Shown here: positions 1 through 49,373 of the stretch, piece by piece | Position numbering within the stretch: position 1 is the stretch's first letter | Layout of the letters: each line of letters starts with the position of its first letter | From: Chloroflexota bacterium | GTDB taxonomy: Bacteria; Chloroflexota; Limnocylindria; Limnocylindrales; CSP1-4 | Direction: 5' to 3' | Assembly (NCBI GenBank): GCA_021813655.1 | Contig: JAKAJU010000185.1 | Location: 1-49,373, forward strand | Length of the DNA: 49,373 nt | The notes under the pieces: generated by a model | Databases searched by the model: none | What the model was told of the DNA's origin: nothing | What the model saw: the letters and a program-made list of their open reading frames with translations, nothing else | Made by a program: the position numbers and the translations under genes

Positions 1-69
1 GTCATGCAGGCTGGGCGGCATCAGCAGGAGGCTGTGCTGGTCGTACGGGCGGAACGTCTTCTGGCGCAT
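1..69 (-). mobile_element. N-terminal fragment of a transposase CDS (IS1182-like), truncated by the window edge
   Basis: Reverse complement of 1-69 reads ATG... MRQKTFRPYDQHSLLLMPPSLHD, resembling the conserved start (RFRPYDPDQ.LLLPPSL) of IS1182-type transposases. Only 23 codons are visible. Confidence 0.5.
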
Positions 70-136
70 ACGAGATTCTCGCACCCGGGCCACCCGCCGG
101 GTGGCGATTACCGACACGGGCTCCTAGAATCGGCGG

Positions 137-5115
<4,979 letters not shown>

Positions 5116-5185
5116 GGGCACGGGCGGGAGCGACCGCCATGCGCCCCGTCATCGGCCTCGACGGCCATGACGCCGGGCGACCGGG

Positions 5186-6019
5186 TCAGCCGACCGCGTG
5201 GTTGAACTGGCCCCAGATCGCGGACGGGATCCATGCGAGGGGTTCGCCGCGTTGCATCCGCGGGGCGCGCCACGCCTCGGACCACCCGTCGGCGCGGAGG
5301 AGCGCGAGCCCCGTCTCGTTCGACGCGAGGGTCCCGGCGCGAACCCGGTGCCCTGGGCCGCCTGAGGCGAGGCGCGCCCTGAGGAGCGTCAGCGCGGCGG
5401 CGGCATCGGGCGCGATCGTCGCGCCGCCGCCCCACGGCGCCCGGACGCAGAACCCGGCGATCCGTCCGTCGTCCCGTGGGAGCGCCAGCCCTCCCGGGAT
5501 CTCGGCGAATGCCGCGATGAGGTGCGCGCGGTCCTCGCCGGTCGCAGCGGCGTCCAGGGCAGCGGCCATCTCGACGTCGGCGGCGGCGAACTGTCGGATC
5601 CCCTCGGGGACCGCGTCCCCCTCCGAGGAGGCGCGCTCGAACGTCACGTATTCGTCCACGACGTCGAAGCCCATCGTCTCGTACAGGAGGCGGCCCGCCG
5701 GCGTGGCGACGAGGACCAGCGTCCGGCAGCCGCGTGCCGCGAGATCCGCGCACACCACGTCGGTCAGCTCGCGCCCCAATCCGCGACGCCGGAGGCGCGG
5801 TGCGACCCAGATCGTCCCGACCCAGCCCGCGGATCCGTTTCGTGTCCCCACCCCCGTCCCCACGATCCCGTCGTCGTCCTCGGCGACGATCGTCCGGCAG
5901 GCGGGGTGGACCGTCGCGAACCCGAACCACGTCCGCCTGTCGCCCCAGTCGCTCGCGAGCAGAGCGGCCGCCGCCGCGTCCACGTCGTCGGGGAGCATCG
6001 GTCGGATTCGAGTGCTCAC
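5186..6019 (-). CDS. GNAT family N-acetyltransferase (probable two-domain)
   Basis: GTIWVAPRLRRRGLGRELTDVV acetyl-CoA binding motif; second GNAT-like C-terminal domain. Confidence 0.8.
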   Translation of the reverse strand: MSTRIRPMLPDDVDAAAAALLASDWGDRRTWFGFATVHPACRTIVAEDDDGIVGTGVGTRNGSAGWVGTIWVAPRLRRRGLGRELTDVVCADLAARGCRTLVLVATPAGRLLYETMGFDVVDEYVTFERASSEGDAVPEGIRQFAAADVEMAAALDAAATGEDRAHLIAAFAEIPGGLALPRDDGRIAGFCVRAPWGGGATIAPDAAAALTLLRARLASGGPGHRVRAGTLASNETGLALLRADGWSEAWRAPRMQRGEPLAWIPSAIWGQFNHAVG

Positions 6020-6150
6020 CGGGCAAGGGTACGCGGGGACTCACGGACGTGCCTCAACTCCAGGGATGCACCCGCGGGCACAACGGAGAGACCTCCCGGC
6101 GATCTCGTTTGGGGGCTGGCGCCTGTTCCGACCCGCTGCTATCATCCGCC

Positions 6151-6167
6151 GTGTTGACAGTCAACAC
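6151..6167. promoter_or_regulatory. Perfect palindromic operator GTGTTGAC-A-GTCAACAC
   Basis: 17-bp perfect inverted repeat 22 bp upstream of the GTG of the LLM gene; identical copy at 25214-25230 next to gntR. Confidence 0.8.
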
Positions 6168-6189
6168 GAGCGGCGGGAGGGAGTACTGC

Positions 6190-7239
6190 GTGTCGGACGG
6201 ACGGGCGCTGGAGTTCGGTGTCAACCTCAACAACCGCGAGCCGCTGATCGCGCCCGACTACGACATCCACCAGCTGCTCGACCTCTCCCAGAACGTCGAG
6301 GGCCTGGGCTTCGACTCCGTGTGGGTGGGTGACAGCCTCTTCTCCAAGCCCCGCTACGAGGCGATCGCACTGCTCTCGGCGATCTCGCAGCTGACGAGCC
6401 GGGTGAAGCTCGGGACGGCGTGCCTCGTCACGTCGCCGCGGAACCCGCTCTACCTCGCCCTCGAGTGGGCGACCCTCGACGTCCTGTCGGGCGGCCGCAC
6501 GGTGTTCGGGCCCTGCGCCGGCAACCCGGAGGTAGGGGTCCGCCGCGAGTTCGAGGCGCTCGGGCTCGACTTCGACAGGCGGTTCGCGATCTTCGAGGAA
6601 GGCCTCGGGATCCTGCGGACACTGTGGACCGAGGGGAAGGTCACCCACCACGGCGAGCAGTACACGTACGACGACGTCTCGTTCTTCTCCGGCACCGAGA
6701 TGGGACCGCTCATGCCCATCCAGAAGCCGCCGCCTTTCTGGATCGTCTCCAACCCGCGCCTCGTGACGAACGCTGCGGACGAGAAGATGGTCCGGACGAT
6801 GAAGAACGCGTGCCGGCGGGTCCTCAAGTACGGCGAGGGCTGGATGACGTGCTGCCGGGCGATGCATCCCGAGGAGCTGGTCGAGCAGCTCGGGTACTTC
6901 CGAGACGTGGCAACCGAGTCGGGCGACGACGCGGGCCGCCTCGTCGTGAGCTACCAGGTCACCCTGAACATCGGGGACTCGGAGGACGCGGCCCGAACCG
7001 CCTTCGGCGAGTACATCGGCAAGTACTACCCCGAGCTCTCGAAGGCGATGGACCTCTCGAACTGGGGGCCGGTGGGGACGCCCGACCAGATCATCGCGTG
7101 GTTCAGGACGTTCGCCGAGGCGGGCGTGGACCACTTCATCTGCCGGTTCGGCTCGCTCGACCAGTTCGGGCAGATCGACCGCTTCGCCCGCGACGTCGTG
7201 CCCGCCCTGCGCGAGCACGTCCGGGTCACAGTGAGGTAG
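6190..7239 (+). CDS. LLM class (luciferase-like) flavin-dependent oxidoreductase
   Basis: LEFGVNLNNREPLIAPDYDIHQLLDLSQNVEGLGFDSVWVGDSL... luciferase-like TIM barrel. First gene of the + operon behind the palindrome. Confidence 0.8.
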   Translation: MSDGRALEFGVNLNNREPLIAPDYDIHQLLDLSQNVEGLGFDSVWVGDSLFSKPRYEAIALLSAISQLTSRVKLGTACLVTSPRNPLYLALEWATLDVLSGGRTVFGPCAGNPEVGVRREFEALGLDFDRRFAIFEEGLGILRTLWTEGKVTHHGEQYTYDDVSFFSGTEMGPLMPIQKPPPFWIVSNPRLVTNAADEKMVRTMKNACRRVLKYGEGWMTCCRAMHPEELVEQLGYFRDVATESGDDAGRLVVSYQVTLNIGDSEDAARTAFGEYIGKYYPELSKAMDLSNWGPVGTPDQIIAWFRTFAEAGVDHFICRFGSLDQFGQIDRFARDVVPALREHVRVTVR

Positions 7240-7244
7240 GGACG

Positions 7245-8246
7245 ATGGCGACCGAGGAGAAGATCCGGCAGCACGCCGAGCTCATCGTAAACACGTGCTT
7301 CACCGTGGAGAAGGACGACGTCGTCACGATCATCACGGACGACAAGCACGCGTACCTCGCCCATGCGATCGCCGAGGTCGCCACGGAGCGCGAGGCATGG
7401 CCCGTGATCATGAACAACGAGATGCAGGTCAGGCGCGGCCTCGCGGACACGCTGTTCCCCATGGCCCCGCCGCAGAACCTGCACGACGCGATGCTCGCCG
7501 CCGACGAGATCATCATCGTCTGCAACCTCGAGTGGGCCAACCGCTTCGCGCACGTCAACGCCGTCAAGGAGTCGTGCGCGAACAACGTGAAGATCGCGTC
7601 GGTCGAGCCGGGCATGGGCGAGTGGGACATCACGGTCGACGACATCCTCATCTCGACGGACCGGGCGAAGAAGGCGATGGAGGCCCTCGAGGGCGCCACG
7701 GAGTGCCGCGTCACGGCGCCGTCCGGCACGGACGTCGTGGTGAACATCGAGGGCCGGCCGCCGCTCCAGGTCACCCCGCTCCGCCAGCGTGGCTGGATGA
7801 TGGGGCCGCTCCCGCTCTGGGCCGAGGTCGCCTACGCGGCGGTCGAGGACAAGACCGAGGGGATCATCGCGGTCGACGGGAACATGCTCGGGATCGGCGT
7901 GGACGTGGTGAGCAGCCCGATCTTCTGGACCGTCCGCAACGGACGCGTCGTGAAGATCGACGGCGAGCGGGACGCCAGGCGCCTCGCCGAGGTCGTCGAG
8001 GGCGTCCCCAACTGCGAGGTCATCGGCGAGTTTGCATTCGGGACCAGCCACAAGGCGCCCCTCGGCAGCCCGTCGGAGAAGGGTCGGATCGGGAACGTCC
8101 ACTTCGCGATGGGCGACAACAAGAACGCGTACCCGGGCGGCCAGAACGTCTGCCGGCTCCATCTCGACGGCGTAGTCCGGAACGCGACGCTGCAGGTGCT
8201 CGACACGGGTGTGTACATCTTCCGCGACGGGCAGTGGGCTCTCTAG
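7245..8246 (+). CDS. M29/AmpS-type metalloprotein (aminopeptidase T / NicX 2,5-dihydroxypyridine dioxygenase superfamily)
   Basis: C-terminal blocks IGEFAFGTSHKAPLG...GNVHFAMGDNKNAYPGGQNVCRLHLDGVVRNATLQVLDTG typical of the COG2309/M29-like superfamily. Confidence 0.7.
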   Translation: MATEEKIRQHAELIVNTCFTVEKDDVVTIITDDKHAYLAHAIAEVATEREAWPVIMNNEMQVRRGLADTLFPMAPPQNLHDAMLAADEIIIVCNLEWANRFAHVNAVKESCANNVKIASVEPGMGEWDITVDDILISTDRAKKAMEALEGATECRVTAPSGTDVVVNIEGRPPLQVTPLRQRGWMMGPLPLWAEVAYAAVEDKTEGIIAVDGNMLGIGVDVVSSPIFWTVRNGRVVKIDGERDARRLAEVVEGVPNCEVIGEFAFGTSHKAPLGSPSEKGRIGNVHFAMGDNKNAYPGGQNVCRLHLDGVVRNATLQVLDTGVYIFRDGQWAL

Positions 8247-8251
8247 AGGGC

Positions 8252-8629
8252 GTGCGCGTCGTCCCGCTCGAGGACGTTGCACCCGTCGACCTTCCGGGCG
8301 GCAGCTGGAGCCGCGTCATCCTCACCGGCGACCGTGTCGGGTCGACGACGGCGATGGGGTTCTCCAGCTTCGCACCGGGGACGACGACCGCGATGCTCTC
8401 GCACGCGACCGAGGAGCTCGCCTACGTCCTGACCGGACGTGGCGAGCTCCGGCTCCCGGATGCCGTCGTCCCGATTGCGGCCGGGTCTGCGATGTATGTC
8501 CCGGCCGGCGTCTGGCACGCGGTGGTCAACACCTCCGACGAGCCCGTCACCATGGTCTTCGCGTTCGCGCACCCGGACTACCCGCCGACCGATCGCCGGC
8601 CGGCGCCCCCCGTGAGAGACCTCCCGTGA
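8252..8629 (+). CDS. Cupin-domain protein
   Basis: LSHATEELAYVLTGRGELRLPDAVVPIAAGSAMYVPAGVWHAVVNTSDEP cupin motifs. Confidence 0.8.
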   Translation: MRVVPLEDVAPVDLPGGSWSRVILTGDRVGSTTAMGFSSFAPGTTTAMLSHATEELAYVLTGRGELRLPDAVVPIAAGSAMYVPAGVWHAVVNTSDEPVTMVFAFAHPDYPPTDRRPAPPVRDLP

Positions 8630-9333
8630 CCCCCGCCGAGCTGCGCGAGCAAGTCGCGATCGCGAGCCGCGTGGTCGCCCTCGAGGGATACGTCGACCTC
8701 ACTCTCGGGCATGTGAGCGCCAGGAACCCGGGTGACCGGACGGTCTGGATCAAGCGGAAGGGCCTGGCCCTCGACGAGGTGACGCCCGACGATGTCATCC
8801 CGCTCGACCTCGACGACCCGGAGGAGCTCTCGCGCCCCGGCCACCACCTCGAGGCGGTCATGCACACCGAGGTCTACCGCGCCCGCCCGGACGTCGGGTC
8901 GGTGATCCACGGCCATCCGCTGCACGGGACCGCGCTCGGCGCGACCGACACCCCGCTCCAGTACCTGACACATGACGCGGTGCTGTTCGCGGACGGGATC
9001 GGGCTCTACGACGAGGGACCGGCGCTCGTGACGACGGCCGCGCAGGGCCGGTCCGTCGCCGCGGCGCTCGGCGGGCGGCGCGCCGCCCTGCTCCGCAACC
9101 ACGGCGTCGTGATCGCCGGCGAAGACGTCCGGTGGGCGGTCCTCGCCGCGGTGACGCTCGAGCGCGCGATCCGTCTCCAGGCGCTCGTCTCCTCACTCGG
9201 GACCCCCCGGCCGATCTCCCAGCGAGCGGCCGAGGAGCTGTTTCCGAAGAAGTACCAGGAAGGCTTCATGTCCGAGTACTGGGCCGCGTGGGCTCGTCGT
9301 GTCGGGCCCCTCGACGGCGCGGAAGGCCGCTGA
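8626..9333 (+). CDS. Class II aldolase/adducin family protein; candidate 3-hydroxy-2-methylpyridine-4,5-dicarboxylate decarboxylase
   Basis: GHVSARNPG...HTEVYRARPDVGSVIHGHPLHGTALGAT...LLRNHGVVIAG class II aldolase motifs. Specific function inferred from context. Confidence 0.75.
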   Translation: MTPAELREQVAIASRVVALEGYVDLTLGHVSARNPGDRTVWIKRKGLALDEVTPDDVIPLDLDDPEELSRPGHHLEAVMHTEVYRARPDVGSVIHGHPLHGTALGATDTPLQYLTHDAVLFADGIGLYDEGPALVTTAAQGRSVAAALGGRRAALLRNHGVVIAGEDVRWAVLAAVTLERAIRLQALVSSLGTPRPISQRAAEELFPKKYQEGFMSEYWAAWARRVGPLDGAEGR

Positions 9334-9334
9334 C

Positions 9335-9802
9335 GTGCGCGTGCACCTGACCCTCAACGGCCGGCCGACAGAGCTCGACGTCGCGCCGTCCGACCTCCTC
9401 CTCGACGTCCTCCGGGACCGCCTGGGTCTCACCGGCGGGAAGCGGTCCTGCGACGTCCAGGTCTGCGGCGCGTGCACCGTTCTGGTGGACGGGGGACCGG
9501 TGAGCTCCTGCACGTACCTCGCCGCCGAGGCGCACGGCCGCCAGGTGATGACGATCGAAGGGTTCCGCGAGACGCCCGCGTTCGACCAGATCGCCGACGC
9601 GTTCGCTCGCCATGCGGCGCTCCAGTGCGGCTTCTGCACGACCGCCCTGGTGCTCACGACCCACGCCCTCCTCGAGGAGGGCGAACTCACCGACGAGGCC
9701 TCGATCCGCCACGGGCTTTCCGGGAACCTCTGCCGCTGCACGGGGTACCGGGCGATCCTCGAGGCGGTCGCGGACCTCGCGGGCGCGGAGGCGTCGGCGT
9801 GA
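9335..9802 (+). CDS. Molybdenum hydroxylase small (2x[2Fe-2S]) subunit
   Basis: DVQVCGACTVLVDG, ALQCGFCTTALVLT, GNLCRCTGY. Confidence 0.9.
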   Translation: MRVHLTLNGRPTELDVAPSDLLLDVLRDRLGLTGGKRSCDVQVCGACTVLVDGGPVSSCTYLAAEAHGRQVMTIEGFRETPAFDQIADAFARHAALQCGFCTTALVLTTHALLEEGELTDEASIRHGLSGNLCRCTGYRAILEAVADLAGAEASA

Positions 9803-12096
9803 CCGTCATCGACGTCAAGGGGCCGACCGTCGGCGCGGGCCAGGTCGGCCGGTCCATGCGCCGCGTCGACGCGGACGAGAAGCTCCGCGGCGAAGCCCAG
9901 TACGTCGGTGACATCGTCATCCCGGGGATGCTCCACGGGAAGGTCCTGCGGAGCCCCGTGCCGCGCGCGCGCATCGTGTCGATGGACACGGCCGCGGCCG
10001 CGACGATGCCCGGCGTCGTCGCGATCCTCACGGGCGACGACCTCCTCGACATCGACCCGTTCTGGGGTCACGCGATCAAGGACCGACCGATCGTCGCCAT
10101 TGGCATGGTCCGCTTCGTCGGCGAGCCCGTGGCCGCGGTGGCCGCCGTCGACGAGACGACCGCGGAGGCCGCGGTGAAGGCGATCGTCGTCGAGTACGAG
10201 GATCTGCCGGTCGTCGGGACGCTCGACGAGGCGCTGGCGCCCGACGCACCCCTCGTCCACGACGGGCCGACCCGACCCGGGCTCTTCCACGGCCTCGGGA
10301 CGCTGCCGGAGCGCGACGGCAACGTCTGCTACCGGTACAGGATCGGCACCGACGAGGTGGACCCGATCTTTGAGACCGCGGAGGTCGTCGTCGAGGGGAC
10401 GTACGAGTTCCCCGGCGTCTACCAGTACGCGATGGAGACGCACGGCGTCGTGGCGCAGGTCGACGGGACCGGGATCACCCTATGGGCGACGTGCCAGCAC
10501 CCGTTCCTCGTCCGCGCCGAGATCGCGGCGCTCTTCGACGTCCCCCTCGGCAAGGTCCGGATCCACGTCCCGTACCTCGGTGGCGGCTTCGGGAGCAAGT
10601 CCTACACGAAGATGGAGCCGATCACCGTCGCGCTCGCGCGCAAGGCGGGCCGGCCGGTCCGGATCGTCAACCGGGTCGACGAATCGATGGTGACCACGCG
10701 TCGCCACAACGCGCGGACCTGGATGCGGACCGCCGCGACGAGCGACGGTCGCCTCCTCGCGCGGGAGGCGCGCGTCTGGTTCGACACCGGCGCGTACGCG
10801 GATAACGGACCGCGTGTCACCGCGACCGGCGGCGACGCGGCGCCGGGCCCCTACCGCTGGTCGGCGATGCGCGTGGACGCCCTGTGCGTCTACACGAACA
10901 CCGCGCCGTCGGGCTCCTACCGGGCCTTCGGTGCCTCGCACCTGCAGTGGGTCGGCGAGCTCCAGGTCGACGAGGTCGCCAGGACCGTCGGGATGGACCC
11001 GGTCGAGATCCGCCGGCTCAACCTCGCGAGGCCGGGCGACGAGGTCCGCCGCGGCGGCAAGCCGCTCGACGCGGACCTCGTCGGCGACGTCGAGAAGGTC
11101 GCGGACGCGCTGGGCTGGGATCGGCCGCGCGACGCGGACACCGGCCGCGGGCTCTCGGTGGGGCTCCTCGCGGCCGGCGCTCACCCGGTCTCGAGCGCGG
11201 TCGTCCGCATGGAAACCGACGGCGACGTAGTCGTGCTCGTCGGGTCCACGGAGATGGGACAGGGCCAGCGCACGGCGATGGCGCAGATCGCCGCCGAGGT
11301 GCTCGCGATGCCCGCGGAGCGGGTGCGCTGCCAGGGGACGGACACGCGGTTCACGCCGTACGATCGCTCCACCGGCGCCAGCCGCTCCACGACGCTCGCG
11401 GGACTCGCCGTCCAGAAGGCCGCCGCCGAGGTCCGCGAGGACCTGCTCGACATCGCCGCGCTCGTCTGGCCCCACCCCGTCGCGTCGATCGAACTGCGCG
11501 ACGGGGCCGCCCGGTGCGGCGGGGAGAGCCGGACCTATCCAGAGCTCATCGCCCGGCGCTTCGGCCTCTCCGGCGGCCAGCTGACCGGCGAGGCGGACGT
11601 CCACCCACAGGGGACCGGCTCGTATGCCGAGGGACCGGTCTTCTGGGAGGTCTGCATCGCCGCCGCGGAGGTGCACGTGGATCGGGCGACCGGCCAGGTC
11701 ACCGTCCGGCGGACGGCGACCATCGCCGACGTCGGCAAGGCGATCAACCCGCAGCTGGTCGAGCGACAGGACGAGGGAGCGACGATGCAGGGCATCGGCA
11801 ACGCCCTCTTCGAGGAGATGGTCTACGCCGACGGGATCCTCCTCAACGACAACCTGCTCGAGTACCGCGTCCCCACCATCGAGGATCTCCCGGCCCACTC
11901 GACGTGCGTCATCGTCGAGAACGGGGACGGGCCGGGGCCATTCGGCGCCAAAGGATGTGGCGAGGGAGCCTTCGCCGGGATCATCGGGGCGATCGCGACG
12001 GCGGTAGCCGACGCCGGCGTGCCCGTTCGAGAGCTGCCGCTCACGCCGGAGCGTGTGTGGCGAAGCATCCAGGAGATGCAGGAGGATCATCGATGA
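9799..12096 (+). CDS. Molybdenum hydroxylase large (molybdopterin) subunit, xanthine dehydrogenase family
   Basis: YVGDIVIPGMLHGKVLRSP, ETHGVVAQVDG, LGGGFGSKSYTK, SYRAFGASHLQW, GAKGCGEGAFAG. GTG start overlapping the small subunit. Confidence 0.9.
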   Translation: MTVIDVKGPTVGAGQVGRSMRRVDADEKLRGEAQYVGDIVIPGMLHGKVLRSPVPRARIVSMDTAAAATMPGVVAILTGDDLLDIDPFWGHAIKDRPIVAIGMVRFVGEPVAAVAAVDETTAEAAVKAIVVEYEDLPVVGTLDEALAPDAPLVHDGPTRPGLFHGLGTLPERDGNVCYRYRIGTDEVDPIFETAEVVVEGTYEFPGVYQYAMETHGVVAQVDGTGITLWATCQHPFLVRAEIAALFDVPLGKVRIHVPYLGGGFGSKSYTKMEPITVALARKAGRPVRIVNRVDESMVTTRRHNARTWMRTAATSDGRLLAREARVWFDTGAYADNGPRVTATGGDAAPGPYRWSAMRVDALCVYTNTAPSGSYRAFGASHLQWVGELQVDEVARTVGMDPVEIRRLNLARPGDEVRRGGKPLDADLVGDVEKVADALGWDRPRDADTGRGLSVGLLAAGAHPVSSAVVRMETDGDVVVLVGSTEMGQGQRTAMAQIAAEVLAMPAERVRCQGTDTRFTPYDRSTGASRSTTLAGLAVQKAAAEVREDLLDIAALVWPHPVASIELRDGAARCGGESRTYPELIARRFGLSGGQLTGEADVHPQGTGSYAEGPVFWEVCIAAAEVHVDRATGQVTVRRTATIADVGKAINPQLVERQDEGATMQGIGNALFEEMVYADGILLNDNLLEYRVPTIEDLPAHSTCVIVENGDGPGPFGAKGCGEGAFAGIIGAIATAVADAGVPVRELPLTPERVWRSIQEMQEDHR

Positions 12097-13013
12097 CCAC
12101 GTTCAGCAAGGTCGCGATCATGGGCACCGGGACGATGGGGCCCGGCATGGGCGCCGTCTGTGCGCGCGCGGGCATGCAGGTCGCCATGTACGACGTGAGC
12201 GCGGACGCGATCGAGCGCGCGAAGGCCGGCTACGACATGGCCTGGGGCGTCCTCGATCGCCTCGAGGCCCCTGTCGTCCCCGGCGGGTCGGTCCGCTACG
12301 CGTCCGACGTGGCAGGGGCCCTCGACGGCGCCGAGTTCGTCATGGAGGCGATCCCGGAGAAGCTCGACCTCAAGAAGTCGGAGTTCGCGAAGTACGAGCA
12401 GCACGTCGGCCCTCACGTGATCCTCGCCTCGAACACCTCGGGCATCCCGGCGACGAAGATCGCGGCCGACCTCGCGCATCCCGAACGCGTCGTCGTCATG
12501 CACTGGTCCAACCCGCCGCACCTCATCCCGATGATCGAGATCGTGCCGGGCGAGAAGACCTCCCAGGCCACCATCGACGGCACGAAGGCCGTGATCGACG
12601 AGGTCGGCTACTACCCGTGCCTCCTGAAGAAGGAGGTCCCCGGGTTCGTCGAGAACCGCGTCCTCTACGCCATCATGCGCGAGTGCCTGGCGCTCGTGGA
12701 CGAGGGCGTCGTGGACCTCGATGAGCTCGACCTCAACGTGAAGTGGGGGATCGGGTACAAGCTCGCCGTCATCCCGCCGATGCACCTCCTCGACATGGCC
12801 GGGATGGACATCTACAAGGCGGTCGCGGGCTACCTCAACCGCGACCTGTCGAACGCATCCGAGGTGAGCCCCACGATCAACGCCCTCGTCGAGAAGGGCC
12901 GGCTCGGGATGAAGACCAAGGGCGGCCTCTTCGACTACACGGACGAGGAGATCGGAGCGCTCCGCTCGGAGCGTGCGAAGAAGCTCGTCGCCGTCCGCAA
13001 GGCGATCAGCTAG
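12093..13013 (+). CDS. 3-hydroxyacyl-CoA-dehydrogenase-fold enzyme; predicted 5-formyl-3-hydroxy-2-methylpyridine-4-carboxylate 5-dehydrogenase
   Basis: GTGTMGPGM Rossmann motif; MHWSNPPHLIPMIEIVPGEKT, PGFVENRVLYAIMRE, WGIGYKLAVIPPMHLLDMAGMDIYKAV, ERAKKLVAVRK match blocks recalled from the M. loti enzyme. Confidence 0.8.
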   Translation: MTTFSKVAIMGTGTMGPGMGAVCARAGMQVAMYDVSADAIERAKAGYDMAWGVLDRLEAPVVPGGSVRYASDVAGALDGAEFVMEAIPEKLDLKKSEFAKYEQHVGPHVILASNTSGIPATKIAADLAHPERVVVMHWSNPPHLIPMIEIVPGEKTSQATIDGTKAVIDEVGYYPCLLKKEVPGFVENRVLYAIMRECLALVDEGVVDLDELDLNVKWGIGYKLAVIPPMHLLDMAGMDIYKAVAGYLNRDLSNASEVSPTINALVEKGRLGMKTKGGLFDYTDEEIGALRSERAKKLVAVRKAIS

Positions 13014-13060
13014 CGGCCGAGGCCGGCGCGTCCATCACCTGCGAGAGGGAGGTCCGGATC

Positions 13061-13810
13061 GTGAAGATCTACCTGCTCGACCTCGGGTCGCTCGTCATCG
13101 ACCGTTCCGACGTGCTCTGGCACATCGACGTCGGCACGCCGGTCCGATTCCCCGTGTACGGGGTCTACGTCGACCATCCCGAAGGGAAGTTCATCTTCGA
13201 CACCGGGTACGACCTCGATCACGTGAACAGGGTCCTGCCCTTCGAGCTGCCCGAGCAGACCCCGGAGCAGACGGTCCCCGCGCAGCTCGCCAAGTGCGGC
13301 GTGAAGCCCGAGGAGGTCGACTTCGTCATCAACTCGCATTTCCACTTCGACCATGTCGGTGGCAACAAGTACCTCACGAACGCGACTCTGCTGACGAGCA
13401 AGCACGAGCTGCGCTCGTGCCTGGTGCCGGAGCCGTTCGAACGCCTCGGCTACTCCGACCTGAGCTTCTACCAGCGCGGAGCGACGAAGGTCGAGTACCT
13501 CGAGGGCGACACCGAGATCGCGAAGGGGCTGACGCTCTTCGAGACCCCCGGCCACACGATCGCCCACTACTCGCTCCTTGCGGAGCCCGAGGGCAGGCGC
13601 CCGATGATCTTCACCGGCGACGCCGCGTACTCCTACGAGACGCTCGACCGGATGATCGTCGGCGGGTTCCATCTCGACCCCGTCCACTCGATCAGCGCCC
13701 TGAAGCGCATCAAGTCGATGGCCAAGAAGCACGACGCGGAGGTCTTCGTCTCGCACGACATGGAACCGTGGCTCACGTGGAAGCGCGCACCGGAGTTCTA
13801 CGGCGCCTGA
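13061..13810 (+). CDS. Metallo-beta-lactamase-fold lactonase; predicted 4-pyridoxolactonase
   Basis: NSHFHFDHVGGNKY zinc motif; VRFPVYGVYVDHPEGKFIFDTGYDLDHVNRVLPFE and FERLGYSDLSFY match blocks recalled from M. loti 4-pyridoxolactonase. Confidence 0.8.
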   Translation: MKIYLLDLGSLVIDRSDVLWHIDVGTPVRFPVYGVYVDHPEGKFIFDTGYDLDHVNRVLPFELPEQTPEQTVPAQLAKCGVKPEEVDFVINSHFHFDHVGGNKYLTNATLLTSKHELRSCLVPEPFERLGYSDLSFYQRGATKVEYLEGDTEIAKGLTLFETPGHTIAHYSLLAEPEGRRPMIFTGDAAYSYETLDRMIVGGFHLDPVHSISALKRIKSMAKKHDAEVFVSHDMEPWLTWKRAPEFYGA

Positions 13811-13885
13811 GGCACCCCACCACACCACGCTCCGGCCTCGGCCGTGCCCCGTCCGTGGCCGGCGTCCAACCAGGGAGACGTTGAG

Positions 13886-14620
13886 ATGAAGCTCGAGGGA
13901 CGCGTCGCGATCGTGACAGGTGCGGCACAGGGCATTGGACAGGCGATCGCCGGGAAGCTCGCCGCGGAGGGCGCAACGGTCGTCGTCGCGGACATCAACG
14001 GCGCGGGGGCGGCGAAGGTCGCGGCGGCGATCCCCGGCGCCTCCGCGTACACGATCGACATCGCGGACGAGGCCCAGGTGAAGGGTCTCGTCGCCGACAC
14101 GGTCGCGAAGCATGGGAAGATCGACGTCCTCGTGAACGACGCCGCGATCGTGCCGTACAAGGAATGGGACGACATCGACTTCGCCGAGTGGCGCCGGATC
14201 ATGGCCGTCAACCTCGACGGCACCTTCCTCATGTGCCGCCACGTGAGCGACGAGATGCGCACGAAGGGCTACGGCCGCATCGTCAACATCTGCTCGAACG
14301 TCATCGTCGCCGGGACCCCGAACCTCGCCCACTACGCCGCATCCAAGGGCGGCGTCTTCGGACTCACCCGCGTCCTCGCGACCGAGCTCGGCAAGTACGG
14401 CATCACGGCGAACCAGGTCGCCCCCGGCCTGACCGCGAGCGAGGGCGTCATGGCCGGCAAGTTCGTCGAGTCGTTCGACTTCGTCCAAATGCTCCAGTCG
14501 ATCCCGCGCCGCGGCGTCCCGGCGGACATCGCCCCGGCCGTCGCGTTCCTCGCGTCCGAGGAGTCGGGCTGGATCACCGGGCAGATGCTCGTCGCCGACG
14601 GCGGGCACACGCGCCACTAG
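13886..14620 (+). CDS. SDR family dehydrogenase; predicted pyridoxal 4-dehydrogenase
   Basis: TGAAQGIG, AIVPYKEWDDIDFAEWRRIMAVNLDGTF, AGTPNLAHYAASKGGVFGLTRVLATELGKYGITAN, SFDFVQMLQSI, WITGQMLVADGGHTRH match blocks recalled from M. loti pyridoxal 4-dehydrogenase. Confidence 0.8.
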   Translation: MKLEGRVAIVTGAAQGIGQAIAGKLAAEGATVVVADINGAGAAKVAAAIPGASAYTIDIADEAQVKGLVADTVAKHGKIDVLVNDAAIVPYKEWDDIDFAEWRRIMAVNLDGTFLMCRHVSDEMRTKGYGRIVNICSNVIVAGTPNLAHYAASKGGVFGLTRVLATELGKYGITANQVAPGLTASEGVMAGKFVESFDFVQMLQSIPRRGVPADIAPAVAFLASEESGWITGQMLVADGGHTRH

Positions 14621-14651
14621 CCCCGCGGCCGCGGCCCCATCGGAGACCCCC

Positions 14652-15053
14652 ATGGCTGACTTCCCCGTCAAGCGGATCGGGGCGATCTTCGCGGTCGCCG
14701 ACGTCGACCGCTCGGCCGCCTTCTATCGCGACCACTTCGGGTTCGCGGTCGAGGCTCTGTTCGAGGGCCCCGCCTACGCGATCCTCGTGCGAGACGGCGT
14801 GCGGCTCTCGCTCGCGGAGCAGGGCCACCCGGCGTCCGACCTGCCCGGCTACGTGATGACGGCGCAGGCCGATCCGTCGGAGGCTGCCGCCGCCCTCGTC
14901 CTCGAGGTCGACGACGCGATGGCCGTCCATGCCGCCCTCCTCGCCGATGGCGTCGTATCGGTCGCGCCGCCGTACGCGCCGCCGTGGGGCGGCTGTCGGT
15001 TCTTCGTCGCGGACCCGGACCGGCACCTGATCGAAGTCGAGCAGACGGCATGA
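14652..15053 (+). CDS. VOC (glyoxalase/bleomycin resistance/dioxygenase) superfamily protein
   Basis: IFAVADVDRSAAFYRDHFGF...CRFFVADPDRHLIEVEQ. Confidence 0.85.
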   Translation: MADFPVKRIGAIFAVADVDRSAAFYRDHFGFAVEALFEGPAYAILVRDGVRLSLAEQGHPASDLPGYVMTAQADPSEAAAALVLEVDDAMAVHAALLADGVVSVAPPYAPPWGGCRFFVADPDRHLIEVEQTA

Positions 15054-16081
15054 GGGCCGTCGCCTCGCTGGGTCCCGAGAACGTCCAGCTCATCGACGCG
15101 CCGGAACCGGTGATCGAAGCGCCGACCGACGCCATCGTCCGCGTCTCGGCCACCGCGCTGTGCGGCGCGGACCTCTTCCCGTACCACGGTCACGTGCCCG
15201 GGTTCCTGGACGGCACGATCCTCGGCCACGAGTTCGTGGGCGTCGTGGAGTCGGTCGGCTCCACCGTGGCCACGGTGGAGCCCGGCGACCGGGTCGTGTC
15301 CAACTCCACCATCTCGTGCGGCCGGTGCACCGCATGCCGCGCGGGCCGCTCATCGCAGTGCCCGGACCGGGCGCTGTTCGGCTATTCCGGCGTCTACAAG
15401 CAGCTCCACGGCGGGCAGGCCGACCTCGTGCGGGTGCCGGTCGCCGAGCGCGCCCTCAAGGCCATCCCGGACGGCGTGACCGACGAGCAGGCCCTGTTCG
15501 TCGCGGACATGCTGCCCACCGGCTACTCGGGCTTCCGCCGCGCCGACCTCGCCTCGGGTGACGTGGCGGTCGTGGTCGGCTGCGGCACCGTCGGCCTGAT
15601 GGCGATCCTGTTCGCCGCCCGGGTCGCCCGCACGGTCATCGCCGTGGACGAGATCGCCGAGCGACGCGCTCTCGCGGAGCGGTTCGGCGCCACCGCGGTC
15701 TCCCCGGACGGGGCAGCCGGCGCCATCTCGGCTGCCACGGACGGCCTGGGCGCGGATGGCGTGATCGAGGCGGCCGGCTCCCCGGGTGCCCTGGCCGCCG
15801 CGATCGACTTCGCCCGGGGCCAGGGCACGATCTCGGTGATCGGCGCGCACTTCGAGACGGAGTTCCCGCTGGACATGGGCCTGATGTTCGAGAGGGAGCT
15901 CACGCTCCGCGTGACATGGGGTCACGGGTTCGACGATCGTGACAGGATGGTGGCGATGCTGGCCGCGGGTGTGATCGACCCCACGCCGGTCATCAGCCAT
16001 CGCCTTCCGCTCGCTGACGCGGCCGAGGCCTATCGCATGTTCGCCGCGCGGGAGGCGACGAAGGTCGTCCTCCGCCCCTAG
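15050..16081 (+). CDS. Zinc-dependent alcohol dehydrogenase (MDR family)
   Basis: LCGADLFPYHGHVPGF, GHEFVGVV, structural zinc cysteines CGRCTACRAGRSSQC, VVVGCGTVGLMA. ATGA overlap with the VOC gene. Confidence 0.85.
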   Translation: MRAVASLGPENVQLIDAPEPVIEAPTDAIVRVSATALCGADLFPYHGHVPGFLDGTILGHEFVGVVESVGSTVATVEPGDRVVSNSTISCGRCTACRAGRSSQCPDRALFGYSGVYKQLHGGQADLVRVPVAERALKAIPDGVTDEQALFVADMLPTGYSGFRRADLASGDVAVVVGCGTVGLMAILFAARVARTVIAVDEIAERRALAERFGATAVSPDGAAGAISAATDGLGADGVIEAAGSPGALAAAIDFARGQGTISVIGAHFETEFPLDMGLMFERELTLRVTWGHGFDDRDRMVAMLAAGVIDPTPVISHRLPLADAAEAYRMFAAREATKVVLRP

Positions 16082-16156
16082 CCGCCCGCAGTCCGTCGCG
16101 GTCGAATGCCGGTGGCATGCCGGCTGCGCTGGCGTGCCCGCCGGAGACCACCAGTC

Positions 16157-16624
16157 TCAGGACTTCGGGGTCGCGTCCCGTTCGGGTGCCCGAAGCCGCC
16201 TGGCGACGACGACGAGCCCGGCGACAACCGCCCCGACGAGGAGCCCCACGGCCACGGCCACGCCGACCGCCCAGGCCGCGAGCTCGGTGGTGCTGCGGTC
16301 CGGCTCGCCGCCCCAGTGGGCGCCGACGTCGTAGAAGAGCTTCACCGTCGTCGGACCGGGGATCCCGAGCATCTCGAACGTCACCGTGTCGCGATGGCCG
16401 AGCTGGCCGGTCGCCCGGTCCGGCCCGGGATCGGCGTGCGCAGCGAGGATGACCGGGTGGACCGCGGCGAGGCCTCGGCGCATCGACGCGTCGATCGTGA
16501 GGTGGCATTCGTCCGCCGAATAGACGGTCGACGGGCACATCTCGGACAGCGGGGGGACCGCGCTGCCGAGCGCGAAGACCGCGATGCCGGCGACGAGGCC
16601 GACTACGATCGCGGCGACCGACAT
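16157..16624 (-). CDS. Hypothetical membrane protein (two predicted TM helices, Cys-containing extracytoplasmic loop)
   Basis: MSVAAIVVGLVAGIAVFALG... TTELAAWAVGVAVAVGLLVGAVVAGLVVVARR. Confidence 0.5.
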   Translation of the reverse strand: MSVAAIVVGLVAGIAVFALGSAVPPLSEMCPSTVYSADECHLTIDASMRRGLAAVHPVILAAHADPGPDRATGQLGHRDTVTFEMLGIPGPTTVKLFYDVGAHWGGEPDRSTTELAAWAVGVAVAVGLLVGAVVAGLVVVARRLRAPERDATPKS

Positions 16625-16695
16625 CGGCGACCGCCATCGGCGGCGGGGCTCAGCGCGTGCGCCGCGACGGATCGTAGCGGCCCCGCCCGCCCGGG

Positions 16696-17577
16696 TCAGG
16701 CCGTCGCTGCGGCCGCGCGCGCGGCCGTCTCGCGGAGGCAGCGGCCGACGAGCACCGAGACCAGATCGCGCTTGTACTCGGCGGACCCGTTGGCGTCCTC
16801 TTCCGGCTCGGCGGCCGCGGCGGCGAGGGCCCCGGCGGCGTGGACGACGGCGTCCTCCGCGAGGGCGAGGTCGGCGCCGACGAGGTCGCGCTCCGCTTCC
16901 GGGACCCGGACCGGGACCGCGCCCACGGAGCCCACAGCGATGCGCGCCTCGGCGATATGTCCGGCGTCCCCGCGGACGAGACAGGCGATCGTGGCCGCGG
17001 GCCGCTCGTGGAAGGAGAACTTCACGTGGGTCATCGCTGCCCCGGCCCCGAGAGCGGGGACGCGGATCTCCACGATCAGCTCGCCGGGCTCCAGAGCCGT
17101 TTCGTACGGCCCACGCACGAAGTCGGCCATCGCGACGCTGCGTCGCGCCCCGCCCATCCCGAGGAGCAGCGTCGCCTCGGCCGCGAGGAGGAAGGTCGCG
17201 GGGTCCGAGTGAGGATCCGCGAAGGCGAGGTTCCCGCCGAGCGAGCCCACGTTCCGGACACGGACGTTCGCGACGCGCCGCTCCATCTCCACGAGGGCCG
17301 GCCATCCGGCGCGGACGAGCGGGGAGCGCTCGATGGCGCGGTGCGTGACAGCCCCACCGATGACGAGCGTCCCGCCCTCGGCGTCGAGCCGCTGGAGCTC
17401 CGGGATCCGCTTCACGTCCACGAGGTGCGCGGGCTCGGCGAATCCGAGCTTCATGAGCAGAAGGAGCTCGGTCCCGCCGGAGTAGATGACGGCCTCGTCA
17501 CCGAGCTCGGCGAGGAGCCCCGTCGCTTCCGCGACGGACGTCGCGGAGTGCAGCTCGAACGGGGTGAGGGTCGTCAC
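16696..17577 (-). CDS. Molybdenum hydroxylase FAD-binding medium subunit (CoxM type)
   Basis: ELHSATSVAEATGLLAELGDEAVIYSGGTELLLLMKLG, NVRVRNVGSLGGNLAFADPHSDPATFLLA FAD-binding motifs. Confidence 0.9.
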   Translation of the reverse strand: MTTLTPFELHSATSVAEATGLLAELGDEAVIYSGGTELLLLMKLGFAEPAHLVDVKRIPELQRLDAEGGTLVIGGAVTHRAIERSPLVRAGWPALVEMERRVANVRVRNVGSLGGNLAFADPHSDPATFLLAAEATLLLGMGGARRSVAMADFVRGPYETALEPGELIVEIRVPALGAGAAMTHVKFSFHERPAATIACLVRGDAGHIAEARIAVGSVGAVPVRVPEAERDLVGADLALAEDAVVHAAGALAAAAAEPEEDANGSAEYKRDLVSVLVGRCLRETAARAAAATA

Positions 17578-18776
17578 GCGCTGAGCCCTGCGGCGGCGAG
17601 CGAAACCTCGGCTTCATCCGCGCTATCAGAGAGCCACGCGAGCGCTGCCTCGACGCCGGCCCCCACGTCCACCCGGGCGCCGAGGTCGAGGAGGGAGCGA
17701 CCGAGCGCGGCGAGGCCGACGATCGGGTACATCGGGCGGGCGGCGGCGCCCATGTGGCCGATCCGGATGATCGGCCCCGCGCCCTGGCCGCCGGAGAGCT
17801 GGACTCCGTACTTCGCACGGGCATGGTCGCGGAGCTGGAGGTCGGTGATCTCGTCCGGGACGCGGATCGCCGTCACGCACGGCGCGGCGATCTCCTCGCG
17901 CGCCGGCCAGATCGACAGGCCCATGCCCCTGACGCCCGCCCGACAGGCTGCGGCGACGTGCGCATGGCGGGCGATCGAGGCGTCCAGGCCTTCTTCGAGG
18001 AGGAGCGCAGCGGCTGCGTCCACCCCGTGGAGATCGGAGACCGACGGCGTGAACGGGAACTTGCCGGCGCCGTGCCACTGCTCCTTCCAGTCGAGGAGCG
18101 AGAGGAAGCTGCCGCGCGGGGCATCCGGGTTCTTCGCGATGAGCGCCCACGCCTCGTCGCTGATCGCCATGAGGGACATCCCTGGCGGTCCGCCGAGGCA
18201 CTTCTGGGGACCCGCGACCAGGAGGTCGAGCTGCCACTCGTCCGGACGCAGCTCGACTCCCCCGAACGCGCTCACGCAGTCGACGATCGTCACGACGCCC
18301 CGCGACCGGCAGATCGGCCCGATCTCGCGGACCGGGTTGAGCGTCCCGGACGGCGTCTCCGAGTGGACGACGGCGACCACCTCCACCTCGGGGTGCGCGT
18401 CGAGGTAGGCCGCGACGGCGTCCGGGTCGATCGCTTCGTCGTACGTGACCTCGATCTCGCGGAGGTCCGCGCCCATCGCCGTGAGCCAGTATCCGAAGTA
18501 CTTCCCGAAGATCCCGGAGACGAGGTTCAGGCATGCCATGCCCGGGCGGACGATCGCGCGGGCGGCGGCCTCGAGGCCGAGCACGGCCTCACCCTGCATG
18601 AGGATGATCTCGTGGCTCTGCGTGCCGTAGATTGCGCCGATCCGGTGCTCCGCGGCGCGGAAGCGCTCGATGAAGGCCGGGTCGTAGTGGTAGAGGATCG
18701 GCGAACCGAGCGCCGCGAGCGTCTCCGGGGGGACCGAGATGGGCCCGGCGGCGAGCGTGAAATCAGCGGGTCGCAT
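17574..18776 (-). CDS. Class V aminotransferase; predicted pyridoxamine-pyruvate aminotransferase
   Basis: LAAGPISVPPETLAALGSPILYHYDPAF, GEAVLGLEAAAR, AGPQKCLGGPPG (PLP lysine), PFTPSVSDLHGVD, RIGHMGAAARPMYPI match blocks recalled from M. loti PPAT rather than generic AGXT. Confidence 0.75.
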   Translation of the reverse strand: MRPADFTLAAGPISVPPETLAALGSPILYHYDPAFIERFRAAEHRIGAIYGTQSHEIILMQGEAVLGLEAAARAIVRPGMACLNLVSGIFGKYFGYWLTAMGADLREIEVTYDEAIDPDAVAAYLDAHPEVEVVAVVHSETPSGTLNPVREIGPICRSRGVVTIVDCVSAFGGVELRPDEWQLDLLVAGPQKCLGGPPGMSLMAISDEAWALIAKNPDAPRGSFLSLLDWKEQWHGAGKFPFTPSVSDLHGVDAAAALLLEEGLDASIARHAHVAAACRAGVRGMGLSIWPAREEIAAPCVTAIRVPDEITDLQLRDHARAKYGVQLSGGQGAGPIIRIGHMGAAARPMYPIVGLAALGRSLLDLGARVDVGAGVEAALAWLSDSADEAEVSLAAAGLSA

Positions 18777-19365
18777 CGTCGGCTCCTTTCGTTCTCTCCG
18801 CGCCGTCGCCGCGACCGCCGAGGCGCCGCACCGACCCGCTCACCTTTGCCCCCACCACCGAGGCGAGGAGCGAGATTCCCCCGAGCGGCTGCGTCGCAGC
18901 AGCGGCGGCATCGCCTTCGGGCGATGCGAGCCGCGCCTCGATGCATCGTGCGGCGTCGGCGATCAGCTTCCGCGAGACGTCGACGATGACGCCCTGGCCC
19001 ATCCTGGCCGCCTTCCCGCGGACGTCGAGATCCGTCGTCATCCTGACCCGTGTCACGTCGCCCTCGGGGAGGACTTCCATGAGGGTGGCGACTTTCGCGG
19101 TGTCCGCGCCGCCGGACGCCTTCCCTTCGCCCTCGATCCGGGCCGTCCGCGCCACGGGGTCACGACCGGCGATCCGGACCTTCCCGTCATACACGAACTT
19201 CATCGGGCCGAGCTTGACCGAGATGCGCCCGGAGTACGACCCGTCCGCCGCGAGCTCGCCGATCTCGCCGCCGGGGACGCACGGGGCGATCCGCCGCAGG
19301 TCGAGGAGCAGCGCGTAGGCGCGGTCGGGGTCACCGGCGATGACGAACTCATCGATGAGCCGCAT
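18763..19365 (-). CDS. coxG: CoxG family SRPBCC protein
   Basis: FVIAGDPDRAYALLLDLRRIAPCVPGGEI...YSGRISVKLGPMKFVYDGKVRI...ATLMEVLPEGDVTRVRMTTDLDVRGKAARMGQGVI. Confidence 0.85.
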   Translation of the reverse strand: MRLIDEFVIAGDPDRAYALLLDLRRIAPCVPGGEIGELAADGSYSGRISVKLGPMKFVYDGKVRIAGRDPVARTARIEGEGKASGGADTAKVATLMEVLPEGDVTRVRMTTDLDVRGKAARMGQGVIVDVSRKLIADAARCIEARLASPEGDAAAAATQPLGGISLLASVVGAKVSGSVRRLGGRGDGAERTKGADDATR

Positions 19366-19368
19366 CGG

Positions 19369-20304
19369 TCAGCGGCTCCCGCGGACGTACGGCAGCCCCA
19401 GCGCGGCCGGCAGCCGGGCCTCGCGGGCGAAGACGACGAGGACGACCATCACGGAGACGAACGGGAGCATCTGGACGACATCGACCGGGATCGAGATGCC
19501 GACCAGCTGGAGCGCGGTCGCGATCGAGAGCGACATCCCGAAGAGGAGCGCTCCGAGGACGGCGCCCCACGGATGCCCCCGGCCCATCATCGCGATGACG
19601 ATCGCGATGAAGCCCATCCCGCCGGTGAGGAAGGGAACGAAGGTCCCAGCGCCCACGATCGACATGTAGGCGCCGCCGATGCCGGCGAAGGCGCCGCACG
19701 CCATCTCCGCGACCGTCCGGACGCGGACGACGGAGACGCCCGCTGCGTCGAGGCTGTCAGGGCGCTCGCCCGCCGCGCGCAGGTCGAGGCCGGCGGTCGT
19801 GCGGCGAAAGATCCATCCGACGAGCCCGACGACGATCAGGGCCATGTAGACGGGCGCCGGCTGGCTGAAGAGGCTCCCTCCGAGGACCGGGATCTGGCTG
19901 AGGACGGGGATCGCGAAGACGTCGATGGCGTCGAGCCGAGGGTAGGACTGGCCGAAGAACGCGCCGTGGAGGAGGCTCGTGAGACCTTCCGCGCAGAGGA
20001 TGATCGAGATCCCCACGACGATCTGGTCGAGCCCGAGGCGGACGCAGAAGACGACCATCACGAGCGAGACGAGGAGGCCGGAGATCGCGCCGACGGTCAG
20101 GCCGACCCAGGCGTTCCCGGTCGCGAGCGCGCCCAGGAAGCCGCAGAAGGCCCCGGTGAGCATCATCCCCTCGAGCCCGACGTTGAGGATGCCGGACTGC
20201 TCGGCGATCGTCTCGCCGAGCGAGGCGAAGAGGAGCGGGATCCCCGCGAGGATGCCTCCCGCGATGAGGGCGGTGAGGAAGGTCGGGGTCAGGAGGTCGG
20301 ACAT
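19369..20304 (-). CDS. ABC transporter permease (BMP/nucleoside-type)
   Basis: LFASLGETIAEQSGILNVGLEGMMLTGAFCGF signature of simple-sugar/nucleoside ABC permeases. Confidence 0.9.
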   Translation of the reverse strand: MSDLLTPTFLTALIAGGILAGIPLLFASLGETIAEQSGILNVGLEGMMLTGAFCGFLGALATGNAWVGLTVGAISGLLVSLVMVVFCVRLGLDQIVVGISIILCAEGLTSLLHGAFFGQSYPRLDAIDVFAIPVLSQIPVLGGSLFSQPAPVYMALIVVGLVGWIFRRTTAGLDLRAAGERPDSLDAAGVSVVRVRTVAEMACGAFAGIGGAYMSIVGAGTFVPFLTGGMGFIAIVIAMMGRGHPWGAVLGALLFGMSLSIATALQLVGISIPVDVVQMLPFVSVMVVLVVFAREARLPAALGLPYVRGSR

Positions 20305-20305
20305 C

Positions 20306-21421
20306 CTAGGCGCTCGCCTTCCGCCGCCGGGGAACGATCCGTTCACCCCGCGCGCGCTTGTCGCTGAAGTACTGGGTGGCGACCATGAAGATGAGGATGA
20401 GCCCCACCACGAGGAGGAGGAAGTCGCTGGGCAGACCCGCCTGACGGGCCGCGTACTCCCCGCCGATCGAGACGACGCTGAAGAACGCCGCGAACGGGAT
20501 GAGCGCGAGCGCATTGAGTCGGGCGAGGAAGACGAGCGGGATGACCTTGAGGCCGTAGGCCGGGTTCCAGTCGGCCCGCATGTACCCGAAGATCCCGAGG
20601 ATGTCGACGGCAGCGGCGAGGCCGATGAGCGCGCCGCTGATGACGAACGCGAGGACGATGAGGCGCGGGACGTTGATCCCGAGATGGACGGCGGCCCGCG
20701 GGTTGGCGCCGAGGACGTCGAGCCGCGTCCCGAACGACGTCCTCGTGAGCGCCAGGTGGACGATCACGACGACGACGAGGGCGATGATCACGCCGACGTG
20801 CACCCGCGTCACGGGCAGGTCGAGCAGCATCATCCCCTTCGGGATGACGGCGGTCTGTGGGACCATCGACGTGCCCTTGAACGGGCCCTTCACGAAGAGA
20901 TTCGCGAGGCCGACGCCGATGAACGTCATCATCAGCGTCGTGATGATCTCGTTCATCCCGTAGATGGCCTTGAGCAACGCCGGGATGAGCGTCCACCCGG
21001 CGCCCACGGCCATCGCGACGAGCATGAGCACCACCCACCCGAGAGGGGCGGGGACCGTGTCCAGGACGATCGGACCGAGGCCGGCCACCATCGCCGCGGC
21101 GAGGAGATACTGGCCCTCGCTGCCCAGGTTCCACAGGGTCGCACGGAAGACGACGATAAGCCCGACCCCGATGAGGAGAATCGGGGCCATGCGCGTGATG
21201 CTGTCCTGGAGGCCGGAGGGGCGGAGGAGCCCGGCGGTGACGATGTCCTCGTAGAACGCGATGGGGTCGCGGCCCAGGACGAGGAGGATCAGGCCGCACG
21301 CGAGGAACGCGAGGATGATCGGGCCGATCGATCGGATCAGGCTGTCCGCGATGCTCGCGAGTCGGCCGGGCGCCGTGGGCTCCGCGAGGACGGCCGTTTG
21401 GGTCGTCGCAGGCGCGGTCAT
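20306..21421 (-). CDS. ABC transporter permease (BMP/nucleoside-type)
   Basis: Multi-TM; FRATLWNLGSEGQYLLAAAMVAGLG, TTLMMTFIGVGLANLFVKGPFK. Confidence 0.9.
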   Translation of the reverse strand: MTAPATTQTAVLAEPTAPGRLASIADSLIRSIGPIILAFLACGLILLVLGRDPIAFYEDIVTAGLLRPSGLQDSITRMAPILLIGVGLIVVFRATLWNLGSEGQYLLAAAMVAGLGPIVLDTVPAPLGWVVLMLVAMAVGAGWTLIPALLKAIYGMNEIITTLMMTFIGVGLANLFVKGPFKGTSMVPQTAVIPKGMMLLDLPVTRVHVGVIIALVVVVIVHLALTRTSFGTRLDVLGANPRAAVHLGINVPRLIVLAFVISGALIGLAAAVDILGIFGYMRADWNPAYGLKVIPLVFLARLNALALIPFAAFFSVVSIGGEYAARQAGLPSDFLLLVVGLILIFMVATQYFSDKRARGERIVPRRRKASA

Positions 21422-23043
21422 GCCGCCTGCGCTCCCACGATGAGCTCGCCGATCCGCGTCTCCGCGCCGGGTCCGTTGTCCACGATGCCCGCGATCTTTC
21501 CCTCGAAGAGGACCGCGACGCGGTCCGACAGGTCGATGAGCTCGTCGAGGTCCGTTGAGATGACGACCGTTGCCACCCCGCGGCCGGCGAGCTCACGGAT
21601 GCGCTCGCGTACCATCGCGATCGTCCGGACGTCGAGGCCGTGGGTCGGCTTGCTGAAGACGACGACCCTCGGCTGGAACGAGAGCTCGCGCGCGAGCAGC
21701 GCCTTCTGGATGTTCCCGCCGGAGAGCTTCCCGATCCGAGTCTCCGACGACGGGGTCCGGATGTCGAACTGCGCGATGAGTTCGCGGGCGGTCGCGTTGA
21801 TCGCGACGCGGTCGATCGTCCCACGGCGCCAGAACGGCTTGTCCCCGATCCGCTTGAGGACCAGGTTCATTCCGACGGCGAACGGACGCACCACGCCCTC
21901 GCCGAGGCGGTCGTCCGTCACGTAGCGCAGGCCGAGCCGCTGTCGGGACGAGACCGTGAGCTTCACGATCGAGGCGGCCGCCAGCCGGATGTCGCCCGCG
22001 GACGGACGCCGCTGCCCGGCAATCACCTCGGCGAGCGCACGCTGGCCGTTCCCGTCGACGCCGGCGATCCCGAGGATCTCGCCCCCGCGGACCGCGAGGC
22101 TCACGTCGCTGACGCCGTACTGGCCGTGGTGGCCGGGCGCCGAGACGCCGACGAGCTCCAGGAGCGGCGTCTCCGACATCGTCCGTCGGACGCGGTGTCC
22201 CTCGAGGTCTTCGCGCAGCTCGGCAACGTCGGCGACCTCATCGGCCTCCTCGCCGAACATCGTGGCGACGATCCGACGCTGGAGCTGCTGCGGCGTGGAC
22301 GAGCGGAGGATCTCCGGCCCGATCGTGCCGACCACGCGCCCCTGCTTGAGGATCGTCACGCGGTCGCCGATCGCGATTGCCTCGTGGAGCTTGTGCGTGA
22401 TGAAGATGATCGCGAGGCCGCTCGTCTTGAGTTCGACGAGGACCTTCTGGAGCTCTGCGATCCCCTGGGGCGTGAGCATCGAGGTGGGCTCGTCGAGGAT
22501 CAGCACCTTTGAACCCTTCCACAGGGCCTTGATGATCTCCACGTGCTGCTGCTGGCCCAGCGCGAGCGAGCCGGCGCGCGCATCCGCGTCGACGGTGATC
22601 CCGAGCGTGGACGCGAGGTCGGCGATCCGGGTCCTCGCGGTCTTCTCGTCGAGGATGATGCCCTTGTTCGACCCGAGCATGAGGTTCTCGAGGACCGTCA
22701 GCGTCGGGATGAGGCTCAGGTGCTGGTGGACCATGCCGATCCCGAGGTCGCGGCCGCGGCGCGGTGAATCGATGCGCACGTCGCTCCCGTCGACCCGGAT
22801 TCGGCCCTCGTCCGGCCGATAGAGGCCGGAGAGGATGCTCATCAGCGTCGACTTCCCGGCCCCGTTCTCGCCCAGGAGGCAGAGGACCTCGCCGGGCAAG
22901 ACGGAGAGGCTGATGTGGTCGTTCGCGATCACACCGGGGAAGACCTTGGTGATGTCGATGAGTTCGACCGCGGGGACGGGTGTCCCCGCGGTCGAACTCA
23001 GGGTCGCCGGCGCCGGGGCGGGAGCGTCAGCCATGACGCGCAT
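21418..23043 (-). CDS. ABC transporter ATP-binding protein (two nucleotide-binding domains)
   Basis: LLGENGAGKSTLMSILSGLY, LALGQQQHVEIIKALWKGSKVLILDEPTSMLTP, LSGGNIQKALLARE. Confidence 0.95.
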   Translation of the reverse strand: MRVMADAPAPAPATLSSTAGTPVPAVELIDITKVFPGVIANDHISLSVLPGEVLCLLGENGAGKSTLMSILSGLYRPDEGRIRVDGSDVRIDSPRRGRDLGIGMVHQHLSLIPTLTVLENLMLGSNKGIILDEKTARTRIADLASTLGITVDADARAGSLALGQQQHVEIIKALWKGSKVLILDEPTSMLTPQGIAELQKVLVELKTSGLAIIFITHKLHEAIAIGDRVTILKQGRVVGTIGPEILRSSTPQQLQRRIVATMFGEEADEVADVAELREDLEGHRVRRTMSETPLLELVGVSAPGHHGQYGVSDVSLAVRGGEILGIAGVDGNGQRALAEVIAGQRRPSAGDIRLAAASIVKLTVSSRQRLGLRYVTDDRLGEGVVRPFAVGMNLVLKRIGDKPFWRRGTIDRVAINATARELIAQFDIRTPSSETRIGKLSGGNIQKALLARELSFQPRVVVFSKPTHGLDVRTIAMVRERIRELAGRGVATVVISTDLDELIDLSDRVAVLFEGKIAGIVDNGPGAETRIGELIVGAQAA

Positions 23044-23085
23044 CGCCCGAGTGGCTGCCCCCAGCCTCGACGCCGGTCGTCATCG

Positions 23086-24267
23086 CTAGCTGCCCTTGAC
23101 GAGCGCGTCCACGTCCGCCTGGGTCGGCGTGAGCGGGACCTGGATGGAGCCGTCGTTGATCCCCTGGAGGGCGGTCTGCACGGCCGTCCACTCGTCGGAG
23201 GTGATGTTCTTCGTCTGCAGGAGCGAGATGCCCCCATTGTTCACGTCGAGGGTGTAGCCCTGGTTGCCGAAGGTCCCGCCGTTGATGTCGGCGATCGCCT
23301 GCTCGAACGTAGGGCCGAAGTTCCAGAGGACGGACGACAGGAGGACGTCCTTGTTGTCCACAGGAGACTTGTCGCCGATGACGTCGATGAACCAGACCTT
23401 GTCGGCGCCGGCCGGCGGCTTCGCCGTCTCGACTGCCTGCAGCATCCCGAAAGAGGCGCCATCGCCCATCCCGAAGACGACGTCAGCGCCCCCGGAGATC
23501 ACGGTTTCCGTCACGCGCTTGCCGCCCGCCGCGTCGGCGTAGCCCGCCTGGCCGATCTGGGCCTGCAGGATCTTGATGCTCGGGTTGACAGACTTGGCGC
23601 CCGCGACGAACCCGCCGGCCTGCTTGTGCCAGTTCGTGTCGTCGGCCGAGATAACGATGCCGAGGGTGCCGGTCTTCGACGCCTTCGCGGCCAGCACGCC
23701 GGCGAGATAGGCGCCGTTCTGGCTATTCGTCTCGATGTCGGCTACGAGACCGGGCTTCGTCGCCGACGGGGAGTCGTAGACGACGACGGGGACGTTGTTC
23801 TCGGCCGCGAACTGCGGGGCCGCGGTGTTGTAGCCGGAGGCCTGCGCGACGATGAACTTCGCGCCGCCGTCGGCGAGCTGGCGGAGGATCGGAGCCGGGT
23901 CGTCATAGCCCGCCCCGTCGGCGATCTGGAGCTGCGCGCCGACGGAGGCGGCGGCGTCGCGGGCGCCCTGCACGCCCTGCTGGTTCCAGCCGTAGTCGTT
24001 CGCCTTCTCCGGCGTGATGATTCCCATGTTCGTCACCGTGTTCGCGACGCTCGGCGCGGCCGTCGCGGGAGCCTCCGTCGCCGGCGCAGCCGTCGCGGGA
24101 GCCTCCGTCGCCGGCGCAGCCGTCGCGGGAGCCTCCGTCGCCGGCGCAGCCGTCGCGCTCGGGGCGGGCGTCGCAGCGCTCGACGAGCAGGCTGCCACGA
24201 GAACCGTGACCGCCGCCAACCCGGCGGCCCAGGCACCCAGCCCGGAGTGAGTGGTGCGGACTCGCAT
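23086..24267 (-). CDS. BMP family ABC transporter substrate-binding lipoprotein
   Basis: Lipobox VLVAACSSS, Ala/Pro/Thr linker, then NMGIITPEKANDYGWNQQGVQGARDAAASVG BMP-type domain. Confidence 0.9.
   Translation of the reverse strand: MRVRTTHSGLGAWAAGLAAVTVLVAACSSSAATPAPSATAAPATEAPATAAPATEAPATAAPATEAPATAAPSVANTVTNMGIITPEKANDYGWNQQGVQGARDAAASVGAQLQIADGAGYDDPAPILRQLADGGAKFIVAQASGYNTAAPQFAAENNVPVVVYDSPSATKPGLVADIETNSQNGAYLAGVLAAKASKTGTLGIVISADDTNWHKQAGGFVAGAKSVNPSIKILQAQIGQAGYADAAGGKRVTETVISGGADVVFGMGDGASFGMLQAVETAKPPAGADKVWFIDVIGDKSPVDNKDVLLSSVLWNFGPTFEQAIADINGGTFGNQGYTLDVNNGGISLLQTKNITSDEWTAVQTALQGINDGSIQVPLTPTQADVDALVKGS
24059..24148. repeat. Tandem repeat, 3 copies of a 30-bp unit, inside the BMP lipoprotein linker
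   Basis: Three exact copies of gccgtcgcgggagcctccgtcgccggcgca, encoding the repeated linker APATAAPATE on the minus strand. Confidence 0.9.
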
Positions 24268-24382
24268 GTCGTCTCCTCCTCCGATTCCCAAGGGGTTCGC
24301 CCGGATCGCGCCGTTCAGGCGCGCCGCGACGTCCCGGCTCGTCGCTCGTGGACCGTGTTCTCTCCCTGATCCAGCACCGCCC

Positions 24383-25138
24383 TCATGCCGCCACCGTGTC
24401 GGGCATCGCGTCACGGAAGAACAGCCGGCGGCCGTTCTCTCCGAGGACTCGCGAGAGGTCCTCACCCTCGACGCCGCTTACGCGGGCCTTCGAGAGCTCC
24501 ACGGTGGGGTGGTGGAATGGCGCATCCGAGCCGTAGAGGACGCGGTCGGCTCCGACGCGCTCGACCGCCTCGCGGATCTTCGTGTGCATCGGCATCCCGG
24601 AGGTCTCCAGGTAGACGTTCGGGTTGCGCGCGGCAACGTCGATCGCGGCGTTGATGTAGACGATGTTCCCGTGCCCCATGTGCCCGAGGATCACCCGGGC
24701 CGCCGGGAAGCGGACGATGAGCTCCTCGATGCTCCACGGCAGGGTGAAGATCGGGTGTCCGCAGTGAATCAGCGCCGGAAGGTCCCGCTCGATGAGCAAC
24801 TCCACGACCGGGTGGACCGCCGGGTCGTCCGGGTGGTAGCCGTCGAGGAGGGGATGGAGCTTCACCCCGCGGAAGCGCGAGCCGGGCTCATCGAGCAGGC
24901 GGCGCGTCGTCGCGACGGCGCCGGGGTCGCGCGGATTAGCCCAGACGAGGCCGTACAGGCCCGGTGTGGACGAGACGATCCGCCGCACGAGGTCGTTGTC
25001 CGGGTGGAAGATGAGGCCCGTGTCGATCCCGTGATCGCGCATCAGCGCGACGAGGCCGTCACCGTCGATCCCGACGTTGAACATCGGGAACTCGCCAGCG
25101 TGCATGTGGCTGTCGATGATCATCTGGCCGTGCGCCAC
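24383..25138 (-). CDS. Amidohydrolase (amidohydrolase_2 / TIM-barrel metal-dependent hydrolase)
   Basis: IIDSHMHAGEF, FRGVKLHPLLDGY, ALIHCGHPIF, VILGHMGHGN, VLYGSDAPFHHP. Confidence 0.85.
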   Translation of the reverse strand: MAHGQMIIDSHMHAGEFPMFNVGIDGDGLVALMRDHGIDTGLIFHPDNDLVRRIVSSTPGLYGLVWANPRDPGAVATTRRLLDEPGSRFRGVKLHPLLDGYHPDDPAVHPVVELLIERDLPALIHCGHPIFTLPWSIEELIVRFPAARVILGHMGHGNIVYINAAIDVAARNPNVYLETSGMPMHTKIREAVERVGADRVLYGSDAPFHHPTVELSKARVSGVEGEDLSRVLGENGRRLFFRDAMPDTVAA

Positions 25139-25198
25139 ACAGGCGCGGAACGGCTGGTGGAAACGGAGCGCGTACCTCGGGCATTCATCGTGCGGCGT

Positions 25199-25227
25199 AG
25201 TATGTTGCCGAGCGTGTTGACAGTCAA
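25199..25227 (-). promoter_or_regulatory. Predicted minus-strand promoter of the amidohydrolase-transporter-PPAT operon
   Basis: On the minus strand: TTGACT - 17 bp - CATACT; the -35 lies inside the palindrome. Confidence 0.5.
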
Positions 25228-25230
25228 CAC
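25214..25230. promoter_or_regulatory. Perfect palindromic operator GTGTTGAC-A-GTCAACAC
   Basis: Identical to 6151-6167; lies between the divergent amidohydrolase and gntR genes. Confidence 0.85.
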
Positions 25231-25281
25231 GAAGTTGAGGACGATGCCGGGACGCACATCAGTGTCGCAAGGGGGTCGTCG

Positions 25282-26082
25282 GTGCAAGGCGACGGCGGAG
25301 AGGGTCCACGGATGCCTGACTTCGAGAACCAGACTCTCTGGGAGAAGGTCTACCAGCACCTCAAGACGGAGATCCTGGAGAACCGGATCCCGCCGGGGAC
25401 CGTGATCCAGGAGGTCCCTCTGGCCGAGTCGCTCGGCGTCAGCCGGGGGCCGATCCGCGAGGCGCTGGGCCGGCTCGCGGCGGAAGGGCTCGTGACGGTC
25501 ACGCCGCGGCGCGGCACCGTCGTGACCGCCCTGACGAAGCGGGACTTCCTCGAGGCCTACCAGGTGCGCGAGGCGCTCGAAGCCCTCGCGGTCAGCCTCG
25601 CGGTCCCGCGTCTCACCGCGGACGACTTCGCCCATCTCGACCGCCTCATGGACGAGATGGACGCGTGCGCCGCGCGAGACGAGGTCACGGGCTTCTTCGA
25701 GGCCAACTCCGCGTTCCACGAGGCATTCGTCGTGGCCTCGGGCAACGCGAAGCTGCTGGAGATGTACCGCCTGCTCATCGGGCAGATGGGACCATACCGG
25801 CGCCCGTCCGCCTCCCTTCGCGGGAGCCTCGCGGTCTCGATCTCGGAGCATCGCGGGATCCTCGACGCCGCGCACGCCCGGGACACGCAGGCGACGATCG
25901 AGCTCGTGCTCGATCACGTCCGCGTCCCGCAGCGGCGGCTCCAGGCGATCTCCGATGCCCAGTTCCTCGACGAGGTCGCCGCCCGCTCGGCCGATGCTGC
26001 GCGTCCGGCCGGCGAGGGCGGGACCGGCGACGTGCAGGCTCCGGTGGCCGCGGCCACAGGGTCCGGGCGCGTCGGGGCCTGA
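25282..26082 (+). CDS. GntR family transcriptional regulator, FadR type with FCD domain
   Basis: LKTEILENRIPPGTVIQEVPLAESLGVSRGPIREALGRLAAEGLVTVTPRRGTVV wHTH; FCD-like effector domain. The start may be the ATG at 25312. Confidence 0.9.
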   Translation: MQGDGGEGPRMPDFENQTLWEKVYQHLKTEILENRIPPGTVIQEVPLAESLGVSRGPIREALGRLAAEGLVTVTPRRGTVVTALTKRDFLEAYQVREALEALAVSLAVPRLTADDFAHLDRLMDEMDACAARDEVTGFFEANSAFHEAFVVASGNAKLLEMYRLLIGQMGPYRRPSASLRGSLAVSISEHRGILDAAHARDTQATIELVLDHVRVPQRRLQAISDAQFLDEVAARSADAARPAGEGGTGDVQAPVAAATGSGRVGA

Positions 26083-26133
26083 ATCCGGTTCGTCCGGCCG
26101 GGTCGTGGCCCCACCCTCCGGTATCATCGCCGC

Positions 26134-26430
26134 ATGGCATCGCTCTCCCGCGGCGACGTCGAGCACGTCGCCCACCTCGCACGCCTCGGTCTCACGGACG
26201 ATGAGGTGGAACGTCTCCAGGGCCAGCTCAACCACATCCTCGACCAGTACGCGAAGCTGACAGCCCTTGACACCGACGCGATCGCCCCGACAGCGCAGAC
26301 GATCGAGCTCGAGAGCATCCTCCGCGATGACGAGCCGCGCCCGTCGTTCAGCGTCGACCAGGCGCTCGCGAACGCACCGGAGACGCACGAGGGCAGGGTC
26401 GTCGTCGCCGCCATCCTCGGGGGCGACTGA
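26134..26430 (+). CDS. gatC: Asp-tRNA(Asn)/Glu-tRNA(Gln) amidotransferase subunit C
   Basis: VEHVAHLARLGLTDDEVERLQGQLNHILDQYAKLTALDTDAI. Confidence 0.93.
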   Translation: MASLSRGDVEHVAHLARLGLTDDEVERLQGQLNHILDQYAKLTALDTDAIAPTAQTIELESILRDDEPRPSFSVDQALANAPETHEGRVVVAAILGGD

Positions 26431-26433
26431 TCG

Positions 26434-28023
26434 GTGTCCGGCGATCTCACGCGGCTCACGGCCCACGCCATGGCGGTCGCGCTACGCTCGGGAGAGACGT
26501 CGTCGGCCGACCTCGCCGCCGCGCACCTTGGCAGGATCGAGGCCGAGGACCACGGCCTCCACGCGTGGCTCGCCGTCGACCCTCCGGCCGTCCTCGCCGC
26601 GGCGCGGGAGGCGGACGCCGCGCTCGCCCGGGCCCGCGCGGAAGGGCCCGCCGCGCTCGCAGCCCTCCACCCCCTCCATGGCGTGCCGGTCGCGCTGAAG
26701 GATCTCGTCTCGGTCCGCGGCATGCAGTGCACGGCCGGATCCCGGATCCTCGAGGGATACCGCGCCCCGTACGACGCGCATGTCACGGAGCGGCTCCGCG
26801 CCGCGGGCGCCGTCATCCTCGGCAAGACGAACATGGACGAGTTCGCGATGGGCTCGTCCACGGAGCACTCCGCATACGGTCCCACGTCCAACCCGTGGGA
26901 CCTCGACCGCGTGCCGGGCGGGTCGTCCGGCGGATCGGCCGCCGCCGTCGCGGCGTTCGAGACGCCGCTCGCGCTCGGGACGGACACCGGCGGCTCCATC
27001 CGCCAGCCCGGGTCCCTCTGCGGGATCGTGGGGATGAAGCCAACGTACGGGCGCGTCTCGCGCTACGGGATCGTCGCGTACGCCTCCTCGCTCGACCAGG
27101 TCGGGCCGTTCGCCCGCGACGTGCGCGACGCGGCGGCGCTCCTCCATGCGATCGCGGGCCGCGACGCCCGGGATTCGACCTCGGCCCCTGTTCCGGTCCC
27201 GGATGGGCTGCTCCATCTCCCGGCGTCGGACGACGAGGCGGCGGCCGGCCTGCGGGGGCTGCGGCTCGGCCTCCCGCGCGAGTACTTCGTCGAGGGGACG
27301 GAGGCGGGGACGGAGGCGCGGCTCCGCGAGGCCGTCGCGGTCCTCGAGGCCTCGGGCGCGCACGTGGACGAGGTCTCGCTCCCGCACACGGACTACGGCC
27401 TCGCCGCCTACTACATCGTGGCCCCCGCCGAGGCCAGCGCGAACCTCGCCCGCTACGACGGGATCCGCTACGGGCTCTCGGTCCGCGTGGGCGACGTTCT
27501 CGGCGACTACCTCGCGACGCGCGGCCGCGGGTTCGGACCCGAGGCGAAGCGTCGGATCATGCTCGGGACGTACGCGCTGTCGGCCGGCTACTACGAGGCG
27601 TTCTACGGCAAGGCGCAGAAGGTCCGTACGCTCATCAAGGGGGACTTCGACGCCGTCTGGGCATCGGGCGTGGACGCGATCGTCGCGCCCACGAGTCCGA
27701 CCGTCGCCTGGAAGCTCGGCGCGAAGCTCGACGACCCGGTCGCGATGTACCTCTCCGACGCGTGCACGCTTCCCGTCAACATGGCAGGCCTGCCCGGCGT
27801 CTCGATCCCGGCCGGGCTCTCCGATGGGCTGCCGGTGGGCCTGCAGCTCATCGGCCGGCCGTGGAGCGAGCTCGACCTCCTCCGCATCGCGCGGGGCTAC
27901 GAAGGGATCACCGCGACGGCGGCCTGGCGGACCGTCGAGCCGCACGGCCTCGCAGAGCTCCGGGCCGTCGGATGCCCCACGCCCACCGAGCGCGCCGCCG
28001 CGCTCGGCGCCGGCGACCGCTGA
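26434..28023 (+). CDS. gatA: Asp-tRNA(Asn)/Glu-tRNA(Gln) amidotransferase subunit A
   Basis: Amidase signature: [58 protein letters not shown] start. Confidence 0.95.
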
Positions 28024-28037
28024 GAGGAAGGACCGCG

Positions 28038-29315
28038 ATGGCATCGTCGTCGATCGGGACCGGCACAGGGGGCGCCGACGAGAGGGTCGTGCCTCGCTTC
28101 TCGGAGGGTGCCCTCGCGCGACGCGTCCTCGACGTCCCGCCCTCGGGGATCCGGCGCTTCTTCGACATCGCCGCGACGATGCACGACGTCATCAGCCTCG
28201 GGATCGGCGAGCCGGACTTCGACACGCCGTCAGACATCGTGGAGGCGGGCGTCGCGAGCCTCCGGGCCGGCCGCACGCACTACTCGAGCAACTACGGGAC
28301 CCGCGAGCTTCGGCAGCACCTCTCCGAGCACCTCGCGACGCTGTACGGGGTCCGCTACGACCCGGACCGCGAGATCATCATCACGGTCGGCGCGTCCGAG
28401 GCGGTGGACATCGCCGTCCGCGCGACCGTCGACCCGGGCGACGAGGTGATCCTCCACGAACCGTCCTACGTCGCGTACACGCCCGCGATCGTCTTCGCGG
28501 GCGGTGTCCCGGCCTTCGTCCCGACCCGGATCGAGGACGACTTCGCCCTCGACCCGGACGCAGTCGAGGCAGCGATCGGCCCTCGGACGCGCGCCATCTT
28601 CCTCGGCTACCCGTGCAACCCGACCGGCGCCGTGCTGCCGGACGATGTCCAGGACCGGATCGCGGAGATCGCCGTCCGTCACGACCTGCTCGTCTACTCG
28701 GACGAGATCTATGACCGCCTCGTGTACGGCGGCCACCGGCACCGGGCGATGAGCGCGCTGCCCGGGATGCGCGAGCGGACGATCCTCATGGGCGGCTTCT
28801 CCAAGGCCTATGCGATGACCGGGTGGCGCGTCGGGTGGCTCTGCGCGCCGGCCCCGCTCACCGAGGGGATCGTGAAGGTCCACCAGTACGCGATCATGTC
28901 CGCGCCCACGACCGCCCAGGACGCGGCCGTCCACGCCCTCAAGCATGGGGAGGACGACGTCGCCCGCATGCGCGCGGAGTACGACCGCCGGCGCCGGGTC
29001 ATCGTGGACGGGTTCAACGCGATCGGCCTGACGACGTTCGAGCCCCGCGGAGCGTTCTACGCCTTCCCGCGGATCTCCTCGACGGGCCTCGACAGCGAGA
29101 CGTTCGCGATGCGCCTCCTCGAGGAGGAGAAGGTCGCCGTCGTCCCGGGCAACGCCTTCGGGCCGTCCGGCGAGGGGCACGTGCGCGCGTGCTACGCGAC
29201 GTCCGAGGAGAGCATCCGGGAGGCGATCCGGCGGATGGCGCGCTTCGTGACCGGCCTCCGCGAGGAGGCGAACCTCGAGATGCTCGACCGGTATGACATC
29301 GGGGACGCGGACTGA
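28038..29315 (+). CDS. Class I/II pyridoxal phosphate-dependent aminotransferase
   Basis: ISLGIGEPDFDTPSDI, YPCNPTGAVL, YSDEIYDRLVYGG, MGGFSKAYAMTGWRVG. Confidence 0.92.
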   Translation: MASSSIGTGTGGADERVVPRFSEGALARRVLDVPPSGIRRFFDIAATMHDVISLGIGEPDFDTPSDIVEAGVASLRAGRTHYSSNYGTRELRQHLSEHLATLYGVRYDPDREIIITVGASEAVDIAVRATVDPGDEVILHEPSYVAYTPAIVFAGGVPAFVPTRIEDDFALDPDAVEAAIGPRTRAIFLGYPCNPTGAVLPDDVQDRIAEIAVRHDLLVYSDEIYDRLVYGGHRHRAMSALPGMRERTILMGGFSKAYAMTGWRVGWLCAPAPLTEGIVKVHQYAIMSAPTTAQDAAVHALKHGEDDVARMRAEYDRRRRVIVDGFNAIGLTTFEPRGAFYAFPRISSTGLDSETFAMRLLEEEKVAVVPGNAFGPSGEGHVRACYATSEESIREAIRRMARFVTGLREEANLEMLDRYDIGDAD

Positions 29316-29316
29316 C

Positions 29317-30846
29317 GTGGCCCCCGCCGACGGCCTCGCGGCCGTGCTCGAGCGATACGAGCCCGTCATCGGGATCGAGGTCCACGCGCAGCTGCGGACC
29401 GCGTCGAAGATGTTCTGCGCCTGCGCGTCGGCCGGCGACGACGCGGCGCCGAACACCCGCACGTGCCCGGTCTGCCTGGGCCTCCCCGGCGCGCTGCCCG
29501 TCCTCAACAGGCGGGCGGTCGAGCAGGTCATCGCGACGGGCCTTGCGATCGGCGCGACGGTCCCGCCCGCGACGCGCTGGGACCGGAAGAACTACGTCTA
29601 CCCGGACCTGCCGAAGGGATACCAGATCAGCCAGTACGACCTCCCGCTCGCCTCGAACGGGAGCCTGACGTTCGACACGAGCGCCGGCGAGCGGACGGTC
29701 CGGATCCGCCGGGCACACCTCGAGGAGGACACGGCACGCCTCGTCCACGCATCGCTCCCCGGCGGGCGGAGGGTCAGCCTGGTCGATTTCGACAGGTCGG
29801 GGATGCCGCTGATGGAGATCGTGACTGAGCCCGACGTGCGATCCGCCGAGGAGGCCCGCCGCTACGCGGAGGAGCTCCAGCGCGTCCTCCGGTACCTCGG
29901 CGTGTCGGACGCCGAGATGGAGCGCGGCCAGATGCGCGTCGAGGCGAACGTCAGCCTCCGCCCGCGCGGCACCGAGCCGCTCGGGACGCGCGTCGAGGTC
30001 AAGAACATGAACTCGTTCCGCTCGGTTGAGCGGGCGATCGGGTTCGAGATCGAGCGACAGGCGGCTGCCCTCGACGCGGGCGAGACGCTCCGCCAGCAGA
30101 CGCGCGGCTGGGACGACACGCGCGGCCTCACGTACGTGATGCGCGACAAGGAAGACAGCGAGGACTACCGCTACTTCCCCGAGCCGGACCTCCCGCCGCT
30201 GCGGACGGACGCCGCCTGGCTCGACGCGATCCGCGCCGGCCTGCCCGAGCTGCCCGCGAGCCGGCGGGCGCGCTACGTGCGGGACCTGGGGCTCTCCGCG
30301 TACGACGCCGGGGTCCTCACCGCGACGCGCGAGACCGCCGAGTTCTTCGAGGCGGCTGTCGCGGCGTCCGCGGGCGACGGCCGGCCGCGGGCGAGCGCAA
30401 AGGCGATCGCGAACTGGGTGACCGGCGAGCTCGCGCGGCTCGTCAACGCCGCAACGGGGACGCCGAAGGGCCGGATCGACCGGACCGGGATCGGGCCAGC
30501 CGACCTCGCGGCGCTCGCGGCGCTCGTGGAGGCGGGCGGCGTCTCGGGCACGAGCGCGAAGGAGGCGCTCGCGATCGCCTTCGAGACCGGCGAGGCGCCG
30601 GTCTCGGTGATCGAGGCGCGTGGCCTCGGGCGCATCGCGGACGGGGACGCGGTGCGCGCGGTCGTGGACGCTGTCGTCGCCGCGAACCCGGCGGCCGTCG
30701 CGGACTACCGCGCCGGGAAGGCCCAGGCGGTGGGCTTCCTCGTGGGGCAGGCGATGAAGGCGACGGGGGGGCGCGGGGACGCCGGGGCGGTCCGGGCGGC
30801 GATCCTGGCGCGGCTCGGCGCGACCGACACGGAGGGCGCGGCATGA
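29317..30846 (+). CDS. gatB: Asp-tRNA(Asn)/Glu-tRNA(Gln) amidotransferase subunit B
   Basis: YEPVIGIEVHAQLRTASKMFCAC, CPVCLGLPGALPVLN, KNYVYPDLPKGYQISQYD. The upstream ATG at 29293 is an alternative start. Confidence 0.95.
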   Translation: MAPADGLAAVLERYEPVIGIEVHAQLRTASKMFCACASAGDDAAPNTRTCPVCLGLPGALPVLNRRAVEQVIATGLAIGATVPPATRWDRKNYVYPDLPKGYQISQYDLPLASNGSLTFDTSAGERTVRIRRAHLEEDTARLVHASLPGGRRVSLVDFDRSGMPLMEIVTEPDVRSAEEARRYAEELQRVLRYLGVSDAEMERGQMRVEANVSLRPRGTEPLGTRVEVKNMNSFRSVERAIGFEIERQAAALDAGETLRQQTRGWDDTRGLTYVMRDKEDSEDYRYFPEPDLPPLRTDAAWLDAIRAGLPELPASRRARYVRDLGLSAYDAGVLTATRETAEFFEAAVAASAGDGRPRASAKAIANWVTGELARLVNAATGTPKGRIDRTGIGPADLAALAALVEAGGVSGTSAKEALAIAFETGEAPVSVIEARGLGRIADGDAVRAVVDAVVAANPAAVADYRAGKAQAVGFLVGQAMKATGGRGDAGAVRAAILARLGATDTEGAA

Positions 30847-31115
30847 GCATCGTCGGCCTCGCGCTCCTCGTGCTCGGGATCGTCCTGATCGCCGTCGGCT
30901 ACTCGCGCGCGGCGCCGGCGTGGCGGCGATACCGCCAGCTCACGGCCCAGGACGCGAACGTCCGACGCTACGAGCAGTGGCGGGGCGGCGTGCGCGGCGA
31001 CGAGAAGACGGGGGCTTCCGTCGCGATGGACGTGCTCCGGCGCCGTGCGCGCCTCTGGGGGCTCGTCGCGGTCGGCGGGTTCGTCCTCGTGTTCGTCGGG
31101 TTCGTCCTGCGGTAG
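30843..31115 (+). CDS. Small two-TM membrane protein
   Basis: MSIVGLALLVLGIVLIAVGY...LWGLVAVGGFVLVFVGFVLR; ATGA overlap with gatB. Confidence 0.6.
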   Translation: MSIVGLALLVLGIVLIAVGYSRAAPAWRRYRQLTAQDANVRRYEQWRGGVRGDEKTGASVAMDVLRRRARLWGLVAVGGFVLVFVGFVLR

Positions 31116-31200
31116 GCCCGCGCGGGACGTCAGGGGCGGGCTCGTTCCCGCGGGCACCCCGACCGGGGCGCACGCTCAGGACGTCCGGCCTGCCCGACCG

Positions 31201-31713
31201 TCAGGCGGTCCCGCGGCCGCGCGGCTCGCCCGGACCGAAGACGCGACCGTCCTCGATGAGGGTGCACCGGTCCATGACGACGGCGAGACCCCCATCGTGC
31301 GCGATCTGGGCAGCCTCCCAGCTGACGACGCCGAGCTGCAGCCACAGGCACCGCGCCCCGGCATCCACCGCCTCGCGCGCGTGGGGCGGGGCCTCCTCGG
31401 GTCGCCGGAAGACGTCCACGATGTCGACCGGTCCCGTCGCGGCGACCGCGTCGGCGAGCGTGGGGTAGGCGCGGATGCCGGCCACCTCCTCAGCGGTCGG
31501 CGTCACCGGCACCACGTCCCAGCCCCGCCGCACGAGGCTGACGAGGACGTCGTGGCTGGGGCGCGCCGGGTTCGTGGACGCGCCGATCAGGGCGATGCGC
31601 CAGCTCGCGCGCAGCAGCGTCGCGATCCCGGCGTCATCGAGAAGAGGGACCGACCAGCGGCCCTCCTGGAGGTCGAGGATCTCGCGTGCCCGCCGGCGCT
31701 CGTCGTCGGTCAT
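31201..31713 (-). CDS. CoA-binding protein (Rossmann-fold CoA_binding_2 type)
   Basis: WRIALIGASTNPARPSHDVLVSLVRRGWDVVPVTPTAEEVAGIRAYPTLADA...LWLQLGVVSWEAA. Confidence 0.85.
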   Translation of the reverse strand: MTDDERRRAREILDLQEGRWSVPLLDDAGIATLLRASWRIALIGASTNPARPSHDVLVSLVRRGWDVVPVTPTAEEVAGIRAYPTLADAVAATGPVDIVDVFRRPEEAPPHAREAVDAGARCLWLQLGVVSWEAAQIAHDGGLAVVMDRCTLIEDGRVFGPGEPRGRGTA

Positions 31714-32231
31714 CAGAAGCCGAAGCGCATGAGGATCATGCACGTGAGGGCGACGACGAAGAGGACGAGCTGGGCGAGACCAGCCGTGCGGAGGCGTCCC
31801 GCGAGCGCGGCGAACCGGGCGGGCGGGAGCCCGCCGGCTGTCGCGAAGGCCCACAGACCGTCATCGCCGTAGAGGCGGCGTGCCGTCCGGCCCACGATCC
31901 CGTCGCCGATCGCGAAGATCGCGAGCGCGAGCAGGATCGAGACGCTCCAGGTGATCCCGTAGGTGGAGGCGAAGTCGAACCCGGTCCCGGCGGCGTTCCG
32001 CGGCCCCCACCCGATCCCGCGCACGATGCCGAGGACGATCACGACCGCGCCGGCGATCCGCATCGCCATCGCCATCCGGGGCATGATCGCGCGGCCCACC
32101 TCCCGGGCGGACGCGGGCGGGATCCTCTGCATCGTCGGCATGAGCACGAAGGTCACGTACATCGAGCCGCCGAACCAGAAGACCGCGAAGAGGACGTGCA
32201 GCCACTGCACGGCGAACTCGAGCCAGTCCAT
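31713..32231 (-). CDS. Integral membrane protein (DUF2269/CopD-like)
   Basis: MDWLEFAVQWLHVLFAVFWFGGSMYVTFVLMPTM and further TM segments. Confidence 0.6.
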   Translation of the reverse strand: MDWLEFAVQWLHVLFAVFWFGGSMYVTFVLMPTMQRIPPASAREVGRAIMPRMAMAMRIAGAVVIVLGIVRGIGWGPRNAAGTGFDFASTYGITWSVSILLALAIFAIGDGIVGRTARRLYGDDGLWAFATAGGLPPARFAALAGRLRTAGLAQLVLFVVALTCMILMRFGF

Positions 32232-32389
32232 GCGCCCCTCCCGCATCCGGCCTCTCGACGGCCATCGCCCGCGCGCCGGTCGCGGGCGGCGTCCCCATGG
32301 TACGGCGGAGCCCGGGGCTCGTCCGGTGGGGGCCACATGGAGGGACCGGAGAGCGCGCCGACCGGCCCCCACCGACGGGCCGAACCGCA

Positions 32390-32418
32390 TTGCAGCGCCC
32401 CGACCGGCTGTGCATACT
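32390..32418 (+). promoter_or_regulatory. Candidate sigma70-type promoter of the second BMP operon
   Basis: TTGCAG (32390-32395) - 17 bp - CATACT (32413-32418), leaving a ~160-nt leader before the TTG start. Confidence 0.4.
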
Positions 32419-32584
32419 CGGAGGTGCAACAGGGAAGGATCGCCGCGCGTCGGACGCTCTCGTCTCGGATACGGAGCTGGAGGAACCGCCGCGCGTCAGG
32501 CGATCATCGTGCGCCCGTCCGGTCGCGGGCCGCCCCGGGAGGCGGCCGTGACAGAGGGGGTGCCGGAGCACAGAGGAGACCACG

Positions 32585-33754
32585 TTGCGCATCTCCAAGT
32601 TCCTCGTCGGGATCGCCTCGGTCGCGGTGCTCGTCGCCGCGTGCTCGAGCGGCGCGAGCCCGACACCGGCGCCCACGACGGCGCCGACGGCGGCACCGGC
32701 AACGGCCGCGCCGACCGCGGCCCCCACGGAGGCACCGTCCGTCGCCCCGAGCGTGTCGCCCTCGGCCAGCGCCAAGGCCTTCAAGGCCTGCCAGGTCAGC
32801 GACACCGGCGGGATCGACGACAAGGGCTTCAACGCGAACGCCTGGAAGGGCATGCAGGACGCGCAGGCCGAGCTCGGCGTCGAGGTCAAGTTCCTCGAGT
32901 CCAAGGCCGCGACCGACTACGACCGCAACCTGCAGCAGTTCATCGACGAGAAGTGCGACATGATCGTCACGGTCGGCTTCCTCCTCGGTGACGCGACGAA
33001 GAAGTTCGCGGAGGCGAACCCCCTCACCGAGTTCGCGATCGTCGACTTCGCGTACGACCCGAAGATCCAGAACGTCGCCGGCCTGGTCTTCCAGACCGAC
33101 GAGGCGGCGATGCTCGCTGGCTATCTCGCGGCCGGGATGAGCAAGAGCGGCAAGATCGGGACGTTCGGCGGCATCAACATCCCGCCGGTCACGATCTTCA
33201 TGAACGGCCTCGCTGCGGGCATCAACTACTACAACAAGCAGAACGGCACGAAGGTCGAGCTCCTCGGCTGGGATCCCACCGCGAACGGCGGCAAGGGCGA
33301 CGGCACGTTCACCGGCGACTTCAACGACAAGGACAAGGGCAAGCAGGTCACGCTCTCCTTCATCCAGGAGGGCGCGGACGTCATCGTCCCGGTCGCAGGT
33401 CCGGTGGGCCTCGGTGCGGCCGCGGCGGTCGAGGAGAACAAGGACAACGGCGTCATGCTGATCGGCGTCGACACCGACCAGTACATCAGCGCGCCGGAGT
33501 ACGGCAACGTCACGCTCACGTCGATCATGAAGCGGATCGACAACGCCGTGAAGAACGCCGTCAAGGCCTCGTACGACAACACCTTCCAGGGCGGTGTCTA
33601 CAACAACACCCTCGCCAACGAGGGCGTGGGCCTCGCCCCGTTCCACGACTTCGACTCGAAGGTCTCGGCCGACCTCAAGACGGCCATCACCGACCTCCAG
33701 GCGAAGATCATCTCCGGTGAGGTGAAGGTCTCCGACTACCTCTCCGCGAAGTGA
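32585..33754 (+). CDS. BMP family ABC transporter substrate-binding lipoprotein (second copy)
   Basis: Lipobox VLVAACSSG; CQVSDTGGIDDKGFNANAWKGMQDAQAELGVEVKFLES...CDMIVTVGFLLGDAT. TTG start. Confidence 0.92.
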   Translation: MRISKFLVGIASVAVLVAACSSGASPTPAPTTAPTAAPATAAPTAAPTEAPSVAPSVSPSASAKAFKACQVSDTGGIDDKGFNANAWKGMQDAQAELGVEVKFLESKAATDYDRNLQQFIDEKCDMIVTVGFLLGDATKKFAEANPLTEFAIVDFAYDPKIQNVAGLVFQTDEAAMLAGYLAAGMSKSGKIGTFGGINIPPVTIFMNGLAAGINYYNKQNGTKVELLGWDPTANGGKGDGTFTGDFNDKDKGKQVTLSFIQEGADVIVPVAGPVGLGAAAAVEENKDNGVMLIGVDTDQYISAPEYGNVTLTSIMKRIDNAVKNAVKASYDNTFQGGVYNNTLANEGVGLAPFHDFDSKVSADLKTAITDLQAKIISGEVKVSDYLSAK

Positions 33755-33776
33755 TCGACTAGGACAGCGCTTCGCT

Positions 33777-33807
33777 CGACGGGCGGCGTCCGGGACGCCG
33801 CCCGTCG
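33777..33807. promoter_or_regulatory. Intercistronic stem-loop, 14-bp perfect stem with 3-nt loop
   Basis: CGACGGGCGGCGTC-cgg-GACGCCGCCCGTCG between the BMP and ATPase genes; no T-run follows. Confidence 0.8.
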
Positions 33808-33828
33808 TCGTACCCAGCTTCCGGAGGC

Positions 33829-35436
33829 GTGACGGGCGTGCGGCTCGAGCTCCACGGGATCACCAAGCGGTTCCCCGGCGTGGTCGCCAACGAGGGCGTC
33901 GACCTCGTCGTGGAGCCCGGCCAGATCCACGCGCTCCTCGGTGAGAACGGCGCGGGGAAGTCCACGCTCATGAACGTCCTCTACGGGCTCTACCGGCCCG
34001 ACGAGGGCGAGATCCGTCTCGACGGCAAGGTCAGGACGTTCCGGGACCCGGGCGACGCGATCGCCGCGGGGATCGGGATGGTGCACCAGCACTTCATGCT
34101 CGTGCCGGTCTTCACCGTCACCGAGAACATCATGCTCGGGGTCGAGTCCACCCGGGGGCGGACGGGATTCCTCGACTACAAGACCGCCCGGAGCCGCATC
34201 GTCGAGGTCTCGGAGCGCCACGGCCTCCACGTGGACCCCGACGCGCGGGTGGAGGACCTCCCGGTCGGCGTGCGCCAGCGCGTCGAGATCATCAAGACGC
34301 TCTACAGGAAGGCCGACGTCCTCATCCTCGACGAGCCCACGGCCGTCCTCACGCCACAGGAGGACGAGGAGCTCTTCGAGATCATGCGGTCGCTCGCGCG
34401 CGCCGGGACCTCGATCATCTTCATTACGCACAAGCTCAACGAGGTCCTCGAGATCGCCGACACGATCACCGTGCTCCGGCGCGGGAAGGTCGTCGGCTCG
34501 ACCCGGCCCGCCGACACGAACCAGGGCGAGCTCGCAGCGATGATGGTGGGCCGGAGCATCAAGCTCGTGGTCGACAAGGGACCCGCCGCGCCGACCGAGC
34601 CGGTCCTCTCGATCTCCGGGCTCTCGGTCCGCGACGATCGCGGCCACCTCGCCGTGGACTCCCTCGACCTCGACGTGCGAGCGGGCGAGATCGTGGCGGT
34701 CGCCGGCGTCCAGGGAAACGGCCAGACGGAGCTCATCGAGGCGATCACCGGGCTGCGCGCGCCCCTCTCCGGCTCCGTGCGGATCGCCGGATCGGAGGTG
34801 CGAGCGGCGCCGCGGAAGGTCTTCGAGGCCGGTGTCGCGCACGTCCCGGAGGACCGCCTGGAGGAGGGGCTCATCCCGGGCTTCACCGTCGCGGAGAACC
34901 TGATCCTCAACACGTACTACCTCGAGCCCTACGCGAAGGGCCTCCGCGTGCAGCGCGACGCGATCGTCGCGACCGCGGGCGAGCTCGTCGACCAGTACGA
35001 CATCCGGACGCCGTCGATGTTCAACGACGTCGGGAACCTCTCGGGCGGCAACCAGCAGAAGGTCATCGTCGCCAGGGAGTTCTCGCGCCCGATCAAGCTC
35101 CTCGTCGCGTCCCAGCCCACCCGCGGCCTTGACGTCGGGTCGATCGAGTACATCCACAAGCGCATCGTCGAGAAGCGTGACGAGGGCGTGGCGGTGCTCA
35201 TCGCCTCCACGGAGCTCGACGAGGTGCTCGCGCTCGGCGACCGGATCGCCGTCATGTACCAGGGTCGCATCGTGGGCATCCTCGACCCGTCCGAAGCCAC
35301 GCCGGAGCGGCTCGGGCTCCTGATGGGCGGTGCGCAGCTGGCCGACGCCATCGGCGTCATGCCCCCCGCCGGACCGCGCCCGCCGGACGCCGGGAGCGCC
35401 GGCGTCGCACCGAGCGCAGGCGGAGGCGCGCGATGA
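33829..35436 (+). CDS. ABC transporter ATP-binding protein (two nucleotide-binding domains)
   Basis: LLGENGAGKSTLMNVLYGLYRPDEGEIRLDG, LDEPTAVLTPQEDEELFEIM, LSGGNQQKVIVAREFSRPIKLLVASQPTRGLDVGS. Confidence 0.95.
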   Translation: MTGVRLELHGITKRFPGVVANEGVDLVVEPGQIHALLGENGAGKSTLMNVLYGLYRPDEGEIRLDGKVRTFRDPGDAIAAGIGMVHQHFMLVPVFTVTENIMLGVESTRGRTGFLDYKTARSRIVEVSERHGLHVDPDARVEDLPVGVRQRVEIIKTLYRKADVLILDEPTAVLTPQEDEELFEIMRSLARAGTSIIFITHKLNEVLEIADTITVLRRGKVVGSTRPADTNQGELAAMMVGRSIKLVVDKGPAAPTEPVLSISGLSVRDDRGHLAVDSLDLDVRAGEIVAVAGVQGNGQTELIEAITGLRAPLSGSVRIAGSEVRAAPRKVFEAGVAHVPEDRLEEGLIPGFTVAENLILNTYYLEPYAKGLRVQRDAIVATAGELVDQYDIRTPSMFNDVGNLSGGNQQKVIVAREFSRPIKLLVASQPTRGLDVGSIEYIHKRIVEKRDEGVAVLIASTELDEVLALGDRIAVMYQGRIVGILDPSEATPERLGLLMGGAQLADAIGVMPPAGPRPPDAGSAGVAPSAGGGAR

Positions 35437-36764
35437 GCGACGAACGACCCAAGGGGCCCTGGGAGGGCGGCCCCGACTCCACGTTCGCCCGCGAGATCGC
35501 CGCCGGCGACGAGGCGCTCGACCGACCGCACCCGACCGGCCCCGGCGGCCGGCGCACCATCTGGCCACGGATCGATCTTCGCGCGATCGGCCGCGGCCTC
35601 GTGGTCCCGGTCCTCGCGATCTTCACCGCCCTCGTCATCGGGGCGTTCATCATCGTCCTGTCGGACCCGGCCTTCTGGCAGGAGCTCGCGACCGATCCGC
35701 TGGGCGCGATCGCGACCGGGATCGGCAACGTCTTCGCCGCCTACGGAGCCCTCATCACCGGGTCGCTCGGGAGCCCGACCGAGATCGTCCAGGCGATCGG
35801 CTCCGGCGATTCGAAGGCGATCACGATGGCGTTCCAGCCGATCTCCGAGACGCTCCTCTCGGCGACCCCGCTCATCTTCGCGGGCCTCGCCGTCGCGCTC
35901 GGCTTCCGGGCGGGCCTCTTCAACATCGGCGTCGAGGGCCAGCTCTACCTCGGCGCGATCTTCGCGGTCTATGCCGGCTTCGCGATCACCGGCCTCCCCT
36001 GGTTCATCCACCTCCCGCTCGCGATCCTCGCCGGCATGCTCGGCGGCGCGATCTGGGCGTTCGTGCCGGGCTTCCTCAAGGCACGGACGGGCGCCCACGA
36101 GGTGATCGTGACGATCATGATGAACTACATCTCGTACCAGGTCGTCATGCTCGTCCTGAAGACGCCGGGATTCCAGCGGCCGGGACGCGACGACCCGATC
36201 AGCCAGAACGTCCTGCCGTCGGCGACGCTTCCGCCCCTGATCCCGGACCTCCGGGTCCACGTCGGGTTCTTCCTCGCGCTCATCGCCGCCGCGGTCGTCA
36301 GCTGGCTCCTCTTCCGGTCGACGAAGGGCTACGAGTTCCGGGCCGTCGGCCTCAACCCGGGCGCGGCGAAGTACGCGGGCATGAACATCGGGCGGACGAC
36401 CATCCTCGCGATGGTCGCGAGCGGCGCGCTCGCCGGGCTCGCCGGCGGCGTGGAGATGCTCGGCACGCAGGGCAACCTCACCCCTGGCTTCTCACCCGGC
36501 TACGGGTTCGACGCGATCGCGCTCGCGCTCCTCGGCGGATCGCGGCCGCTCGGCGTCGTCGCCGCGGCGATCCTCTTCGGCGCGCTCCGTGCGGGCTCCA
36601 CGCCGATGCAGGCCGCCACGGGCACGCCGGTCGATCTCGTCGTCGTCATCCAGGCGCTCGTCATCATGTTCGTCGCGGCGCCCGCGCTCGTGCGGGCGAT
36701 CTACCGCATCAAGGTGGGCCGTACGACGGGCACCGAGGTCTTCTCGAAGGGGTGGGGAGCATGA
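35433..36764 (+). CDS. ABC transporter permease (BMP/nucleoside-type)
   Basis: GFRAGLFNIGVEGQLYLGAIFAVYAGF; HEVIVTIMMNYISYQVV. Confidence 0.92.
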   Translation: MSDERPKGPWEGGPDSTFAREIAAGDEALDRPHPTGPGGRRTIWPRIDLRAIGRGLVVPVLAIFTALVIGAFIIVLSDPAFWQELATDPLGAIATGIGNVFAAYGALITGSLGSPTEIVQAIGSGDSKAITMAFQPISETLLSATPLIFAGLAVALGFRAGLFNIGVEGQLYLGAIFAVYAGFAITGLPWFIHLPLAILAGMLGGAIWAFVPGFLKARTGAHEVIVTIMMNYISYQVVMLVLKTPGFQRPGRDDPISQNVLPSATLPPLIPDLRVHVGFFLALIAAAVVSWLLFRSTKGYEFRAVGLNPGAAKYAGMNIGRTTILAMVASGALAGLAGGVEMLGTQGNLTPGFSPGYGFDAIALALLGGSRPLGVVAAAILFGALRAGSTPMQAATGTPVDLVVVIQALVIMFVAAPALVRAIYRIKVGRTTGTEVFSKGWGA

Positions 36765-38029
36765 CCGCCGCCGCAGCGACGGCCGCCACCACCGCCGGCC
36801 GCGTCGTGACCCGCGAGCGCGTCCTCGGTGTCGGCTACATCGTCATCGCGATCCTCATGGTCGTCTTCCTCGGCGGCGGCATCGCGGGCGAGGAGTCGAA
36901 GTTCGGCCTCAACGTCGGGCCGCGGCCGGTGATCCCGCTCCCCGATCTCGTCGTCCCGGCGCAGCTGACGGTCTACCTGCTCGCCGGGATCTGCGCGTTC
37001 GCGGGCGTCGTCCAGCTCCTCCGCGCCGGGGTGCGGTGGTGGGCCGTCCTCCTCGGGATCGTCGCCGTCTGTCTCGTCGCCGCGTTCCTCACGTGGGCGG
37101 CCGCCGGCAGGTCGATGAGCCTCGTCGGACTCATGAGCCAGACCCTCCAGCGGTCGGTCCCGATCGCGTTCGGCGCGTTCTCCGGGCTCCTGTGCGAGCG
37201 ATCGGGCGTCGTGAACATCGCGATCGAGGGGATGCTGCTCTGCGGAGCATTCGCGGCGGCCGTGGCCGCGAGCATCGCCGGGAACGTCTGGGTGGGGATC
37301 GCGGCAGCCATCGTCGTGGGCGGCTTCCTCGGCCTGCTGCTCGCGGTGCTCGCGATCCGCTACTTCGTCGACCAGATCATCGCGGGCACGGTCATCAACA
37401 TCGGGGCGGCCGGCCTCACGGCATTCCTGTCGTCGAAGGTCCTCGTCGCGCTGCCGGACCTCAACAACCCGCCGCGGTTCCTGCCGGACAAGATCCCCGG
37501 CCTCGGCGACATCCCGATCGTGGGTCCGATTCTGTTCACGAACAGCCTCTTCGTCTACGCCATGTTCGTGCTCATCCTCGTCATCCACCTCGCGCTCTTC
37601 TACACGCGTTATGGCCTCCGCGTGCGGGCCGTGGGCGAGCACCCGATCGCCGCCGAGACCGTGGGCATCGACGTGGTCCGGACGCGGTACATCAACGTCG
37701 TCCTCGGCGGGATGATGGCCGGGTTCGGTGGCGCCTACTTCACGCTCGGCTCCACCGGCTCGTTCGACAAGGGCATGACGGCCGGCAAGGGCTTCATCGG
37801 CCTCGCCGCGATGATCTTCGGCGGGTGGACTCCGATCGGCGCGTTCTTCGCGAGCCTCATCTTCGGCTTCGCGGACGCGCTCCAGAACCGGCTGTCGATC
37901 CTCAATGTGGGCATCCCGTCCGAGGTCCTCCTCATGGTCCCGTACATCGTGACGATCGCCGTCGTCGCGGGCCTGGTCGGGCGCGTGCGGATGCCCGCGG
38001 CGGACGGCAAGCCCTTCCGGCGGGAGTAG
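36761..38029 (+). CDS. ABC transporter permease (BMP/nucleoside-type)
   Basis: FSGLLCERSGVVNIAIEGMLLCGAFAAAVAASIAGN; RYGLRVRAVGEHPIAAETVGIDV. ATGA overlap. Confidence 0.92.
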   Translation: MTAAAATAATTAGRVVTRERVLGVGYIVIAILMVVFLGGGIAGEESKFGLNVGPRPVIPLPDLVVPAQLTVYLLAGICAFAGVVQLLRAGVRWWAVLLGIVAVCLVAAFLTWAAAGRSMSLVGLMSQTLQRSVPIAFGAFSGLLCERSGVVNIAIEGMLLCGAFAAAVAASIAGNVWVGIAAAIVVGGFLGLLLAVLAIRYFVDQIIAGTVINIGAAGLTAFLSSKVLVALPDLNNPPRFLPDKIPGLGDIPIVGPILFTNSLFVYAMFVLILVIHLALFYTRYGLRVRAVGEHPIAAETVGIDVVRTRYINVVLGGMMAGFGGAYFTLGSTGSFDKGMTAGKGFIGLAAMIFGGWTPIGAFFASLIFGFADALQNRLSILNVGIPSEVLLMVPYIVTIAVVAGLVGRVRMPAADGKPFRRE

Positions 38030-38038
38030 GAGAGGGAT

Positions 38039-38068
38039 CCGCCGGGCAGGGGCGCCCCTGCCCGGCGG
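38039..38068. terminator. 30-bp perfect palindrome downstream of the second transporter operon (possible terminator or mRNA 3' stabiliser)
   Basis: CCGCCGGGCAGGGGC/GCCCCTGCCCGGCGG starting 10 bp after the permease stop, followed by partial repeats of gggcgcccctgcccggc. Confidence 0.5.
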
Positions 38069-38232
38069 CCGGGCGCCCCTGCCCGGCGCCCCTGCCGCCT
38101 CGGACGGGACCTGCCGAGCCTCCGGACGGATCGCCGCGCGGTCTGGCGGCTCGGAGGCGACGTACCCGCCCGCGCGTGGTGCCCGTGCCGAATCGGGCGT
38201 CGGGGAGGCATCGGCTCCGGTACCATGAGGCG

Positions 38233-38985
38233 ATGTCGGAGTACGACGCCGAAGGCCCGCTCGGCGCCCCGGTCGTCGTCTTCCTCCACGGGACGCGGCT
38301 CTCCCGTTCCATCTGGTCGGGCCAGGTCCGCGCGTTCTCCGACCGCTACCGGACCGTCGCGGTCGACCTTCCCGGCCACGGGGAGCTCGCGCACGTCCCC
38401 TTCGGGCTCGCGGCGTTCACCGAGCGGCTCGACTCGATCGTCACGCGCGAGGCGCAGAGCGGCCGAGCGGTCATCGTCGGCCACTCGCTCGGCGGATACG
38501 TGGCCATCGAGCACGCCGCGCGCTTCCCCGACCGGACCGCGGCGCTCGTCGTCTGCAACGCGAGCCTGGAGCCGCGCCGGCTGCTGACGTTCTCGCGACG
38601 GTCCGTCGCATGGCTCGCCCGCATCTCCGGCGAGCGGATCCGTACGCGGGTCACGGATCGGGTTCGGTCACAGGCGAGCCGGACCGTCACCGCGGGTGCC
38701 GGCGCGCCCGGCGATCGCAGCCTCGTCTTCAACGGCAGCCGCAACGCCGTGCGCGACATCATCGGACAGGAGTTCCTGCCCAAGCTCCACGCGTACCGCG
38801 GGCCCGTCCTCTTCCTCAACGGGGCGGACGACCCCGTCTTCCGCCGCGACGAAGGGGCGTTCCTCGCCGCGACGCACGACGGCGTCCTGCGGCTCGTCGA
38901 AGGGGCGGGACACGTCCCGTTCGTCGAGCGCCCGGCGGACTTCGACGCCGCGCTCCGGAGGTTCCTGGACTCGATCCGCTGGTGA
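38233..38985 (+). CDS. Alpha/beta-fold hydrolase
   Basis: VVFLHGTRLSRSIW, VDLPGHGE, VGHSLGGYVAIEHA, VEGAGHVPFVERP. Confidence 0.88.
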   Translation: MSEYDAEGPLGAPVVVFLHGTRLSRSIWSGQVRAFSDRYRTVAVDLPGHGELAHVPFGLAAFTERLDSIVTREAQSGRAVIVGHSLGGYVAIEHAARFPDRTAALVVCNASLEPRRLLTFSRRSVAWLARISGERIRTRVTDRVRSQASRTVTAGAGAPGDRSLVFNGSRNAVRDIIGQEFLPKLHAYRGPVLFLNGADDPVFRRDEGAFLAATHDGVLRLVEGAGHVPFVERPADFDAALRRFLDSIRW

Positions 38986-39121
38986 CTCCGGCCAGCCCAG
39001 GGACGCGTGCCGCGCGCACGTCGCGCCGGCCTGCGTCCGACCAACCCGGGACCGCCGCGGATGCCGCCTCGGGCATCGCGGGCGCCGTCCCGGACTGTCC
39101 GACGGGCTACCATAGGCACCC

Positions 39122-42100
39122 GTGAGGATCGCCGCCGACGACTTCGTCCACCTGCACACGCACACGGAGTTCTCCCTCCTCGACGGGCTCGGGCGGATCA
39201 CGGACCTGGTGGACGAGGCCGAACGCCTCGGCTTCTCGCACCTCGCGGTCACCGACCACGGCGCCCTCTACGGGGCTGTCGCGTTTCACCAGGCCGCCCT
39301 CGGTCGGGGCATCTCCCCGATCATCGGGGTGGAGACGTACGTCGCCCGGCGCTCGATGACGGATCGCGAGGGGAAGGCCGATGCGCAGCCGTTCCACCTC
39401 GTCCTCCTCGCCCAGAACGACGTCGGCTATCGCAACCTCTGCCGCCTCATCACCGACGCTCACGTCGACGGCTACTACTACAAGCCACGCATCGACCGGG
39501 AGCATCTCGCGCGCCACGCGGAAGGGCTCATCGGACTCTCGGCGTGCCTCGGCGGCGAGGTGGCGAAGGCCCTCGAGGTCGACGACTGGGAGCTCGCGCG
39601 TCGGGTCGCGGGGGAGTACGGCGAGATCCTCGGGAAGGACCGGTTCTACCTGGAGCTCCAGGACCACGGCCTCCCGGAGCAGCGACGGCTCAACGGTCAG
39701 CTCCTGCGGCTCTCATCGGAGACCGCGCTTCCGCTCGTCGTGACGAACGACCTCCACTACGTCCATCGGACCCAGTCCGAGGCACACGACGTCCTGCTCT
39801 GCGTGGGGACCGGGAGCCAGCTCGACACGCCCGGGCGGATGCGCTTCGAGTCGGCGGAGTTCTACCTCAAGTCGGCCGAGGAGATGGCCGCCCTCTTCCC
39901 CGACCAGCTCGAGGCGGTTCGCGCCACCCGGCGGATCGCCGAGATGGTGGACCTCCGCCTCCCGATCGGCGAGACCCGGATCCCGTCGTTTCCCGTGCCC
40001 GAAGGGGAGACGGTCGAGTCCTGGCTGCGGAGCGAGTGCGAGCGCGGCCTCGTCGCCCGCTACGGGGATCCCGCCCCGGCACTCCGGGAGCGCCTCGACT
40101 ACGAGCTCGGCGTCATCACGCGGATGGGCTACGCCGGGTACTTCCTCATCGTCGCGGACTTCGTCCGGTTCGCGCGCGAGCAGGGGATCCAGACCACCTG
40201 CCGGGGGAGCGCGCCGGGGTCGATCGTCACCTACACGCTGGGGATCACGCCGGTGGACCCGATCCACTACGGGCTTCCCTTCGAGCGGTTCCTCAACCCG
40301 GACCGCGTCACGATGCCGGACATCGACGTGGACTTCGAGGACGGCCGACGCGACGAGGTCATCGCGTACGTCACGCGGAAGTACGGACAGGACCACGTCG
40401 CGCAGATCATCACGTTCGGCACGATGCTCGCCCGGGCGGCGATCCGCGACGTGGGCCGCGTCCTCGGCCACAGCTACGGCGAGGTCGACCGGGTCGCGAA
40501 GGCCGTCCCCAACCAGCTCGGGATCAAGCTCGACGAGGCGATCGAGCTCTCCCCGCAGCTCCACGAGATGTATGAGAGCGATCCGGCGGTGCACCGGATC
40601 GTCGACTTCGCGAGGCAGCTCGAGGGGGTTGCGCGCAACGCGTCCACGCACGCGGCCGGCGTCGTCATCAGCCGCGAGCCGCTGACCGACCTCATGCCCC
40701 TCCAGCGTGCGACGAACTCCGACGCCCTCATGACTCAGTACGAGATGCACGGCGTCGAAGCCCTCGGGCTGCTGAAGTTCGACTTCCTCGGCCTCTCGAA
40801 CCTCACGATCCTCCGCCACGCCGTCGACCTGATCCGCGCCGAGCGGGGAATCTCGATCGACCTCGACCGGATCCCCCTCGAAGACCCGAAGACGTACGCA
40901 CTGCTGGCCTCCGGCGAGACGACGGGGATCTTCCAGCTCGAGTCGGCGGGGATGCGGCGGTATGTCCGCGAGCTCCGCCCCACCACCGTCTTCGACCTCG
41001 CGGCGATGGTCGCGCTCTACCGCCCGGGACCCATGGACAACATCCCGCGGTACATCGCGCGCAAGCACGGACAGGAGCGGGTCGAGTACCTCCACCCGCT
41101 GCTCGAGCCCTACCTCGAGCGGACCTACGGGATCTTCGTCTACCAAGAGGACATCATGTCCGCGGCGATCGCGCTCGCGGGCTTCACGGGGCCCGAGGCC
41201 GACACGCTCGGATACGCGATCCGGAAGAAGAAGAGCTCCGTCCTCCGGTCGCTGCGCGAGAAGTTCGTCAGCCAAGCAGCCGAGCGGGGCGTCCCGGCCG
41301 CGACGATCGACGCGGTCTTCAAGGCGTTCGAGCCCTTCGAACGCTACGGGTTCAACAAGGCGCACGCCACCTGCTACGGGCTGGTCGCCTACCAGACGGC
41401 GTATCTCAAGGCGAACTACACGGTCGAGTACATGACGAGCGTCCTCACCGCGGTCCGGGATCGCGAGGAGAAGGTCGCCGCCGCGATCGCCGAGTGCCGC
41501 CGCCTGGGCATCCGGGTCCTCCCGCCCGACGTGCACCGCTCGTCCCTCGAGTTCACGGTCGAGGGCGATGCGATCCGCTTCGGCCTGCTCGCGGTGAAGA
41601 ACGTCGGGGAGGGCGCGATCGCGTCGATCGTCGCGGCGCGCGAGGCGGACGGCCCGTTCCGGTCGCTCGCCGACCTGTGCGGGCGTGTCGACCTCCGCCT
41701 TGCGAACAAGCGCGTCCTCGAGTCCCTCATCAAGGTGGGCGCGCTCGCTGACTTCGGGCACCCGGCGCAGCTGATGCTCGGCCTGGACGAGGCGATCGCC
41801 GCGGCGCAGGCGACGCAGCGCGACCGGGCGAGCGGCCAGACGAGCCTCTTCGACATGGCGTCGGAGCCCGCGATCCTCGAGCGGCCGCTCCCGGCCGCGA
41901 CCGAGGCGTCGAGTCGCGAGCGCCTCCGCTGGGAGAAGGAGCTTCTCGGCCTCTACCTCTCCGACCATCCGCTCGGCGAGGTCGCGGAGCGGATGAGCCG
42001 CGTCGTCAGCGCGTACAGCGGCGATCTCCGGGACGAGCAGCTCGACGGACAGCGCGTCGTGGTCGGCGGGGTGGTCACGGGCCTGCGGACGCTGATCACC

Positions 42101-42982
42101 AAGGCCAAGGCGACGATGGCCGTCGCGACGATCGAGGACCTCCAGGGAGCGGTGGAGGTTCTCGTCTTCCCCCGCACCTACGAGGAGACGCGGGACGCCT
42201 GGACGGAGGGCGCGATCGTCGTCGTCGCGGGACGTGTCGACCATCGCGGCGAGGAGGCCCAGCTGCTCGCAGACACCGTCCGCGCGTGGGAGAGCGTCCT
42301 CGAGATGGGGGACGAGGCCTTCGCGGCCGAGATCGCCGCGGGCGACCGCGGGCGCTCGCGCGGGAACGGCGATCGATGGCGCGGGCGACAGAATGGCGGC
42401 GACGGGCGATTCGGCGGGGACGGGAACGGCGGCGCGAACGGGAACGGCGGCGGGAACGGGCACGGCCGAGGCGGCGGGGCGCCATGCGATGCGCCGTCTG
42501 CGGACGGGGAGAGCCGCCCTGTGGCCGCCGCGCCGGGGTCGGCGTGGGTCTCGCCACTCCGAGGCGCCGATGTGCCGCCGATCGAGCCTGCGGAACCGAT
42601 CCCCACGTACTCGGAGCCGCCCGGGGCGATCGCGCCCGGCACGGACGACGACGAGCCGCCGCTGCCCGACGAGCTCCGCTCCCGGACGTCCGCAGCTGCC
42701 GCGGCCCCCACCGCGCCGACCGCAGCCGGCCCGGCCGCCACGCTCCACGTCCGCTTCGTCGTCGGGGCCGCGCCGGAGACGCTCGTCCGGGCCATGGAAG
42801 GAGTCCGCGAGGTCCTCCGCGAGCGCCCCGGGGCGACGCGAGTCGTCCTCCACGTGCCGCAAGGCGGCGGGAAGCCCGCGCTCCCGATGGAGCTGCGGAC
42901 CGGCGTCGCCTACGACGCGGAGCTTCCGGCCGAGGTCGCCCGGCGGTTGGGCGGGTCGGTCGTGGAGCTGAGCCTCGCCTGA
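39122..42982 (+). CDS. dnaE: DNA polymerase III alpha subunit
   Basis: PHP [92 protein letters not shown]; OB domain. Confidence 0.95.
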   Translation: [1286 protein letters not shown]

Positions 42983-43041
42983 GCGCCCGTCCCGGGCGGC
43001 CCCTGCCGGCCGGCCCGCCGCACAGGCTCCGATCAGCGCGG

Positions 43042-43644
43042 TCAGCGTCCCCCGTCGCCCTCCGACGCGGCCGCCTGGGCGCGCAGCGCCTGGACGACCG
43101 AGAGCTTCTCGTAGAACTGCGCGCGCACCGACTTCTCCTCCTCGGCGTCGAGCCCCATCTCCTTGGCGATCTGGTCGAGCGTCGCGTTCTCCTCGGCGGA
43201 GATGAGTCGACTGGCGGCGCCCACCATGTAGCACGCGCGGAGGAGGTCGAGCTTCTGGGACGTCGTCGCCCGGGAGGACCAGTCCCGGGTGATGATGTAG
43301 TCCTCGGTCGCGCCGTAGAGCCTCGACTGCGTCTTGGCCATCTCGACGACGAGGACGGCCTCGGCCTCGGGGACCCGGCCCTCCGTCACGACGATCCGCT
43401 CCATCTCGGCCGTCTCCGCAGCGTCGGCATCCATGTCCGCGAGCGCGGCGCGGCTGAGGATGTACGCGAACCCGGCCAGGTAGCGAGCGCGGTCCTCGGG
43501 CATCGCGTCGAGCTCGGCGGAGATCCGGCGGATGACCTCGGCCTCGGCCTCCGCGTCCGCGATCGGCTGGCCGCTCGGATCGAGCGGGGCCGGGCGCTCG
43601 ACGATGTCCTTCTCCTGCAGACCGAGGTAGTGGCGCCAGGACAT
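43042..43644 (-). CDS. TerB-like domain protein
   Basis: KLDLLRACYMVGAASRLISAEENATLDQIAKEMGLDAEEEKSVRAQF resembles TerB/tellurite resistance-type helical domains. Confidence 0.55.
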   Translation of the reverse strand: MSWRHYLGLQEKDIVERPAPLDPSGQPIADAEAEAEVIRRISAELDAMPEDRARYLAGFAYILSRAALADMDADAAETAEMERIVVTEGRVPEAEAVLVVEMAKTQSRLYGATEDYIITRDWSSRATTSQKLDLLRACYMVGAASRLISAEENATLDQIAKEMGLDAEEEKSVRAQFYEKLSVVQALRAQAAASEGDGGR

Positions 43645-43811
43645 GGGTGACTCCGTGGTGGGCGATGGTGGGGTGGCGACGCGGACGGATCGGCGCGCGG
43701 GCCCGCACAGGGTACACCGGGTGAGCGAGACCCTCCGCCGTGGCGCGGTCCGGCGTGTCGGGCTAATGTCGCCCCTGCGGCCCACCGGCCGGCCAGAAGG
43801 GGAGGGGGTCC

Positions 43812-44702
43812 ATGAAGGACGGTCGGATCGAGGTCGCGCCGGGGGTCTCCCTGGCGGCGCGCCGTCGGGATGCGCGCGATCGCGTCGCGGACGGATCGGC
43901 AGCGCCGTTCGTGCTCGTCCACGGTCTCGCCTCCAATGCCCGGACATGGGACGGCGTGGCGTCGAGGCTCGCGGACCTGGGCCATCCGTCGGTCGCGGTG
44001 GACCTGCGGGGTCACGGGCTCTCGGACCGCCCCGCCGCCGGCTACGACTTCGCGACGGTCGCGGGGGACGTCGCGGCCGTCATCCGGGCCCTCGGCCTTG
44101 ACCGTCCCATCGTCGCCGGCCAATCCTGGGGAGCCGATGTGGCGCTCGAGGTCGCGGCCCGTCACGGCGAGGACGTGCGCGGGGTCGCGTGCGTCGACGG
44201 CGGTTTCCTCGACCTCTCCCGGGAATTCCCCGTCTGGGAGGAAGGCGCCGTCGCACTCGCGCCGCCCGTGCTCGAGGGGATGCCCGCGACCGAGTTGGAG
44301 GCGAGGATCCGGTCCGGACATCCCGACTGGTCGGACGCAGGCGTCGCGGCGACGATGGCCAACTTCGAGATCCGCGGGGACGGGACGGTCGCACCGCGTC
44401 TCGCCCGCGAGCACCACATGACGATCCTCCGTGCGCTCTGGGAGCGTCGGACCACGGAGGTCCTCGCCTCGGCCGACGTCCCGGTCCTGCTGCTGCCAGC
44501 GGACACGGGCGACGCGGACTGGACGGCTGCCAAGCGCGCGGCTGCCGGTCGCGTGGTCTCCCGGCTCGCGGACGGCGGCCCCGACGGCGGCCGCGTGCGC
44601 GTCCGGTGGTTCGCCCCGGCCGACCACGACATCCACGTGCAGCACCCGGGCGAACTGGCCGGTGTGCTGCACGCTGCCGTCACCGACGGGTTCTTCGCGT
44701 GA
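43812..44702 (+). CDS. Alpha/beta-fold hydrolase
   Basis: FVLVHGLASNARTWDGVA, VDLRGHGLSDRP, VAGQSWGADVALEVAAR, PADHDIHVQHPGELA. Confidence 0.88.
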   Translation: MKDGRIEVAPGVSLAARRRDARDRVADGSAAPFVLVHGLASNARTWDGVASRLADLGHPSVAVDLRGHGLSDRPAAGYDFATVAGDVAAVIRALGLDRPIVAGQSWGADVALEVAARHGEDVRGVACVDGGFLDLSREFPVWEEGAVALAPPVLEGMPATELEARIRSGHPDWSDAGVAATMANFEIRGDGTVAPRLAREHHMTILRALWERRTTEVLASADVPVLLLPADTGDADWTAAKRAAAGRVVSRLADGGPDGGRVRVRWFAPADHDIHVQHPGELAGVLHAAVTDGFFA

Positions 44703-46078
44703 CCGGCCGAACGCCGCGGATCCTCGCGATCATGGGGTCCGGCGAGACCGCGCCCACGATGGCGCGCGTCCACCGGGCCGTCCTCGAGCGCCTCGGTCCG
44801 CCGCCCGTCCCCGCGGTCCTCATCGACACGCCGTACGGGTTCCAGGAGAACGCGGACGACATCTCGGGTCGCACGATGGACTACTTCCGCGAGACCGTCG
44901 GGAGCCCCATCGGCGTCGCGTCGCTCAGGAGCGCGACCGCGGACGGCCTCGCGCGGGCCACCGCGGTCGCGCGCATCCGCGAGGCACGGTACGTCTTCGC
45001 CGGGCCCGGGAGCCCGAGCTACGCGCTCCGCGAGTGGGCCCCGACCGAGGTCCCGCGCCTTCTCGCCGAGAAGCTCGCCACGGGCGGTGCGGTCGTCCTC
45101 GCGAGCGCCGCGGCCCTCACCACCGGCCTGTGGACGATCCCCGTCTACGAGGTCTACAAGGTGGGCGACGATCCGGTCTGGCTGCCGGGCCTCGACCTGC
45201 TCTCGCCGGCGACCGGGCTGCGCGCGGCCGTCGTGCCGCACTACGACAACGCCGAAGGTGGCACGCACGACACGCGCTTCTGCTACATGGGGGAGCGCCG
45301 GCTGCTCATCCTCGAGGCCGCGCTGCCCCACGACGCCTTCATCCTCGGCGTGGACAGCCACACGGCCCTCGTGTTCGACCTGGATTCTGGCGCCGCGACC
45401 GTCGCCGGGGCGGGCGGCGTCACCGTGCGGACGGGCGGGCGGAGCACCGTCTTCCCGGCGGGCACGACGCTGACGATCGACGACATCCGCGCGGCAGCCG
45501 AGGGCGCACCGGCTGGGGCGGGCCCGGCCGGGGAGGGTGGCCGGGCGCCTGCGGGCACCGGGTTGGCCGAGAGCGGGCGGGCCGGGGCGGGCGCACCAGC
45601 GAGCGGCTCGACGGGCGAGGCTGCGGCTGCGCCTGCGGGCGACGGCGCCGTCGTGTCTGCCGAGGGCGGTCTCACCGACGCCGTCGTGCACCACGAGCGT
45701 GCCTTCGCGACGGCCGTCGGAGCCGGGGACGTCCCGGCCGCGGTCGGCGCGATCCTCGCCCTCGAGGAGACGGTGGTCGCCTGGTCGCGTGACACGGGCG
45801 ACGCGACGGACTACGACCACGCGCGGGCCGTCCTCCGCTCGCTCGTCGTCCGCCTCGGGGACCTGGCGGTCGAGGGGACGCGGGATCCGCGCGAGGCGAT
45901 CGCGCCGTTCGTGGACGGTCTCATCGACCTCCGGCTCCGCGCGCGCGCCGACCGCGACTGGGCGGCCTCGGACGCGATCCGCGACCGGCTCGTCGCGGCC
46001 GGCATCGAGGTCCACGACACGCCTGACGGCACGACGTGGCGGATCGCGGGCAGCCAGGGAGATCGGCAGGCGCGCTAG
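44699..46078 (+). CDS. Fusion: type 1 glutamine amidotransferase-like (peptidase S51-like) domain + CysS C-terminal-like domain
   Basis: N-term ILAIMGSGETAPTMARVHRAVLERL...FAGPGSPSYALREW; C-term LIDLRLRARADRDWAASDAIRDRLVAAGIEVHDTPDGTTWRI resembles the cysteinyl-tRNA synthetase C-terminus. Low-complexity Gly/Ala linker between. Confidence 0.75.
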   Translation: MTGRTPRILAIMGSGETAPTMARVHRAVLERLGPPPVPAVLIDTPYGFQENADDISGRTMDYFRETVGSPIGVASLRSATADGLARATAVARIREARYVFAGPGSPSYALREWAPTEVPRLLAEKLATGGAVVLASAAALTTGLWTIPVYEVYKVGDDPVWLPGLDLLSPATGLRAAVVPHYDNAEGGTHDTRFCYMGERRLLILEAALPHDAFILGVDSHTALVFDLDSGAATVAGAGGVTVRTGGRSTVFPAGTTLTIDDIRAAAEGAPAGAGPAGEGGRAPAGTGLAESGRAGAGAPASGSTGEAAAAPAGDGAVVSAEGGLTDAVVHHERAFATAVGAGDVPAAVGAILALEETVVAWSRDTGDATDYDHARAVLRSLVVRLGDLAVEGTRDPREAIAPFVDGLIDLRLRARADRDWAASDAIRDRLVAAGIEVHDTPDGTTWRIAGSQGDRQAR

Positions 46079-46115
46079 GCGGGGACCCGCTGCCGGCGCG
46101 TGACCGCCGCCGCTC

Positions 46116-47978
46116 CTACGGACAGACGCTCCCTGGTGGCGCGACCACGAGCTCGAGGTCCGACCCCGGCAGAACGACGGAGCCGGCCGGCGGGTCCTGG
46201 CGGACGACGACCCACGCGTCGTCGAAGGCGCCGTCAGCGGGGTCGGGCGCGATCCAGCGGAGGTCGAAGCCGTCCGCCGCTACCGCGCGCTTCGCCGGGC
46301 CGAGAGCGCGACAGCGGTAGTCCCCGACGGCGACGCCGCCGGGAACCGGCGACGGTGGTCCGGAGGGCGAGGGCGCGACCGACGGCGTCGGCACGGTGGT
46401 CGGCCTCGGCACGGGCGTGGGGACAGGGAACGGCGCCGTCGCCGGCGCGGGTGCCGGCCCGCCGGGAATGAGCGCGGCGATCGCGGCCCGGATCCTGTCC
46501 ACCTCGGCGCGGGTGAGCGCCGACGACCAGGTCGGCGGGACGATCCGCAGCTGCGCGACCGGGGCGTGCGACGCTCGCCCGAAGAGCTCGATGAGGCCGG
46601 GCAGCGCCTCCCGCGGCAGGTCCGTCCACGCCATCCCGCGCGCCGCCGCGAGGAGCGCCGGCGCCGCGAGGATCGCCCCGGGGCCGATCGCGTCGCGGAT
46701 CGCGAGCAGGAGCGTCTGCTGGCGGTCCATGCGCCCGTAGTCGCTGTCCTGGTGGCGGCTGCGGGCGTAGGCGAGGGCCGTCCGGCCGTCCATGTGCTGC
46801 CGCCCGGCGGCGATGCGCAGGTGGACGTCGCCCCGGATCGGGTCGGGGTACATCGCGTCCTCGACCGGGGCGGGCACGGTGATGTCGATCCCGCCCATCG
46901 CGTCGACCACGCGGATGACGCCGACGAGGTCCGCGACCAGGACGGCGTCGATCGGGCGCCCGGTGATCTCGGAGACGACCGCGCGCACCGCGCCGATCCC
47001 CTTGATCTCGGGGGTCGCCCCGGGCCACAGGGCTGGATGCCGGACGCTCGCCTCGACGTACATCTCGTTGAGCAGCCCGGGCTGACACGCGCAGGCGACG
47101 GCGTCACGGGCCGGACCGGGCGGATACGGGGCGTTGGTCAGGTTGCGCGGCAGCCCGACCATCGCGACCCGACCGCTTGCGACGTCGACCTCGACGAGGA
47201 GCATGACGTCGGTACGGCGGCTCGATCGATCACGCCCCGCGTCGCTGCCCAACAGCAGCAGGTCGAACCGGCCGTCGTCGCCCCACGGCGCGGCCCCCGG
47301 CGGCACCCACGGCACCGCGGCACCGACCGGCGGCAGGGTCCCGGCCCCGAGGTCATCCACGCGCGCGGACGTGACGGCGTCGGGCGTCGTCGGCGGGGTG
47401 GGGGAGGGCGTGGGCGGTGGCGCGAGCGACGGCGCGAGGGACGGCTCGAGCGCGGCCCCGTCGAAGGACGTGGTGGGCGCCGAGGCCCCCGGTGCCGGCG
47501 GGGGCGCGCCGGCGGAGACCGGGGGAACGGCCGCCTGGACCGGTGTCGAGGCGGGGTCGGTGGCGGCAGGGGCGAAGAGCGAGCCGAGGAGCTCGTCGGC
47601 CGCCGCGATCGACCGGGCGGCGATGACGTGGGGGATGCCGACGGTGAGGCCCATGATGAGGCAGCTCGCGACAACGACCCACGTCCCCGGGCGGGCGCGC
47701 CGGACCGGGTCGAGGCCGGCGGCCGCCCGCCAGAGCGCGACCCCGAAGTTCGCGACCGCGAGCACCGCGAGCGCGCCGGGTGCGACGACGGCCGCGAGGA
47801 CCCCGAAGGACCCGACGGAGGCGGCCCACGCCGCCACGAGGGCGGCGAGCGCGATCGTCGGGACGAGGAAGGCGAGGCCGACGCGCCGGTAGCCGACGAT
47901 CAGGTGCCCCGTCCCGGGCACGAGCGATCCAGCGAGACCGGCGAGGACGGTGCGCACGTCATGACGATGCGCGGCCAC
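46116..47978 (-). CDS. LytR-CpsA-Psr family protein with C-terminal PASTA-like domain
   Basis: FDLLLLGSDAGRDRSSRRTDVMLLVEVDVASGRVAMVGLPRNL, DGRTALAYARSRHQDSDYGRMDRQQTLLLAIRD; C-term WVVVRQDPPAGSVVLPGSDLELVVAP. Confidence 0.88.
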   Translation of the reverse strand: MAAHRHDVRTVLAGLAGSLVPGTGHLIVGYRRVGLAFLVPTIALAALVAAWAASVGSFGVLAAVVAPGALAVLAVANFGVALWRAAAGLDPVRRARPGTWVVVASCLIMGLTVGIPHVIAARSIAAADELLGSLFAPAATDPASTPVQAAVPPVSAGAPPPAPGASAPTTSFDGAALEPSLAPSLAPPPTPSPTPPTTPDAVTSARVDDLGAGTLPPVGAAVPWVPPGAAPWGDDGRFDLLLLGSDAGRDRSSRRTDVMLLVEVDVASGRVAMVGLPRNLTNAPYPPGPARDAVACACQPGLLNEMYVEASVRHPALWPGATPEIKGIGAVRAVVSEITGRPIDAVLVADLVGVIRVVDAMGGIDITVPAPVEDAMYPDPIRGDVHLRIAAGRQHMDGRTALAYARSRHQDSDYGRMDRQQTLLLAIRDAIGPGAILAAPALLAAARGMAWTDLPREALPGLIELFGRASHAPVAQLRIVPPTWSSALTRAEVDRIRAAIAALIPGGPAPAPATAPFPVPTPVPRPTTVPTPSVAPSPSGPPSPVPGGVAVGDYRCRALGPAKRAVAADGFDLRWIAPDPADGAFDDAWVVVRQDPPAGSVVLPGSDLELVVAPPGSVCP

Positions 47979-48074
47979 GGGTGGTCGGTCAAGGCGCTCC
48001 TGTCACGACAGGCCGGGCCGGCGTCCGCGCAGCTCGCAGGTACCGCGGACGCCCGCTCCGGGCGCCAGCGACGA

Positions 48075-48521
48075 TCAGTTCGGGCAGGCGGTCGCCACCT
48101 TCGCCTCGAGCTGCTGCCAGGCCGTCCCGATCCCTGCGATCGCCGTGTCGATCGCGGATTCCGCGGTCCCGGTCGATCCCTGCCCGGCCTGGGCGAGCGC
48201 GCTCCGCAGTGGCTCGACCGCGTTGAGCAGGTCGGTCACGGCCGGCCTGAGCTCGCTCGAGGCCGAGGACGCGAGAGTCGCCGCCTGCACCGCGACGTCA
48301 TTGGCCGCGAATCTGACGGCAGTGACACCCTCGACGGTCGGCTTGGCGGACGTCAGCTTCGTCACCGTCGTGCGGAGCACGGCGATGCCGGCGCACACAG
48401 CGGAGGCCGGCGTGGCGACAGCAGAGCCGGACGGGGCGGCGGGAGTCGCGGTCGTGCCCGAGCACGCGGCGCAGGCCACCGCTACGGCCGTGAGCGCCAG
48501 GACACCAAGATGTCTGCGCAT
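48075..48521 (-). CDS. Small secreted lipoprotein of unknown function
   Basis: MRRHLGVLALTAVAVACAACSGTTATPAAPSG signal and lipobox; short helical domain. Confidence 0.6.
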   Translation of the reverse strand: MRRHLGVLALTAVAVACAACSGTTATPAAPSGSAVATPASAVCAGIAVLRTTVTKLTSAKPTVEGVTAVRFAANDVAVQAATLASSASSELRPAVTDLLNAVEPLRSALAQAGQGSTGTAESAIDTAIAGIGTAWQQLEAKVATACPN

Positions 48522-48664
48522 CGCGTTCCCCCATCGTTCGTGGATCCGATTCGGGCAGGGTATCCGGTCGGACCCCACGACGCTGCGAGGGCTGGCCCCG
48601 CCGAGCAGCCCTGCGGTCACGAGGGAGTTGGTGGCAAGGGCTGCCGCCCCTCCCGCGATCGATC

Positions 48665-48719
48665 TGGTGCCGAGGCCGGGATTCGAACCCGGATGACCTT
48701 GCGGCCGGCCGCTTTTGAG
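48665..48719 (-). tRNA. 3'-half of tRNA-Leu(CAA): anticodon loop to encoded CCA; 5' half absent
   Basis: Minus strand: CTCAAAA loop, GCGGC stem strand, GGCC-GCAA-GGTC variable arm, CCGGG-TTCGAAT-CCCGG T arm, CCTCGGC-A-CCA. No matching 5' acceptor or anticodon strand seen in 48720-48850. Confidence 0.7.
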
Positions 48720-48923
48720 TCGTGGCGAAACGGTCCGGATCAGTCCGTCCCGTACCCCGTTTCGTGCTCAGATCGGTGCGCTGAGCACGCCTGAAGCAGG
48801 CACGGAGTCCGTCCCAGTCCGGGCGTATGCCACCGATCTGTGCTACCACTCCGGCCCTCCCGACAGGCCACTGGACGACACTCGAGGGGGGGGCGGGCAC
48901 GGATGCCGGGGGGCGGCTGGGAA

Positions 48924-48963
48924 TGATCAAACTGGCCGAAAGTGGGGCCAGTTCAGGTGATCA
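48924..48963. repeat. Nested inverted repeat TGATCA-AACTGGCC-n8-GGCCAGTT-cagg-TGATCA (possible IS21-type terminus remnant)
   Basis: 8-bp perfect inverted repeat at 48930-48937/48946-48953, flanked by TGATCA on both sides. Confidence 0.6.
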
Positions 48964-49169
48964 TGCCCAGGCGGCCTCGGCCTCGCGATCTGGCACTCGC
49001 TCGTCGAGGCAATGGGCGGGTCGATCGCGGCCTCGAATCCGGCCCGGGCGCGGGAGCAGCTCTATCGCCCGGCTCCTTGGCGGCTGACAGCTCGGAGGCG
49101 GCGCCTGCCCGTTCCCGGTGCGGAGCGCAGGACTGGCAGCGGGTCGCGTCGCGCGGATCCTGTCGATCC

Positions 49170-49373
49170 TCAGTCGGACGCGGCCGCCTCCTCACCACTG
49201 GCCGTCGCGGCATCGATCGCTGCCGTCGCCTGACCGAGCAGCGTCGCCCGCATTGCGGTCTCCACCCCGGCGAGGGCGAGGCCGGCCGCGAACGCGGCGA
49301 TCGGCGCGGCCGTGCGCTCGCTCGAGTGGGCGACGGCGCGCGTGAAGTCCAGGATCGCCGTCCGAGATCGGAA
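49170..49373 (-). CDS. C-terminal fragment of a CDS running off the right edge (hypothetical)
   Basis: Open frame ending TGA at 49170: FRSRTAILDFTRAVAHSSERTAAPIAAFAAGLALAGVETAMRATLLGQATAAIDAATASGEEAAASD*; coding-like composition. Confidence 0.4.
   Translation of the reverse strand, partial: FRSRTAILDFTRAVAHSSERTAAPIAAFAAGLALAGVETAMRATLLGQATAAIDAATASGEEAAASD

Follow-up and report, generated by a model that had tools for sequence, protein, structure and literature searches.

Breakdown of B6 by the Mesorhizobium loti-type pathway opens the ring with an MHPC oxygenase-type flavoenzyme. NicX is a 2,5-dihydroxypyridine ring-cleaving dioxygenase with an H318-x-D320 pair, His265, and Ser302 (PMC7910607). 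Transcriptional regulators with an FCD domain bind their ligand together with a metal, and one of them, CitO, is an activator responding to citrate (PMC4746285). FCD repressors such as Atu1419 (VanR) have palindromic operators at the promoters of catabolic loci, including that of their own gene (PMC7797058). The usual operator of the FadR subfamily, TKGT-N2/3-ACMA, is common but not universal, and the MocR-type regulators PdxR and PtsJ, which serve B6 synthesis and salvage, have operators of other kinds (PMC4494728).

The window (i.e., the whole 49,373-nucleotide stretch that was analysed) resembles and departs from each of these systems. With the Mesorhizobium loti-type pathway it shares a pyridoxolactonase, a pyridoxal 4-dehydrogenase, a pyridoxamine-pyruvate aminotransferase (PPAT)-like protein, a protein like 5-formyl-3-hydroxy-2-methylpyridine-4-carboxylate (FHMPC) dehydrogenase, and a decarboxylase related to Mlr6791. 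However, its cluster genes include none for an enzyme of the MHPC oxygenase type; they encode instead a NicX-fold protein, an enzyme of the LLM class, and a molybdenum hydroxylase. Its regulator has the same wHTH and FCD architecture, predicted fold, and metal-site histidines as the repressors Atu1419 and TM0439. In contrast to theirs, its putative operator is 15-17 bp long (TGTTGAC-N-GTCAACA) with AC-N-GT at the centre rather than the usual GT-N2/3-AC, and a single cluster carries a site at each end, the two being separated by 19 kb. PdxR and PtsJ have in common with it a GntR-type DNA-binding domain (the matches are N-terminal only and weak) and a connection to B6 physiology, but it lacks their aminotransferase-like domain and its expected target is breakdown rather than synthesis. 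No such FCD regulator of B6 breakdown was found in the open-access literature searched, a scope outside which most subscription papers fall, and a verbatim search of papers for the operator letters returned only unrelated texts.

A palindrome at both ends of a B6 catabolism cluster

The sequence GTGTTGACAGTCAACAC is present at 6151-6167 and 25214-25230, with no further copy in the 3.0-Mb assembly. It is a 17-bp palindrome of structure GTGTTGAC-A-GTCAACAC, and both window copies are exact. Their starts are separated by 19,063 bp, matching the two copies about 19 kb apart described in the initial annotation. The same annotation considered sharing by chance to be unlikely, and this was borne out by the two copies genome-wide and by shuffling the window, wherein none of 100 shuffles contained a match at ≤ 3 mismatches. 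We also searched the window's own genome (3,003,016 bases in 200 contigs, 93.7% complete) for the palindrome's inner 15 bp at ≤ 2 mismatches. This returned the two window copies and a single 2-mismatch match (C46:1727) on a 5.4-kb contig, inside an open frame with high GC3 and with no B6 genes on its 3-kb stretch. Viral contigs were searched and nothing was found. Matches with one mismatch in relatives without the cluster were judged to be chance because those stretches held no B6 catabolism genes and nearly all the matches lay within open frames; in one such relative the stretch carried a 42% match to an ABC ATPase.

The plus-strand operon (6190-16081) begins with the LLM gene and ends with an alcohol dehydrogenase gene, and the minus-strand operon (25138-16696) begins with an amidohydrolase gene and ends with that of the molybdenum hydroxylase FAD subunit. 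Since the two operons converge, they form one B6 catabolism cluster of 19 kb that is bounded on either side by a palindrome. We classed the cluster as such by its equivalogs of pyridoxolactonase and pyridoxal 4-dehydrogenase together with its B6 ABC transporter, for which NF047928 alone of the four transporter families fell below its cut-off. The features, in order along the window, are:

6137-6145, plus strand: predicted extended -10 element TGCTATCAT in the promoter of the LLM operon, with transcription predicted to begin at ~6152, within the operator
6151-6167, no strand: putative operator copy 1 (the palindrome of 17 bp), situated where transcription of the enzyme (LLM) operon is predicted to start; kept there in 5 relatives
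6190-7239, plus: LLM-class flavin/F420 oxidoreductase (bacterial luciferase-like), first gene (PF00296, E 8e-42)
7245-8246, plus: M29/NicX-fold protein, candidate pyridine-ring-cleaving dioxygenase (PF02073 weak; pLDDT 93; NicX 7cn3, TM 0.77)
8249-8629, plus: cupin-domain protein (PF07883)
8626-9333, plus: class II aldolase/decarboxylase family, candidate 3-hydroxy-2-methylpyridine-4,5-dicarboxylate decarboxylase (PF00596; the Mlr6791 structure 2z7b is among the matches, E 5e-21, but is not the best)
9341-9802, plus: molybdenum hydroxylase 2Fe-2S subunit (XdhC-type NCBIfam matches)
9799-12096, plus: molybdenum hydroxylase large subunit (XdhA-type NCBIfam matches)
12093-13013, plus: FHMPC dehydrogenase-like protein (NF042925 the best family, E 8e-122, 406 bits, not reaching the cut-off of 500)
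13061-13810, plus: 4-pyridoxolactonase (NF047925, 378 bits, above the cut-off of 325)
13886-14620, plus: pyridoxal 4-dehydrogenase, SDR type (NF047923, 370 bits, above the cut-off of 325)
14652-15053, plus: VOC/glyoxalase-family protein (PF00903)
15044-16081, plus: zinc alcohol dehydrogenase family; the enzyme operon ends with this gene
16696-17577, minus: molybdenum hydroxylase FAD-binding subunit; the transporter operon ends with this gene
17574-18776, minus: PPAT-like protein (NF046070 the best family, E 5e-137, below cut-off; best solved structure 2z9u, E 6e-114)
18763-19365, minus: CoxG/SRPBCC protein (PF06240)
19369-20307, minus: B6 ABC transporter permease 1 (NF047928, 417 bits, below the cut-off of 465)
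20306-21421, minus: B6 ABC transporter permease 2 (NF047929, above cut-off)
21418-23043, minus: B6 ABC transporter ATPase (NF047930, above cut-off)
23086-24465 (open frame), minus: B6 ABC transporter substrate-binding protein, BMP family (NF047927, above cut-off; PF02608); its true start is probably downstream of the open frame's 5' end
24383-25138, minus: amidohydrolase, first gene of the transporter operon (PF04909; same position in relatives)
25199-25204, minus: predicted -10 box CATACT of the transporter operon (CATACT or GATACT, 17/18 bp from TTGACT, in 6/6 family promoters)
25214-25230, no strand: putative operator copy 2, holding the transporter operon -35 box TTGACT (25222-25227, minus strand) and upstream of gntR
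25312-26082, plus: gntR, a GntR/FCD transcriptional regulator and the likely palindrome binder (PF00392 and PF07729 above cut-offs; fold match); alternative GTG start at 25282

The gntR gene and the transporter/PPAT operon are transcribed away from each other, and the second palindrome lies in the gap between them. The initial annotation had not mentioned this neighbouring gene. Reading outward, gatA/gatB-type genes lie 3' of gntR.

Promoter geometry at the two palindromes

The palindrome had been placed 22 bp before the GTG of the first plus-strand gene and 5 bp after a TATCAT box. Both distances are correct, with bases 6168-6189 intervening before the GTG at 6190 and five bases following the box at 6140-6145. 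Because TATCAT is preceded by TGC, it reads as an extended -10 element (TGCTATCAT). All promoter boxes reported here are consensus readings, and the starts are predicted rather than mapped. Each of the six LLM promoters has a -10-like box that precedes the operator by a few bases (TATCAT in G000 and G014, TAGGAT in G020 and G039, and TATGAT in G030 and G107). With such a box just 5' of it, the operator covers the predicted LLM transcription start, an overlap that had been suggested from the window.

The transporter-side promoters, in contrast to the LLM promoters, hold the operator at the -35 box: all six read TTGACT-N17/18-CATACT or GATACT, wherein TTGACT is part of the operator. This overlap is new relative to the initial annotation. 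On the gntR side, the family promoters showed no conserved -10 box that could pair with TTGACA. Taken as read, the boxes predict that repression would work in two ways, by covering the -35 box at the transporter operon and by covering the transcription start at the LLM operon. A GNAT acetyltransferase gene (5186-6019, minus strand) is divergent from the LLM operon, and operator copy 1 lies 131 bp upstream of it.

The regulator belongs to the FCD family

The product of gntR has an N-terminal GntR winged HTH (PF00392, 70 bits against a cut-off of 27) and a C-terminal FCD domain (PF07729, 101.5 bits against a cut-off of 24.3), and its predicted model matches structures of FCD regulators. In the ortholog alignment, H136, H180, and H202 are invariant and N132 is nearly so. 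The spacing of the histidines is 44/22, versus 40/22 in TM0439 (PMC4746285), and the four residues fit a predicted FCD metal site. The window operator misses TKGT-N2/3-ACMA and reads TTGA-CAG-TCAA in register. As operators of the subfamily are also known in other forms (PMC4494728), this departure does not place the protein outside the FCD family.

Operator and regulator co-occur within the family

Close orthologs of the regulator, defined as E < 1e-70 and having 57-74% identity before the next matches drop to ~40%, were present in five of 106 other genomes of the family (G014, G020, G030, G039, and G107). The same five were those with this type of operator at the B6 cluster. Among 12 family genomes checked, the LLM and pyridoxolactonase genes were present in these five and absent from the seven others. 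Three of the five (G014, G020, and G039) have the cluster layout of the window with one operator per end. The cluster is fragmented in G030, with operators before gntR/BMP, before the amidohydrolase gene, and before the LLM gene, while G107 has an operator at LLM and a gntR broken by a contig end. When five LLM promoters were compared, the operator was 93% identical and the flanks were 32% (upstream) and 31% (downstream) identical.

Footprinting in relatives had been proposed as a check on the palindrome, and it showed that relatives from other genera retain both sites, at either end of the syntenic cluster. The comparison supports the initial annotation's view that a single regulon spans both operons.

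Orthologous regulators beyond the family and rewiring of the regulon

A genome scan with the regulator alignment revealed at least 28 loci at 46-72% identity, some of which are same-family records, followed by a drop to 37%. Orthologs were sampled by two peptide patterns, making this a partial survey. Most of the ortholog loci listed sit among the same genes, in Actinomycetota (many of them Thermoleophilia), Chloroflexota, Dormiibacterota, and a few others. A likely regulator and its putative operator are thus assigned to a B6-breakdown cluster that many uncultured members of Chloroflexota and Actinomycetota possess. We scanned these loci with a weight matrix trained on the family's sites alone. 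Upstream of gntR, 11 of the 23 non-family ortholog loci listed had a site scoring above every control, whereas the 26 non-orthologous FCD genes had no such site (Fisher p = 5e-5). Some loci that lack a site before gntR have gntR inside an operon that is itself headed by a site. In L068 this is the transporter operon, with the site before the BMP gene, and in L071 the site stands before an NCS1-type permease gene. Several ortholog loci, L067, L076, L077, and L079 among them, had no convincing site near gntR. The Acidimicrobiaceae-type clusters in L067 and L076 each contain two regulator paralogs, with no convincing operators of this type nearby.

Across lineages the operator pattern is roughly TGNTRAC-N-GTYANCA. 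Overlapping operator-like matches recur every 7 bp in L064, L068, L072, L075, L081, and L082 (e.g., L064 9878-9908, L068 4949-4979, L081 1720-1743, and L082 5086-5109). This spacing suggests arrays of three or more half-sites, to which more than one dimer may bind.

At most non-family loci listed, gntR is directly before LLM, and often a single operator separates it from a divergently transcribed transporter operon. The window's five-member family forms a clade (100/99) within the non-family loci of a tree whose drawn root is a midpoint only. L081 and L082 have a gap between gntR and LLM and an extra site before LLM. By parsimony on a partial sample, the two-site layout of the window probably derived from an ancestral single divergent operator. 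We infer that the separation of LLM from gntR and the second operator before LLM are derived, a point absent from the initial annotation. Such a history would amount to regulon rewiring, wherein an enzyme operon parted from gntR carries its own operator.

Proposed regulation and its alternatives

The palindrome is very probably the operator of the GntR/FCD repressor encoded by gntR (25312-26079), through which B6 uptake and breakdown would be controlled together. We infer binding and repression by this protein, as well as the identity of its ligand. While B6 breakdown products are absent, a dimer (or dimers) would occupy both palindromes, covering the -35 box of the transporter/PPAT operon and the start of the LLM operon just past its extended -10 box. 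The same protein would thereby block two operons by two geometries, and autoregulation at its own gene is probable. The ligand would be derived from B6, the likeliest kind being an acid of the pathway, for example 4-pyridoxate, sitting in the metal site of the FCD domain, and ligand-bound regulator would leave the DNA to induce uptake and breakdown jointly. Looping between the two operators was considered, and nothing supported it over 19 kb.

The regulator could instead be an activator with the palindromes as activation sites, since FCD activators such as CitO exist, which responds to citrate (PMC4746285). However, the LLM site covers the predicted start and so follows the -10 box, and the transporter-operon site contains the -35 box in 6/6 promoters. 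Both placements suit occlusion rather than recruitment, making activation improbable. We consider it just as improbable that a different, unlinked regulator binds the palindrome and gntR is merely a neighbour. The motif is off the FadR-subfamily consensus, some ortholog loci lack a site near gntR, and adjacency with co-occurrence leaves room for another binder. Nevertheless, the sites track gntR across the family and stand upstream of it in several distant lineages, and none of the 26 non-orthologous FCD genes scored as high as the best 11 ortholog sites.

The palindrome might also act as RNA, in the form of a 5' leader hairpin or attenuator, given its predicted place at the extreme 5' end of the LLM operon transcript. 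This is very improbable because the transporter-operon copy is upstream of the -10 box, and thus outside that operon's transcript, and because only one base would be left to form the loop between the arms. That the shared 17-mer arose by coincidence or is a dispersed repeat found no support and is hardly credible in view of the empty shuffles, the two copies genome-wide, a place kept in five relatives, and a site conserved while its flanks diverge.

Candidates for a ring-cleaving enzyme and a B6 transporter

As an operator of the GntR/FCD repressor, the palindrome would belong to a regulatory circuit of an ordinary kind with an interesting evolutionary layout, and the enzyme set that it guards is less ordinary. 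In particular, the NicX-like candidate ring-cleaving enzyme stands out more than the operator does. No PDB entry matched this M29-like protein (7245-8246) by sequence, so we used structure prediction. The confident predicted structure (pLDDT 93) had NicX (7cn3) as its nearest solved fold, with a TM of 0.77 and 17% identity, followed by M29 peptidases. Its H306-x-D308 is invariant, like H318-x-D320 of NicX, and this pair is the only part of the NicX iron-ligand set that was seen to be conserved.

None of the cluster genes encodes a flavin hydroxylase of the MHPC oxygenase type, and matches to FAD_binding_3 in the 93.7%-complete genome were short or partial, none being full-length. The absence of a full-length match of this type makes a different B6 ring-opening route plausible, and the modelled protein is a candidate ring-cleaving enzyme of a B6 pathway without MHPC oxygenase. 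More tentatively, and with slightly less than even confidence, we suggest an undescribed branch of B6 breakdown in Chloroflexota and Actinomycetota, which the regulon would control. In this branch the pyridine ring would be opened not by MHPC oxygenase but by a NicX-fold enzyme together with a molybdenum hydroxylase (and the LLM enzyme), and the regulator would be a new FCD protein having TGTTGAC half-site operators with 7-bp repeats in some lineages.

The operator might also be used as a marker to find B6 transporters. On the L070 and L071 stretches (Dormiibacterota-type clusters), where a B6 ABC transporter of the window type was not seen, an operator-like site is followed by an NCS1-type permease gene and then gntR (L070 8291; L071 8292-9772, with PF02133 tested in L071). 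The L071 permease is a candidate B6 transporter of another family.

What the first reader, a model, noticed from the sequence alone, without database searches (positions are those of the whole stretch)
25214..25230. Palindromic operator at the divergent gntR/amidohydrolase promoter, with the -35 embedded in it
Seen: the perfect 17-bp palindrome GTGTTGACAGTCAACAC. On the minus strand it supplies TTGACT with CATACT exactly 17 bp downstream, a good promoter for the amidohydrolase-transporter-PPAT operon. On the + strand it supplies TTGACA with a weaker GACGAT at 17 bp toward gntR. Known: FadR-type GntR proteins bind short palindromes and often autoregulate. Inference: this is the GntR operator repressing both divergent units.
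Basis: partly seen in the sequence, partly recalled or inferred. Interest (0 to 1): 0.75.

Follow-up and report, generated by a model that had tools for sequence, protein, structure and literature searches.

The report
Twin GntR operators of B6-catabolism genes
The palindrome is one of two identical DNA switches, the only two in the genome, that sit before the two sets of vitamin B6-breakdown genes and are very probably where the neighbouring GntR protein binds to turn those genes off; it is a solid new example of a familiar kind of gene control, with an unusual recognition sequence.

Summary
The palindrome is real, and larger than reported: 19 bp, CGTGTTGACAGTCAACACG, at 25213-25231. An identical copy lies at 6150-6168, before the other half of the gene cluster. 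These are the only copies in the 3.0-Mb genome with two or fewer mismatches.

The two copies bracket two convergent operons for vitamin B6 uptake and degradation. Among 107 genomes of the bacterial family, exactly six carry 4-pyridoxolactonase. The same six carry a close GntR orthologue, and the same six carry the palindrome at B6 genes (12 sites). Between genomes the palindrome is 92-93% identical; its flanks are about 30% identical. Where the amidohydrolase gene has moved to another contig, it has its own copy. Degenerate versions precede gntR in many actinobacterial B6 clusters.

Best reading: the operator of the FCD-type GntR, repressing B6 catabolism. Towards the amidohydrolase operon it contains the -35 element (6/6 sites). 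Before the monooxygenase operon it lies just downstream of the -10, over the start site.

The motif does not fit the usual FadR-subfamily consensus. Binding, repression and ligand remain untested.

The parts
25213..25231 (.). Operator O1: 19-bp perfect palindrome CGTGTTGACAGTCAACACG in the gntR/amidohydrolase intergenic region
   Evidence: conserved in relatives
6150..6168 (.). Operator O2: identical 19-bp palindrome before the LLM-monooxygenase operon
   Evidence: conserved in 6 of 6 genomes
25222..25227 (-). -35 TTGACT of the amidohydrolase-transporter-PPAT operon, inside O1
25199..25204 (-). -10 CATACT of the same promoter, 17 bp from the -35; [C/G]ATACT at 17-18 bp in 6 of 6 sites
25198..25203 (+). 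Candidate -10 TAGTAT of gntR, overlapping the minus-strand -10 with a 1-bp offset (inferred)
   Evidence: TAGTAT in 5 of 5 loci with a divergent gntR, CAGTAT in the one locus without
6140..6145 (+). -10 TATCAT of the LLM operon, 5 bp upstream of O2 (17-mer), so that O2 covers the predicted start site
   Evidence: TATCAT/TAGGAT/TATGAT 1-5 bp upstream of the operator in 6 of 6 genomes
25312..26082 (+). gntR: GntR winged-helix domain plus FCD domain, proposed repressor
   Evidence: Pfam PF00392, PF07729; orthologues
24383..25138 (-). Amidohydrolase (Amidohydro_2), first gene of the minus operon; start aligned with relatives is 25123
23086..24267 (-). BMP-type substrate-binding protein, putative B6 ABC transporter
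   Evidence: NF047927 above cut-off
19369..23043 (-). B6 ABC transporter: ATPase 21418-23043, permease 2 20306-21421, permease 1 19369-20304
   Evidence: NF047930 and NF047929 above cut-off, NF047928 below its cut-off
18763..19365 (-). CoxG-like small protein of the minus operon (name from reading the sequence)
   Evidence: no NCBIfam match
17574..18776 (-). Pyridoxamine-pyruvate aminotransferase-like protein
   Evidence: NF046070 456.6 bits, below cut-off 600; best PDB match by E-value is 2z9u
16696..17577 (-). FAD subunit of a xanthine dehydrogenase-type molybdo-hydroxylase
6190..7239 (+). Luciferase-like (LLM) monooxygenase, first gene of the plus operon
   Evidence: PF00296
7245..12096 (+). 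M29-like protein, cupin, class II aldolase-like decarboxylase, XDH small and large subunits
12093..14620 (+). FHMPC 5-dehydrogenase-like (12093-13013), 4-pyridoxolactonase (13061-13810), pyridoxal 4-dehydrogenase (13886-14620)
   Evidence: NF042925 406 bits, below cut-off 500; NF047925 and NF047923 above cut-offs; PDB 4om8 and 3aj3
14652..16081 (+). VOC-type protein and zinc alcohol dehydrogenase, end of the plus operon

Best explanation
The palindrome is the operator of the divergently encoded FCD-type GntR. A GntR dimer binds two identical operators. One (O1) overlaps the -35 of the promoter for the amidohydrolase-B6 transporter-PPAT-XDH FAD subunit operon and probably also blocks early transcription of gntR itself. 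The other (O2) covers the start site of the monooxygenase-to-ADH operon. Without B6-type substrate both convergent operons are shut off; a pathway metabolite bound in the FCD domain is expected to release the repressor. Shown here by sequence: two operators, their position relative to promoters, their conservation, and their co-occurrence with gntR and the B6 genes. Inferred: that GntR is the binding protein, that the effect is repression, autoregulation, and the nature of the ligand.
For: Only two copies in the genome, both before B6 genes. Of 107 family genomes, the same six have 4-pyridoxolactonase, a GntR orthologue of at least 57% identity and the palindrome (three other genomes have one stray match each; Fisher p = 5e-8). 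All 12 sites lie before LLM, amidohydrolase, or gntR/BMP; in G016, where amidohydrolase and gntR/BMP lie on separate contigs, each has its own copy. Operator 92-93% identical against 29-39% in 50-bp flanks. Promoter geometry conserved: TTGACT-N17/18-[C/G]ATACT in 6/6 on the amidohydrolase side, -10 just upstream of the operator in 6/6 on the LLM side. A profile of the 12 sites finds related sites before gntR in 15 of 25 orthologues from outside this set, against 4 of 50 more distant GntR genes (p = 3e-6). A single site lies near the middle of the divergon, as usual for FadR-subfamily sites that serve both units (PMC4494728). Recognition-helix residues (V35, G46) are characteristic of this clade.
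Against: No binding or expression data. The motif lacks the TKGT-N2/3-ACMA core of FadR-subfamily sites (PMC4494728). About 40% of the more distant orthologue upstream regions show no significant site. The gntR promoter itself is weak and uncertain.
Confidence: 0.88

Rival explanations
1. The palindrome is a binding site of some other regulator encoded elsewhere (for example a TetR- or LacI-type protein), and GntR acts through a different site.
For: The sequence does not match the usual FadR-subfamily consensus (PMC4494728). Two of the three genomes of the same genus without the cluster still have distant GntR paralogues.
Against: Presence of the palindrome tracks this GntR orthologue exactly; it is found before gntR in several phyla; no other regulator gene was recognised between the two operators.
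Confidence: 0.08
2. GntR binds the palindrome but acts mainly as an activator, or as a dual regulator, of the catabolic operons.
For: Not excluded by sequence; the LLM promoter has a poor -35 and no consensus hit.
Against: At the amidohydrolase promoter the site contains the -35, and at the LLM promoter it lies downstream of the -10; both positions are typical of steric repression, not activation.
Confidence: 0.05
3. The repeat works as RNA (a leader hairpin or attenuator) or merely as a strong -35 element.
For: On the LLM side it would be transcribed; it contains TTGACA/TTGACT.
Against: On the amidohydrolase side it lies upstream of the start site, so it is not in that RNA; there is no terminator-like site near it; symmetry far beyond the -35 hexamer is conserved; on the LLM side it cannot be the -35 because the -10 lies upstream of it.
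Confidence: 0.02

Closest known systems
FadR-subfamily (FCD) GntR repressors of catabolic divergons, as surveyed in PMC4494728
   Same: GntR plus FCD domains, palindromic operator of matching length, single site near the middle of a divergon with the regulator gene, few target operons
   Different: Core is TTGAC-N-GTCAA (half-site TGTYRAC in the wider clade) rather than TKGT-N2/3-ACMA; FadR contact residues R35, H65, G66 are V, P, R here
Vitamin B6 degradation pathway I of Mesorhizobium loti (pyridoxal 4-dehydrogenase, 4-pyridoxolactonase, PPAT, FHMPC dehydrogenase)
   Same: Pyridoxal 4-dehydrogenase and 4-pyridoxolactonase above curated cut-offs; PPAT and FHMPC dehydrogenase are the closest families
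   Different: The cluster has an LLM monooxygenase, an M29-like protein and a molybdo-hydroxylase, so later steps may differ; the held papers found in the searches describe no regulator for this pathway
Bidirectional promoters with a shared, pseudo-symmetrical -10 (PMC12825309)
   Same: Overlapping -10 elements on both strands offset by 1 bp, predicted start sites about 18 bp apart
   Different: Proposed from sequence only; no start sites mapped here
MocR-type PdxR regulators of vitamin B6 biosynthesis
   Same: GntR family, B6-related
   Different: Different C-terminal domain (aminotransferase-like, not FCD) and non-palindromic direct-repeat sites (PMC4494728)

Membership tests
FadR-subfamily (FCD) GntR regulator | N-terminal GntR winged-helix domain | tested here: met
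   PF00392, E 1.4e-19
FadR-subfamily (FCD) GntR regulator | C-terminal FCD domain | tested here: met
   PF07729, E 5.7e-29
FadR-subfamily (FCD) GntR regulator | FCD metal/ligand site residues (Asp/Asn, three His) | tested here: inconclusive
   N132, H136, H180 in 30/30 and H202 in 29/30 orthologues; that these form the site is from general knowledge, no structure was made
FadR-subfamily operator | Palindrome with TKGT/ACMA boxes, 2-3 nt between GT and AC (PMC4494728) | tested here: not met
   Core is TTGA-CNG-TCAA in the window; TKGTnnnACMA in 0/29 and TKGTnnACMA in 1/29 orthologue upstream regions
FadR-subfamily operator | Single site near the middle of the regulator divergon | tested here: met
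   Centre 25222, about 85-100 bp from the amidohydrolase start and 90 bp from gntR
GntR repressor-operator pair | Regulator binds the site in vitro and represses | not testable with these tools
   Needs EMSA or footprint and expression data
Vitamin B6 degradation cluster | Pathway-specific enzymes | tested here: met
   Pyridoxal 4-dehydrogenase and 4-pyridoxolactonase above NCBIfam cut-offs; PPAT and FHMPC dehydrogenase best families but below cut-offs
Bidirectional promoter | Shared -10 with start sites on both strands about 18 bp apart | tested here: inconclusive
   Overlapping TAGTAT/CATACT conserved; start sites not mapped

The most novel reading that the evidence does not exclude
A previously undescribed clade of FCD-type GntR regulators, spread over Chloroflexota and several actinobacterial classes, is the dedicated repressor of vitamin B6 uptake and catabolism and recognises a non-canonical operator (TGTYRACNGTYRACA) instead of the family's TKGT-ACMA core. 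Its operator also marks alternative B6 importers (an NCS1-type permease and a PhnD-type ABC transporter) in other lineages.
Probability: 0.6. Interest if true: 0.55.

Novelty: new variant of a known kind. Interest (0 to 1): 0.45.

Why it matters
No regulator of bacterial vitamin B6 degradation turned up in the searched literature, and no paper there reports this operator sequence. If true, a single operator motif defines the B6-catabolic regulon in little-cultured Chloroflexota and Actinobacteriota, gives a simple way to find missing genes of the pathway, including alternative B6 transporters, and offers a case in which a GntR clade has changed its recognition core together with identifiable recognition-helix residues (V35, G46).

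Tried and rejected
(a) Palindrome as a chance feature: perfect palindromes with 8-9 bp arms are common in this G+C-rich window, but not in two identical, conserved copies. (c) RNA hairpin or attenuator: the site is upstream of the transcript on the amidohydrolase side and no terminator was found. (d) Further regulon members in the own genome: remaining matches have 3 mismatches and no B6 gene next to them was recognised. I first took their long open frames as proof that they are coding, but long spurious frames are usual at 72% G+C and the true operators lie in such frames too, so that test was dropped as weak; Pfam supports coding at some sites only. (e) Stray single matches in G027, G040, G048: no GntR orthologue and no B6 cluster in those genomes. 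(g) A comparison with rhizobial B6 clusters was not done because the search tool does not take a locus as centre. (h) A search of solved structures with the M29-like protein found nothing. (i) Structure prediction of GntR was not run, since a single-chain model would not settle DNA or ligand specificity.

Full report
Observation. The 17-bp palindrome is present at 25214-25230 and extends to a perfect 19-mer, CGTGTTGACAGTCAACACG, at 25213-25231. A perfect palindrome of this size is not rare in so G+C-rich a window: about 2 with arms of 9 or more are expected. In the 3.0-Mb genome these two are the only matches with up to 2 mismatches.

Surroundings. The two copies bracket two convergent operons. 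The minus operon (25138 to 16696) holds an amidohydrolase, a BMP-type binding protein, the ATPase and two permeases of the putative B6 ABC transporter, a CoxG-like protein, a PPAT-like aminotransferase and the FAD subunit of a molybdo-hydroxylase. The plus operon (6190 to 16081) holds an LLM monooxygenase, an M29-like protein, a cupin, an aldolase-type protein, the small and large molybdo-hydroxylase subunits, an FHMPC dehydrogenase-like protein, 4-pyridoxolactonase, pyridoxal 4-dehydrogenase, a VOC protein and a zinc alcohol dehydrogenase. 4-Pyridoxolactonase, pyridoxal 4-dehydrogenase and three of the four transporter parts exceed curated NCBIfam cut-offs; PPAT and FHMPC dehydrogenase are the best-matching families but fall below the cut-offs, with 2z9u and 4om8 the best PDB matches by E-value. 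The regulator is a GntR-FCD protein.

Co-occurrence. In 107 genomes of the same family, a close GntR orthologue (57% identity or more) occurs in G003, G015, G016, G061 and G062 besides the window's own genome; the next homologues are at 42% or less. The palindrome with at most 1 mismatch occurs in the same six genomes, 1-3 copies each, plus single stray matches in three others (Fisher p = 5e-8). 4-Pyridoxolactonase occurs in exactly the same six.

Position. All 12 copies in those six genomes lie either immediately before the LLM gene or in the gntR/amidohydrolase (or gntR/BMP) region. In G003, G061 and G062 the two-operator, two-convergent-operon layout is the same as in the window. In G016 the amidohydrolase and gntR/BMP lie on separate contigs, and each has its own copy, giving three operators for three units. 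In G015 the contig ends inside gntR, so that site could not be seen. Between genomes the operator is 92-93% identical, while the 50-bp flanks are 29-39% identical.

Promoters. Towards the amidohydrolase or BMP gene, all six sites give TTGACT, 17 or 18 bp, then [C/G]ATACT; in the window this is the only promoter-like hit of the region. On the LLM side a -10 (TATCAT, TAGGAT or TATGAT) lies 1-5 bp upstream of the operator in all six genomes, so the operator covers the predicted start site. Both placements suit steric repression. Instead TAGTAT, which overlaps the minus-strand -10 with an offset of 1 bp, is kept in all five loci with a divergent gntR and is CAGTAT in the one without. This layout matches described bidirectional promoters, whose start sites are most often 18 bp apart (PMC12825309). 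The numbers are small, and this part is inference.

Wider distribution. A scan of GTDB species genomes found 29 GntR orthologues at 46-72% identity, with a gap to the rest at 37% or less. Record titles name Chloroflexi, Thermoleophilia, Solirubrobacterales, Acidimicrobiaceae, Nitriliruptoraceae and others. Most lie in B6 clusters; in many actinobacterial loci gntR heads the LLM operon and diverges from the transporter genes. A profile of the 12 Chloroflexota sites finds related, more degenerate sites 27-250 bp before gntR in 15 of 25 independent orthologues, against 4 of 50 distant GntR genes (p = 3e-6). Reading these sites together gives the half-site TGTYRAC (by eye). In L072 a copy stands 27 bp before an NCS1-type permease, and in L079 another stands about 190 bp before a PhnD-type binding protein, which fits alternative B6 importers.

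Comparison with what is known. FadR-subfamily sites have TKGT/ACMA boxes with 2-3 nt between GT and AC (PMC4494728). The present core can be laid on the same 11-bp frame as TTGA-CNG-TCAA, but the T of GT is replaced by A; the canonical motif is absent from the orthologue upstream regions (0/29 and 1/29). The FadR contact residues R35, T46, H65 and G66 (PMC4494728) align with V35, G46, P65 and R66; V35 and G46 are characteristic of the clade, while other GntR genes found have mostly Q35 and T46. The G/C-preferring Arg at the R35 position is missing and Pro at position 47 is said to avoid G/C at the K of TKGT, which agrees with T at that place here. Thus it works like a FadR-type repressor-operator pair, the protein is a member of the GntR-FCD family by domain content, and the operator is a variant that fails the subfamily's consensus. 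The papers searched report neither this motif nor a regulator of B6 degradation; the library is incomplete, so this is weak evidence of novelty.

Limits. Everything here is sequence comparison. Binding by GntR, repression, autoregulation and the effector are not shown. The statistical tests treat related genomes as independent and so overstate significance; the sharp contrast between operator and flank is the more robust argument.

Noticed in passing
window 6150-6168: Second identical operator before the LLM-monooxygenase operon; together with O1 it brackets the whole B6 cluster.
   Followed up: yes
window 9335-12096 (+) and 16696-17577 (-): The molybdo-hydroxylase is split: small and large subunits in the plus operon, FAD subunit at the end of the convergent minus operon. 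Identical operators would keep them co-expressed.
   Followed up: partly
window 6190-8246 and 9335-12096: LLM monooxygenase, M29-like protein and molybdo-hydroxylase inside a B6 cluster suggest that ring hydroxylation and cleavage differ from the M. loti pathway.
   Followed up: no
L045:1261, L047/L048 (amidohydrolase at L048:1820-2554), L050:6699: In G061, G062 and G016 the amidohydrolase start codon lies 6-7 nt after the -10, which predicts a leaderless mRNA; in the window the promoter lies about 70 bp upstream of the start.
   Followed up: partly
L072:8294-8306 and L079:392-404: Operator copies before an NCS1-type permease (PF02133) and before a PhnD-type substrate-binding protein (PF12974): possible alternative vitamin B6 importers.
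   Followed up: partly
window 28038-29315: A class I/II-type aminotransferase gene (by reading) lies between gatA (26434-28023) and gatB (29293-30846).
   Followed up: no
window 33777-33807 and 38039-38068: Two perfect palindromes with 15-bp arms, far longer than expected by chance; function unknown.
   Followed up: no
L063, L078, L080: GntR orthologues in records titled Rhodospirillales, Armatimonadota and Bacillota: either horizontal transfer or misplaced contigs in metagenome bins.
   Followed up: no
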